In this document: one piece after another, positions 1 through 44,615 of the stretch
Numbering within the stretch: position 1 is the stretch's first letter
Layout: each line of letters begins with the position of its first letter
Source: Caldisericia bacterium
GTDB lineage: Bacteria; Caldisericota; Caldisericia; JAAYUI01
Direction: 5' to 3'
Assembly (NCBI GenBank): GCA_017992555.1
Contig: JAGOOK010000012.1
Span: 1 to 44,615 of the forward strand
Length of the DNA: 44,615 bases
Made by a program: the position numbers and the translations under genes
The notes under the pieces: generated by a model
Seen by the model: only the letters and a program-made list of their open reading frames with translations
Database searches by the model: none
Told to the model about the DNA's origin: nothing

Positions 1-75
1 ACCGGCAATGAATTCCTTGGCCTTGAGGAATCAGGTGGCCAGTACACTGTTTACGTCAAGAAGGTGGTAGGGTGA
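1..75 (+). CDS. C-terminal end of a TusA/YedF-like sulfur carrier (5' end outside window)
   Basis: An open frame enters from the left edge and ends at TGA 73-75. The 24 visible residues include FLGLEESGG and YTVYVKK, which resemble the last beta strand of TusA/SirA/YedF family proteins. The catalytic CPxP region would lie upstream and is not visible. The next gene starts at GTG 72-74, overlapping the stop as GTGA, so the two are translationally coupled. Since the following genes are DsrE-, DsrF- and DsrH-like, a TusA-type sulfur carrier is the expected partner. The assignment rests on a short tail plus context and is therefore tentative. Confidence 0.5.
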   Translation, partial: TGNEFLGLEESGGQYTVYVKKVVG

Positions 76-422
76 AATTAGGGATCGTTGTTCTTACTAC
101 GCCGTATACCTTCCAGAACATGGACACTGCCATTTCACTTGCAGGTGCTGCGCTTGAGAAGGGCCACCAGGCGATGATCTTTTTATACATGGACGGTGTC
201 ATAGCTGCATCAAATCTGATCAAACCTGGGAATGACAGGAGCATCCCGATAAAGATGCAATCTTTGATCGAAAAGGGTGTTAAAATAACGCCTTGCGGTG
301 TTTGCTGCAATTACAGGGGTGTTCGCCAGGCTGACAGCCAGCCAGGCATCAGGCATGCTGGCATCGCGGCCCTTGGTCAACTCGTGAGCGAGTGCGACAG
401 GGTTTTGACATTGGGATTCTGA
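72..422 (+). CDS. DsrE/TusD-like sulfur-relay protein
   Basis: A 116-residue protein of DsrE-family size and pattern. It has a hydrophobic first strand (LGIVVLTTPY), an alpha/beta body, and a cysteine-rich motif CGVCCNYRG at about residues 76-84, where this family carries its sulfur-accepting cysteine before an aromatic-Arg-Gly. DsrE/TusD proteins accept persulfide sulfur from a TusA-type donor and pass it on, usually as part of a DsrEFH (TusBCD) hexamer in the cytoplasm. The GTG start overlaps the upstream stop, and no later ATG precedes the core strand. It is first in a DsrE-DsrF-DsrH trio. No dsrAB or dsrC is visible, so the role could be tRNA thiolation or general sulfur trafficking rather than sulfite chemistry. 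Confidence 0.75.
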   Translation: MKLGIVVLTTPYTFQNMDTAISLAGAALEKGHQAMIFLYMDGVIAASNLIKPGNDRSIPIKMQSLIEKGVKITPCGVCCNYRGVRQADSQPGIRHAGIAALGQLVSECDRVLTLGF

Positions 423-424
423 AG

Positions 425-781
425 ATGGCAAAAAAAGTTGCAATTGTTGTTTCAAAAGCGCCGTATGGCTCAGCAATCATGGGCGAGGCATTCAGGGCGG
501 CCATGGGTCTCCCTTCTATTGGTCTGGAAACCAACGTTGTCCTTGAGGGAGATGCAGTGTTCGCGCTCCTAAAAGACCAGAAGCCGAAAGAAGCTCTGGA
601 TTTCGGGAGCCTTCATGATGCGTGGCTACAATTTGAGGATTACGGGTTCAGCCTTTTTGTTCACAAACCTTCGGTTGAAGCCAGGGGATTGACCTGTGAA
701 CAGCTTTCTCATTGCCAGACACTGGATGATTCCGAATTCAAGAAGATGCTCCGCGACATGGATGCAATACTGAGGTTCTGA
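425..781 (+). CDS. DsrF/TusC-like sulfur-relay protein
   Basis: A 118-residue DsrE-fold protein. I chose ATG 425, two bases after the preceding stop, because the protein then begins MAKKVAIVVSKAPYGS, which aligns with the first strand of its neighbours. An upstream in-frame ATG at 392 would lie deep inside the previous gene. The position equivalent to the family cysteine reads KPSVEARG, so the Arg-Gly is kept but the cysteine is replaced by valine. In TusBCD/DsrEFH complexes not every subunit carries the active cysteine, and DsrF/TusC-type subunits are often structural. It is expected to assemble with the flanking DsrE- and DsrH-like proteins. Confidence 0.72.
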   Translation: MAKKVAIVVSKAPYGSAIMGEAFRAAMGLPSIGLETNVVLEGDAVFALLKDQKPKEALDFGSLHDAWLQFEDYGFSLFVHKPSVEARGLTCEQLSHCQTLDDSEFKKMLRDMDAILRF

Positions 782-782
782 C

Positions 783-1085
783 ATGGAAAAGAAAATGTTT
801 ATAATGCTGACAAAGTCTCCCTACGGGTGTGAGGAAGGCAAAATAAGGATTTCCAATGCGCTTGCCGGAGATGTGGTAGTTTTTGCCCAGGATTCGATTT
901 ATGGGGCAACAAATCCACCTGGTGAGCTTGCAGAATTGGTCAAGTCCAAAATGTCAGAAGGAATAAAGTTTTATGCCTCTGAGCCTGACTGCAAAGCCAG
1001 AGGCGTTGAGCCAAAATTTGGCATAAAACAAATTGGTTATTCTGAAATGATTGATCTGATAATGGAGTGCCAGCTCTCATATTAG
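783..1085 (+). CDS. DsrH/TusB-like sulfur-relay protein
   Basis: A 100-residue protein, the size of DsrH/TusB, starting MEKKMFIMLTKSPYG one base after the previous stop. It has the small alpha/beta fold pattern of the family and the motif DCKARG at about residues 62-67, with the cysteine just before the Ala-Arg-Gly. It closes the DsrE-F-H trio and would form the third subunit of the hexameric sulfur-transfer complex. The conserved N-terminal pattern (hydrophobic strand, then SPYG/APYGS/TPYT) is shared by all three proteins, consistent with ancient duplication. The operon appears to end here: the next 277 bases hold no gene. Confidence 0.7.
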   Translation: MEKKMFIMLTKSPYGCEEGKIRISNALAGDVVVFAQDSIYGATNPPGELAELVKSKMSEGIKFYASEPDCKARGVEPKFGIKQIGYSEMIDLIMECQLSY

Positions 1086-1098
1086 ATTACGTGTGGAA

Positions 1099-1193
1099 CA
1101 GGGCAAAGCTGAACTCGATAAAGTTTTGCCCTGCGTAAGACAATTTTCCAAAAACAATTTTTTAAGCAAAAAACAATTAATTTGTTTGCCCTG
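1099..1193. repeat. Three-copy 9-mer (one inverted, two direct) forming alternative hairpins
   Basis: CAGGGCAAA at 1099-1107 is the exact reverse complement of TTTGCCCTG, which occurs at 1125-1133 and again at 1185-1193, exactly 60 bases apart. In a transcript of the sulfur-relay operon the first arm could pair with either copy, giving two mutually exclusive 9-bp stems. Neither stem is followed directly by a T-run, so it does not look like a standard terminator. The function is unknown; a regulatory site or mRNA 3'-end structure are both possible. Confidence 0.5.
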
Positions 1194-1220
1194 ACGGATA
1201 TTCATTTTTTTGGCAATATT

Positions 1221-1250
1221 CAGGCCCCGTGTTTTGCCTGTTTTTTATTT
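1221..1250 (+). terminator. Weak intrinsic terminator candidate before rpsB
   Basis: CAGGC (1221-1225) and GCCTG (1236-1240) form a 5-bp GC-rich stem with a 10-base loop, followed at once by TTTTTTATTT. The stem is short, so efficiency is uncertain. Its place, after the sulfur-relay genes and directly upstream of the rpsB promoter, fits termination of the former. Confidence 0.4.
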
Positions 1251-1275
1251 GACAAAACACAGTGGCGTCTATAAA
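1249..1275 (+). promoter_or_regulatory. Putative sigma-70-type promoter of the rpsB operon
   Basis: TTGACA at 1249-1254 matches the -35 consensus exactly. TATAAA at 1270-1275 is a good -10, with a 15-base spacer that is shorter than the usual 16-18. A start near 1282 would give an untranslated leader of about 80 bases containing the hairpin described next. Confidence 0.5.
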
Positions 1276-1296
1276 CTGGCTTAGTTACAAAACGCA

Positions 1297-1338
1297 CATC
1301 GCGAAGGCTTTCGGTGAAAGTAAAAACAAGTCGCGATG
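1297..1338 (+). promoter_or_regulatory. Structured 5' leader of rpsB, possible S2 autoregulatory site
   Basis: CATCGCGA (1297-1304) and TCGCGATG (1331-1338) form a perfect 8-bp stem. Nested inside, CTTTC (1308-1312) pairs with GAAAG (1316-1320) around a 3-base loop. This two-tier hairpin ends about 25 bases before the rpsB ATG and just upstream of its AAAGGAG Shine-Dalgarno. Ribosomal protein leaders are often bound by the encoded protein, and rpsB-tsf is feedback-regulated by S2 in E. coli. The role here is inferred from position and structure only. Confidence 0.45.
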
Positions 1339-1362
1339 GAGGCAAAACCGAAAGGAGCATCA

Positions 1363-2217
1363 ATGAGCGTAGTAAACATGAAACACCTGCTTGAGGCAGG
1401 AGTACACTTTGGCCACCAGACAAAGAGGTGGAACCCCAAAATGCGTCCGTTTATTTTTACGGCACGCAATGGAATTCACATTATTGACCTCAGAATCACA
1501 GCTGAAAAATGCGAGCAGGCGTATGCCACAGTGAGGCAGATCGCCCAGTCAGGCGGAAACATTGTTTTTGTTGGCACGAAGAAACAGGCCCAGGACATAG
1601 TCAAGGACGAGGCAAAAAGGTGTGGGGCCCATTATGTGAACCAGCGCTGGTTTGGTGGAACACTCACCAATTTCGTCACAATCCATACCAGGATTGAGAA
1701 ACTCCGCGAGCTTGAAGAAAAAGAAGTCACCGGCGAGCTGAAGCGTCTTCCAATCAAGGAATACATGGGCTACAAGAAGGAAAGAGAGAAACTCCAGAAG
1801 TTCCTTGATGGACTTCGCAACATGGACACACTCCCACAGGCCATCTTCGTTACTGATACCCATAAGGACCGTGCCGCAATAATCGAAGCCCGCAAGCAGA
1901 ATATCACCGTAATAGCCATTGTGGATACCAACTCTGAACCTGACGAAATTGACATCCCAATCCCAGGCAATGACGATGCCATCCGTTCAATAAAATTCTT
2001 CACCCAGCTGATTGCAAGCGCCATGATCGAAGGACGCGAGGGCGTTGATGTGATGAGACCATCAGAGGAAGACGAAGAAGAGAGCGAAACAGTTTCGATG
2101 GAAGAAGTTGTCGCACAGGAAGTCTTGATAGACAACATAGAAAATTTCGATGGCTCGGAAGAAGTGAAAAAACCTGATGTCGAAGTCAAGTATTCCCAAT
2201 ATGACGAGGAGGAATAG
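1363..2217 (+). CDS. rpsB: 30S ribosomal protein S2
   Basis: This 284-residue protein is S2 of the small ribosomal subunit. The N-terminal signature AGVHFGHQTKRWNPKM and the later segment from PQAIFVTD through DTNSEPDEIDIPIPGNDDA are both family hallmarks. ATG 1363 is preferred over the in-frame ATG 1336, since it follows AAAGGAGC at good spacing and gives the usual S2 N-terminus. After the conserved core, roughly 60 residues form a strongly acidic tail (EEDEEESE near the start, ending YDEEE), an extension seen in some lineages but absent from E. coli S2. It heads the operon with tsf five bases downstream, the near-universal bacterial arrangement. Confidence 0.97.
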   Translation: MSVVNMKHLLEAGVHFGHQTKRWNPKMRPFIFTARNGIHIIDLRITAEKCEQAYATVRQIAQSGGNIVFVGTKKQAQDIVKDEAKRCGAHYVNQRWFGGTLTNFVTIHTRIEKLRELEEKEVTGELKRLPIKEYMGYKKEREKLQKFLDGLRNMDTLPQAIFVTDTHKDRAAIIEARKQNITVIAIVDTNSEPDEIDIPIPGNDDAIRSIKFFTQLIASAMIEGREGVDVMRPSEEDEEESETVSMEEVVAQEVLIDNIENFDGSEEVKKPDVEVKYSQYDEEE

Positions 2218-2222
2218 CCCAG

Positions 2223-3086
2223 ATGGAAAATACTTCTGAACTTATAAAAGTACTAAGAGAGCGCACTGGTGCTGGAATTATGGAGTGCAAGAAGGCCCTC
2301 ACTGAAGCAAAGAATGACCTTGAAAAGGCAATTGATCTTCTCAGGCAAAAGGGCATTGCAAAGGCCGCAAAGAAGGCCGAGAGAGAAACCTCTGAAGGCA
2401 GGATTGGAACTGCAACCTCTTCTGACAGGAAGCGTGTTTCATTCGTAAAGCTTTCATGTGAAACAGATTTTGTTGCCAAAAACGAGCTTTTTGCAGACCT
2501 GGTAAACAATATTGCAAAGGCTGTCCTTGATGCAAACACTGACGATGTCAACAAAATCCTTGCTCTCCCATACCCAGGTGGCAAGGGCAGCATTGATGAG
2601 CAGATAAAAGAACTGATCGGCAAAATCGGTGAAAATATGCAGTTGCAGGAAGCAACAATTGTTGATGCCAAAAAAGGTATTGTCGATGTTTATACCCATC
2701 TTGGCAACAAGCTTGTCGTAATGGTCGAAATCCATTCTGATAAACAGGACGTGGAGGAGTTGACAAAGCTTGCCCACGAACTGGCAATGCAGATCGCAAT
2801 TGACAACCCGGACTACGTTTGCAGGGAAGAGGTTCCGTCAGACGTTGTTGGCAGGGAACGTGAAGTAATAAAAGCCAGCCCGGACCTTGCATCAAAACCG
2901 GACGCAGTCAAAGAGAAAATCGTCGACGGAAAACTCGGTGCCTTTTTTGGAACATGCTGCCTGCTTGAACTCCCATACATGCGTGATGGTAGCATCAAGA
3001 TCAAGGACATTGTTTCCGAAACTTCCAAGAAACTTGGCGCAAAAGTTGATGTCATTTGCTTCAAGAGGGCCTCAATCGGTAAATAA
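2223..3086 (+). CDS. tsf: Translation elongation factor Ts
   Basis: EF-Ts of 287 residues, the guanine-nucleotide exchange factor that regenerates EF-Tu-GTP. The N-terminal UBA-like domain carries [16 protein letters not shown] (about residues 10-25), the region that contacts EF-Tu. The core has the second signature [10 protein letters not shown] (about residues 78-87), including the TDFV residues that insert into EF-Tu. A purine-rich GAGGAGGA near the end of rpsB serves as Shine-Dalgarno. Length and organisation are typical of two-subdomain EF-Ts. Confidence 0.97.
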
Positions 3087-3088
3087 CC

Positions 3089-3832
3089 ATGGGAGACCCA
3101 GCGCACAGTCAGCTTAAGCCGAAATACAAAAGGATTCTGCTAAAGCTATCCGGCGAAGCGCTTTTAGGCGAACAGCCCTATGGCATTGATATAAAATATA
3201 TCAATGATGTGTCAAAAATACTTATCGACCTCCACAACAACGGTGTGGAGGTCGCTATTGTAGTTGGGGGCGGAAATATCTGGAGGGGTTCAGCAGGTGT
3301 TGCGCTTGGAATGGACCAGGTTCAGGCCGACTACATGGGCATGCTTGCAACCGTCATGAATGGCCTTGCACTCCAGACAGTCATAGAAAAACTTGGTGTA
3401 CCCACAAGATTGCAAACTGCAATAGCCATGCACGAGATTGCAGAACCTTTCATCCAGAGGAGGGCGATCAGGCACCTTGAAAAGGGCAGGATCGTCATCT
3501 TTGCGGCGGGGACTGGAAATCCGTTCTTCACGTCGGACACTGCCGCAGCTTTGAGGGCCGCGGAGGTTCGGGCCGATTGCCTTCTTAAAGCAACAAAAAC
3601 TGATGGCATATACACTGATGATCCAGCCAAAAAAAGGGACGACATCAAGAAACTCACCAACATATCCTACACAAAGATTCTGGCCGACAATTTGAGGGTC
3701 ATGGATGGTGCCGCCGTATCAATCTGCAGGGACAATAAAATTCCAATAATTGTGTTTTCTATAGCTGAACCTGAAAACATCTATAAAGTTGTTATGGGTG
3801 AAGAAATAGGTTCAATAGTGGAAGGGGGCTAA
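3089..3832 (+). CDS. pyrH: Uridylate kinase (UMP kinase)
   Basis: A 247-residue bacterial UMP kinase of the amino-acid-kinase fold, converting UMP and ATP to UDP. Visible motifs are KLSGEALLG near the N-terminus (phosphate binding), VGGGNIWRG (about residues 57-65), [16 protein letters not shown] (UMP/ATP site) and [13 protein letters not shown]. The start ATG lies two bases after the tsf stop. An N-terminal extension of about ten residues precedes the usual start of the fold. It sits between tsf and frr as in most bacteria, and is probably hexameric and allosterically controlled like its relatives. Confidence 0.96.
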
Positions 3833-3834
3833 AC

Positions 3835-4383
3835 ATGGACACCAAAACATTGCAAGATCACATGGAGAAAACGATTGGTTCGCTTCAGCAAAATTTTGTC
3901 GGGCTGAGGGCCGGAAGGGTAACGCCTGCCATAGTGGCCAAAGTCATGGTTAATGCCTATGGCTCCGAACTTCCGCTTCCACAGGCTGGCAACATTGGCG
4001 TTCCAGATGGAAGAACCATGATTATCGAGCCGTGGGACAAATCCCTTATTAAAGAGATAGTGACCGCATTACAGAAGGCAAATCTGGGTGCAAACCCAAC
4101 ATCTGATGGCAATCTCATAAGGCTGCCATTCCCTCCACTTTCACAGGAAAGAAGGCAGGAGCTCGCCAAGATGGTCAAAAAATATGGCGAGGACGCCAAA
4201 GTGGCAATCCGCAACATAAGAAGGGATGCCATAGAACAGGTCAAAAAAGCAGAGAAGAACAAGGAAATCTCTGAGGACGAAAGGTTCAAGAGGGAAGAAG
4301 AAATCCAGAAAACCACTGATAAATACTCAAAAAAGGTGGACGAGCTGGTGGTCCAAAAGGAAAAGGAAATCCTGGAAAGTTGA
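3835..4383 (+). CDS. frr: Ribosome recycling factor
   Basis: RRF, 182 residues, splits post-termination ribosomes together with EF-G. The three-helix-bundle domain carries LRAGRVTPAIV near residue 25 and the C-terminal helix region with RNIRRDAIEQVKKAEK. The middle domain contains IIEPWDKSLIKEI and NLIRLPFPPLSQERRQEL, both diagnostic. The start follows GGAAGGGGGC, a strong Shine-Dalgarno inside the end of pyrH, and the gap is two bases. The stop TGA overlaps the TTG start of the next gene. Confidence 0.97.
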   Translation: MDTKTLQDHMEKTIGSLQQNFVGLRAGRVTPAIVAKVMVNAYGSELPLPQAGNIGVPDGRTMIIEPWDKSLIKEIVTALQKANLGANPTSDGNLIRLPFPPLSQERRQELAKMVKKYGEDAKVAIRNIRRDAIEQVKKAEKNKEISEDERFKREEEIQKTTDKYSKKVDELVVQKEKEILES

Positions 4384-5084
4384 CAAGAACCAAAATCCCA
4401 AGGCACATAGCCATCATAATGGATGGCAATGGTCGGTGGGCGACCATGCGTGGTCTCCCGAGGATTGCGGGCCATACGCAAGGGGTTGTTTCTGTCAGAA
4501 AAACAATAGAAAAAGCTGCTGCCATTGGAATTGAAGTTTTATCACTCTATTGTTTTTCAACTGAAAATTGGTCAAGACCCAGTGAAGAAGTCCAGTTTCT
4601 CATGAACACATTTTTGGAAACCCTCTACGAAGAGAGACCCAGAATGCTTGCAAACAATATTCGGTTCATGATGATTGGTGACAGGATGTCACTTTCTCCT
4701 GACCTGGTAAAAACCACCGAAAACCTCGAAAATGAAACAAGAGGCAACACTGGCCTGAAGCTTGTTCTTGCCATAAATTATGGTGGCAGGAGCGAGCTTT
4801 TAAGGGCAATCAAGGGGATTGCATCTGATGGTGTTTCTCCAGATAAAATTACTGAAGAAACTGTAAGAGAGAGGCTCTACACAGTAGAATTGCCCGACCC
4901 CGATCTGATAATAAGGACTTCAGGTGAGATGAGGCTTTCAAATTACATGATATGGCAATCTGCTTATTCCGAACTTCTTTTTATGAAAAAGCTCTGGCCT
5001 GATTTTCGGGAGAGAGATTTGATGAGCGCAATTGCCATTTATTCCAAAAGACAGAGAAGGTTTGGCGGACTGGGAGGCAAATGA
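4380..5084 (+). CDS. uppS: Isoprenyl transferase (undecaprenyl diphosphate synthase)
   Basis: A cis-prenyltransferase of 234 residues that builds the C55 lipid carrier for cell-wall synthesis from FPP and IPP. The catalytic P-loop IMDGNGRWA lies near residues 13-21. Further hallmarks are YCFSTENW, NYGGRSELLRA, and DPDLIIRTSGEMRLSNYMIWQ, where the common Gln after Glu is Met. The first ATG in frame falls inside the catalytic motif, so the start must be earlier. TTG 4380 overlaps the frr stop as TTGA and gives a normal N-terminus (PRHIAIIMDGNG). Confidence 0.95.
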   Translation: MTRTKIPRHIAIIMDGNGRWATMRGLPRIAGHTQGVVSVRKTIEKAAAIGIEVLSLYCFSTENWSRPSEEVQFLMNTFLETLYEERPRMLANNIRFMMIGDRMSLSPDLVKTTENLENETRGNTGLKLVLAINYGGRSELLRAIKGIASDGVSPDKITEETVRERLYTVELPDPDLIIRTSGEMRLSNYMIWQSAYSELLFMKKLWPDFRERDLMSAIAIYSKRQRRFGGLGGK

Positions 5085-5935
5085 ACCAGAAAATCCAACG
5101 TGTTGTAACGGCAGCCGTTCTTGTCCCGCTGGCAATTGGCCTGACATACCTTTCAGGCTGGTTTTTCCTGTGTGCGGTCATCTTGTTGTCCAGCATGGCA
5201 ATTATCGAGATGTCTAAAATGGCCAGGAAAACTGCAAAATCGCCCCAGGTGGTCCCCCTCCTTGTTGCAAACCTGGCAATACAGATAATGGCCTATTACA
5301 GGTTGTGGTATCTTGTTTTGGGGACAGTCTTCCTGTTCCTTGTCATTTTGTATCTTGTCGAGATTTTTAGGAGCAATCCTGATGGCTCGATGTCAAGGAT
5401 TGGCGGCAACCTTTACATTCTTGGCATTGGCATGCTTTTTGTTTTTTTCACGCTTATTGAAACCTGCTCGCCTGACCCGATGGGAACAAAAGCCTCGGGG
5501 TGGAGATTCATGACAACCCTTCTGGCTGGCATCTGGAGCTTTGATACGTTCTCATATTTTGGGGGAATGCTTTTTGGAAGGCACAAAATGGCGCCAAACG
5601 TTTCTCCTGGGAAAACATGGGAAGGTTTTGTTACTGGGGTAGTTTTTGGGGTAGGCATTTTTGTCATTGTGGGCTGGCTGCTCCTCAGAAATGCACACCC
5701 GTGGTTTGGCTGGATAAAACTCACTGCTAGCGGAATTTGCATTGTCCTGCTTGGCACCATCGGTGACCTTGGGGAATCACTTCTCAAGAGGGACTCCAGA
5801 ATGAAAGATTCTGGCAACATCCTTGCTGGCCATGGCGGCGTGCTTGACAGGCTGGATTCGCTTATTATTGCCGCACCAGGGTTTTTTTTCATATTGGCAT
5901 ATTTCTTTTTGAGCTCTGGAAAGGTGTTTTTGTGA
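5081..5935 (+). CDS. cdsA: Phosphatidate cytidylyltransferase
   Basis: An integral membrane enzyme of 284 residues making CDP-diacylglycerol from phosphatidate and CTP for phospholipid synthesis. It has several hydrophobic segments from about residue 10 onward. The C-terminal CDS signature is clear: SLLKRDSRMKDSG followed by HGGVLDRLDS (about residues 233-262), which includes the two metal-binding aspartates. The start overlaps the uppS stop as ATGA and the stop overlaps the dxr start as GTGA, so expression is translationally coupled on both sides. Confidence 0.95.
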   Translation: MNQKIQRVVTAAVLVPLAIGLTYLSGWFFLCAVILLSSMAIIEMSKMARKTAKSPQVVPLLVANLAIQIMAYYRLWYLVLGTVFLFLVILYLVEIFRSNPDGSMSRIGGNLYILGIGMLFVFFTLIETCSPDPMGTKASGWRFMTTLLAGIWSFDTFSYFGGMLFGRHKMAPNVSPGKTWEGFVTGVVFGVGIFVIVGWLLLRNAHPWFGWIKLTASGICIVLLGTIGDLGESLLKRDSRMKDSGNILAGHGGVLDRLDSLIIAAPGFFFILAYFFLSSGKVFL

Positions 5936-7083
5936 AGAGAATTGCCATAATTGGTTCCACTGGCTCCATAGGTACGCAGGCGCTTGATGTAATCAAATCC
6001 AATTATGCCAATTTCAGGGTGGTTGCCCTTGCCTCGCACAAGAATGATGCCCTGCTCTCAGAGCAGTTGTCTACGTTTGGCGCCAAAATGGCCTGCCTTT
6101 ATGACAGGGAGGCCTCGTCGAGGCTGAAAGCCAGGGAAAGAGGAGTTGCGGTGCTTTCCGGAGACCAGGGGCTGATTGAGATTGCAAATCTTGACATAGA
6201 TCTGCTGCTTGTGGCAGGCAATGGCCCATCGATGATAGAGCCAACCTTTGAGGCCCTGAGGAACGGAACAAGGGTCGCGCTTGCCACGAAAGAGGTCGTT
6301 GTTTGCGCTGGTCACCTCATTGAGCCGTCAAATTATGAAGAGAAAATCGTTCCTGTTGATTCCGAGCCTTCAGCTATTTTCCAGAGCCTGATTGGCGAGG
6401 ACAGGTGCAGGATAAAAGAAATATTGCTTACAGCCTCTGGCGGCCCGTTTTTTAGCAAGGGGATGAGCTGGAACCAGCTCTCACACGTAAGGCCAGAGGA
6501 CGCCCTAAAACACCCGAAATGGAAGATGGGCAAGAGAATTACCATAGATTCAGCAACGCTCGTAAACAAGGGGCTTGAGCTCATTGAAGTTTGCAGGATG
6601 TTTGATGTCCCGCCAGAAAAAGTGCGAGTGCTTGTGCATCCACAGGCAGAGGTGCATTCAGGGGTCATAATGGTCGATGGCTCCGCGAAATTGCAGGCCT
6701 CTCCGCCAGACATGCGGTATCCGATATCCTACGCCCTCCATTTCCCGAGCAGGACAGTGTCCGATCTTGACGGGCTCAAATTTCCGGCAAACTGGTCATT
6801 TGGCGAGCTGACTGGTGACGCATCAAAATCGGTCGCCCTTGCCAAATCGGCTTTTTCAAAGGGCCCATCGTGGCTGGTTGCCTACACTGCGGCCGATGAA
6901 GCGGCGATTGAACTCTTCCTTTCGAGGTCCTTGTCTTTTGGGCTGATCCCGGAAGTGATTTCAAAAACCATGAGCCGGATTGAAAATATCGACCTTTCCA
7001 CCACACAAAAAATAATCTCCCACTACGCCAATTGCAGACAGATTGCATTGGAGATAGGAAAGAAGCTATGTCAACAATACTAA
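5932..7083 (+). CDS. dxr: 1-deoxy-D-xylulose 5-phosphate reductoisomerase
   Basis: A 383-residue DXR, the second MEP-pathway enzyme, which rearranges and reduces DXP to MEP using NADPH and a divalent metal. The N-terminal Rossmann motif is GSTGSIGTQALDVI (residues 8-21). The metal and substrate region has VPVDSEPSAIFQ, LTASGGPFF, HPKWKMGKRITIDSATLVNKG and the C-terminal helical domain. GTG 5932 gives MKRIAIIGSTGS and is the expected start. It lies between cdsA and rseP, and ispG three genes on shows that isoprenoid and lipid-carrier synthesis is concentrated in this operon. Confidence 0.97.
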   Translation: MKRIAIIGSTGSIGTQALDVIKSNYANFRVVALASHKNDALLSEQLSTFGAKMACLYDREASSRLKARERGVAVLSGDQGLIEIANLDIDLLLVAGNGPSMIEPTFEALRNGTRVALATKEVVVCAGHLIEPSNYEEKIVPVDSEPSAIFQSLIGEDRCRIKEILLTASGGPFFSKGMSWNQLSHVRPEDALKHPKWKMGKRITIDSATLVNKGLELIEVCRMFDVPPEKVRVLVHPQAEVHSGVIMVDGSAKLQASPPDMRYPISYALHFPSRTVSDLDGLKFPANWSFGELTGDASKSVALAKSAFSKGPSWLVAYTAADEAAIELFLSRSLSFGLIPEVISKTMSRIENIDLSTTQKIISHYANCRQIALEIGKKLCQQY

Positions 7084-8384
7084 ACATAATATATGCACTC
7101 CTGATCCTTGACGTTCTTGTGATCGCCCATGAATTTGGCCACCTTTTTGCCGCCAGGTCAATTGGCGTGCCGGCACTGAGTTTTTCGATCGGCATGGGCC
7201 CGGTCATTGCAAGAAAAAAATTCAAATACTTTGGTGATACAGAGTTCAGAATATCACTTTTTCCTGTCGGTGGCTATGTCATGGTTTCCGGCGAAGCTGA
7301 AGATTCAGACGATCCAAACAGTCTCTATAGAAAAAGCCCCTGGCAAAGGGCCTGGTTTGCCGTATCCGGTGCTCTGACAAATTTTGTTTTCGCTTTCATT
7401 GTTTTTGTGGTCGTGGCGCTGGCTTTTGGTGATCCAGTTTACCTTTACAACAGGATAGGTACGGTTGATCCAAACATGCCGGCTGCAAAGGCTGGCATTC
7501 AGTCCGGTGACTGGATACTTGAAATAGACGGCACACAGACCCCCACCTGGGACGCGGTTGTGGCTGAGATAAGAACAAGGCCGGACAAGGAAGTGCCAGT
7601 TCTTGTCGGAAGGGAATCCGGCAAGGCCGAGGCAGAAGTTTCTTCGGACACACCAGTCTGGCTAACAGGCAGCCAGGAAGTCAAACTTTCAGAGTTCAAA
7701 TTCCCGGAAGAATACCCAAGCGATGACATTTTTATTGGAATAGACGGCAAATATTTCAGGCTCAATTCGATCGAATCGGTCGGGGATGAAGAGACGGGAA
7801 ACTGGAGCAGAACAAAAGATCTTCTGAAGGCAATTACTTCGACAAGCAAGATCACGTTTGGGTCATCACTAGAAGTCCAGAATGTCAAAGTGACCATTGC
7901 AGGCGTTGAAGAAGAGCAGGAAAATGGCCTGGTCAAAGTTGGAAAACTCGGGATAACAGCGTCGCAGGGAGTCAAATACAAAAGATACAACATCGTCGAG
8001 GCGATATGGATCTCGCTGGAAAAATTCTGGCTTTTCCTTGTTGCATTCTTCAACTTCTTTATTGGATTGTTCTCGGGCAAAGGCGTCGGCGATGTTGCCG
8101 GTCCTGTTGGCATCATAAAAATAACAGGCCAGATGGCCAGCATGGGCTGGGCCGTCATACTTGGTTTTGCCGCGATGCTGTCCATGAATCTTGGGTTCCT
8201 GAACCTTATTCCATTCCCCGGGCTTGATGGTGCCAGGTTCCTGTTCTCTGTTGTTGAGGGCATCACTGGCAAGAAGTTGCCAAGGGCCGTTGAGAACGTC
8301 ATCCATGCGGTCGGTTTTATCGTCCTGATAGGATTGATATTGCTTGTGACTGCAAACGACCTGTTCGGGATATTCAGAAAATGA
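7068..8384 (+). CDS. rseP: RseP-like site-2 zinc metalloprotease (M50)
   Basis: An intramembrane protease of 438 residues. The zinc-binding HEFGH lies in the first transmembrane segment at residues 21-25. A PDZ domain follows (KAGIQSGDWILEIDGT, about residues 140-155), and the C-terminal membrane part contains LNLIPFPGLDGARFLF, the counterpart of the NPDG third-ligand motif. ATG 7068, preceded by AGGAAAG, gives the usual N-terminus (MSTILNIIYALLILDVLVIAHEFGH) and overlaps dxr by 16 bases. RseP/RasP enzymes cleave anti-sigma factors and remnant signal peptides. An ECF sigma factor occurs at 26785, but no link to it is shown. Confidence 0.95.
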   Translation: MSTILNIIYALLILDVLVIAHEFGHLFAARSIGVPALSFSIGMGPVIARKKFKYFGDTEFRISLFPVGGYVMVSGEAEDSDDPNSLYRKSPWQRAWFAVSGALTNFVFAFIVFVVVALAFGDPVYLYNRIGTVDPNMPAAKAGIQSGDWILEIDGTQTPTWDAVVAEIRTRPDKEVPVLVGRESGKAEAEVSSDTPVWLTGSQEVKLSEFKFPEEYPSDDIFIGIDGKYFRLNSIESVGDEETGNWSRTKDLLKAITSTSKITFGSSLEVQNVKVTIAGVEEEQENGLVKVGKLGITASQGVKYKRYNIVEAIWISLEKFWLFLVAFFNFFIGLFSGKGVGDVAGPVGIIKITGQMASMGWAVILGFAAMLSMNLGFLNLIPFPGLDGARFLFSVVEGITGKKLPRAVENVIHAVGFIVLIGLILLVTANDLFGIFRK

Positions 8385-9400
8385 GCAGAAGCGTCTTGGT
8401 TGGCAACGTCAGGATCGGTGGTGGTGCACCCATTGCTGTCCAGACGATGACAAAGACCGACACCAGGGACGCAAAAACAACAATCGAACAGATGTGGCGT
8501 GTATATGGGGCTGGCTGTGAAATAGTCAGGTGCGCCATTCCCGACATGGAAGCCGCAAAGGCCCTTGCCGAGATTGTAAAAGAAAGCCCCATCCCTGTTG
8601 TTGCGGACATCCATTTTGATTACAGGCTGGCGCTTGCATCTCTTGAAGCCGGTTGCCACAAGCTCAGGCTCAACCCTGGCAATATAAAGGACAAAGAAAA
8701 AATAAGGCTTGTTGCAAGAGAAGCCAAAGCCAGAAGCGTTCCCATAAGGGTCGGTGTCAATGCCGGCTCAATCAAACACACGGACAATGTGTCCAATGAA
8801 GTGGTTCAAATTGCATTGGAGGAGGTAAAAATACTTGAAGATGAGGATTTTAGAGACATCGTTGTATCTGTAAAAACATCCGACATAAAAACGACTTTTG
8901 AGGCAAACCGTCTTTTAAGAAAGGCGTGTGACTATCCGATACACATAGGTTTGACCGAGTCTGGCCCGTTAATACAGGGCCTAGTGAGGTCAAGCGCCGC
9001 ACTTTTGCCCATGCTTGAAGAAGGCATAGGGGACACGATAAGGGTCTCGCTGACTGAGGACCCGGAAGCAGAAGTGGAAGCGGCGTGGTCAATGCTTGAG
9101 ACTGTGGGCGTCAGGTCGTTTGGGCCAACAATAATATCCTGCCCCACCTGCGGAAGGACAAGGCAAAACCTGCGCGGGAAGCTGTCGGAGATCCGTATGG
9201 CACTAAAAGGGGTCAAAGGTAAAAAAATAGCTGTCATGGGCTGCGAGGTAAATGGGCCTGGTGAAGCCAAGGACGCTGATATGGGGATTGCCTTTGGAGC
9301 AACAAAATGTGTTGTTTTTAGAGGCGGCAACATGATTGGAACTTTTGACACCGACGAGGCCGTAAGGATATTGATAGAAATGGCCAAGGAGGATAATTGA
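8381..9400 (+). CDS. ispG: 4-hydroxy-3-methylbut-2-en-1-yl diphosphate synthase
   Basis: IspG/GcpE of 339 residues, the [4Fe-4S] enzyme that reductively opens the cyclic MEcPP ring in the MEP pathway, fed by ferredoxin or flavodoxin. The N-terminal TIM barrel starts with VGNVRIGGGAPIAVQTMTKTDT. The C-terminal iron-sulfur domain has SCPTCGR (about residues 253-259) and MGCEVNGPGEAKDADMGIA (from about residue 286), supplying three Cys ligands and the conserved Glu. It is the short bacterial form without the inserted domain of plants. The start overlaps the rseP stop. Confidence 0.96.
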   Translation: MSRSVLVGNVRIGGGAPIAVQTMTKTDTRDAKTTIEQMWRVYGAGCEIVRCAIPDMEAAKALAEIVKESPIPVVADIHFDYRLALASLEAGCHKLRLNPGNIKDKEKIRLVAREAKARSVPIRVGVNAGSIKHTDNVSNEVVQIALEEVKILEDEDFRDIVVSVKTSDIKTTFEANRLLRKACDYPIHIGLTESGPLIQGLVRSSAALLPMLEEGIGDTIRVSLTEDPEAEVEAAWSMLETVGVRSFGPTIISCPTCGRTRQNLRGKLSEIRMALKGVKGKKIAVMGCEVNGPGEAKDADMGIAFGATKCVVFRGGNMIGTFDTDEAVRILIEMAKEDN

Positions 9401-10485
9401 GTAAGGTTTTTATAGTGGGTCTCAGAATGAAGGAAGATGATCAGCACGAGGCTCTTGAATCATTTAGCGAACTGATGCAGCTTGCCAGGACGCTGGACAT
9501 GGAAATAGTTGGAAAAGGTTTTCAGGTAATCAGGGAACCCACCCATTCGCACCTTCTGGGCAAGGGCAAAGTTGAAGAACTGGCACAGGAAATTGCGTCC
9601 CTAAACCCGGAGAGGGTCCTTGTTGATTTTGAACTCTCGCCACTCCAGTGCAGGAACCTGGAAGAGTCATGGGGAAGGCCGGTCCTCGACAGGCATGGCC
9701 TGATAATTGAAGTGTTTTCAAAGCACGCAACCACATCCGAAGGAAAACTTCAGGTAGAGCTTGCACTTCTTAAGTACAAACTCCCCAGGCTGTCTGGCAG
9801 AAACCTTGCCTATGACCAGCAAACGGGTGGTGGAGGTTCTGCGTACCTTAGAGGCGCCGGTGAAAGGGCAATAGACATTGCAAGGAGACAAATCCGCTCC
9901 AGAATCAGGGTGCTTGAGAAGAAGATAGAACTGATAGCCAGGCATAGGGAAATAAAGTCCAAAAGGCGCGAAAAGAGCGATGTTCCGCTGGTTTCGCTTG
10001 TTGGATACACCAATGCTGGCAAGTCAACACTCCTGAATAGCCTCACAGGGGCAAATGTCCTCACACAAAACAAGCTTTTCTCAACACTTGACACAACTGT
10101 CAGGGCAAGAATTCATGAGGGGCAAAAAATACTGTTTGCAGATACCGTTGGTTTTATAAGGAACCTTCCTGTCGATCTCGTTGCCGCTTTCAGGTCAACA
10201 CTTGAAGAAGTGTTGTCTTCGGATGTCATACTGCATGTGTTTGATGCTACAAACCCTGACTGGGAACGCCACATTGAAGTGGCACAAGGCATCCTGGATG
10301 ATCTTGGAGCAAGCCACATCCCAACGCTGTATGTTGCCAATAAGAGCGACCTTGCATCCGAAGAAAAACAAAAAGAAATATCAGACCATCTTGGTGACGT
10401 GGTTTTTGTTTCGGCCCTCGAAAGACAGGGGCTTGATATACTTCTGGGCAAATTATCACAAAACCTTTTTGCCCTCAAAGTTTAG
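9397..10485 (+). CDS. hflX: GTPase HflX
   Basis: A ribosome-associated GTPase of 362 residues. The N-terminal HflX domain includes HLLGKGKVEEL and ERVLVDFELSPLQCRNLEE. A glycine-rich linker (QTGGGGSAYLRGAGE) and helical region lead to the G domain with GYTNAGKSTLLN (about residues 202-213), DTVGFIRNLP (G3) and ANKSDL (G4). HflX splits or rescues stalled 70S ribosomes under stress, fitting its place at the end of a translation-led operon. The TTG start overlaps the ispG stop as TTGA, and the next ATG (LRMKEDDQ) is also possible. No terminator is visible in the 52 bases after it. Confidence 0.93.
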   Translation: MSKVFIVGLRMKEDDQHEALESFSELMQLARTLDMEIVGKGFQVIREPTHSHLLGKGKVEELAQEIASLNPERVLVDFELSPLQCRNLEESWGRPVLDRHGLIIEVFSKHATTSEGKLQVELALLKYKLPRLSGRNLAYDQQTGGGGSAYLRGAGERAIDIARRQIRSRIRVLEKKIELIARHREIKSKRREKSDVPLVSLVGYTNAGKSTLLNSLTGANVLTQNKLFSTLDTTVRARIHEGQKILFADTVGFIRNLPVDLVAAFRSTLEEVLSSDVILHVFDATNPDWERHIEVAQGILDDLGASHIPTLYVANKSDLASEEKQKEISDHLGDVVFVSALERQGLDILLGKLSQNLFALKV

Positions 10486-10537
10486 CCAGGACAAAATCCA
10501 TGCGTTGTAAAATAATGATCCGAAAAGGAGTGATCAG

Positions 10538-13500
10538 ATGAAAAAATGTTTGACTTTGACACTAACATTGCTGATGGTTCTTGTATCGTTTGGCAATGTT
10601 GGTTTTGCTCTGCAGAAAACCGATCCAGTCCATCAGTCAAGAATGGCCTATGTTTCACCAGGCATCATTGCACAGATGGGTGAAGGATCGATTGATGATC
10701 CAATAGATGCCATGGTGTGGACATCAACACCGATAGACAAGTCATTGGAGAGGATGGGCCAGAATGAAGGCCTGCTGAGATTTGAGCCATTCAAGTTTAT
10801 GTCCTGCTATTATGTCAGCGCGACCAGCCAGGCCCTCAAGACCATCGCATCCATGCCTGAAACGCTGAGGGTCCAGGAGAATTATTCTATAAAAGCACCC
10901 GATACCAAGATGGCTGATACAAAGAATACAAAAGTCAATTGGGGCCTTGATGATCTGAAGGTCAAGGACCTCTGGAAGCAGGGCATCAGGGGCCAGGGCG
11001 TCAAGGTTGGTTTGCTTGATACTGGCGTTGATGCGAAACATCCAGAGCTGGCAGGCAAGGTCACAAAGTTCGCAACGTTCGACACGTCTGGCAAGGTTAT
11101 ACCAGATATGACCGAACCTTTTGACAATGTTGGTCATGGTACCCATTGCGCTGGAATAATCGCTGGCGGAAAGAGTGGCCAGGACGGCGTTGGCGTTGCC
11201 CCTGATTGCGAACTCATAGTTGGTTCGGTAATCCCTGGTGGCAATGGGACGCTTGCGCAGGTTATTGGTGGCATGCAATGGATCCTTGATCCGGACGGAG
11301 ACCCAAACACCGATGATGCCCCAAGGGTGGTTTCGATGTCACTTGGTGGTTCGATCCCTGACGAAGACATGGTTGCTGCTACGGACGCATTTGAAAGAAA
11401 GGGTGTTCTCCTTGTTGCCTCCATCGGCAACAGCGGAGATGGCTCGACTGGTTCACCAGGCAATATACCATCAGTAACATCTGTTGGTGCCTATGACAAG
11501 AATCGTCAGCCGGCGAGTTTCTCAAGCGGCAACAAGATCGACTGGGAAATAGAGCCGTACCACGAATCGATCATAAAGCCAGATGTTTCTGCTCCTGGTG
11601 TGTCAATATATTCAACCTTCCCAAAGGGCAAGTATGCAATAGCAAGCGGAACATCAATGGCCACTCCCCATGTGGCTGGCGTTTGTGCGTTGCTCATGTC
11701 AACCGACAAGTCCTATTCAGCCATTGATTTGAGAATGGCGATCAAGGCAACGGCCGATGACCTGGGTTCAAAGGGATGGGACACCAGATATGGTACTGGT
11801 GCGATCAATCCAAAGGCCGCACTTGATTATCTCAAGAAAACCGGAAAAGTGCAGGTTGACATCAATCTTTCGGACAAAAAAGTGGCAAACCTTGCAATCG
11901 GCGACAATCATTACAGAGTGGACAAGAGCTTCGCGCTCCACCTTCCGCCTGGAAAGACAAACATAGAACTGAGTTCTTTTGGATTTAAAAAGCTCGTCCA
12001 GGAGGTCAATGTTGTTGCAGGAAAATCATCTTCCATAAGCTATGAAATGTCTGAACTGCCAAAAACTTCTTTTAAGGCGACGATGTATGACGCAGATGGA
12101 AATCCTGCAAATGTCGGGCAGATGAGGATCACTGGAACTAGCTTCAGCGCTGATAGCGATGAAAATGGAAGTTTTGACGCAGAGATTCCAACGGACGAGT
12201 ATGACGTTGAATTCTGGTCCATTGGCTATGTGCCAAAAACCATGAAGATTGACTTCTCAAAAGACCTGCCAAAGAAAATACAGCTTGAAAAGGCAGACGT
12301 GCTCGTTGTTGCCTTGCAATACACTACCCCAAGCCAGTATTACAGCAGAAGGTTTGACAAATACTGTTTCAGGGCCTTTGATGAGATGGGAATAAAGTAT
12401 TGCCCGGTCAATCCATACAAGTTTGACCTCACAAGTGAACAGATGAAGATGTTTGACAGGGTATACTGGTTTGCCGGCGAGAATGGCCTTTATTCCGAAG
12501 ACGTAGAAATCCTTGAGGATTACCTTGGGGAGGGTGGCAAGCTCCTTATTTCAGGCTCCAATCTTCTCTACTTTGAAAGCTACAGAAGGGACAACTCGTT
12601 CTTCACGGACAACTATGGCGTTATCCTTAAAAATTCACCAACACCACTTACAACAATGATGGGTGTTAAAGATGACGACATAGGCGATGGTCTTGTCTTC
12701 TCGTTTAGCGGTGGCGATGGCGCATCCAACCAGCTTGGTGCGGACGGCTTCGTTGTAAACAGGGGAAATGCCAAGCCTTTCATGTATTACCTTGGCCCAA
12801 AGGAAACTTCACCTGCGGATCTCGGCTATACCGGCCTGAAACTTCAAACACAGAATTTCCTCTCGATCTTCCTTGCGTTTGGCTTTGAGGGAATCAATAG
12901 CAAAGAAGCCAGACAGATGTTGCTCTCCAGGGTCGAAAAATGGTTCACCAGTTTTGGTGGTGTCGATATTACTTTCGAGGACGACAAGGGCAATCCTGTT
13001 TATGCAAAAGCAAAGATAGACGGCATTGGCGATGTTGAAACAAATAATGAAGGCCATCTGGTTCTATCATATCTACCACAGGGCAAAATTTCCTTGAAAG
13101 TTGTCCCGTTTGGTTTTGCGGAGCAGAGCTTCACGGCCACTGTCACGCCGGGAAAAACAACCAGGATAAGCCTTGGCCTGTCAAACCCAACTTCAGTAAA
13201 GATCTCTGGAAAGGTTGTTGATTCAGCAACCGGAACACCGATGAAATGCGATTTCAAGATCATAGGTTTTGAAACAAAGCAGTATTCAACGGATGATGCT
13301 GGGAATTTCTCATTGACCCTTCCAAAATACAAGTATTCGCTCAAAATCTTCAAGAAAGGCTATCTGAATTACTGGATGGATATCCTTGAAAATGCCGAAA
13401 ATCTCAAAGTCAAAATGGAGAAACCGAAGAGGGCTGTTGCGCTGTTCCAGCAGATAGCTCCAAGCTGGGACACGAGGAGCTTTGCAGGGATTGCCCAGAT

Positions 13501-14071
13501 ATACGAGAGGGTTGCAAGAGGCTCTGGTACTGACTTCGACAACATTATAGTGCCTCCCGGCAATGTAGTGGACTATGAAGACATGCAGCAGTTTAGCAAG
13601 ATAATCTGGTACTGTGGTTTCAACGATGAAATAGGAGCCTCATGGTGGCTGGACAATCTTGCAAGATACGTCAATGATGGTGGTTCAATAGCGATCATAG
13701 GCCAGAATGTGCCGCAGGCAATCAGCTCAAGACCCGAGCTTGCAAAAACATTCGGGTTTGAGCTGCTCGAATCCAATACCAGCATCTATGCTGTCAAAGG
13801 TGTGAAGGGGGACCCGATTGGTGATGGTTTGATATTCTCCCTTTATCACCCATTCCTTAGAATGGGACTGCTTTCGGTTGCACCATCGATGAAGCCTGTT
13901 GGTTCTGGAGTGTCCTGTTTTGATTATCTTGGCGGAGCATCGGCAGGAGTGAGGGTTGGAACCGACAAACAAAAAACGCTTGTGCTTCCATTCGGTTTTG
14001 AGAATATGTATGCAGACACCAAGGAAAGCCAGGACCTTTTCAAGAGGATAGTGAGCTACCTGGGGAAGTAA
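10538..14071 (+). CDS. Exported multidomain subtilisin-like serine protease
   Basis: A 1177-residue secreted S8 protease. A signal peptide (MKKCLTLTL, cleavage probably after GFA) is followed by a propeptide-like region to about residue 130. The catalytic domain has the triad Asp in LLDTGVDAKHPE (about residue 160), His in GHGTHCAGIIAGG (about 200) and Ser in GTSMATPHVAG (about 373). Downstream are carboxypeptidase-regulatory-like beta domains (about 500-580, 805-880 and 885-955). These alternate with two segments resembling class I glutamine-amidotransferase-like folds (about 585-790 and 960-1175), each with a long DGGSI/GEGGKL-type strand-turn. AAAAGGAG precedes the ATG. No cell-wall anchor is seen at the C-terminus. 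Confidence 0.88.
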   Translation: MKKCLTLTLTLLMVLVSFGNVGFALQKTDPVHQSRMAYVSPGIIAQMGEGSIDDPIDAMVWTSTPIDKSLERMGQNEGLLRFEPFKFMSCYYVSATSQALKTIASMPETLRVQENYSIKAPDTKMADTKNTKVNWGLDDLKVKDLWKQGIRGQGVKVGLLDTGVDAKHPELAGKVTKFATFDTSGKVIPDMTEPFDNVGHGTHCAGIIAGGKSGQDGVGVAPDCELIVGSVIPGGNGTLAQVIGGMQWILDPDGDPNTDDAPRVVSMSLGGSIPDEDMVAATDAFERKGVLLVASIGNSGDGSTGSPGNIPSVTSVGAYDKNRQPASFSSGNKIDWEIEPYHESIIKPDVSAPGVSIYSTFPKGKYAIASGTSMATPHVAGVCALLMSTDKSYSAIDLRMAIKATADDLGSKGWDTRYGTGAINPKAALDYLKKTGKVQVDINLSDKKVANLAIGDNHYRVDKSFALHLPPGKTNIELSSFGFKKLVQEVNVVAGKSSSISYEMSELPKTSFKATMYDADGNPANVGQMRITGTSFSADSDENGSFDAEIPTDEYDVEFWSIGYVPKTMKIDFSKDLPKKIQLEKADVLVVALQYTTPSQYYSRRFDKYCFRAFDEMGIKYCPVNPYKFDLTSEQMKMFDRVYWFAGENGLYSEDVEILEDYLGEGGKLLISGSNLLYFESYRRDNSFFTDNYGVILKNSPTPLTTMMGVKDDDIGDGLVFSFSGGDGASNQLGADGFVVNRGNAKPFMYYLGPKETSPADLGYTGLKLQTQNFLSIFLAFGFEGINSKEARQMLLSRVEKWFTSFGGVDITFEDDKGNPVYAKAKIDGIGDVETNNEGHLVLSYLPQGKISLKVVPFGFAEQSFTATVTPGKTTRISLGLSNPTSVKISGKVVDSATGTPMKCDFKIIGFETKQYSTDDAGNFSLTLPKYKYSLKIFKKGYLNYWMDILENAENLKVKMEKPKRAVALFQQIAPSWDTRSFAGIAQIYERVARGSGTDFDNIIVPPGNVVDYEDMQQFSKIIWYCGFNDEIGASWWLDNLARYVNDGGSIAIIGQNVPQAISSRPELAKTFGFELLESNTSIYAVKGVKGDPIGDGLIFSLYHPFLRMGLLSVAPSMKPVGSGVSCFDYLGGASAGVRVGTDKQKTLVLPFGFENMYADTKESQDLFKRIVSYLGK

Positions 14072-14098
14072 AATAGTCTAAAAGCGACAAAAAACCGT

Positions 14099-14126
14099 TT
14101 GACAATGTCATGTCATACAATAAAAT
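14099..14126 (+). promoter_or_regulatory. Putative promoter of the first XRE-type regulator
   Basis: TTGACA (14099-14104) and TAAAAT (14121-14126) are separated by 16 bases. The expected start falls around 14133, next to the ATG at 14134, so the transcript may be leaderless. The -35 overlaps the left arm of the palindrome described next. Confidence 0.5.
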
Positions 14127-14142
14127 GTGTGGCATGACATTG
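14103..14142. promoter_or_regulatory. Operator-like 10-bp inverted repeat flanking the -10 box
   Basis: CAATGTCATG (14103-14112) and CATGACATTG (14133-14142) are perfect reverse complements with centres 30 bp apart, about three helical turns. The left arm overlaps the -35 box, the right arm covers the predicted transcription and translation start, and the -10 lies between. A transcript starting near 14133 would lack the left arm, so this is better read as a DNA-binding site than an RNA hairpin. The obvious candidate ligand is the HTH protein encoded immediately downstream. Confidence 0.55.
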
Positions 14143-14478
14143 GGAGTGATTATAAAGACAGCATTAGTCCGCAAAGGTAAAACACAGGCCTGGCTTGCAT
14201 CAAAGCTGGGCCTTTCTTCTATGAGTGTTTACCGGATATGCAACGATCTGGTCAAGCCGAGACAAGACGTTCTTCTGGGGATGGCTGAAAACCTTGATCT
14301 TCCATCTGAATTTCTCATAAAAACATGCGTTCAGACGCAGTATAAAACATCAGAGGGGTTTGACCTTTCCAGAACAAAAAAGGTCCTCGAGCAGCTTGCG
14401 CTCGAGGACCCCACGTTAAGCGCCGACAAAAAAGAGGCGCTATTTAAGGCCGCAATGGTCTTGTCTGAGATAGACTAG
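14134..14478 (+). CDS. Small XRE-family HTH transcriptional regulator
   Basis: A 114-residue protein with an N-terminal helix-turn-helix of the Cro/XRE type. KTQAWLASKLGLSSMSVYRICNDLVKP fits the family's helices 2-4, and ENLDLPSEFLIK follows as helix 5. The C-terminal 45 residues are charged and probably dimerise. I prefer ATG 14134 because the core begins TLGVIIKTAL just as the second XRE protein here begins TLGEFLNQQR; ATG 14110 is an alternative but lies inside the putative promoter. It is probably autoregulated through the flanking palindrome. Its stop shares the palindrome CTAG with the stop of convergent pckA, and its 3' part contains the pckA terminator. Confidence 0.75.
   Translation: MTLGVIIKTALVRKGKTQAWLASKLGLSSMSVYRICNDLVKPRQDVLLGMAENLDLPSEFLIKTCVQTQYKTSEGFDLSRTKKVLEQLALEDPTLSADKKEALFKAAMVLSEID
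14376..14410 (-). terminator. Intrinsic terminator of pckA, inside the opposing XRE gene
   Basis: Read on the minus strand, GGTCCTCGAGC pairs with GCTCGAGGACC (14400-14410 and 14382-14392) in a perfect 11-bp GC-rich stem with a 7-base loop, followed at once by TTTTTT (14381-14376). This is the textbook Rho-independent layout, 65 bases past the pckA stop. On the plus strand the same bases encode residues KVLEQLALEDP of the XRE protein, and no T-run follows there, so termination is one-directional. Confidence 0.85.
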
Positions 14479-15956
14479 ATCACCTTCTGGATGTCCGGAT
14501 CAAGGGAGAGGAACTGGTCGAGCCAGGCCCTGCGTTCTTTTCTGAGGGAGTCGTTCTTTTCCTTCAGTTCTTCAGGCGTGAAATAGTTTCTTGGGTCAAG
14601 CCTGTTTATGTCAACACCTTCACATTCTGAAAGGACTTCATACCCCCAGTAATCGTCCTTGCGCCACTTTACGGCACCCCTTGCGATCTGCTTGAGAATT
14701 CCAACCGAATCCGGTATTCTGATCTTCTCTTTGTTGCCAATTTTGCCAGTGTTGAGGAGGAAGCATTGCATGTGTGGATTTTTTTTGAGAAGGTCCATGA
14801 TGTAATTGCCTTCATCATCGAGTGGTCCGACAATAAATGGGTTTGTCCCGACTTCGCGCTTTGACTGGCCAGCTTTCGTTGGGTCGCCGGCTGATGTTTC
14901 AATTGATTCGCCAAGCATGAAGAAGGCAGCTGCCTGCTCTGGAGACAGTTTTGCCACCGGCGGGACAATGTCGTCCCTGCGGGTGATGAAGACTACCATG
15001 TCGGTTTTTGGAATATCGATGCTGTTATCAGTGAATTTTATGTCAGAGCGTTGCACGACTGCTCTTCCATTTGTCCCTACGTCGTAGTTGAGGAAATCGA
15101 CTTTGCCGTTTTCTTCAACATGGATGTTCTCCAGGACAGCAGTTTTTGCTACGGCCGCGTTGTAAAGGACGGGCTGGCCAACCGGCTCAAGGCCCTCGGT
15201 TTTGATGTAGAAGTTTTTTTCAGTTCCGACACACTTTGTGTCTGGATAAATGATTACGACGTCATCCTGACGTATTGCCACACCCTCTTCGCCCTCAAGA
15301 AAATGATGGTGGCAGGTGAGGGTTGTCTTGCCTGTTCCTGAAAGTCCAAACAGGATTATTCCCTTTTCGACAAGCTTCCCGTTGACATCCCTGACCTTAA
15401 TCATCTTTGAACCTGCATGGAGACCGAGTCCGCCATCCTGCTTGCCGCGATACATTGTCATCCTGAGGAACGATTTTTTGACCTCTCCAAAATAGTCTGT
15501 CCCCAAAACATAGGTCACGCCATCTAGTGCATTCACTATGACCTTTCTTTCCGGCCATTCCGGGACATCAATTGTTGTAAGGAAAGGACGATCGAGTTTT
15601 GTTGGTGGGAAGAGCAGGTTTTGCCACATATAGGGAATTCTGGCGTATGGTTTTGTGATGTAGAGCCTGCAGGGAATCTGATAACCAGGTGTCTGGCACA
15701 TCGTTCGCTCGGTGTAGATGACCTCTTTGTCTTTAAGATACTCTCTTACCTTCAAAATAGTCTCTACCTGTGATTTGGTTGGCTCAATTCCAACTATTTC
15801 TGTGAATTTTGCCGACCTGTTCCTGATTTTTGTAACATAGGAAGCGGAACCAAATTCAGTGGTTCTCTCATCTTTCCTGGCCATTTCCCTCAGCTCGTCC
15901 GGACCCAGTCCGGCAATTAGACGCCCCACTTGAAGGGGTTTAGTAAAAATGTCCAT
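14475..15956 (-). CDS. pckA: Phosphoenolpyruvate carboxykinase (ATP type)
   Basis: A 493-residue PEPCK interconverting oxaloacetate + ATP with PEP + CO2 + ADP. The P-loop GLSGTGKTTLT lies at about residues 205-215, with RQDDVV and the metal/OAA region further on, and RIPYMWQNLLFPP upstream. This matches the ATP-dependent rather than the GTP-dependent family. It is shorter than the roughly 530-540 residues of many ATP-PEPCKs. AGGAGGAACG precedes the ATG. It is last in an operon with cobO, meaB and a B12-binding mutase subunit, so C3-to-C4 flux via succinate and oxaloacetate, or its reverse, is the likely setting. A strong terminator follows inside the XRE gene. Confidence 0.93.
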   Translation of the reverse strand: MDIFTKPLQVGRLIAGLGPDELREMARKDERTTEFGSASYVTKIRNRSAKFTEIVGIEPTKSQVETILKVREYLKDKEVIYTERTMCQTPGYQIPCRLYITKPYARIPYMWQNLLFPPTKLDRPFLTTIDVPEWPERKVIVNALDGVTYVLGTDYFGEVKKSFLRMTMYRGKQDGGLGLHAGSKMIKVRDVNGKLVEKGIILFGLSGTGKTTLTCHHHFLEGEEGVAIRQDDVVIIYPDTKCVGTEKNFYIKTEGLEPVGQPVLYNAAVAKTAVLENIHVEENGKVDFLNYDVGTNGRAVVQRSDIKFTDNSIDIPKTDMVVFITRRDDIVPPVAKLSPEQAAAFFMLGESIETSAGDPTKAGQSKREVGTNPFIVGPLDDEGNYIMDLLKKNPHMQCFLLNTGKIGNKEKIRIPDSVGILKQIARGAVKWRKDDYWGYEVLSECEGVDINRLDPRNYFTPEELKEKNDSLRKERRAWLDQFLSLDPDIQKVI

Positions 15957-15970
15957 CGTTCCTCCTGAAT

Positions 15971-16366
15971 CTATTTTTTGTCTTTCACAACAGAATTGAT
16001 GAATTCGACTACTTTTGAGGTTGGCGTCCCAGGGCCGAAAACGGCCGAAACACCGATTTTCTTCAGTTCCTCGGCATCATCGGCGGGTATGATTCCACCC
16101 ACGAAGAGTGGTTTGCCCCAGATGCCGTTTTCTTTCATTTTTTCAATTATTCTTGGCACAATGGACATGTGCGCACCAGAAAGGATTGATACACCTATGA
16201 CATCAACATCTTCCTGTATTGCTGCTCTTATGATCATTTCAGGTGTCTGGTGAAGACCGGTGTAAACAACCTCCATCCCAGCATTACGAAGAGCTTGGGC
16301 GATTACCTTGGCGCCCCTGTCGTGGCCGTCGAGACCAGGTTTAGCAATTATGACCTTTATTGCCAT
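15971..16366 (-). CDS. Cobalamin-binding subunit of methylmalonyl-CoA mutase type
   Basis: A 131-residue stand-alone B12-binding domain. The family motif DxHxxG appears as DGHDRG in [20 protein letters not shown] (from about residue 12), followed by the other cobalamin-fold elements SILSGAH and GGIIP. This is the size and sequence type of the separate small subunit of two-gene methylmalonyl-CoA (or related acyl-CoA) mutases. The catalytic TIM-barrel subunit is not in this window and must be elsewhere if the enzyme works. Isobutyryl-CoA or ethylmalonyl-CoA mutase cannot be excluded. GGAGGAACC precedes the ATG; it overlaps meaB by 10 bases. Confidence 0.9.
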
Positions 16367-17289
16367 GGTTCCTCCATTTTATTTTTCCACAAAGTTTTGG
16401 CAACAGTCCACGGTGGGGTATCCTCGCCGAAAGACTTTTGGATATATTTTTTTCTTTCCGGCTCAAGCGTTTTGTCAAAAACAAAACTTTCAAGCCAGAA
16501 ATCTATTTCTGAAAAATACCTTTCTATACATTTTTTGATTCTCTCATCATTTTTTATCAGGTGCTCCATGTGTTTTTTTATTTGAGTATAGAGTTCTGAT
16601 ATACCGATGCTTTCTTTGGCTATGGTTTTAACTATTGGAGGCGCCCAATCTCTTGATGACAGGCCAAGTCCAAATGTCAGATCGGCTTCCATGACATCAC
16701 CACCAGGCCGGTCTGTCTTATTGATGCAAAAGATGTCTGCGCCCTCAAGGAGCCCAGCTTTCATCATCTGTATGGAATCGCCGGACTCTGGCGTTATTAT
16801 CACGACAACCGTGTCTGTTTTTGAGACAACGTCAACTTCTGTTTGACCAACGCCAACAGTTTCTATGAGGATCACGGGGTAGCCACAGAAATCCAGGAAG
16901 TCAGCAACGATGGAGGTTGTTGGTGCCAATCCACCAAGGTTCCCCCTGGTTGCCATTGACCTGATGAATACGCCAGGATCAGTGAAATGGTCAACCATCC
17001 TTGTCCTGTCGCCAAGGAGCGCACCGTGGGTGTAGGGAGAGCTTGGATCGCAAGCAACAACGGCGCATTTTGAGCCAGCCCTTCTGACCTCCGTGATGAG
17101 TTTTGAGACTACTGTACTCTTGCCTGCTCCTGGTGGCCCCGTAATGCCAATTCTATGGGCATTGCCAATGCAGTGGTAGGAATCACCAAAAATAATCTCG
17201 GGGTTTTTGCCGTTTTCCAGGTATGTTATTATTTCAGCTTGGGCCTGATGGTTGCCAGCTTTTGCCCTTTCAACAGTTTCAGTATTCAA
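16357..17289 (-). CDS. meaB: MeaB/ArgK-type G-protein chaperone of B12-dependent mutase
   Basis: About 310 residues in the MeaB/ArgK family, which loads adenosylcobalamin onto methylmalonyl-CoA mutase and protects it during turnover. The P-loop [17 protein letters not shown] lies at about residues 47-63, followed by [28 protein letters not shown], the G3 [12 protein letters not shown] and the G4-like NKTDRPGGD. No ATG precedes the P-loop. TTG 17289, preceded by GAGGGAAGG, gives [19 protein letters not shown], typical of the family. A TTG at 17307 is possible but lacks a Shine-Dalgarno. It overlaps cobO by 11 bases. Confidence 0.93.
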
Positions 17290-17800
17290 TGCCTTCCCTC
17301 GCCTCAAGATTTTGTGTATTGAAATAATGTTTTATTTCTTTCATTTCGGTAACAAGGTCTGCCATTTCAATAATTTCCGGATGGGCGTATCTTCCAGTCA
17401 AGACCATTTCGGTTCCGGGGTATTTATCAAGCAACATTTTTTTGGTTTCTTCAAAGCTTATTAGGCCAAAATAAATGGCGACGTTTATTTCATCGGCAAC
17501 TATGATGTCCCATTCTCCAGAAGTAGCTGCTTTTTTAAGGAAGGAAAGGCCTTCCTTTGCGAGCTCAATATCTACAGGATCAGGATTTTTGGGATCAACA
17601 AATGATGGCCTTCCAAATTGCAGGACTTTGATACCCAGTACTCGCGAAGATTCAAGCTCACCGTAATCCTCTGATCCTTTCATGAACTGGACAAACAAGA
17701 CACTTTTTTTGTGCCCTCTTGCCCTCATCGCCAGCCCGAAGGCACATGTTGTCTTGCCTTTGCCACAGCCGGTGTAAACTTGAATTTTTCCAAGGCTCAT
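17279..17800 (-). CDS. cobO: Cob(I)alamin adenosyltransferase (CobO/BtuR type)
   Basis: A 173-residue ATP:corrinoid adenosyltransferase making adenosylcobalamin, the cofactor of the mutase encoded in the same operon. The P-loop GCGKGKTTCAFGLAMRARG (from about residue 10), VLFVQFMKG and the GRYAHPE segment near the C-terminus identify the CobO/CobA family. ATG 17800 is the best start (MSLGKIQVYTGCGKGKTT). A TTG nine bases upstream exists but lies inside the -10 region. No Shine-Dalgarno precedes it; instead a strong promoter ends eight bases upstream, suggesting a leaderless transcript for the cobO-meaB-mutase-pckA operon. Confidence 0.92.
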   Translation of the reverse strand: MSLGKIQVYTGCGKGKTTCAFGLAMRARGHKKSVLFVQFMKGSEDYGELESSRVLGIKVLQFGRPSFVDPKNPDPVDIELAKEGLSFLKKAATSGEWDIIVADEINVAIYFGLISFEETKKMLLDKYPGTEMVLTGRYAHPEIIEMADLVTEMKEIKHYFNTQNLEAREGIEY

Positions 17801-17808
17801 TGGTCTCA

Positions 17809-17836
17809 ATCATAGGCCCACAAATGCACCTGTCAA
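17809..17836 (-). promoter_or_regulatory. Promoter of the cobO-meaB-mutase-pckA operon
   Basis: On the minus strand TTGACA (17836-17831), a 16-base spacer and TATGAT (17814-17809) give a strong sigma-70-like promoter. Only eight bases separate the -10 from ATG 17800, so the expected start of transcription is at or within two bases of the start codon. No cobalamin riboswitch could fit between them. Confidence 0.65.
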
Positions 17837-17844
17837 CTCAATAC

Positions 17845-17872
17845 TTGATTTGACCTGGCTAGGGTCTAGAAT
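17845..17872 (+). promoter_or_regulatory. Promoter of the FtsB/DivIC-like gene
   Basis: TTGATT (17845-17850) and TAGAAT (17867-17872) are separated by 16 bases. The GTG start codon at 17880 follows after seven bases with no Shine-Dalgarno, again implying a leaderless message. This promoter diverges from the cobO promoter, with the two -35 boxes eight bases apart, so a single regulator could affect both. Confidence 0.5.
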
Positions 17873-17879
17873 CTTTCTT

Positions 17880-18287
17880 GTGCCAAAAAGCAAGGCAAAA
17901 AAAATTACTATTGCCACCGGAAGGATAATGGTTTTTCTGGCCGTGCTTGCAGTGTTGTATTTTTTGCTCAGGCCAATAGCTCAGATTGATTACAGGGTTG
18001 CGAATTTGCTTATTGAAGCAAAAACCCTAGACGAATCCATTAACTCGCTTAAAAACGACATAAATACTGCTAAAAATGAGCTTGACATTAATCCGGGTGT
18101 TTACGAACGGCTGGCCAGAGAACAGTGGCAAATGGTCCATCCTGGTGAGATGATATATATCTGCAAGGATGATGAAGGTAACAACATCTTATCGCAATCT
18201 AATCTTATATTCAGGGAAAGAACTGAGCAAAAAAAACCCAATCCATTTGTGATGCTTTGGAACTGGATTTTATCTTTATTTAGATAA
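17880..18287 (+). CDS. FtsB/DivIC-like septum-formation protein
   Basis: A 135-residue bitopic protein. A basic N-terminus (PKSKAKKITIATGR) is followed by one transmembrane segment (IMVFLAVLAVLYFLL, about residues 17-31), then a heptad-like stretch rich in leucine and acidic residues (about 37-70). Next comes YERLAREQWQMVHPGEMIYI, close to the DivIC/FtsB signature in which an ARE-type motif and a P-G-E turn follow the coiled coil. Such proteins bridge FtsL and FtsQ at the division site. GTG 17880 is preferred over an upstream TTG at 17850 that lies within the promoter. Identification rests on architecture and the short motif. Confidence 0.7.
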   Translation: MPKSKAKKITIATGRIMVFLAVLAVLYFLLRPIAQIDYRVANLLIEAKTLDESINSLKNDINTAKNELDINPGVYERLAREQWQMVHPGEMIYICKDDEGNNILSQSNLIFRERTEQKKPNPFVMLWNWILSLFR

Positions 18288-18337
18288 AGCCCTTGTGTTT
18301 CGGGTAGATTTCATTAACATTTTTTGGAGTGCATTAG

Positions 18338-18413
18338 GGCGAGGTAGCTCAGCGGTCAGAGCACGCGGCTCATACCCGCGGTGTCGTGGGTCCGATTCCC
18401 ACCCTCGCCACCA
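18338..18413 (+). tRNA. tRNA with CAU anticodon (Met, or Ile2), CCA encoded
   Basis: A full cloverleaf is visible: acceptor arms GGCGAGG (18338-18344) and CCTCGCC (18403-18409), D arm GCTC/GAGC, anticodon stem CGCGG/CCGCG around loop CTCATAC (anticodon CAT), T arm GTGGG/CCCAC with loop TCCGATT, discriminator A, and genomic CCA at 18411-18413. The G1-C72 pair and lack of three G-C pairs next to the anticodon loop argue against the initiator. Elongator Met is most likely; Ile2 (lysidine-modified) cannot be ruled out. No convincing terminator follows. Confidence 0.95.
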
Positions 18414-18505
18414 TTTGTCTGGGTGATTCTGTCGTTAGGTTGTCGTTTTTTTGTTCACATCTAGCTATTGCATTTTTTTAATTGTTAGTATAGGATTTGG
18501 GCAAG

Positions 18506-18886
18506 ATGGCAAAACAAACAATGACGACTTTAGGAGAGTTTCTTAATCAGCAGCGGTTGCAAAAGAAAGTTACCTTCGCAGAACTTGCCAAGTCTTGCAG
18601 CATGGCCACCCCAACAATATGGAAAGTAATAAAAGACAAAGCAAGGCCCAAAGACCTAACACTTCAAGCACTTTCTGAATCGCTGAACATTCCTTTGCAA
18701 GAACTGTTCAGAATAAGGGACAAAACCCGCTACCCGTCCACCAAGAGAAGAACAAGAAGGGCTGCAGAAGAGATCTATCAAAATCAATCGATTGGAAAAG
18801 AAGAGCTAGTAGAACTTATACAAAAGTCAAAACTTTCTGACCATACGGTTGAGGCAGTCTACGACCTGATCCGGTCAATAGGCTGA
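18506..18886 (+). CDS. Second small XRE-family HTH regulator
   Basis: A 126-residue protein with an N-terminal HTH of the same type as the one at 14134. TLGEFLNQQRLQKKVTFAEL leads into SCSMATPTIWKVIKDKARPK and LQALSESLNIPLQELF. The middle is strongly basic (TKRRTRRAAEE), and the C-terminus (IGKEELVELIQKSKLSDHTVEAVYDLI) is helical. A weak promoter TTGCAT-N15-TATAGG (18468-18494) ends 11 bases before ATG 18506. A direct repeat TGTCGTT at 18430-18436 and 18441-18447 could be an operator but is short. The stop abuts the stop of the convergent histidine kinase with no gap. The target genes are unknown. Confidence 0.72.
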   Translation: MAKQTMTTLGEFLNQQRLQKKVTFAELAKSCSMATPTIWKVIKDKARPKDLTLQALSESLNIPLQELFRIRDKTRYPSTKRRTRRAAEEIYQNQSIGKEELVELIQKSKLSDHTVEAVYDLIRSIG

Positions 18887-21800
18887 TTAGCTCTCGGTTT
18901 TGATTCCCAAACGATTGCTGAAGTTTTTTAGCTCTCTTTCGAGTATTATAATATTGTCTGATGATTCTGCTTTGTCTTCCAGTCTTAATGATGATTCAAG
19001 ATCAGTGATTATTCTAAAAAGATTTTCGTCATAAGCCATCCCTTTTATTTCATGGGCGCATTTTGATGCTTTTTTGAGATCATTTTCCTGTATATTTTGT
19101 TTTATTTCTTTGATATTTTTTAGACTTCCTGCAATGTATTCTGCCATCATCTCTTTTAATCTGGCTTTTTCTATCAGCAGCTTTTCAGACAAGCATGACA
19201 GGGCATCTTTTTTTGATTCGGGGCTGGTTCTTGAGATTGCCTGCGCCATTCCTGTGACCAAGTCCGCTATTTTTATTGGTTTTGACAGATAACCATCCAT
19301 CCCGCCTTCGAGGCATTTCTTTTTGTCGTCTTCAGTGGCAAAAGCTGTTAACGCTATGATTGGTAATCTGGGTCCATGCTCCTTGTCTTCGTTGTATCTT
19401 ATCTGCATTGTTGCGTCCAGCCCGGACAAGTCAGGCATTTGGATGTCCATCAGGCAAACATCAAAATGGTTTTTGAGTGCCAGATTGACGGCAGCAAGGC
19501 TGGAGGTCGCAGAAACCATTTCGCAATGGATTGTTTTGGAAATTTCCTCCAGGAGGGCGATGTTCATCTTGTTGTCTTCGACCAGCAGGATTTTTTTATC
19601 CTCGATAGTCTTTAATGCTATTTCATAGTTCCATGGATAGAGCTTTGCGAGAGAAAAATAGATCGATTTTATGAAATCATCCTTGTTCGATTTGTTGCTG
19701 GCAAGACACGGAATGTCTTTTCCTATCGTTAATATGTTGCACTCTTTTGACCATTTCTCAGACTGTTCATCATTTTGGGGATTTTCTGTGATGATTAATC
19801 CTGGTCCCTCAGCCCAAATTGACTCCTCAACTGCTATGCCGACTTTTGCTAGGAGATTTGCAACAAGCTCTTTTAGTTGCGGGGAGCCGATATGCAAGAA
19901 TGCCCTGACCGGTGTTTGAATATTTTGTATAGTGGCACCTTCAGCCTTTGATAGTGAGAGACCTATTACGAACGTGGTTCCATTTTTCTCATTTTCTATT
20001 GCTTTTATCGTTCCGCCCATTGCATCCAGGATCCCTCTTGTGATTGCAAGACCGAGTCCTGTTCCGCCAAAACGCCTGGAATATGACCCGTCAACTTGCA
20101 TGAACGCCTGGAATATTTTTTCCCTCATCTCCCAAGGGATTCCTATGCCAGTATCGCTTACTGAAATCTCGTAATCAATTTTTGATTTGGTCTCTTTTTT
20201 TGCTGTCACCTTGATTTCAATGCGGCCCTTTTTTGTGAATTTTGCTGCATTATCGAGCAGATTCACCATCACTTGCCTAAACTTTGGTGAATCAATGAGG
20301 CAGATCTTGTCAGAGCCAGTTCCAAATTCTACTTCTATTGAATTTTTTGAGAGTTCAGCTTTTGGTTTTACCAACAAAACAGATTCTTCCACAATATTTT
20401 TGATGCTGCCTGGGACAAGTGAAAGTTTCAGTTTCCCAGCCTCTATTTTTGTAATGTCCAAAATATCTGCGGTGATTGTGTTGATGGCATTTGCTGCCGT
20501 TGTGATGGCTGAGAGATAATTGCCAGATTCAGGTGAATTTGCATTTCTCTCAAGGAGCTCGACAAAACCAAGCAGTGCGTTCAGCGGAGTTCTGATCTCA
20601 TGCGACATGTTTGCCAGAAATTCACTTTTTGCCCTGTTTGCTTCCTCGGCCATTTTTTTGGCCTCTTCGAGCTGGACCATAAATTCCCTTTGCTCTGTAA
20701 TGTCGTGGGCCAAAATGAGTACCTGGTCATTGCCATAAGGGACAGCCCTGGCTTCCCTGTATATTGTTTTGTTGTTTGTGTCTACTGAGTACTGGTAGAT
20801 TTTTGTAGTGCCTTCAACTATCGCTTTTTCAAGGTTTTCCCTCGTTATTTTAGCAATGTCTTCTGGCAGGATTTCCTCAAGGGCCTTTCCTTTTGCATCA
20901 ATGGGCATTATCAGGTCGCTTGCGTCGTCTACTTTGTAATCAATGAGCTTTCCTGAAAAATCCACCCTAAAGATCATTTCTGGAATTGCCCTTAGGATTG
21001 CCCTGTTCTCGGATTCCCTTCTTCCCAGCTCTTCTTCATTGCGTTTGTTGTCAATGAAAGCCCCAATTGTTGCGGCCATGGTTTCCAATATTGATTCGTC
21101 GCTTTTTCTCCAGATCCTCTCATAGTTGAAATCGCTAAAACTGATTCCACCCCAAAACTTTTTATCAACAAATATTGGCACTATAATAAAAGAAGAGATT
21201 TCCCTTTCCTCAAAAAATAGTTTTTCCCTGTCGGGCAGTTCCCTAACCAATTTTTTTATTGTCTTCCCTTGGGACAAACTATTAAAAAATTGCTCAAAAT
21301 CAGGTTGGATTATGGCAATGCGCTTATTTTGTTGTGTAGTATTTGGTTTGTTCTTTCGCCATTCACCCAGCACAGAAATAACCAGTTTGCCAGACTCTTC
21401 ATCTTTTATGAACTGGCTAAGATTTACCATGCCTATATCTGTTGATTCGCCGAGTGCGCCTATTGCCTGGGAGAGTGCCTCTTCGAGCGGGCCTTTTGTC
21501 ATTAGCCTGTTGGTGGCGTTTGCAACACCCCTGAAGAGCCTTTCATGTATGTCAGGATCAAACCTGGTTTTGTATCTCCTGGATTCGTTGGCCATTGTTA
21601 TGGAAAGCAGTGTCCTAACGTGTTCCAGCATTATCTTTTCATCGTTGGTGGGGGTGCGTCTTCTTGTGTCGAACATTACAAGGTCCCCCAGAATCAGATT
21701 GGAGACACTCAAAGGAAGTATTACGGCACCCTTGATTCCATAGAGCTTTGCCAGTTTGTCCATTGGCCTTCGGATCATCGGTTCGTCCCAGAAATCGAAA

Positions 21801-22021
21801 TTGTCGCCCTTGTGGTATTCATTTTGCCACAGGCGAATAATTTCCATGGCATCGCTTGGCATGTTGTAATGGATTACTGATCCGATTTCTGAATCTATCG
21901 GGATGACAACACCTGACATGAAACCCATTGTGGAACAGGCCACCTCAAGTGTTTTGGCGATAAACTTGTCAATTTCGAGTGACGGATCAATTGCAGATAT
22001 TGCTTTGTAGAAATCTATCAT
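18887..22021 (-). CDS. Hybrid sensor histidine kinase with receiver and HPt domains
   Basis: A phosphorelay protein of 1044 residues with no clear membrane segment, so probably a cytoplasmic sensor. Regions in order: two GAF-like sensor regions (about 1-350); a PAS domain (about 360-460); HisKA with the phospho-acceptor His in SHEIRTPLNAL (about 472); HATPase with DNAAKF, DTGIGI and GGTGLGLAI; a degenerate receiver-like stretch (about 715-800); a receiver with phospho-acceptor Asp in CLMDIQMPD (about 857); and a C-terminal HPt with AHEIKGMA (His about 987). The start ATG 22021 overlaps the upstream stop as ATGA. No separate response regulator lies nearby, so the output partner is unknown. Confidence 0.9.
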   Translation of the reverse strand: MIDFYKAISAIDPSLEIDKFIAKTLEVACSTMGFMSGVVIPIDSEIGSVIHYNMPSDAMEIIRLWQNEYHKGDNFDFWDEPMIRRPMDKLAKLYGIKGAVILPLSVSNLILGDLVMFDTRRRTPTNDEKIMLEHVRTLLSITMANESRRYKTRFDPDIHERLFRGVANATNRLMTKGPLEEALSQAIGALGESTDIGMVNLSQFIKDEESGKLVISVLGEWRKNKPNTTQQNKRIAIIQPDFEQFFNSLSQGKTIKKLVRELPDREKLFFEEREISSFIIVPIFVDKKFWGGISFSDFNYERIWRKSDESILETMAATIGAFIDNKRNEEELGRRESENRAILRAIPEMIFRVDFSGKLIDYKVDDASDLIMPIDAKGKALEEILPEDIAKITRENLEKAIVEGTTKIYQYSVDTNNKTIYREARAVPYGNDQVLILAHDITEQREFMVQLEEAKKMAEEANRAKSEFLANMSHEIRTPLNALLGFVELLERNANSPESGNYLSAITTAANAINTITADILDITKIEAGKLKLSLVPGSIKNIVEESVLLVKPKAELSKNSIEVEFGTGSDKICLIDSPKFRQVMVNLLDNAAKFTKKGRIEIKVTAKKETKSKIDYEISVSDTGIGIPWEMREKIFQAFMQVDGSYSRRFGGTGLGLAITRGILDAMGGTIKAIENEKNGTTFVIGLSLSKAEGATIQNIQTPVRAFLHIGSPQLKELVANLLAKVGIAVEESIWAEGPGLIITENPQNDEQSEKWSKECNILTIGKDIPCLASNKSNKDDFIKSIYFSLAKLYPWNYEIALKTIEDKKILLVEDNKMNIALLEEISKTIHCEMVSATSSLAAVNLALKNHFDVCLMDIQMPDLSGLDATMQIRYNEDKEHGPRLPIIALTAFATEDDKKKCLEGGMDGYLSKPIKIADLVTGMAQAISRTSPESKKDALSCLSEKLLIEKARLKEMMAEYIAGSLKNIKEIKQNIQENDLKKASKCAHEIKGMAYDENLFRIITDLESSLRLEDKAESSDNIIILERELKNFSNRLGIKTES

Positions 22022-24570
22022 TGTCCCAGATAGGTTTCTTTTGATCCTGCAATTATTGTGGCTGTTCTGGTTTGTGCATCCCACTCGACCCCAAATCCAA
22101 GCAGGGTTGAAGCTGCCCTGAGTGGGATGAGGGTCCTTCCGTCAACAATGAGCGGAGCGTTTGTCAAAGTGACCTCCTCCGTATCGACAATGGCTTTTTT
22201 TGAGTTTATCACGAGATTCACATGCTTTGAAACTGCAACCAGTGAAACTGTTTTTGTTTTGGCGTCCCAGAGCGCTTTTCCGCCCAGGGGCTCAACCAGA
22301 TACCTTGCCGGTATGTATGTGGAACCGCCAATGATTTTGGGCTCAACAGTCATCTGGAGCTTCTCTTCCCCAAACTTCAATTCTTTTGAGCCGACCACAA
22401 AATCTATTTTATATGATGTCTTGAAAGGCGCAACTTTTTCACCGCCAGAGAGCCATGAAATGAACCCAATTACCTTTTCTCTGAACAATGCTATTTTGGC
22501 AGGATCAAGAATGAGTGAAAGCAGTCTCAAGGATTGCCAGTCTTTTCCTTCAAAAGCTTCCCCTAGAAGAGAGCCTGCTTTAACTGCTGGCTCACCCTTG
22601 GACACCATCATTTTTGTGTTCAACAAATCTAGTAATTGTCTGTCTTTAATGCCCTCCAGCAAGCACTCCCACCTGATGGAGTGGAAGACATTATACGATT
22701 CGTTTACATACGTCCACATCGAATCCCCTGGCGTGTAGGAACCATCGCCAAGCATCTGGTCAAAATCATTAAAGGGGTCTCCGTAATATTGCTGGTAGTT
22801 GCCAAAAGAAAGATATTTCAACCCATGGGCATAAGCGTAGGCACCGGCAAAAATTCTCGACTGATGGGCCATTCCCCAATGGGGCGATGGCTGGAAATTT
22901 ACAATCACGCCCTCGGGGAGTTTCCCCTGCTGTTGGGTGACTGTATAGTCAATGACTGTCCAGTCAATTATTGGGAAGTCAACCTGGGGGTTGTCTGGCC
23001 ACAATGTGAAGTGGCAGGCAGTTCTTGGCGGGGCATTGATGGATGTGGCTATGGAAAACATTTCTTTTTGGCCATCATCAAGTTTGCTTGTGGTTTTTCC
23101 AATGTATATTACAGGTTCAAGGCCAATCTTCCTTATGGCCGACAGTGACTCCTCAAACGACCTTGAAAGCTCGGATTTCAATTCTTTCGGAATTGATTTT
23201 TTTGCCAGTCTGTAGGCCTCCGTGATGTCCATGAAGAACCTGTTGAAGCCTGATGAGGAGGCCATTTTTGTAAGGTTTTCCAGTTTTGGCAGGTCTGGCA
23301 TGTATGGTGGGTCAGAAACAAGTGGTACTGGCAAAACAACTGAATTTACGCCCCTTGATGCCATTTCATCAAAGTCGGATTTGTAGCGTTTCCAGCCGTC
23401 ATCAGGGGAAACTTTCCCTTTTTGGACCAGCTTGATGTGGTTTGTGGCCTGGAACATCAGGCATTCGGGGTTTTTGGGGAGATCGAGATTCCATGCCTTC
23501 AGATTGATGGGCAGGTAGAGGTCCTCGGTTGCAGCATTCTTGATCTTCAGGAGCCCCTTGAATGTTCCTTCCTGGGATTGCTCGGGCAAGCTGAATTTTA
23601 GCCAGAAAAAGCCTGTTCGCCCTTCTGGTATCACAAGTTTTGAGCCTTTTGAAATATACTCAGCCACTTCAATCTTTTCGCTGACCGGCCCATTGATATT
23701 GAACCGTTTTTTCATGTATGAAACGGTGAAGAATTCGACATTTGCCTGTGCATTCCCCAAAGCCAGCGGTTTGTTGAGGGAGATCTCCACATCGCCCAGG
23801 TTTACTCCGCCAGTGATTGCAAGGACGAATGGTTCGGAGTGGCCCCTTATTACATTCACGTCGATTTTGGAGATGATGGAGGATTTTGGCGGTTGCAGAG
23901 TATTTTTGAAAACTGAAGTAATCGGCAGTGTCCAGAACATTGCCTTTTCGGTATAAAAAGTTTCAGGTGCAAACTCCAGTTTAGAATCCTGCGGCCTCCA
24001 TTTGCCGTTGCCGATGTACAGGGCATCGATTTTTATTTTGAACGGTTTTGATGCGCCAATGAGCATCCTCAGTTTGTACCTGGCTGGCAGCCCGTAATCC
24101 ATTCCATCCGGGACCCCGAAATGCTCCCACTGGAAACCGTTGCCGTATGAGTTGCCCTTTTCAATGAAAGTCGATCGCCTGTTTTGTGTTTTTGGTGACT
24201 GGATGTCGAAATTTTCTGCCTCGAAGACAACTTCTGGTTTGTCGCCAGCAGCTGACCATGAAAGCCAGAGCTCCTCGAAAGAACAGATGTTTTTTGAATC
24301 GACCATAAATTCTATGGGCAGATACTTTGAATCTGGCGTGAGCTTTGTTCCTTGCCCGCCTGGTTTGTAGTCGATAGAGAGATAAGTCGAGTTTGAAGCT
24401 TCAGGGTCAAAGCCGGAGGCAAAGGTGCAGTATGAATCGTAGGTGCCTGCGTAAGACATCTGGGTATCTTCCACCCAGACACCATTTGCGCCTGATGGTG
24501 AGCTGAAGCTGGATGGGCAATATGGAAAGATTGTTACCAGAACAGTGGCAATGGCAAGTATTCGTTTCAT
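22018..24570 (-). CDS. Exported DUF4091-type (glycoside-hydrolase-like) protein with stalk domain
   Basis: An 850-residue secreted protein. ATG 24570 follows GGGAGA and gives a signal peptide (MKRILAIATVLVTIF). The large N-terminal part is beta-rich (about 20-360). A TIM-barrel-like region follows (about 370-650), ending with NVFHSIRWECLLEGIKDRQLLDLL, which matches the C-terminal pattern of DUF4091 proteins often linked to glycan degradation. The last 110 residues are a copper-amine-oxidase-N-like domain (STYIPARYLVEPLGG, DGRTLIPLRAASTLLG), a non-catalytic fold common on surface proteins. It is coupled by 4-base overlaps to the methyltransferase before it and the histidine kinase after it. 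Substrate unknown. Confidence 0.75.
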   Translation of the reverse strand: MKRILAIATVLVTIFPYCPSSFSSPSGANGVWVEDTQMSYAGTYDSYCTFASGFDPEASNSTYLSIDYKPGGQGTKLTPDSKYLPIEFMVDSKNICSFEELWLSWSAAGDKPEVVFEAENFDIQSPKTQNRRSTFIEKGNSYGNGFQWEHFGVPDGMDYGLPARYKLRMLIGASKPFKIKIDALYIGNGKWRPQDSKLEFAPETFYTEKAMFWTLPITSVFKNTLQPPKSSIISKIDVNVIRGHSEPFVLAITGGVNLGDVEISLNKPLALGNAQANVEFFTVSYMKKRFNINGPVSEKIEVAEYISKGSKLVIPEGRTGFFWLKFSLPEQSQEGTFKGLLKIKNAATEDLYLPINLKAWNLDLPKNPECLMFQATNHIKLVQKGKVSPDDGWKRYKSDFDEMASRGVNSVVLPVPLVSDPPYMPDLPKLENLTKMASSSGFNRFFMDITEAYRLAKKSIPKELKSELSRSFEESLSAIRKIGLEPVIYIGKTTSKLDDGQKEMFSIATSINAPPRTACHFTLWPDNPQVDFPIIDWTVIDYTVTQQQGKLPEGVIVNFQPSPHWGMAHQSRIFAGAYAYAHGLKYLSFGNYQQYYGDPFNDFDQMLGDGSYTPGDSMWTYVNESYNVFHSIRWECLLEGIKDRQLLDLLNTKMMVSKGEPAVKAGSLLGEAFEGKDWQSLRLLSLILDPAKIALFREKVIGFISWLSGGEKVAPFKTSYKIDFVVGSKELKFGEEKLQMTVEPKIIGGSTYIPARYLVEPLGGKALWDAKTKTVSLVAVSKHVNLVINSKKAIVDTEEVTLTNAPLIVDGRTLIPLRAASTLLGFGVEWDAQTRTATIIAGSKETYLGQ

Positions 24571-25310
24571 GGCAGTCTCCCTGTGAGTATCATGCGCTGG
24601 GTCTGGAGTCCGTATGGTTTTCCGTCCCAATCTCCAAGAAGTTTTATTTCCTGGAGACCGCTTGCCATGGCAAGCTGGATTATCTCTGTTGCAGTGTACA
24701 TTCTGACATGGCGTGTGTAGATTTTCTTTGTGCCGTTTTCAATGATTGTTCTGTTGCATTTTATCCTGCTTGTTTCCGGGTCAAACTTGTTTCTCTCAAG
24801 AATAATTGCCTCATCTTTTGTTCTCCACTTCTCATGGATAAAATTTTTCAGAATGTATTCCCTGTTTTCCAGGTCCATGAAAAATTTTCCGCCAGGCCTC
24901 AGCGACCTTACCATCCTGAAGAAAATGTCCCTGTTCGTATCGTCATCAAAATATCCGAATGAGACCCAAAGACAGCATGCAACATCAAACAGGCCCTCTT
25001 CTTGAAAATTCCTCATGTCCTGTTTGAAAAAGAACGCAGACACAAGCCCGCAATCCAGCGCCTGCCGTGAGGCACGATTTATGTAGTAGTCGTTGAAATC
25101 ATAGCCAACAGAGAGGTATCCCCTTTTTGCAAACTCGACCGTGTGCCTTCCGATTCCACAGCAGAAATCTGCAACTTCACAGGGGGGTGATATGCCAAGG
25201 ACATTTTCTATGAAGGCAACCTGCGAAGAAGTCCTTTCCTCATCGACAGGCTCAAGAAAATATTTCGCATATGTTTCATCAAAGTAGTTGTTTATCCAGT
25301 CCATTTTCAT
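24567..25310 (-). CDS. Class I SAM-dependent methyltransferase
   Basis: A 247-residue protein with the Rossmann-type SAM site VADFCCGIGRHTVEFAKRG (about residues 42-60, the DxxCGxGR form of motif I) and an acidic residue at the end of strand 2 (GYDFNDYYINRA). Motif IV-like DVACCLWVSFGYF and LRPGGKFFMDLENREY follow. The substrate is not evident; small-molecule or lipid substrates are common for this type. ATG 25310 starts the protein and a second ATG at 25304 is nearby. No Shine-Dalgarno is present, but a promoter ends five bases before the ATG. Its stop overlaps the next start. Confidence 0.82.
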   Translation of the reverse strand: MKMDWINNYFDETYAKYFLEPVDEERTSSQVAFIENVLGISPPCEVADFCCGIGRHTVEFAKRGYLSVGYDFNDYYINRASRQALDCGLVSAFFFKQDMRNFQEEGLFDVACCLWVSFGYFDDDTNRDIFFRMVRSLRPGGKFFMDLENREYILKNFIHEKWRTKDEAIILERNKFDPETSRIKCNRTIIENGTKKIYTRHVRMYTATEIIQLAMASGLQEIKLLGDWDGKPYGLQTQRMILTGRLP

Positions 25311-25315
25311 GTTCT

Positions 25316-25344
25316 AATGTAATTCCTTGCATTGCTAAATGCAA
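25316..25344 (-). promoter_or_regulatory. Promoter of the methyltransferase operon
   Basis: On the minus strand TTGCAT (25344-25339) and TACATT (25321-25316) are 17 bases apart, and five bases then lead to ATG 25310. Transcription would begin at about the start codon. The -35 box lies in one arm of the 18-bp palindrome at 25327-25344. Confidence 0.45.
25327..25344. repeat. 18-bp palindrome between the methyltransferase and dnaB
   Basis: TTGCATT (25327-25333), a 4-base centre and AATGCAA (25338-25344) form a perfect 7-bp inverted repeat in the divergent intergenic region. It covers the methyltransferase -35 box and ends 12 bases before the dnaB -35, so it could serve as an operator for one or both genes. 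No binding protein can be named. Confidence 0.5.
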
Positions 25345-25356
25345 CGAACTGGCCGG

Positions 25357-25383
25357 TTGAAAAGAGGAACTACAAGCTATAAT
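25357..25383 (+). promoter_or_regulatory. Promoter of dnaB
   Basis: TATAAT at 25378-25383 is a perfect -10. TTGAAA at 25357-25362 is a fair -35 with a short 15-base spacer. Ten bases separate the -10 from ATG 25394, leaving a leader of about four bases at most and no Shine-Dalgarno. Confidence 0.55.
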
Positions 25384-25393
25384 ATCTTCTATT

Positions 25394-26734
25394 ATGCTTT
25401 CAATTGAACCCAGACTCCCACCATTCGCGCTTGACATGGAACAGGCGATACTCTCGGGCATCATGATGGACGCTTCGGCGATCCCCCAGGTGACCGACTG
25501 GATAACTTCGCCTGAAGATTTCTATGAGCCACGCCACAAAATCCTGTACGGGGCAATCCTTGAGCAGTATGAAGGCGGCAAGCCCATTGATTATCTCGCA
25601 ATAGCAGAGAAGCTCAAGCAGGACAAAAAGCTTGAAAAAGCTGGTGGTATCGAATATTTATCTGAACTCACAACGGCCCTGCCGACTGCCGCCGACCTTG
25701 GATATTACTCCCAGATAGTCAGGGAAAAATCGCTTCTAAGGAAGGTCATCGAGGTTGGTGGAATACTCACGTCAAATGCCTATCAGGATGGTGTAAAGGC
25801 AGACGAGCTCATCGACAGTGCCGAGAAGCTCCTCTTTGAGGCGGCCGCCCACAAAAGCACTTTCTCGCATATCAGGGACTTGCTGGGTCCAGTATTGAAG
25901 AGGCTTGAGGCACTCTCAAAGACAAAAGCTGGCATAACAGGGCTACCTTCAGGATTTTATGACCTGGACAAGCTCACTGCAGGGTTTCAGACATCTGATC
26001 TTATCATCCTTGCTGCGAGACCGTCTGTCGGAAAATCCAGTCTGGGTCTGAATATGGCATGTAACGCTGCTTTGCGCTCTGGAAAGCCTGTGGCCATCTT
26101 CTCGCTTGAAATGTCAAAAGAACAGCTTGTGGAGCGCATGATTGCCAGCGAAGCCAGGGTGAATGCTTCCGACATGAGAAGGGGTATGCTCGGTGATGAT
26201 GCCTGGCCACGCATTGGCCATGTGATGAGCGAGCTTTATAATGCCCCAATCTATATTGACGATTCGTTTGATCTTTCGGTCCTTGAGCTGAGGGCAAAGG
26301 CCAGAAAACTGGCAAAAGAAGCCAATATAGGCATGATAATTGTGGACTACCTCCAACTACTCAGGACGCCACAGAAAACTGAAAACAGGGTGCAGGAAAT
26401 CTCTCAGATGACGCGTTCGCTCAAGGCGCTGGCAAGGGAGCTCAACATACCGGTCGTTGTCCAGTCCCAGCTGTCAAGGTCGGTGGAGCAGAGGCAGGAC
26501 CGTCGTCCCGTCCTTTCAGATCTCAGGGAATCTGGCTCAATCGAACAGGATGCCGATGTTGTAATGTTCCTCTCGCACCCTGAAGCGCAGAAGGAGCGCG
26601 ACCTCAACATTATCGACCTTGTGCTTGCCAAGCAGAGAAATGGCCCGGTTGGCACCATCAAACTGAAGTTTCTTCGCCAGTTCACGAGGTTTGAGAGCCT
26701 TGCCGCGCCCGATGGCAACGATTTCGAAATCTGA
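25394..26734 (+). CDS. dnaB: Replicative DNA helicase DnaB
   Basis: A 446-residue hexameric replicative helicase. The N-terminal primase-interacting domain begins PRLPPFALDMEQAILSGIMM. The RecA-like motor domain has Walker A RPSVGKSSLGLNMA (about residues 209-222), FSLEMSKEQLVERMIASEA, Walker B MIIVDYLQLL, LARELNIPVVVQSQLSRSVE and DLRESGSIEQDADVVMFL. All catalytic motifs are intact and no intein is present. The start lies just after a perfect TATAAT, with no Shine-Dalgarno. It is apparently monocistronic: an ECF-type promoter begins directly after its stop. Confidence 0.97.
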   Translation: MLSIEPRLPPFALDMEQAILSGIMMDASAIPQVTDWITSPEDFYEPRHKILYGAILEQYEGGKPIDYLAIAEKLKQDKKLEKAGGIEYLSELTTALPTAADLGYYSQIVREKSLLRKVIEVGGILTSNAYQDGVKADELIDSAEKLLFEAAAHKSTFSHIRDLLGPVLKRLEALSKTKAGITGLPSGFYDLDKLTAGFQTSDLIILAARPSVGKSSLGLNMACNAALRSGKPVAIFSLEMSKEQLVERMIASEARVNASDMRRGMLGDDAWPRIGHVMSELYNAPIYIDDSFDLSVLELRAKARKLAKEANIGMIIVDYLQLLRTPQKTENRVQEISQMTRSLKALARELNIPVVVQSQLSRSVEQRQDRRPVLSDLRESGSIEQDADVVMFLSHPEAQKERDLNIIDLVLAKQRNGPVGTIKLKFLRQFTRFESLAAPDGNDFEI

Positions 26735-26735
26735 T

Positions 26736-26760
26736 GAACCGCACACCCCACTTTTCCGTT
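26736..26760 (+). promoter_or_regulatory. Candidate ECF-type promoter of the sigma-factor operon
   Basis: GAACC (26736-26740) and CGTT (26757-26760) are separated by 16 bases. ECF sigma factors typically read a GAAC-type -35 and a CGT-type -10 at this spacing, as with B. subtilis SigW. The site starts two bases after the dnaB stop and ends about 20 bases before the sigma-factor start, so it may be an autoregulatory promoter. The match is short, so this is a suggestion only. Confidence 0.4.
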
Positions 26761-26784
26761 TGAGTTGTTGAAGGCACTGTGGGG

Positions 26785-27291
26785 ATGGAAGATGAATACA
26801 AAAAACTCGTTTATCTGGCAAAAAATGGCGATCAGGAAGCTTTTATCAGGCTTGCCGACTCCTGCAAGGAGAGGGTCGCAAAGATTGCCTTTTATGTCCT
26901 TGGAAATAGGGATGAGGCCGAGGATGTCGCGCAGGAGGCTTTTCTCAAGGCCTTTGTCGGAATCCGGAGCCTCAAGGATGGGGTGCCTTTTGACCTCTGG
27001 GTTTCCAAGATTTCCAGAAACCTTTCTATTGACAGGCTCAGAAAGAGAAGGCCGCAGGCTGACCCTGTTGAGGAGTGGAGCAAAGAAAGCGAGCCAGAGA
27101 CCATCTTGGACATGAGAAAGGCGATCATGGAGCTTCCGGCATTGTTCAGACTCCCGTTGACGATGCTTTACTTTGACGACATGTCAACCGACGCAATTGC
27201 AAGAATTCTTGGTATCCCGCAGGGAACAGTGAAATCCAGGATACACAAAGCCAAAGAGATGATAAAAAGGAGATTAGGTGCACAATTTTGA
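26785..27291 (+). CDS. ECF-family RNA polymerase sigma factor
   Basis: A 168-residue group 4 sigma factor. Region 2 runs from GDQEAFIRLADSCKERVAK to GNRDEAEDVAQEAFLKAF and FDLWVSKISRNLSIDRLRKR. Region 4 has LPLTMLYFDDMSTDAIARIL and GTVKSRIHKAKEMIKRRL, the -35-binding HTH. Regions 1 and 3 are missing, as in all ECF factors. ATG 26785 lies ten bases after GAAGG; GTG 26779, four bases after it, is an equally defensible start adding two residues. It leads an operon with three membrane-associated proteins, the usual setting for sigma/anti-sigma control, although none of them is a recognisable zinc-binding anti-sigma factor. Confidence 0.92.
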   Translation: MEDEYKKLVYLAKNGDQEAFIRLADSCKERVAKIAFYVLGNRDEAEDVAQEAFLKAFVGIRSLKDGVPFDLWVSKISRNLSIDRLRKRRPQADPVEEWSKESEPETILDMRKAIMELPALFRLPLTMLYFDDMSTDAIARILGIPQGTVKSRIHKAKEMIKRRLGAQF

Positions 27292-27529
27292 GAATGAGGT
27301 AAGCAGGGCCAGGCCGGGAATTGATATCCCAGGCCCGTTTTTTATGCCAAAATTGAGGGTAGCGCTGGGAAGGATTGCCGATGAAACAGCCACAAATCCT
27401 CTGGGGGCATGCGCTGGGTGGGCAATGGCAACCATTCTTGTTGCATTCGCTTTTCTTGCGGCAATAGGTCGTCTTGATCTTGTTCCCGATTTTGTCAGGA
27501 CGATTGGAAATGTGGTGGGGATATCGTGA
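27278..27529 (+). CDS. Small single-pass membrane protein, possible anti-sigma factor
   Basis: An 83-residue protein I do not recognise. The GTG start lies 14 bases inside the end of the sigma-factor gene, so the two are translationally coupled. A soluble N-terminal part of about 45 residues (NFENEVSRARPGIDIPGPFF, then a basic amphipathic LRVALGRIADE) precedes one hydrophobic segment (WAMATILVAFAFLAAIG, about residues 48-64) and a short tail. Size, topology and coupling to an ECF sigma gene resemble a minimal anti-sigma factor, but no HxxxCxxC zinc motif or other anti-sigma signature is present. The function is inferred from position. Confidence 0.6.
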   Translation: MHNFENEVSRARPGIDIPGPFFMPKLRVALGRIADETATNPLGACAGWAMATILVAFAFLAAIGRLDLVPDFVRTIGNVVGIS

Positions 27530-28113
27530 GGAGGTTTATTGGCCAGGCAAGGACAGCTTTCATTGATTTGACCTCTGCAATATCAAGTCCTCCTTCGATT
27601 GGCGAGTCGATAATAATAACAATTTTGCTCCAGATATTTTGCCTTGTTCTGCTTGTGCAGAATGCACTTGGTCCCGATGTAACATCTGTTTCGCCGTTTC
27701 CCAGCCCTCCATCCTTTTCTTCTCCTGTCAGGGTCGCTTTTTCTTTTTTGGTGCAGATTTTATCAATATTGTTGCCAGTACTGGTTTTTCTTGGAAAAAA
27801 AGGATTGTTGCTGTTTGCAGAAAATTTGGCGCTGATAAATTTTATTGGCTTTTGTGCTTGTGTTATTGGCCTCATTTACCAGTCGGTTTTCTGGCCAATG
27901 TACAAATTGTTGCCTTTGACAGGCATTCTTGCCAAGGCGATTTATGAATCGGTTTTCCTTATCTATCCTGTCCTGGTTTTGTTCATTTTCAGGTATGTCC
28001 TGTTGTGGATGCTTGCAAAAAAAACCGGAGCCAGTACCTCCCAAATATTTCTTCTTGCCGGATCATACCTGCTGATTGCGGCCGTGATGTCGTTTGTTGG
28101 AGGCCTGATATGA
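27526..28113 (+). CDS. Polytopic membrane protein in the ECF operon (Yip1-like topology)
   Basis: A 195-residue protein beginning at a GTG that overlaps the previous stop. Four to five hydrophobic segments are visible: SIIITILLQIFCLVLLV, VAFSFLVQILSILLPVLVFL, NLALINFIGFCACVIGLIY, VFLIYPVLVLFIFRYVLLW and IFLLAGSYLLIAAVMSFVGG. A proline/serine-rich extracytoplasmic loop (VSPFPSPPSFSSP) follows the first. The layout resembles the loose Yip1/YIF family of bacterial membrane proteins, but no decisive motif is present. It lies between the small single-pass protein and the extracytoplasmic protein and could form a signal-sensing membrane unit with them. Confidence 0.62.
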   Translation: MRRFIGQARTAFIDLTSAISSPPSIGESIIITILLQIFCLVLLVQNALGPDVTSVSPFPSPPSFSSPVRVAFSFLVQILSILLPVLVFLGKKGLLLFAENLALINFIGFCACVIGLIYQSVFWPMYKLLPLTGILAKAIYESVFLIYPVLVLFIFRYVLLWMLAKKTGASTSQIFLLAGSYLLIAAVMSFVGGLI

Positions 28114-29627
28114 GAAAAAACTGGTGGGTCCTGCTCATTGGGCTTGTGGTTTTTACTGCTGTTTATGCAATCTATTTCCCCCAGAGCCAGAAACCGCTCA
28201 GGCTTTCAGTGGATGCCATCTGGAAAGCCAAATGGCCAGCAGAAGTCGTTCTTGCTTCGGCAAAACCTTTCATTGCAACCGAAAAGGCCGTTTATAAAGT
28301 TGACAGTGACGCTCTTGAAAGGATTGATTACCCTGTGCAGCCCGAACTCCCTCAAGGGTTGTCCTGGGGAAAACCGAATATCCTGTCCATGAGTGTTTAT
28401 AATGGCGAACCTGTTTTACAGCTCAAAACAGGATTCATAAAGCATTCAAAAGGCAAATGGGTGCCTTTTGAGCAGACAGAAGATGTGGGAATAAGTGATG
28501 GCTGGGAAATTGTAGACGGGACAGTAAAAATTGGCGGAGAATCAGGGATTGTTATAGGAAAGCCAGGCAGTGGCCATATTGAAAAAATTGAAAAGGAGAA
28601 AATATTTTTTCAGATCCAGGGCAAAAAGTTCGAGGTTGCAGATGACAGAAACAGCCAGAACAAGGTTTTCTCCCCACCCCTGAGTGGTGATGGTGAACTG
28701 AGGGGCGTTGTGGTTGGGAAAAATACTTTTATGCCCACAAAAGACGGCAGGATCTCCATAACAACCGATGGCAAGGAAACGGGCGTCATTGATCGCGCAA
28801 ATCTCGGGCTTGATATCGTATCGGCAAAGATTGCCTCTGACGGGAAAACAATTTATGTCATGACAAGGGCCATTTATGGGTCTAGCCCCTCTTTCTGGGT
28901 GCAGGCCTATGATGCAAAAGAGTTCAAATGGAAAGGCGAGCTGGTGGCGTCATCTGGATCAAAGCCAGTGTCCATAGGCTTCTGCTCCGGAATGATTGTC
29001 GTTCTTTTTGATGATGGCCTGCTTTCATTCTACAACAAAGAGGGTTTTTCGCTTTTCAGTGAAAAGGTTTGCGATTTCCCACTGGACATGGTTTCAGTTG
29101 GTGAAACCATATATATTCTCTCGCCAGATTCGCTGTTATCAATTGCCGTCACGCAAAAGAGCGCACAAAATCGGATATGGCCAAGAATGGTTGATTTGGG
29201 GGATGTTGCTGGAGAGGCATGCTTCAGAGTCGGCGTTGAAGTCAAAGATGCTCCAAATCTTGTCATAAAGGGCGATTTTGTAAAACTGGATTCAATCGAG
29301 AAAAAAGAAGGGTATTACGCAATCAATCTGGTTGCCAAGACAAAAGGTTTTATCTCATTTGAAGAATATGAGGCTGACATAATAATTGAATCTGGCATTC
29401 TCAGGGAAATTGTGCCAGTAAGAATGGTTGCATCACCCAGAACCACAAAACTTGAGGTGTTCGAGAATGTGGCAATCGATGTTATTGCTGGAAAATCTTA
29501 CAAGGCAGAGATTGAGGGCGAAACCCTGAAGCTCGACATGGAACTGCCAGAATCAGGCGAAATTATTTATGATCCTCTGACATCCAGTGCTTTTGTCCTT
29601 GATGTCAGGAGGGGTTTGAAGCTTTAA
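28110..29627 (+). CDS. Membrane-anchored extracytoplasmic protein of the ECF operon
   Basis: A 505-residue protein. ATG 28110 overlaps the upstream stop as ATGA. An uncleaved signal-anchor (NWWVLLIGLVVFTAVYAIYF, about residues 4-23) is followed by about 480 extracytoplasmic residues dominated by short beta strands. Recurrent phrases such as GKTIYVMTRAI, VQAYDAKEF, IVVLFDDGLLSFYN and ETIYILSPDSLLSIAV suggest a beta-propeller. A C-terminal beta domain starts near residue 370. No enzyme motif is seen. As the last gene of the sigma operon it is a plausible sensor or an effector of the envelope response. Its stop overlaps that of the convergent gene. Confidence 0.65.
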   Translation: MRKNWWVLLIGLVVFTAVYAIYFPQSQKPLRLSVDAIWKAKWPAEVVLASAKPFIATEKAVYKVDSDALERIDYPVQPELPQGLSWGKPNILSMSVYNGEPVLQLKTGFIKHSKGKWVPFEQTEDVGISDGWEIVDGTVKIGGESGIVIGKPGSGHIEKIEKEKIFFQIQGKKFEVADDRNSQNKVFSPPLSGDGELRGVVVGKNTFMPTKDGRISITTDGKETGVIDRANLGLDIVSAKIASDGKTIYVMTRAIYGSSPSFWVQAYDAKEFKWKGELVASSGSKPVSIGFCSGMIVVLFDDGLLSFYNKEGFSLFSEKVCDFPLDMVSVGETIYILSPDSLLSIAVTQKSAQNRIWPRMVDLGDVAGEACFRVGVEVKDAPNLVIKGDFVKLDSIEKKEGYYAINLVAKTKGFISFEEYEADIIIESGILREIVPVRMVASPRTTKLEVFENVAIDVIAGKSYKAEIEGETLKLDMELPESGEIIYDPLTSSAFVLDVRRGLKL

Positions 29628-30535
29628 ATTTCAAAGGTCATTTTTGGCCCAAGCACTGAGAGGACAGGCTTTTCGCACTTTATCAAAAAATTGAGCCATA
29701 TTTTTTCGCCAAGCGGAATGCCTATTTTTGGTGGAAGAGGGCCCCTCATTGGTATCTTTTTTCTGGACAACGTGCACTCCCATGGCAAACCCTCTATCTG
29801 TCCACACCTCATCACCCCGATGTCATCAACCTGGACCATCATGGAGTTGCCCTCCCTGTCTGCCCCGCAATATTCGCTGTAGACTGGCAATTTCAGCAAA
29901 TTGCACCACTTTTTGTTTTTGTCCAGCAACATCGCCTCGTAGACATCAATGAAGTAGTCGAACCTGTAAAAAGAGGGCAGGCCTTCAGATTCTGTTACTT
30001 TTGAGACGACAGTGCCATCCTCATAAAACCAGCACGTTTGCAAGACAGAAAACGAGTGGTGTGGAACAAAGAGCCCGCCAACGGCAAAGCCTTTTGAAAA
30101 TGGCATGACAAATGGGCCAAGCTTGCACCGTGACCTTGCCAGCATGTAATTTTGGGAGAGCATTCTGTGGTAGCCAAACATTGCCCCGGAGGAGTCAAGG
30201 TAAGCCTGTGTAACTTCAAGGCCTTCCTTCTGGCTCACCCTGACCCTCACCTTCCATCGTCCCAGCCTTTCCTGGTGGACTGTTGCCCACCTGCCTCCGT
30301 CATCATGCACCATGTTCCCTTTTTTGCCGCATTCCCTGTCATTACCCGAAGTGATGCTGTCAAAAAACCCTTCTGCACCACTTATTTTTTCCCCATGCAC
30401 CGGGTCTTTTGAGAGGCCCCTCCGCAAAACTGAAAGACAGTGTGAAGCTACCCTGCCATTCAGGACGTATTCAAACTCAAAGAGGTTTGAAAGTTTTTCC
30501 ATGTGGCAAATGATATGCATGGCATGTGACATCAT
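29624..30535 (-). CDS. Protein of unknown function
   Basis: About 303 residues from ATG 30535; TTG 30547 and ATG 30502 (MEKLSNLFEFEYVLNG) are alternative starts, none with a clear Shine-Dalgarno. I recognise no family. The sequence has no signal peptide or membrane segment, alternates beta-like strands with glycine and proline turns, contains several scattered cysteines without a CxxC motif, and ends LNFLIKCEKPVLSVLGPKMTFEI. A possible promoter (TTCGCA-N17-TATAAA on the minus strand, 30594-30566) lies upstream, so it need not belong to the hydrogenase operon whose last stop is about 90 bases away. The frame is long, and its convergent stop overlaps the neighbour's by a few bases, which supports a real gene. 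Confidence 0.55.
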   Translation of the reverse strand: MMSHAMHIICHMEKLSNLFEFEYVLNGRVASHCLSVLRRGLSKDPVHGEKISGAEGFFDSITSGNDRECGKKGNMVHDDGGRWATVHQERLGRWKVRVRVSQKEGLEVTQAYLDSSGAMFGYHRMLSQNYMLARSRCKLGPFVMPFSKGFAVGGLFVPHHSFSVLQTCWFYEDGTVVSKVTESEGLPSFYRFDYFIDVYEAMLLDKNKKWCNLLKLPVYSEYCGADREGNSMMVQVDDIGVMRCGQIEGLPWECTLSRKKIPMRGPLPPKIGIPLGEKIWLNFLIKCEKPVLSVLGPKMTFEI

Positions 30536-30626
30536 TTTGTCACACAAAAAGGATTTTTTGTCGGTTTTATAATCTTGCGGGTTTAATTTGCGAAATTATT
30601 TTTTTGTGGGATTTTAGCTGACAAAA

Positions 30627-31085
30627 TCAAGCCAGAAGATTTTCTCTTGCGGCTATTTCTGAAATGATTTTTTGAAGGGACGCTTCAATCTCTGGCGTCA
30701 TTGTGGCCGAAAATGTCAGTACTTCACTGACCTCTACCGCGTAGATTGTGAATCTGTCCGGTATCTTCAGCCCGTGATTTTTGCCAATTTCAAGCGCTGT
30801 TACAAAATTAACGTCGTGCAGGTTGCTTGCGTGCCGTGTTTCCGAAAAATCCTGGAGTGAAAAAACCATCAGCGTGCCTGATGGCACCTGGCCTGTCATG
30901 ATTGAATCGATGAGCACGGCCTCGTCAAAGCCCTGCACCATATCAAGAAGGGCAAGGCCACCGGAGTTTGCCTCCATGAAAGTGGCCCTGCCCTCATTTT
31001 TTGACCTTAAAGCCTCAAGGACCCTCAACCCTACTGCATCATCCGAGAGGATCGGGTTGCCGAGTCCTATGACAATTTTTGACAA
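30627..31085 (-). CDS. [NiFe]-hydrogenase maturation endopeptidase
   Basis: A 152-residue protease of the HyaD/HycI/FrcD family (M52), which removes the C-terminal tail of the hydrogenase large subunit after nickel insertion. Diagnostic features are GLGNPILSDDAVGLRVLE (residues 7-24, with the nickel-sensing acidic residue), the second acidic site VLIDSI, and the conserved His in SNLHDVNF. It starts directly after the stop of the large-subunit gene, whose product retains the tail to be cleaved, so it is its dedicated protease. It is the last gene of the hdr/mvh operon. Confidence 0.92.
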   Translation of the reverse strand: MSKIVIGLGNPILSDDAVGLRVLEALRSKNEGRATFMEANSGGLALLDMVQGFDEAVLIDSIMTGQVPSGTLMVFSLQDFSETRHASNLHDVNFVTALEIGKNHGLKIPDRFTIYAVEVSEVLTFSATMTPEIEASLQKIISEIAARENLLA

Positions 31086-32588
31086 TTATTTCCTCAGCGT
31101 TTGCGTGATTTCGCCGTCGCTGCCATGGACCCTGACTTCCAGTGGCATCTGGCCAGGGAGCGAGTGTGTGGCGCATGAGAAACATGGATCGTAGGCCCTG
31201 AAGGCCATTTCCACCATGTTGAGGATACCGTCGGAAATCATGCCGTCTTTTATGAGCCCTCTTGCGGCCTTTGCCGTGTCGATGCATATTGCGCCATGGT
31301 TGAAGGCAGTTGCAACGATCATGTTTACTTTTGTGACCATGGCGTTTTCGTCGGACTCGTAGTGGTGAATGAGTGTTCCCCTTGGCGCCTCAACGATCCC
31401 CATCCCCACCCTCTTGTTTGTGGTTGGTATGTTCCTGACTTTCGGGTCTACTATCTGGTTGTCGGAGAGCAATTCAACCAGCCTCTCGCAGGCATAGACC
31501 AGCTCGATGACCCTTGCCCAGTGGTTTGCAAGGCTGAAGTGCACCGGCGCGCCGCCCAGGGTCTCCATGAACCTCTGCCACTCTGCATTTGCCAGTGGTG
31601 TTGCCATTCCCTTCGATACGTTCAGCCTCGAAAGCGGAGCGACCCTTGTTAGCCCTGATTCCGGGCCATCTGTCAGGCCTTTCCATCCGACTTTTTTGAG
31701 ATATGGGAATTTGAGGTAGCTCCATGGCATTACCTGCTCTGACACTTCCTCCAGGTAGTTTTTGGCCTCAAATTTGGTGAATTCCTTGCCCTTTGGATCA
31801 ATAACCCTGACTTTTCCGTCGTAGAAATTTGTGTGGTTGTTTTCGTCCACAAGGCCCATGTGGTAGCTTTCGTGGTAATACAGGTCCTTGTTTGTGATGA
31901 TGTCGAGGTATGTCTTGTTGGAAAGAACGACTGATTCAAGTATTTTGACAGTTTTTTTGGCGAACTCCAGCAGTGTTTTTGCCTGTGATAGCATCTCGGT
32001 GCGATCTTCCTTGGAAATCGGCTTGCTGATCCCGCCCGGAAGCCCGAATACTGGATGGGTCGCCCTTCCACCGATTCTGGCCTGGATGTCCTGGGCCATG
32101 ACCCTTGCATGAAGGACCTCTGCACCAAGTTCTCTGCCAACGGCCTCAATCACGCCAACAACGTTTCTTTTTGATGCTGGTGCTCCAGGGCCGCGAACGA
32201 AATCTGGTGCGCCGAGTGCATAGAAATGGGAGATATGGGAATGTATATAATGCCCGCAGTATGCGGCCTCCCTGAGCATCTTGGCCGTTTTTGGCGGGTC
32301 GACATCAAACATCATGTCCAGGGCCTTTGATGATGCAAGGTGGTGCGCCCATGGGCATATTCCACAAAGCTGGGTCACTATGCGTGGCAGTTCTTCAACC
32401 GGCCTGCCCTTGCAAAACTCCTCGAAACCCCTTAGTTCCACGATCTGGAAGAAACACTCGTCAACATTGCCGAAGCTGTCGAGGAAGATCTCTATCTTTA
32501 CATGTCCGTCGAGCCTTGTTCCTGGGGAAATTGTTATCTGGTTGGTTTCGGCCCTGTGTTTTTCATCAAAGATGATTGGTTCTGCCAT
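31086..32588 (-). CDS. mvhA: [NiFe]-hydrogenase large subunit, MvhA type (group 3)
   Basis: A 500-residue catalytic subunit carrying the NiFe centre. ATG 32588 follows AGGAATAA and gives MAEPIIFDEKHRAET. The N-terminal cysteine pair is in LCGICPWAHH (about residues 62-71) and the C-terminal pair in DPCFSCATH. After the final His about 25 residues remain (starting SLPGQMPLEVRV), the peptide removed on maturation. Sequence type and gene neighbours place it with cytoplasmic F420-non-reducing hydrogenases of methanogens (Mvh), which feed H2-derived electrons to HdrA. No membrane anchor or Tat signal is present in this operon, consistent with a soluble complex. Confidence 0.93.
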   Translation of the reverse strand: MAEPIIFDEKHRAETNQITISPGTRLDGHVKIEIFLDSFGNVDECFFQIVELRGFEEFCKGRPVEELPRIVTQLCGICPWAHHLASSKALDMMFDVDPPKTAKMLREAAYCGHYIHSHISHFYALGAPDFVRGPGAPASKRNVVGVIEAVGRELGAEVLHARVMAQDIQARIGGRATHPVFGLPGGISKPISKEDRTEMLSQAKTLLEFAKKTVKILESVVLSNKTYLDIITNKDLYYHESYHMGLVDENNHTNFYDGKVRVIDPKGKEFTKFEAKNYLEEVSEQVMPWSYLKFPYLKKVGWKGLTDGPESGLTRVAPLSRLNVSKGMATPLANAEWQRFMETLGGAPVHFSLANHWARVIELVYACERLVELLSDNQIVDPKVRNIPTTNKRVGMGIVEAPRGTLIHHYESDENAMVTKVNMIVATAFNHGAICIDTAKAARGLIKDGMISDGILNMVEMAFRAYDPCFSCATHSLPGQMPLEVRVHGSDGEITQTLRK

Positions 32589-32592
32589 TTGC

Positions 32593-33612
32593 TTATTCCT
32601 CCGCGTCCTCAACGGCCTCGTTGATGATTGCATTTCCAAAAGTGTATCTGTAGAAAGTCCCCAGTGGGTCGGGAACCTGCGCAACGATCTTTTCCAGTTC
32701 GTCATCGGTCATGTCAAGCTCGTGGTCAGTCATGTCCAGTATTGATCCAAGAGCCGAAAGCATTGAAGCACCCTGGTCCAGGACAAGCCCGGTTGGGCCA
32801 TAGCACCCCCTGCATGGCATGTTGCCGATTTTTGTGCACTGGGCACCACAGCCGGCCCTTGTCGCGACACCAAGGCAGATTATACCCTGCTCGAGAAAAC
32901 ACTTTTCAGGATCAAGCTCGATTTCGTAAGGCCTGTTTATCTTCTTGATGTTGTATTTTTCAGGTTTTACCCTTGGGCACTCTTCGCAAAGGGTTTTTTC
33001 TGATGCGATTATTGCACCTTTTGGCGGGAGTGGCGTTCCTTTGGTAACGTAGCTGTGCACTGCCCCGACAAAGGTTTTTATGGTTGAGACGGCAGGCGGA
33101 CAACCCGGGAGATAGTAGTCAACATCAATGATTCTGTCCATCGGGACTATTTTTTGCTCTGCCTCTGGCAGCGTGAGCGTCCTCCCGAGGGGAGTTTTCC
33201 ACTTGTGTTGTGGCGTTACACCCTCTGGGTTGACTGTTGATGCTGTGTCTTTTCCGTAGACAGTTTGCCATATCTTGCCCATTCCGCCTTTTACGGAATT
33301 GGCAAGCGATGGTATTCCTCCGAATGCCGAACAGGCTCCAAAGGCCACCATCAGTTTTGATTTCTTCCTGAGCAGTTTTGCAAGGTGGACGTTTTCTTCG
33401 TCCCTCATGGAGCCATGCACCAGAGAAGCAGTGATATATCCGTCAGGCATCTTTTCGAGGTCTTCGTACTTGGTGTCGACGTAGGTTTGTGAGAACACTA
33501 TGTCGGCTATGTCGAAAAGGTCAAGCAGCATCCCGTCGATGTCGATTATGGCCATGTCGCAGCCATCGCATGTGGCGGCAGTGGCAATGGCAAGTCTAAT
33601 TTTTTCAGACAT
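32593..33612 (-). CDS. mvhG: [NiFe]-hydrogenase small subunit, MvhG type
   Basis: A 339-residue electron-transfer subunit. ATG 33612 follows AAGGAAG and gives MSEKIRLAIATAATCDGCD. The proximal-cluster ligands begin with TCDGCD (CxxC) and continue with GACSAFGG and LPGCPP. Downstream cysteines in LCEECPR, CFLEQGIICLG, GCGAQC and MPCRGCYG supply the medial and distal [4Fe-4S] clusters. The absence of a twin-arginine signal makes it cytoplasmic. The start overlaps the mvhD stop by eight bases. The C-terminus carries a short near-repeat (DMTDHELDMTDDELE). Confidence 0.92.
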   Translation of the reverse strand: MSEKIRLAIATAATCDGCDMAIIDIDGMLLDLFDIADIVFSQTYVDTKYEDLEKMPDGYITASLVHGSMRDEENVHLAKLLRKKSKLMVAFGACSAFGGIPSLANSVKGGMGKIWQTVYGKDTASTVNPEGVTPQHKWKTPLGRTLTLPEAEQKIVPMDRIIDVDYYLPGCPPAVSTIKTFVGAVHSYVTKGTPLPPKGAIIASEKTLCEECPRVKPEKYNIKKINRPYEIELDPEKCFLEQGIICLGVATRAGCGAQCTKIGNMPCRGCYGPTGLVLDQGASMLSALGSILDMTDHELDMTDDELEKIVAQVPDPLGTFYRYTFGNAIINEAVEDAEE

Positions 33613-34063
33613 GGGCCACTTCCTTTCTTTCATTCTCTTCCATGAGCTTGGTTCTTAGTGGTGACAGCCCAAGCTTGTCAATCTGGGTGGAGAAGTTTCT
33701 CATTGTGTCGGCAAATTTCTGGCCTTCAGACGCAGAAATCCATTCCAGGGCAAATCTTTTTGGGGATATGCCGATTTGCTTGAGCATCATCTCAAGGAGT
33801 TTTATCCTTCTTCTCTCCCTGTAGTTTCCGGATATGTAATGGCAATCTCCGGGATGGCACCCGGCCACTATCACGCCATCAGCACCTTTCGCAAAGGCCT
33901 TCAGGACGAGTTCTGGGTCGATTCTTGCGCTGCACATTGTGCGTATCAGCCTGAAATTCGTTGGCATTTGGAACCTTGATACACCTGCAAGGTCGGCACC
34001 GGCATAAGTGCACCAGTTGCATGAAAGAACGACAATCAGGGGTTTGTTTTTCTCTGCGCTCAC
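33605..34063 (-). CDS. mvhD: MvhD-type [2Fe-2S] subunit linking hydrogenase and HdrA
   Basis: A 152-residue protein of the MvhD/FlpD family, the wire between the hydrogenase (or formate dehydrogenase) and HdrA in methanogen bifurcating complexes. All expected cysteines are present: VLSCNWCTYAGADLAG (residues about 13-28), TMCSARI, and VAGCHPGDCHY. It lies between hdrA and mvhG, and its start overlaps the hdrA stop by four bases. This is the canonical copy; a divergent second copy lies at 37115. Confidence 0.93.
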   Translation of the reverse strand: MSAEKNKPLIVVLSCNWCTYAGADLAGVSRFQMPTNFRLIRTMCSARIDPELVLKAFAKGADGVIVAGCHPGDCHYISGNYRERRRIKLLEMMLKQIGISPKRFALEWISASEGQKFADTMRNFSTQIDKLGLSPLRTKLMEENERKEVAHV

Positions 34064-37000
34064 CTTACCGCCTCCTCCAGAACTGCATCAATCATGGATG
34101 CAAGCTGTTTTGTTGTGAAGCCGAGTTGCTCCATGGCTCCAGATGGGCAGGCCGCCGCACAGGCGCCACAGCCCTTGCACAGTGCCTCATCGACATTTGC
34201 AACCTGTTTCTCGCCAACATTCTTCAAATTTATTGCGCTGTATGGACACATTGGAAGGCATATCCTGCAGGCATCGCAGATGTCTTCGTTTACATTGGCA
34301 ATTGCTGCTTCGGAAAGGAGCTTGTCCTTTGATATTACAGTGAGCGCTCTTCCTGCGGCGGCACTTGCCTGGGCAAGTGTTTCATCGAGCATCCTTGGAT
34401 GGTAGGCCATTCCTGCAAGGTAAACGCCGTCTGTTGCGAAGTCTACCGGGCGGAGCTTGACGTGGGCCTCGAGGAAGAAACCCTCGTCATTGATTGGTAC
34501 TTTGAGAATTGTTCCGATGTCCTTGTTGTCGGGGTTTGGCTCAACGCCAGATGACAGGATCAGAAGGTCTGCCGGTATTTCCAGTGTTGTTCTAAGCACT
34601 GGATCAAATATTCTCGCGAAGAGTTTTCCGTCATGCTTGATGACCTCAGGCTTGCGCTCTGGATCCCACCTGACAAAGATTACACCTTTTTCTCTTGCCT
34701 TGTTGTAATAGTGTTCCCTGAAACCATAAGTGCGTACATCCCTGTATAGGACATAAACTTCTGCGTTCGGGTTCTCTTCTTTTGCAAGATTGGCGTTTGC
34801 TACTGCTGTTGAACAGCATATGCGGGAGCAGTATGGGTGTTCGTCATTCCTGGATCCGACGCATTGTATCATTACGATGGATTTTGCATCCTTGATGCCA
34901 TTTCCCTCTATGAGCTTTTTCTCGAATTCGAGCTGGGTGAGGACCCTTGGGTCTTCGCCATAGAAGTATTCTTTTGGTTTGTGCTGGTTGGCGCCCGTTG
35001 CAACAACTATTGCACCTACGCTTATCTCTTCTTTTTCTCCTGTGGCCGTGTTTTTGAGAATTGGCTTGAAACTGCCAACAGAGCCGGACAGATCGCCAAG
35101 AACAGTGTTCGTTTTGATAGTTATGAGTTTGTTTCTGGTGGCCTCGAAAATGAGTGATTTGAGATATGCCTGCATGTCGCCAACTTCGTTGGTGTATCTG
35201 GCGTATTTGAGGTTTCCACCCAACTCGCCTGTTTTTTCGATGAGTGTGACGGGATAGCCGTTTCTGGCTATGTCCAGAGCGGCATTCATTCCTGCCGCAC
35301 CGCCACCAATCACAAGGGCGGACTGGGTGACCGGCAATGATCTTCTGGTTAGTGGCTGGAGCATTCTAGCTTTTGCAACCGCGACCCTTACGAGGTCTCT
35401 AGCCTTTTCTGTGGCGTTGACCGGGTCACCCTGGTGTATCCATGAGCAGTGCTCCCTGATGTTTGCCATTTCGACCAGGTATGGGTTTAGCCCTGATTCC
35501 CTAAGGGTTTCCTGGAAAAGCGGTTCGTGGGTCCTTGGTGTGCAGGATGCCACAACAACCCTATTCAGGTTGTTGTCTTTTATCGATTTGGAAATCAGTT
35601 TCTGGGTGTCCTGGGAGCACGTGTAGAGATTGTGCTCTGCAACAACAACATTTGGCAGTGTCTTTGCATAGTCCATCACATCAACAACATCGACCGTATT
35701 GGCTATGTTGATGCCGCAATGGCAGATAAAAACTCCAATTCTTGGCTCTTCGCCAAGAACATCTGTTTGTGGAGGATACTCTTTCTCCACTAGGCAGGTT
35801 GCCCTTCCTGCGGCACAATCCACGCCGGCTTTGGCCGAAGCTCCAATTGCCTGAGCCACTGTCTCTGGAATGTCTTTGGGGCCAGAAAAAGCGCCGGCCA
35901 CATAGATTCCGCTCCTGCTTGTCGAAAGCGGGTTTGTGTAGTCAGTTTTGGCAAAACCGTCTTCGGACAGTTCCAGTCCGAGGTTGTCTGCAAGTTTTTT
36001 TACTGTCTCCGAGGTCTGGAGTCCAACTGATAGCACGACAAGGTCGAAGGTTTCGGTTTTTTCAGTGCCATCTTCAGACTCGTACCTGAGCGTGAGATCA
36101 TGTGTTACAGGATCTTCCATTACTTCCGGGATACGGGAGCGTATGTAGCGGATCCCGTATTCGTTTTGTGCCCTATTGTAGTATTGCTCGAACCCTTTGC
36201 CTACAGCCCTCATGTCCATGATAAAGATTGTCTGTTCAATGTCCGGGACGTGCTCCCTTGTCATGATTGCTTCTTTGGTGGCATACATGCAGCACACGGC
36301 TGAACAGTAGGGTTTTCCGGCTTTGGGGTCCCTGGAACCAATGCATTGGAGCCAGGCGATCTTTTTCGGGATTTTGCCATCAGATGGCCTTAGAACGTGG
36401 CCCTGATATGGACCTGAGGCATTCAGGACGCGCTCAAACTGTATCGAGCTGATGACGTTTGGATACCTGCCATAGCCATATTCAGATTTCAGTTCTGGCC
36501 TGAATTCTTCAAAGCCAGGGGCCAGTATGACTGCACCGACATCAAGCGTTCTCTCTTCTTGCTTGTCGGAGTATTTTACGGCTTTGGCAAGGCAGACATT
36601 TTCGCACATCTGGCAACCTATGCATGCATTTCTGTCGATTGTTGCCACGAGCGGTATGGCCTGCGGGAACTCGATGAAGATGGCCTTTTTGCCAGCCAAC
36701 CCCTCGTTGAATCCCGATATGCAGTGGACCGGGCAATACTGCATGCATGTTCCGCAGCCGGTGCAGAGTTTTGGGTCAACGTATCTTGGATAAACATTTA
36801 CGTTGGCCTTGAAATTGCCAGGGCGCCCTGTAACGTGGGTCACCTCGGCATTGGTGATTATTTCAATGTTCTGGTTCCTGCCGCATGAAACCAATTTTGG
36901 AGAGAGGATGCACATCGAGCAGTCGTTGGTCGGGAATGTCTTGTCCAGCTGGGCCATTACGCCGCCAATTGCCGGCGAGCTTTCCACCATGTAGACCTTG

Positions 37001-37104
37001 AAACCTGCTTCAACAAGGTCAAGGGATGTCTGGATTCCTCCGATGCCACCACCCACAACGAGCACCGAACCAAATGTTTTGTCAGTTTTTCCTGTTGTTG
37101 TCAT
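34060..37104 (-). CDS. hdrA: Double-length HdrA-type bifurcating flavoprotein
   Basis: A 1014-residue protein, about 1.5 times a usual HdrA, made of two HdrA-like halves. First half: FAD site VVGGGIGGIQTSLDL (about 16-30), Cys motif NDCSMCILSPKLVSC (about 60-74), an inserted ferredoxin with CTGCGTCMQYC and CIGCQMCENVC (about 113-170), and CSAVCC (about 268). Second half: the HdrA N-terminal-type domain GVFICHCGINIA (about 456), a second FAD site VIGGGAAGMNAAL (about 596), CSRICC (about 757), and a C-terminal ferredoxin with CDACRICLPMC and CKGCGACAAAC (about 941-987). HdrA splits electron pairs between a disulfide and ferredoxin. The second half has no NDCSMC motif, so the two flavins probably differ in role. 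Confidence 0.9.
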   Translation of the reverse strand: MTTTGKTDKTFGSVLVVGGGIGGIQTSLDLVEAGFKVYMVESSPAIGGVMAQLDKTFPTNDCSMCILSPKLVSCGRNQNIEIITNAEVTHVTGRPGNFKANVNVYPRYVDPKLCTGCGTCMQYCPVHCISGFNEGLAGKKAIFIEFPQAIPLVATIDRNACIGCQMCENVCLAKAVKYSDKQEERTLDVGAVILAPGFEEFRPELKSEYGYGRYPNVISSIQFERVLNASGPYQGHVLRPSDGKIPKKIAWLQCIGSRDPKAGKPYCSAVCCMYATKEAIMTREHVPDIEQTIFIMDMRAVGKGFEQYYNRAQNEYGIRYIRSRIPEVMEDPVTHDLTLRYESEDGTEKTETFDLVVLSVGLQTSETVKKLADNLGLELSEDGFAKTDYTNPLSTSRSGIYVAGAFSGPKDIPETVAQAIGASAKAGVDCAAGRATCLVEKEYPPQTDVLGEEPRIGVFICHCGINIANTVDVVDVMDYAKTLPNVVVAEHNLYTCSQDTQKLISKSIKDNNLNRVVVASCTPRTHEPLFQETLRESGLNPYLVEMANIREHCSWIHQGDPVNATEKARDLVRVAVAKARMLQPLTRRSLPVTQSALVIGGGAAGMNAALDIARNGYPVTLIEKTGELGGNLKYARYTNEVGDMQAYLKSLIFEATRNKLITIKTNTVLGDLSGSVGSFKPILKNTATGEKEEISVGAIVVATGANQHKPKEYFYGEDPRVLTQLEFEKKLIEGNGIKDAKSIVMIQCVGSRNDEHPYCSRICCSTAVANANLAKEENPNAEVYVLYRDVRTYGFREHYYNKAREKGVIFVRWDPERKPEVIKHDGKLFARIFDPVLRTTLEIPADLLILSSGVEPNPDNKDIGTILKVPINDEGFFLEAHVKLRPVDFATDGVYLAGMAYHPRMLDETLAQASAAAGRALTVISKDKLLSEAAIANVNEDICDACRICLPMCPYSAINLKNVGEKQVANVDEALCKGCGACAAACPSGAMEQLGFTTKQLASMIDAVLEEAVR

Positions 37105-37114
37105 GGTGCTCCTT

Positions 37115-37900
37115 TCAAGCCTGGATGTACTGGAAATATCTGCCAGACAACCCTGCCTCGTTCACCATTCCGGAATGCTCAAGCTCCTGTATGAGATTGA
37201 ACACTTCGGGTTCCGGAAAATTGGACTGTTTTGCGATTTCCGGTATTGTCATCGGTATCTTGTCAATTTTGCCAAGCACGGCATAGAGGCGATATTTGTG
37301 CTTGATCTTGTCAATGATCATCTCGTCAAATTCTTGCTGGGATATCTTGAGATCGTAGGTATTGCCTATTTCGGTGAGCTGGTTTTCCTTGCCCACCATC
37401 CAGCCTATTTCAGGGTCCTGGGTGACCTTTCTTGCCATCATGAGCTTTTCCCTGACATCTTCTGGAGTAAAGTTTTCAGTTTCTGCCTGGCCAAGCGGCC
37501 CAAGTTTCAGGATTTTTTTCCTGAACTGCTCGAGCGGGTCGCTGATGAGCTGGAGGAAACCAAGCGAAATTTCGACCCTTCCTGGGTCAAACCCTGCGAA
37601 TTTGAGAAGATTTTTTGCGAAGTGCATCCTTCTTTTTGCTATGAAATTTCCATCCCTGTAGTTGCACTCGTATGAGTCGCACCCGGCCACAAAAACGCCG
37701 TCTGCGCCCATCTCCATGGCTTCAAGGACGTTGTCTGCCATGATCCTTCCCGAGCAGAGCACCCTTAATATTCTTGGTACGCCCCTGTAAGGTGCTCTTA
37801 TTGGACCGACAAGGTCTCCTGAGGCTGATGAGCACCAGTTACAGACAAAAGCGACAATCTTTGGGTTGAATATTCCTCTTTTTGCTGGTTGTTGTTCCAT
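37115..37900 (-). CDS. Second MvhD-like iron-sulfur subunit with C-terminal extension
   Basis: A 261-residue protein. The N-terminal 130 residues follow MvhD: FVCNWCSSASGDLVG (about 17-31), VLCSGRI, and VAGCDSYECNYRDGN, where the usual HPGDC reads DSYEC but the cysteines are kept. A helical linker (about 135-205) leads to a C-terminal region (MTIPEIAKQSNFPEPEVFNLIQELEHSG) with the pattern of a winged-helix fold. It lies directly upstream of hdrA. It may connect HdrA to the polyferredoxin/flavoprotein module just as MvhD connects it to the hydrogenase; this pairing is an inference from gene order. Confidence 0.82.
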   Translation of the reverse strand: MEQQPAKRGIFNPKIVAFVCNWCSSASGDLVGPIRAPYRGVPRILRVLCSGRIMADNVLEAMEMGADGVFVAGCDSYECNYRDGNFIAKRRMHFAKNLLKFAGFDPGRVEISLGFLQLISDPLEQFRKKILKLGPLGQAETENFTPEDVREKLMMARKVTQDPEIGWMVGKENQLTEIGNTYDLKISQQEFDEMIIDKIKHKYRLYAVLGKIDKIPMTIPEIAKQSNFPEPEVFNLIQELEHSGMVNEAGLSGRYFQYIQA

Positions 37901-37908
37901 TTGTCCCC

Positions 37909-38574
37909 CTAGTATGACCTGATGACTTCTTTTATCTGGTCAGAGAGCTTGTCTGTGGTGTGGTAGTTCATGAATATTGCACCGTAAGGACAGCTTGTTG
38001 AGCAGAGCGAGCATCCCCTGCAAAGCTCGGAGTTTGTTCTGGCTTTCAGGCCCCTCTCTGTCTGCACCATGGTGATGGCGCCAAACGGGCACACCTCGAC
38101 GCAAAGTCCGCAACCAATACAAAGATTGTCATCCCTCATCTCGACCTCTTCGTAGACAAGCGCATCTTTTGGGCAGGCGTCCACGCAGGCCGGTATTGGA
38201 ACATCAAGGCACCTGTCACATTTGAGCACCTTGGTGTAGTCCTCATTGGGAAGCACTCCGCCGTATGGGCAGTTCATGACGCACATCCAGCATGCGATAC
38301 ATTTGTCGTAATCAACGTTGACCATTCCTGTTTCCGGGTCAAAGTGCATTGCACCGGTCATGCAGGCTGTTACACATGGAGCATCGTCACAGTGCCTGCA
38401 CCTTAACGGGTAGGGTCTGGTTCCGGCAAGCTCCACATGGACCCTCTGTTTTGAGAGTTGTTTGTCTATTTCGTGGGGTATTTCGGAATCTTCGGGAGTG
38501 TGTTTTTTGAGGCAAGCCCTTTCGCAAAGCCTGCAACCAACACATTTTTCGAAGTCCACAAGGATTGTTTTCAT
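37909..38574 (-). CDS. Polyferredoxin, CooF/HycB-like, with six [4Fe-4S] motifs
   Basis: A 221-residue electron carrier. The first four motifs are arranged as in CooF/HycB/DmsB-type ferredoxins: CVGCRLCERAC, CRHCDDAPCVTAC, CIACWMCVMNC and CDRCLDVPIPACVDAC. Two further motifs, CIGCGLCVEVC and CRGCSLCSTSC, form an added bacterial-ferredoxin module in the last 85 residues. All six are complete. It is encoded directly after an NAD(P)/FAD oxidoreductase. CooF plus such an oxidoreductase (FNOR) is a known pair in carbon-monoxide-dehydrogenase clusters, but no cooS is present here. Confidence 0.88.
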   Translation of the reverse strand: MKTILVDFEKCVGCRLCERACLKKHTPEDSEIPHEIDKQLSKQRVHVELAGTRPYPLRCRHCDDAPCVTACMTGAMHFDPETGMVNVDYDKCIACWMCVMNCPYGGVLPNEDYTKVLKCDRCLDVPIPACVDACPKDALVYEEVEMRDDNLCIGCGLCVEVCPFGAITMVQTERGLKARTNSELCRGCSLCSTSCPYGAIFMNYHTTDKLSDQIKEVIRSY

Positions 38575-38583
38575 TGTGACCTC

Positions 38584-39813
38584 CTAGAAAACCAGCAAGG
38601 CAAGCTTGTCTTCGAGGACATCTTCCTTGTGGCCTTTCACGGAAACCTGTTTTTTGATGAGACCATTGAGGGTCCCTATTGTTGTTATCTTGCCAACAAA
38701 CAGGGCGCCTATGACCTTGTCATCCATCAGGATGACCTTTCTGTACAGTCCCTCCCTGATGTTCTGGTTTATCATTACCTCAAACTGGCCGCCTGTTGGT
38801 TTTATGTTGCCTATGGAGATGCAGGAGAGGCCGTAGAACTGGAATGAATTCATCCAGAACCAACCCCTGTATTCCCTTGGTATTCCAACCATGTTGAAAC
38901 CGGCGATGCGGCCCTGTTCGGAGGCTCTTGGCCAGACGAGGTTTGTTGTTGACCTTCCAAATGATTCCTCAAAGGTCTCTGTGCAGTCGCCTGCGGCCCA
39001 GACGTTTGGAATGTTTGTCCTCATGTGGTTGTCAACGATTATGCCCTCGCCAGTCTTGATCTCGGTGTTTTTGAGGAACTTGAGGTCAGGTTTGACGCCT
39101 TTTGCGAATATCAGTATGTCGCACTCGTGCTCATCACCCGACTCGAGGACGACACCTTCAACTTTGTCCTTGCCGAGGACTTCACTTATCGATGTGTTCA
39201 GGATGACTCTAATTCCCTTGCGGTCCAGCCTCCTTTTTACAATGGAGGCCGCCGTTTCGTCGAGCAGCTGTGACATGATCTGGTTTGAGGCTATAACAAC
39301 TGTTACATCGAGCCCAGCATCGACGAGACCTTGTGCAGCCTTAAGGCCAACAAGGCCACCCCCGATTACAAAGGCTCTTCTGGCATCTTTGGTTTTTTCT
39401 TTTATTTTCTTGGCTGTGTCGAGGTCGGTGAATGTGTAGATTCCATCAAGGTCTTTTCCCGGCATGTCTGGAACCTGGGATTTTCCTCCTGTAGCTATCA
39501 GGAGCTTGTCGTAAGAGATTTCCTTGCCATCCTTGAGTATTAGCCTGTTTGAGATTGGCTCGAATCTGACAACTGCATTTCCAAGCTCAAGCTTGATGTC
39601 TCTTTTGTCATACCAGTCCTGCTCGTGGTAGAACATTTTTTCAAGGGTCGTTTCGCCACCGATGTAGTATGAAATGAGGGGCCTTGAATAGCTGAGGAAA
39701 TTCTCTTCGCTAATCATACAAATTGAGCCATCCCTGTCTTCAGACCTTATTGTGTCAGCGGCCCTCAAACCCGCTATGCCATTACCAACTATCACATATT
39801 TGTAGTGTTCCAT
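38584..39813 (-). CDS. NAD(P)/FAD-dependent oxidoreductase (FNOR / NADH:rubredoxin-reductase-like)
   Basis: A 409-residue flavoprotein of the pyridine-nucleotide disulfide oxidoreductase fold without the redox disulfide. FAD binding: VIVGNGIAGLRAADTI (about residues 7-22) and the late VWAAGDCTE (about 272). NAD(P) binding: VIGGGLVGLKAAQGL (about 148-162), where strand 2 ends VVIASNQ, lacking a clear Glu or Arg marker, so NAD versus NADP is undecided. The C-terminal 100 residues resemble the reductase domain of NROR/NirB-type enzymes. The ATG shares one base with the hdrB stop (TGATG). It likely adds NAD(P) as an electron donor or acceptor to the Hdr complex. Confidence 0.87.
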   Translation of the reverse strand: MEHYKYVIVGNGIAGLRAADTIRSEDRDGSICMISEENFLSYSRPLISYYIGGETTLEKMFYHEQDWYDKRDIKLELGNAVVRFEPISNRLILKDGKEISYDKLLIATGGKSQVPDMPGKDLDGIYTFTDLDTAKKIKEKTKDARRAFVIGGGLVGLKAAQGLVDAGLDVTVVIASNQIMSQLLDETAASIVKRRLDRKGIRVILNTSISEVLGKDKVEGVVLESGDEHECDILIFAKGVKPDLKFLKNTEIKTGEGIIVDNHMRTNIPNVWAAGDCTETFEESFGRSTTNLVWPRASEQGRIAGFNMVGIPREYRGWFWMNSFQFYGLSCISIGNIKPTGGQFEVMINQNIREGLYRKVILMDDKVIGALFVGKITTIGTLNGLIKKQVSVKGHKEDVLEDKLALLVF

Positions 39814-40709
39814 CAGGCCTCCTTGACTCCAACAGCCAGCCTGTCCAGTATTGTTTTTGGTTTGACCCTGTTCAGGTTGAAGCCGAGATCCTTTTCATCA
39901 ATTCCTATCGCCAGTCCGATGACTTGCGGGAGGTAAAGGACGGGCAGATCAATCGGTTCACCTATCTCTTTCTCGGCCTTTTTCTGGTTCCCCTCGTACT
40001 GGATGTTGCAGAATGGGCAGTGGAGAACCATTGCGTCGACATTTCCTCTGGCCTTGATTCTATGCAATTTTCCTGATGCGACCTTGATTGAAGTGGTCTC
40101 CCTGATGCCAAGGATTCCACCACCACAGCATTCATTTCTGTTCATTATGATGATGCTGTTTGCGCCTGTTGCTTTTATCAGTGCATCAAGAGTTGTTGGT
40201 GCTTCGGGGTTGTCAAAGTGCTTGAATGTTTCGCTTGGCTTGAGGTAGTGGCAACCTGCATGGCTTACAAAATTTATTCCGGTGAGGGGTCTTTTTACTG
40301 CTTGCGAGATTTTTTCCGGGCCAATCTTTTCATGGAGTAACCTTGTGAAGTGCCATACCTTTGTGTCGCCAGTGTATGGTTTTGAGCCTGATTTCTCAAG
40401 CGTTGCGTTGATCCTTCTCCTAAGTTCTTTATCGTGTGCAAGCTCGACGGAGGCCTCGGAGAGAGTTGAGTTGCAGGCTGAGCAGAGAGTTACAAGTTCA
40501 AGACCCATATCCGAGGCTTTTGCCAGGGTGTTTGCAGACATTGCAAGGCAGGCATCCCTGTTGACATTGCGCATTGGCATTCCGCAGCAGGATGGTTCGT
40601 TGATGTCAACAAATTCTATTCCAAAGGCTTCGGCCACTTTCCTTGCGGAAAGTTCGTAGTTGAGCGCCCTGGCGGGAATTGTACAACCTGTGAAGAGGGC
40701 ATATTTCAT
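39813..40709 (-). CDS. hdrB: Heterodisulfide reductase subunit B (HdrB)
   Basis: A 298-residue protein with two CCG domains, each binding part of a non-cubane [4Fe-4S] cluster at which disulfide is reduced. N-terminal: FTGCTIPARA, EPSCCGMPM and TLCSACNSTL. C-terminal: SHAGCHYLKPS, NECCGGGILG and LHCPFCNIQYEGNQ. All ligand cysteines are present, so a catalytically competent HdrB is expected. Bacteria lack CoM-CoB disulfide, so the physiological substrate is unknown. The start overlaps the hdrC stop as ATGA. Confidence 0.93.
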   Translation of the reverse strand: MKYALFTGCTIPARALNYELSARKVAEAFGIEFVDINEPSCCGMPMRNVNRDACLAMSANTLAKASDMGLELVTLCSACNSTLSEASVELAHDKELRRRINATLEKSGSKPYTGDTKVWHFTRLLHEKIGPEKISQAVKRPLTGINFVSHAGCHYLKPSETFKHFDNPEAPTTLDALIKATGANSIIIMNRNECCGGGILGIRETTSIKVASGKLHRIKARGNVDAMVLHCPFCNIQYEGNQKKAEKEIGEPIDLPVLYLPQVIGLAIGIDEKDLGFNLNRVKPKTILDRLAVGVKEA

Positions 40710-41218
40710 TGTGCAGCCCCTTTCAGTTCTTCCTTCTCCAGGATCGCATTTACGGTTTCTTTTGAATTGGACACTGGTGGAAGCCCTATTTTTTCACGTT
40801 TCTTGTTGTCAAAATCCGTGATTTCGTACATTCTGCCAAAATTTGAAAGAACATCAATCTGTGCGTTGTATGAAGGGTGCATGTGGCCTTCTCTTGTTGC
40901 CATGTTTTTGAGTGCGAACATGAGGTCTGTGATACCAACATCTTGGGGGCACCTCTCCTGGCAGGTGTAGCAGTAGGTGCAAAGCCAGATTGCCTCAGAT
41001 TTCAAGACCTCTTCCTTCATACCAAGAATGACCATTCTGATTATTTTTCTTGGATTGTAATCTTCGTCAACTGCCCTTATCGGGCACGAAGCAGTGCATG
41101 TTCCACATTGGAAACAACTCTTGATTCTTTCACCGCCTACCTCTTTTGCGACCTGATATTTGAAACTGGGATCAAGCTTGGAGATTGGTAGGGTTGGTCT
41201 GTCAGCATTTTGACTCAC
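40706..41218 (-). CDS. hdrC: Heterodisulfide reductase subunit C (HdrC)
   Basis: A 170-residue iron-sulfur protein transferring electrons from HdrA to HdrB. Two [4Fe-4S] motifs are clear: CFQCGTCTASCP (about residues 35-46) and CTYCYTCQERCP (about 80-91), spaced as in HdrC. There is no membrane segment, so this is the soluble HdrABC form rather than HdrDE. The GTG start follows AAGGGGG at seven bases. It is the first gene of the operon, behind a putative promoter at 41310-41283 and a leader of about 58 bases. Confidence 0.93.
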   Translation of the reverse strand: MSQNADRPTLPISKLDPSFKYQVAKEVGGERIKSCFQCGTCTASCPIRAVDEDYNPRKIIRMVILGMKEEVLKSEAIWLCTYCYTCQERCPQDVGITDLMFALKNMATREGHMHPSYNAQIDVLSNFGRMYEITDFDNKKREKIGLPPVSNSKETVNAILEKEELKGAAQ

Positions 41219-41282
41219 ACCAAAGCCCCCTTTCGGATTGATAAAGATAAATAAGATTGATTGGAAACATCTTTCACTTGAT

Positions 41283-41310
41283 AGTCTAGGTTCCTTGGGA
41301 ACTAAGTCAA
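41283..41310 (-). promoter_or_regulatory. Putative promoter of the hdr/mvh operon with a small inverted repeat in the spacer
   Basis: On the minus strand TTGACT (41310-41305), a 16-base spacer and TAGACT (41288-41283) form a moderate promoter. The spacer holds GTTCC-CAA-GGAAC, a perfect 5-bp inverted repeat centred between the two boxes, a common place for repressor or MerR-type activator sites. No regulator gene is adjacent. Confidence 0.45.
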
Positions 41311-41387
41311 TAAGTCATGAAAATTCATTGTGAATTTGTGATACTTAATATTCAACCTGATGTGTACAATTTCACATTGGTTTTTGG

Positions 41388-41921
41388 ATGGTTGACAAAA
41401 AAACCGGTAAAAACTTCAAAGTAAACCAAAGATTAAATACCCATTCTAAAGGGAGCGAAGTTGACCTTCTGTCCAATTCTTCTAAGATGGTCTACATGGA
41501 AGAGAATGTCCAGAAACAGACGTCCAAACAGGCACCAGAAGAAAATGAAGTGCTTTATAGTGTGATCGCCCACATATCCCTTGGCATTGTTGGTATTGCA
41601 GTGTTATCAGGCATGATTGCCTCTGTAAAGGACAGCAAATTTGCCCACGATCACTCTGTGTTTTCGGTTATAAACGGTGTTTTGACCCTTGTTGTGATGT
41701 TTTCCTGGTACTATCTTTTTTTGGGTCTAGGTGCACTCATGGGTCAACAAGCAATCTATGAATGGTATACAATGGGTATGATGTTATTCGTGATAGCATC
41801 GTTTGGAGGGGCTCTTTATTCAGCGATCATAGCATCACTTGGGAAAATACCTTTTGTGCCATGGGTTTATCCGATTGCCAACAGATTTTTCAAGATTGAT
41901 ACACAGAAACCTCAGAGCTGA
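41388..41921 (+). CDS. Small three-pass membrane protein of unknown function
   Basis: A 177-residue protein. The first 60 residues are hydrophilic and charged (VDKKTGKNFKVNQRLNTHSK), followed by three hydrophobic segments: IAHISLGIVGIAVLSGMIA, VINGVLTLVVMFSWYYLFLG and MMLFVIASFGGALYSAIIA. No known motif is recognised; DUF4870-like proteins have comparable topology but I cannot confirm membership. A later start at ATG 41490 (MVYMEENVQKQ) would remove the charged leader and give a more usual small membrane protein. TACAAT at 41365-41370 may be a -10. It diverges from the hdr operon and its 3' end overlaps the convergent gene by 10 bases. Confidence 0.6.
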   Translation: MVDKKTGKNFKVNQRLNTHSKGSEVDLLSNSSKMVYMEENVQKQTSKQAPEENEVLYSVIAHISLGIVGIAVLSGMIASVKDSKFAHDHSVFSVINGVLTLVVMFSWYYLFLGLGALMGQQAIYEWYTMGMMLFVIASFGGALYSAIIASLGKIPFVPWVYPIANRFFKIDTQKPQS

Positions 41922-42649
41922 TGCTTCTTGGTTGAAATGGTTTTGATGGCTATATTGCCAATCTTAGTCACCAATTGAAGGAAGCCTGTTCCGTTACCAA
42001 GGGTCCCATAGGCCCTGGTTCTTGCATCCTGTTTTGTGCCATCCTCTGATTCCAGGGTTATTTGTCCGGTCGAGGCTGCTGCATTGAATTTAAGGTCTGG
42101 ATCTGTGAGCGTTGCTTTTATCGTTCCGGTAAGTGACTCTATTTTGTTTGGTGAATCTGTGGACAAGACCCCTAAAAAATCAATATCTCCGGTATAGCTG
42201 TATATGGACACTGAACCGCAAAAATCTTTTACAATGCACTCAGCGCCTGAAAGAAGCATTTTTAGTTTGCCTATGCACTGGGAGACGATCGCTTTGCCAG
42301 ACCCCACCTGCAAGTTAGCAGAACCATTGGTGCCTTCCACAGAGAGGGAACCTGAATATACATTTGCTTTTAGATCGCATTTTTGTGGAACTTTTAAAAG
42401 GATATTGCCAGTTGGCCAGCCTTTTTTAAGGGAATAACCTATCCATGCGTATATCCATTGAAACCAGTTCGCCTTGTATGAGTAGGACAATATGAGTTTT
42501 TCATCTTCCTGTAGGGACTTGAAAGCCATGTTCCTAAAATTTCCAGATGCCTCTATGTCCTGTCTGTCCTCACCCTGGATGTGAAGTTTCCCGGAGTCAA
42601 GCTTTATGTGTATTTCTTTGTTGAAGGGGAATTTTTCCAGTTGTTCCAT
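41912..42649 (-). CDS. DUF4097-like beta-repeat protein
   Basis: A 245-residue protein made almost entirely of short beta strands in the pattern of the DUF4097 (putative adhesin) family. Recurrent phrases such as LDSGKLHIQGEDRQ, VYSGSLSVEGTNGSANLQVGSG, SYTGDIDFLG and AASTGQITLESEDG suggest successive rungs of a parallel beta-helix. There is no signal peptide; such proteins are often cytoplasmic or cotranscribed with PspC-like stress genes, but no such partner is present. It is preceded by a palindrome over its likely promoter. Function unknown. Confidence 0.65.
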   Translation of the reverse strand: MEQLEKFPFNKEIHIKLDSGKLHIQGEDRQDIEASGNFRNMAFKSLQEDEKLILSYSYKANWFQWIYAWIGYSLKKGWPTGNILLKVPQKCDLKANVYSGSLSVEGTNGSANLQVGSGKAIVSQCIGKLKMLLSGAECIVKDFCGSVSIYSYTGDIDFLGVLSTDSPNKIESLTGTIKATLTDPDLKFNAAASTGQITLESEDGTKQDARTRAYGTLGNGTGFLQLVTKIGNIAIKTISTKKHQL

Positions 42650-42686
42650 AGTTTAAGGCTAACCATTAGAAGAATGTTCACAAGGT

Positions 42687-42714
42687 TTTATAGTTGAAAT
42701 TGGGGTTCAACTAT
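42687..42714 (-). promoter_or_regulatory. Palindrome overlapping the likely promoter of the DUF4097-like gene
   Basis: ATAGTTGAA (42690-42698) and TTCAACTAT (42706-42714) are perfect 9-bp inverted repeats with a 7-base centre. On the minus strand the distal arm runs directly into TATAAA (42692-42687), a good -10, while no good -35 is seen where one is expected. That layout suits an activator-dependent or repressed promoter. No T-run follows on either strand, so it is not an intrinsic terminator of pfkA. Confidence 0.5.
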
Positions 42715-42742
42715 TGGCGGTGTTGTGCTCTAAACATTACGA

Positions 42743-43699
42743 TCAATCGTGAAGCTGGTAGGCCAGTTTGAGCAATTCCTCATCGGGTTTTTTCAATTTA
42801 CCAATAACCAGGTTGGATGGGGTGAAGGCCGGTTTGCCATCAATAAAGCCGACGACACAATCAGCGCGCCCTTCCAATGCAGCATCAACAGCCAGTGAGC
42901 CAAGTTTTGAGGCGTGCAATCTGTCAAATGATGTTGGACTTCCGCCTCTCTGGATGTAACCAAGGATTGAGACATAGGGATCTATGCCGGTCCGTTCTGC
43001 AATTTCCAGCGCGAGCCATTTTGCATGGCCGGCTCCCTCGGCAAGCACGATTATATGGTGGTGTTTCTTCTTGTCCCTGCTTTTTATGACCCTCAATGCC
43101 ACTTCATTCAGATCAACCTTGTATTCTGGAACAAGGATAGTGTCTGCGCCACAGGAAAGGCCGCTATAAAGTGCTAGGAAACCAGAGTCTCTTCCCATGA
43201 CTTCGACGATAAAGGTTCTTTCGTGCGATGTGGCCGTGATCCTGATTTTGTCTATCGCCCAAACGGCAGTGTTTACTGCGGTATCAAAACCAATGGTAAA
43301 GTCTGTTCCCACGAGGTCATTATCGATTGTTGAAGGTATCCCAATTGTTTTTACGCCCTGCATTGCCAGTGCATGGAGGCCAGTTTGGGTGCCATTTCCA
43401 CCAACAGCAAACACGTAGTCGATGCCTCTTTCCATAATGTTGCTGGCGGCCTTCTTTTGAAATTCCTCTGATTTGAACTCTTCGGAGCGGCTGGAACGCA
43501 ATATTGTCCCGCCCATCTCGAGTATTCCACCGACGTCCCTTGCCTGGAGTGGCTCGATACACCCATCAAGCAGGCCCTTATAGCCATACTTTATTCCAAA
43601 AACCTCATGGCCGAGAGAAAGGGCTTTTCTTGTAACCGCTCTTACTGCAGCGTTCATACCCGGGGCGTCCCCACCCGATGTTAAAATGGCAATCTTCAT
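42743..43699 (-). CDS. pfkA: 6-phosphofructokinase with altered GGDG motif
   Basis: A 318-residue PFK-A family enzyme of glycolysis. ATG 43699 gives MKIAILTSGGDAPGMNAAVRA, the standard N-terminus, and overlaps the upstream stop as ATGA. Typical motifs are PSTIDNDLVGTDFTIGFDTA (catalytic Asp in TIDND), THERTF-like SHERTFIVEVMGRDSG, and LGYIQRGGSPTSFDRLHASK. The nucleotide-site motif normally GGDGT/S reads GGNGTQTG: the Mg-ATP-coordinating Asp (E. coli Asp103) is Asn (codon AAT). The next Gly, associated with ATP rather than pyrophosphate use, is kept. Donor preference is therefore uncertain. Confidence 0.92.
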   Translation of the reverse strand: MKIAILTSGGDAPGMNAAVRAVTRKALSLGHEVFGIKYGYKGLLDGCIEPLQARDVGGILEMGGTILRSSRSEEFKSEEFQKKAASNIMERGIDYVFAVGGNGTQTGLHALAMQGVKTIGIPSTIDNDLVGTDFTIGFDTAVNTAVWAIDKIRITATSHERTFIVEVMGRDSGFLALYSGLSCGADTILVPEYKVDLNEVALRVIKSRDKKKHHHIIVLAEGAGHAKWLALEIAERTGIDPYVSILGYIQRGGSPTSFDRLHASKLGSLAVDAALEGRADCVVGFIDGKPAFTPSNLVIGKLKKPDEELLKLAYQLHD

Positions 43700-44615
43700 T
43701 CGATATTGTCCTTTGTTTTTGTCGTGGCAATATAAATCATGAGGACAATATTTGCAAGTAACAGTGACCATATCTCACTAAAGGGCAGCGCATATACTCC
43801 TGAAGATGTTTGTGCTATTGGGACAAGGCTGCCACCAAAAAAGAACAGTCTGATAAAAAGGCTTGTCAGGGTTGTTACAACGAGGCTTCCTGATGCCTTG
43901 AACAAGAGCCCCAATGCGATGCCGAAAAGGAACCATTGGAGCAAAAGTATCCACGTCTCCCCAACTCCAACAGGGTTCCAGATCCAGATCAGTGTGGTGA
44001 CATTGAAGAGCATGAAGAGAATGGCCTGGATGATTATTGAAACAGGGGTGCCAAAGAGCCCTTTGATTTTTGTTTGTATGTAACCCCTGAAAAAGATTTC
44101 GGATGCAAAACTGACCAATACCAAGTAAAGCAAGGAGAACAACAAATCCATATCGAGTGCAGGGAAAGACATTCCAAAACCCATGACCCTTGCGCCCATT
44201 ATGATCGGGCCAAAAATACCAGCAAGTATGAAGCAACCCCAGAAGGTTGCTATTGATATGGTCGAACCAAAGATTTGTCTTCCAAAATTCCTTATTGTGA
44301 GGCCAAAAGACCTGAGCGAGTATCTTTCACACAAGGCAATAATCAGAATGATAAACGAGGCTGTTATCGCATCGCCCCATTCACCGCCAGAGAACCATTT
44401 TATCGCCGTTCTTTGGATGAGGATGATCAAAAAATAGAAACTTATAAATACGATTTGTCTAATGTTTTGGCTGGGCTTGAATCCCACAAGCGTCATGAAT
44501 GCAGATTGCGCATAAACCAGATATGCGCTTCCCAACAGGACCGAGTAGGAAAAGAGAATGCTTATCCATTCATTTCTGGAAAAAGACACCAGCAGGGCAA
44601 GAACTGATGCAAGAG
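43696..44615 (-). CDS. CPBP-like membrane protein, catalytic motifs degenerate (5' end outside window)
   Basis: A polytopic membrane protein with about eight hydrophobic segments. A GTG at 44589 could start it (297 residues), but the frame stays open and hydrophobic to the window edge (LASVLALL before the GTG), so the true start may lie outside. The segment SEIFFRGYIQTKIKGLFG matches motif 1 of the CPBP/CAAX-protease family (EExxxRG), yet the first Glu is Ser. Motif 2 (FxxxH) reads FMLFN, with Asn for His. It is probably not an active protease, or uses other residues. It is coupled to pfkA by a 4-base overlap. Confidence 0.7.
   Translation of the reverse strand, partial: LASVLALLVSFSRNEWISILFSYSVLLGSAYLVYAQSAFMTLVGFKPSQNIRQIVFISFYFLIILIQRTAIKWFSGGEWGDAITASFIILIIALCERYSLRSFGLTIRNFGRQIFGSTISIATFWGCFILAGIFGPIIMGARVMGFGMSFPALDMDLLFSLLYLVLVSFASEIFFRGYIQTKIKGLFGTPVSIIIQAILFMLFNVTTLIWIWNPVGVGETWILLLQWFLFGIALGLLFKASGSLVVTTLTSLFIRLFFFGGSLVPIAQTSSGVYALPFSEIWSLLLANIVLMIYIATTKTKDNIE

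Follow-up and report, generated by a model that had tools for sequence, protein, structure and literature searches.

A conserved Hdr/Mvh operon of Caldisericota extended by a CooF-FNOR-type NAD(P) module

The HdrABC-MvhADG complex of methanogens (5ODC/5ODH) has described relatives in which other modules are joined to HdrA. Passages of PMC12350162 report that an F420H2 module is connected with HdrABC by the MvhD paralogue ElpC, that the mobile donor arm includes the N- and C-terminal domains of HdrA, and that the polyferredoxin MvhB can bind the inserted domain of HdrA. Fused HdrA acts as its own heterodimer according to a section of PMC9012536, and for type III HdrA of Bathyarchaeota, which occurs with mvhADG and carries an inserted GltD domain, portions of PMC12054007 propose NADH-H2-heterodisulfide coupling. 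In addition, AorA-AorC reduces NAD+ (excerpts of PMC10413684), and COG1251 is given as the class number of the CooF-FNOR-type FAD/NAD(P) reductase in part of PMC11338639.

Operon layout and conservation

A 44,615-nucleotide stretch of a Caldisericota MAG (the window) was analyzed. The ORF list placed ten genes at 30627-41218 on the minus strand, to which all coordinates below refer, as an earlier note made from the sequence had done; their order is HdrC, HdrB, FNOR, polyferredoxin, MvhD2, HdrA, MvhD1, MvhG, MvhA and protease. With MvhG starting near 33615 and MvhA near 32585, neither being the longest-ORF start, neighboring genes overlapped by 1-11 nt or were spaced by 0-10 nt. Pfam and NCBIfam agreed with the family named in the note for each gene. 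The gene list required amendment for HdrA, which is not of the ~650-aa type but a 1014-aa double fusion, and for the second MvhD-like protein, whose MvhD core held but whose C-terminal extension (a winged helix in the model) had been overlooked; likewise, the interpretation of an added module stood, although the note had not recognized that HdrA is double, that the polyferredoxin is chimeric or that MvhD2 falls in a class of winged-helix MvhDs preceding fused HdrAs.

The check proposed in the note, a search for the same ten-gene order, found it kept in all five family genomes from two genera (G000, which holds the window, G039, G040, G041 and G042), and this persistence argues against a chance arrangement. 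Protein identities to the window were 94-100% in G039, G040 and G041 and 51-84% in G042. The Hdr/Mvh operon and its CooF-FNOR-type NAD(P) module were thus kept as a single unit in 5/5 genomes, none of which had the polyferredoxin/flavoprotein pair elsewhere, the arrangement named in the note as contrary evidence. All ten genes were under purifying selection between the window and G039, the sole within-genus pair compared (dN/dS 0.015-0.090); against G042, dS was 1.9-2.3 for five genes and not computable for the other five, synonymous sites being (nearly) saturated. The full-length chimeric polyferredoxin described below was detected in five of 54 Caldisericota genomes and in none of 1,557 genomes sampled elsewhere, a partial scoring that a diverged chimera could escape (7-12 candidates per genome at E 1e-46 or better in the distant searches, 10 candidates at 1e-30 in one further search, and every candidate in 19 genomes in another). 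For these counts, records titled Caldisericia or Caldisericales were taken to be one phylum, Caldisericota.

A promoter/terminator scan returned 14 and 15 sites, compared to 10.1 and 14.1 in shuffles, and PADLOC found nothing in two flanking ORFs. By Pfam, ten other window ORFs were mostly housekeeping genes. Locus L190 contains genes named as Nuo genes.

Subunits and domain architecture

The six subunits of HdrABC-MvhADG are encoded together with their metal-site motifs intact. MvhA (31086..32585, PF00374), a group-3c-like [NiFe]-hydrogenase large subunit, scored 392.6 bits against VhuA (cut-off 800); its sequence contains the motifs CGICxxxH and DPCxxCxxH and ends in a 25-residue C-terminal extension. 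The small subunit MvhG (340 aa, 32593..33615, PF01058) scored 200 bits against VhuG (cut-off 450), MvhD1 (152 aa, 33605..34063) 179.4 bits to FlpD, and the HycI-type maturation protease (152 aa, 30627..31085, PF01750) 86.9 bits to TIGR00072, above cut-off. HdrC (170 aa, 40706..41218), the first operon gene, carries CxxCxxCxxxC at 35 and 80 for two [4Fe-4S] clusters and scored 133 bits against TIGR03290 (curated cut-off 160). HdrB (298 aa, 39813..40709, PF02754), with two CCG cysteine-rich domains, aligned over its whole length with 5odc_B (204.9 bits) with the cysteines in register. Since both CCG motifs are intact, with all ten motif cysteines present, the disulfide-like acceptor suggested in the note is plausible.

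HdrA (1014 aa, 34060..37104) aligned to the solved HdrA 8rvu_a as a fusion of two HdrAs, each lacking domains that the other retains. Half 1 (residues 1-430, 35815..37104; aligned to 8rvu_a 153-524) has a FAD domain with E224/K277, C65 (the Cys197 equivalent) and the inserted ferredoxin domain, and lacks the N-domain and the C-terminal ferredoxin domain. Half 2 (residues 452-1014, 34063..35751; aligned to 8rvu_a 10-172 and 522-656) has the N-domain, a FAD domain with E728 but A769 instead of Lys, and the C-terminal ferredoxin domain, and lacks the inserted ferredoxin domain and Cys197. With two thioredoxin-reductase/FAD domains per chain and complementary N-domain/Cys197, this is a type II HdrA, and its 1014 aa in two unequal halves set it apart from the symmetric homodimer type (~650 aa). 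Equivalents of E356/K409 in both halves, which published excerpts report for 75% of type II HdrA and which are not strictly defining, are not found here, the K409 equivalent being absent from half 2. Across 93 fused HdrAs the cluster cysteines are near-invariant. The half-2 lysine position is Ala in 8/8 Caldisericota rows (five genomes) and Lys in 73 of the 85 other rows; as the remaining 12 also lack it, the loss is not specific to the FNOR-type operon. The lost lysine is the one associated with bifurcation, and the half-2 FAD is probably a plain relay.

The FNOR (409 aa, 38584..39813) has the FAD and NAD(P) Rossmann folds expected from the note's description of a 409-residue NAD(P)/FAD oxidoreductase. 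It is of the PadH/AorC/NirB class (Pyr_redox_2, 202.7 bits; NF045765 PadH, 303 bits, below the cut-off of 475; AorC, 8c0z_E, 173.7 bits). Its nucleotide, NAD or NADP, is uncertain owing to an Ile where AorC has Glu, a position that presumably bears on NAD preference. The gene pair has the make-up of CooF-FNOR (AorA-AorC, PadI-PadH), a four-cluster ferredoxin beside a FAD/NAD(P) reductase without the redox cysteine, as read from the sequence. CoA-disulfide reductase models scored up to 191 bits, but a role as disulfide reductase was rejected given the absence of the usual redox cysteine. Flx and GltD were likewise considered as the NAD site, and neither was found with Pfam, NCBIfam or the HdrA alignment: Pfam identified no FlxABC genes beside HdrABC among the ten operon genes, and no GltD insertion of the type III kind appeared in HdrA, which aligns in three blocks over both halves. 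Elsewhere in the genome, locus L049 holds a Flx-like set (FAD_binding_6/NAD_binding_1).

CooF with FNOR does occur as a pair in CODH clusters, as the note had stated: at locus L166, a CODH (TIGR01702, 630 bits) adjoins a CooF (48% to the operon polyferredoxin) and an FNOR (36%). The absence of cooS was tested by a PF03063 search, in which no CODH was found in the family genomes. Four of the five had one match each (in three an open frame 552-556 aa long, in the fourth a contig-end fragment), and the window's own MAG (69.7% complete) had none. The sole match classified, in G041, was hydroxylamine reductase, the hybrid-cluster protein (775.7 bits against a cut-off of 367), and not CODH, and membership in a CODH (CooS) cluster was rejected.

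The polyferredoxin (221 aa, 37909..38574) contains 24 cysteines, consistent with the six clusters ([4Fe-4S]) that the note had counted. Judged by its sequence, it is a chimera of a CooF/AorA-like front and, as its back, an HdrA C-terminal-type ferredoxin domain including the tail past the last cluster (residues 146-219, 37918..38139). An HdrA-C-terminal HMM built without Caldisericota sequences matched the back with 71.8 bits over positions 6-76 of 77 and the protein's own front with at most 21.4, and the back aligned to 5odc_A 578-651. Among the matches listed, all but ten end at residues 140-152, and the HdrA-type domain was absent from all ten standalone CooFs aligned (10 of 12 loci returned, L163 and L167 being left out). 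The AlphaFold model was poor (pLDDT 56).

MvhD2 (261 aa, 37115..37900) consists of an MvhD core (FlpD, 104.6 bits) and a C-terminal extension. In its AF2 model (pLDDT 85.6) the core matched 5odh_D (Z 17.0, fold search), and residues 202-261 (37118..37297) form a predicted winged-helix domain, of which 58-61 residues superposed at 1.2-1.7 A on several ArsR/MarR-type and other winged helices with Z 7.3-8.0, where values below 8 can reflect no more than a shared general arrangement. Against TrmB the extension scored 19.6 bits, below cut-off. The 'WVSASEG'-like stretch that most other MvhDs carry is absent, so that docking of MvhD2 may differ. On this model, MvhD2 may be placed among winged-helix MvhDs, which in most cases follow, or share a chain with, a C-terminal ferredoxin domain of the HdrA type. 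Outside Caldisericota, that domain preceded or was fused to 16 of the 17 winged-helix MvhDs directly upstream of a double HdrA, L058 being the exception (15 loci came from a fused-HdrA size range of 950-1090 aa, with L110 added and L058 by hand). It was located on HdrA in ten cases, on a GltD-type NADPH flavoprotein in two (L055 and L057 of Bathyarchaeota, with MvhGA further on), stand-alone in one and fused to MvhD in three; only six of the 16 provide independent support, as in ten the neighbor is an HdrA (fragment), which usually ends in that domain.

Proposed electron routes and alternatives

We lean slightly towards the view that the ten genes would encode one soluble bifurcating or confurcating complex, with two donor/acceptor arms attached to the heterodimer that the fused HdrA forms. 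H2 would reach HdrA via MvhAG-MvhD1, and NAD(P)(H) would connect to the same HdrA via FNOR, polyferredoxin and MvhD2. The polyferredoxin back would supply in trans the C-terminal ferredoxin domain missing from half 1, and with this substitution NAD(P)(H) electrons would exchange with the half-2 FAD, probably a plain relay after the Lys loss. Overall, H2 at middle potential would be coupled to ferredoxin at low potential and, at high potential, to NAD(P) and/or an HdrB-bound (di)thiol, perhaps in a HydABC-like manner; the high-potential partner is not necessarily NAD(P), since a disulfide may be used by HdrB. Electrons would probably flow from NAD(P)H and reduced ferredoxin to H2 in a methanogenic digester.

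A more specific version, which we regard as possible but rather doubtful, is an Hdr-based counterpart of HydABC, in which two separate arms, each linked by an MvhD to an asymmetric HdrA, couple H2 and ferredoxin with NAD(P)(H). Its second flavin would not bifurcate, the polyferredoxin would provide a ferredoxin domain of HdrA in trans, and HdrBC would serve either as a conduit within the complex or as an additional outlet to a dithiol; in Bathyarchaeota, this layout would have arisen with a flavoprotein of the GltD type.

Alternatively, the polyferredoxin could dock on the inserted HdrA domain and pass the low-potential electrons that H2 bifurcation yields on to FNOR and NAD(P)+, while HdrB reduces a disulfide. 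Such docking is described for MvhB or FmdF of methanogens in passages of PMC12350162, and MvhB is the top PDB match of the polyferredoxin back by total bits, but domain by domain the best match among four PDB alignments is the C-terminal domain of HdrA, at 51.5 bits compared with 35.3 for MvhB. This route also gives MvhD2 no role and would waste bifurcation by spending low-potential electrons on NAD(P)+, and we consider it unlikely. Less likely again is mere co-expression, with the operon shared for supply and Hdr-Mvh linked via free ferredoxin to a separate soluble FNOR-polyferredoxin acting as ferredoxin:NAD(P) oxidoreductase; CooF-FNOR pairs do accompany an unrelated enzyme, CODH, but here HdrB and MvhD2 flank the pair within the operon in 5/5 genomes, and its polyferredoxin has the HdrA-type domain that the ten standalone CooFs lack. 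Finally, the main acceptor for HdrBC and the FNOR arm could be a protein partner or an organic substrate and not disulfide/NAD(P). This recalls acetogens, where HdrBCA-MvhD partners MetVF in Sporomusa and Moorella and where the Sporomusa methylene-THF reductase has an HdrBC with no demonstrated dithiol substrate, dihydrolipoate and glutathione being without effect (parts of PMC9430772), but it is comparably improbable given an operon without any further catalytic gene and an HdrB that keeps its ten motif cysteines.

If the two-arm complex is real, it would offer a natural system for testing how one HdrA deals with two donors, since the arms are encoded together, each with its own MvhD, and uncultured digester Caldisericota would gain a concrete route for NAD(P)H electrons to H2. 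It would further suggest that, in Hdr clusters, a C-terminal ferredoxin domain of HdrA type that lies apart from HdrA and adjacent to a winged-helix MvhD be read as an add-on electron module.

Comparison with known systems

The idea of an H2-NADH-Hdr enzyme has already been proposed (portions of PMC12054007), and it is the operon architecture that appears new. Open-licence PMC yielded no literature linking Caldisericales with electron bifurcation; Caldisericia and heterodisulfide reductase are co-mentioned in one paper, PMC6368606.

With HdrABC-MvhADG of methanogens, the operon shares six subunit families, cysteine ligands, the protease-type large-subunit extension and H2 as donor through MvhD. 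It differs in its fused double HdrA chain with a single set of N-terminal, inserted and C-terminal domains, in the additional MvhD, polyferredoxin and FNOR, and in its bacterial host. As described in sections of PMC12054007 and PMC9012536, type II HdrA and the ANME HdrA3/4 and Moorella HdrA, respectively, also have two FAD domains per chain and complementary Cys197/N-domain. The halves are reversed relative to ANME HdrA3/4 (same sections of PMC9012536), the operon HdrA having Cys197 in its first half and the N-domain in its second; it has also lost the half-2 Lys and is linked to MvhADG and FNOR, not to FdhAB-like proteins or MetFV.

AorABC of Aromatoleum (8C0Z), PadHI and CooF-FNOR share the four-cluster ferredoxin with a FAD subunit, of which AorC reduces NAD+, whereas the HdrA-type back domain sets the operon polyferredoxin apart from the CooFs aligned. 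In FlxABCD-HdrABC, an NADH module is joined to Hdr by an MvhD-like protein; that system has no hydrogenase, and the FlxA-like flavoprotein fold differs from FNOR. Elp-Hdr of Methanothermobacter (8RVU; passages of PMC12350162) likewise uses an MvhD paralogue to dock an alternative nucleotide-oxidizing module on HdrA, but it uses F420H2 and replaces Mvh, whereas the operon encodes both arms together. Bathyarchaeota L055 and L057 share the winged-helix MvhD and the fused HdrA, within a run of genes that also includes HdrCB and MvhGA; there an NADPH-type flavoprotein ends in an HdrA-type ferredoxin domain and is followed by the winged-helix MvhD. The flavoprotein class differs, being GltD/glutamate-synthase-small-subunit in L055 and L057 and a PadH/AorC-class FNOR with a chimeric polyferredoxin in the Caldisericota operon.

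Operon content and conservation

All ten ORFs named in the earlier note were found on the minus strand (window 30627-41218) in the order hdrC-hdrB-fnor-polyFd-mvhD2-hdrA-mvhD1-mvhG-mvhA-protease, with neighbouring genes overlapping by 1-11 nt or spaced by 0-10 nt, and each assignment was backed at family level by Pfam and NCBIfam. Among the NCBIfam matches listed, the best equivalog models stay under their cut-offs (e.g., VhuA with 392.6 bits against a cut-off of 800), in line with a distant relationship, and the protease exceeds the cut-off of its superfamily model.

The window corresponds to contig C28 in a MAG of 1.5 Mb and 69.7% completeness. The ten-gene order is kept in 5/5 genomes of the family (the window genome, three congeners and one other genus), with protein identities to the window of 94-100% in the congeners and 51-84% in the other genus; loci L050, L051 and L052 duplicate the contigs of L034, L036 and L035, hence seven loci represent four genomes. 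Comparison with the congener G039 gave dN/dS values of 0.015-0.090 over the operon, with the minimum at the polyferredoxin; for G042, the second genus, synonymous sites have reached saturation or come close to it. By eye, the operon flanks appear different in the second genus. Directly downstream of the operon lies a gene for a 307-aa protein without a Pfam match (window 29624-30547, minus strand). BLAST was applied to a single pair of flanking genes, this one and an ORF of locus L037 in the second genus that lies one gene farther out, and gave 27% identity. Hdr operons in other families of the phylum lack the ten-gene set, and in several of them three ORFs resembling FlxABC in size adjoin HdrA and MvhD.

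The polyferredoxin and the position before the fused HdrA

The front of the 221-aa polyferredoxin (residues 1-145) groups with four-cluster ferredoxins of the CooF/AorA type (8c0z_C, 68.4 bits), and its back (148-218) resembles the HdrA C-terminal ferredoxin domain. A model of that domain with 77 positions, from which Caldisericota were left out, gives the back 71.8 bits over positions 6-76 and the protein's own front at most 21.4 bits. Four other locus ORFs of <450 aa outscore this back (in L115, L095, L089 and L065); each lies directly upstream of an MvhD gene and three start at the locus edge, so that they are probably HdrA ends, and the remaining ORFs of <450 aa scored 20-55 bits. The HdrA-type back was missing from 10/10 aligned standalone CooFs (10 of the 12 loci returned). 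At E 1e-30 or better, the whole polyferredoxin was matched in 73 of 299 genomes of one large phylum, where none of the listed matches spans the full protein: ten pass residue 152 and the others end at 140-152, the longest covering residues 1-200 through three in-frame TGA codons. Full-length matches occurred in 5/54 genomes of its own phylum, all from the window's family; at E 1e-46 or better, five other phyla gave none in 395, 301, 243, 300 and 19 genomes. With the 299 genomes above, the total outside its own phylum is 0/1,557, with only 7-12 candidates scored per genome except in the 19-genome set, and an empty result carries little weight where no known positive is included.

MvhD2 (261 aa) combines a core resembling 5odh_D (Z 17.0 over 132 residues at 2.4 A; model pLDDT 85.6) with a C-terminal winged helix, matched in the same model over 58-61 residues at 1.2-1.7 A with middling Z (7.3-8.0). 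At MvhD2 residues ~109-122 (window 37534-37576, minus strand), the 'WVSASEG'-like stretch of most other aligned MvhDs is replaced in the window's family, which suggests a changed docking surface.

Winged-helix-extended MvhDs are widespread, with 24 outside Caldisericota in the 96 loci, and for 21 of these an HdrA-type C-terminal ferredoxin domain either closes the preceding gene or is fused to MvhD; the exceptions are L058, preceded by HdrB, and L099 and L105, short pieces without a usable neighbour. The count becomes 16/17 when limited to winged-helix MvhDs immediately followed by an HdrA that matches both halves; L058 was entered manually, since MvhD and the start of its HdrA ORF overlap. 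Ten of the 16 have the domain on HdrA or an HdrA fragment, where it is normal, and the six informative cases are L064, L067, L078, L089, L055 and L057. The Archaeoglobi loci L064, L067 and L078 carry it at the N-terminus of an MvhD directly upstream of fused HdrA, and L089 has a 91-aa stand-alone domain before its winged-helix MvhD. Four extension-less MvhDs also precede a double HdrA, and 0/3 with an upstream neighbour show the domain. In Caldisericota, the slot before the winged-helix MvhD is filled by the polyferredoxin.

In two Bathyarchaeota loci, L055 (8516-10249) and L057 (4081-5442), the gene directly before the winged-helix MvhD encodes an NADPH flavoprotein of the GltD type with an HdrA-type ferredoxin domain at its end. 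These proteins scored 509 and 320 bits, respectively, against PRK12771 (cut-off 516) and 370 and 216 bits against TIGR01316 (cut-off 472); the short L057 copy may be damaged. Their identity as HdrAs was ruled out, as they match GltD models and resemble HdrA only in the last 80 residues. In both loci the winged-helix MvhD is followed by fused HdrA, MvhD, HdrCB, MvhG and MvhA, with an extra MvhD-HdrA pair in between in L057. Given the GltD-type proteins here and the polyferredoxin in the Caldisericota slot, two lineages appear to put different NAD(P)H-type flavoproteins at the same place in an Hdr operon with hydrogenase genes.

The fused HdrA and its relatives

The 1014-aa HdrA aligned to the solved HdrA 8rvu in three blocks (13-384 to 153-524, 452-614 to 10-172, and 874-1012 to 522-656), from which the domain content of both halves follows. 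Half 1 (residues 1-430) has the FAD domain with an inserted ferredoxin domain and C65 at the Cys197 position (numbering offset to 5odc), and lacks the N-domain and C-terminal ferredoxin; half 2 (452-1014) has the N-domain, FAD domain and C-terminal ferredoxin, and lacks the inserted ferredoxin and a Cys197 equivalent. Such complementary halves are described as a built-in heterodimer for ANME and Moorella HdrAs in PMC9012536, where the half with the N-domain comes first, whereas in the window the N-domain lies in half 2. Fused HdrA is termed 'type II' in PMC12054007, which also links a Glu/Lys pair, E356/K409, to bifurcation.

Across 93 fused HdrAs (the window and 92 ORFs from 84 loci, near-duplicates kept), cluster cysteines are near-invariant, with C65 in 92/93, C461, C463, C496 and C521 in 93/93 and the weakest, C979, in 76/93. 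Equivalents of E356 and K409 are present in half 1 in 92/93 each. The half-2 lysine is alanine in 8/8 Caldisericota rows (5 genomes); it is kept in 73/85 rows from elsewhere and missing in 12/85.

In a midpoint-rooted FastTree phylogeny of 90 fused HdrAs, made after removal of three duplicate rows, the Caldisericota HdrAs group with 16 archaea-labelled sequences from 12 loci (support 0.82), a placement that would fit a transfer from archaea. In the window's family and archaeal loci L065 and L072 the genes run winged-helix MvhD, HdrA, MvhD, MvhG, MvhA, an order that recurs in L055 and L057 with HdrCB interposed. FNOR and polyferredoxin together adjoin Hdr in 0/77 non-Caldisericota loci, many of which end at contig ends. 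A distant flavoprotein ORF (23-26%) occurs in L067, L078 and L103, on the strand opposite to HdrA in the first two; 17/77 loci have a ferredoxin-type ORF best matching the window polyferredoxin, and only L078 of these also has the flavoprotein. The best MvhD2 match was 144 bits in 31 of the 77 whole genomes behind the loci, and 407 bits in the second Caldisericota genus, with a different query.

Proposed coupling and known systems

On the fused HdrA, we infer two donor arms, an exchange at the half-2 flavin, a coupling and a role for HdrB. The complete arm would comprise the N- and C-terminal domains of half 2, MvhD1 and MvhAG, and would serve the flavin of half 1, where the Glu/Lys pair and the exit to ferredoxin lie. 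At the second arm position, which lacks the N-domain and C-terminal ferredoxin domain, the polyferredoxin would supply the latter, adjoining the second MvhD with FNOR as partner; since it would thus fill the missing domain, NAD(P)(H) electrons may exchange with the half-2 flavin, which lacks the bifurcation lysine in the window's family. By the potentials quoted for HydABC in PMC9304861 (NADH ~-280 mV, H2 -414 mV, ferredoxin ~-500 mV), H2, ferredoxin and NAD(P) could feasibly be coupled in either direction, and HdrB may add or carry a dithiol couple.

The window genome also encodes a group-3b-like [NiFe] hydrogenase of the ShyA/HydA type (254-258 bits, below cut-offs) and a Nuo-like complex I gene cluster (L190, G000:C10:78000-96000); no nuoEFG was seen among its listed ORFs. 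Locus L049 (G000:C17:1-11898) carries, at 121-6508, a Rieske protein, cytochrome b, MvhD/FlxD-like and FlxC/B/A-like proteins and a second cytochrome b. The first cytochrome b has an HdrA-type ferredoxin domain at its C-terminus, which scores 54 bits on the HdrA model, and L048 (G042:C14, 4394-8754) is partly like L049. Apparently, an Flx NAD(P)H module is coupled in L049 to a quinone-type cytochrome b, not to HdrABC. Given these three systems, the operon need not be the sole H2 or NAD(P)H route of the cell.

By sequence, the closest solved relative of FNOR is AorC (8c0z_E, 173.7 bits) of an NAD-dependent tungsten aldehyde oxidoreductase, and the closest NCBIfam model is PadH (303 bits, under cut-off). 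Following the second strand of the NAD fold, FNOR has Ile in place of the Glu of AorC, at a position presumed to bear on NAD preference, and its nucleotide is therefore left as NAD or NADP. According to PMC10413684, AorC passes electrons from the ferredoxin AorA on to NAD+; the CODH-linked CooF-FNOR pair of L166 is the other relative.

The Hdr/Mvh operon with an added CooF-FNOR-type module is thus as the earlier note observed, and its interpretation, an enzyme connecting H2, ferredoxin, a disulfide-like acceptor and NAD(P), is supported in part only. No description of the arrangement was found in the portions of the open-licence PMC literature available. What appears to be new is the architecture, in which a chimeric polyferredoxin and a second MvhD appear to attach a CooF-FNOR-type module to a hydrogenase complex built on fused HdrA.
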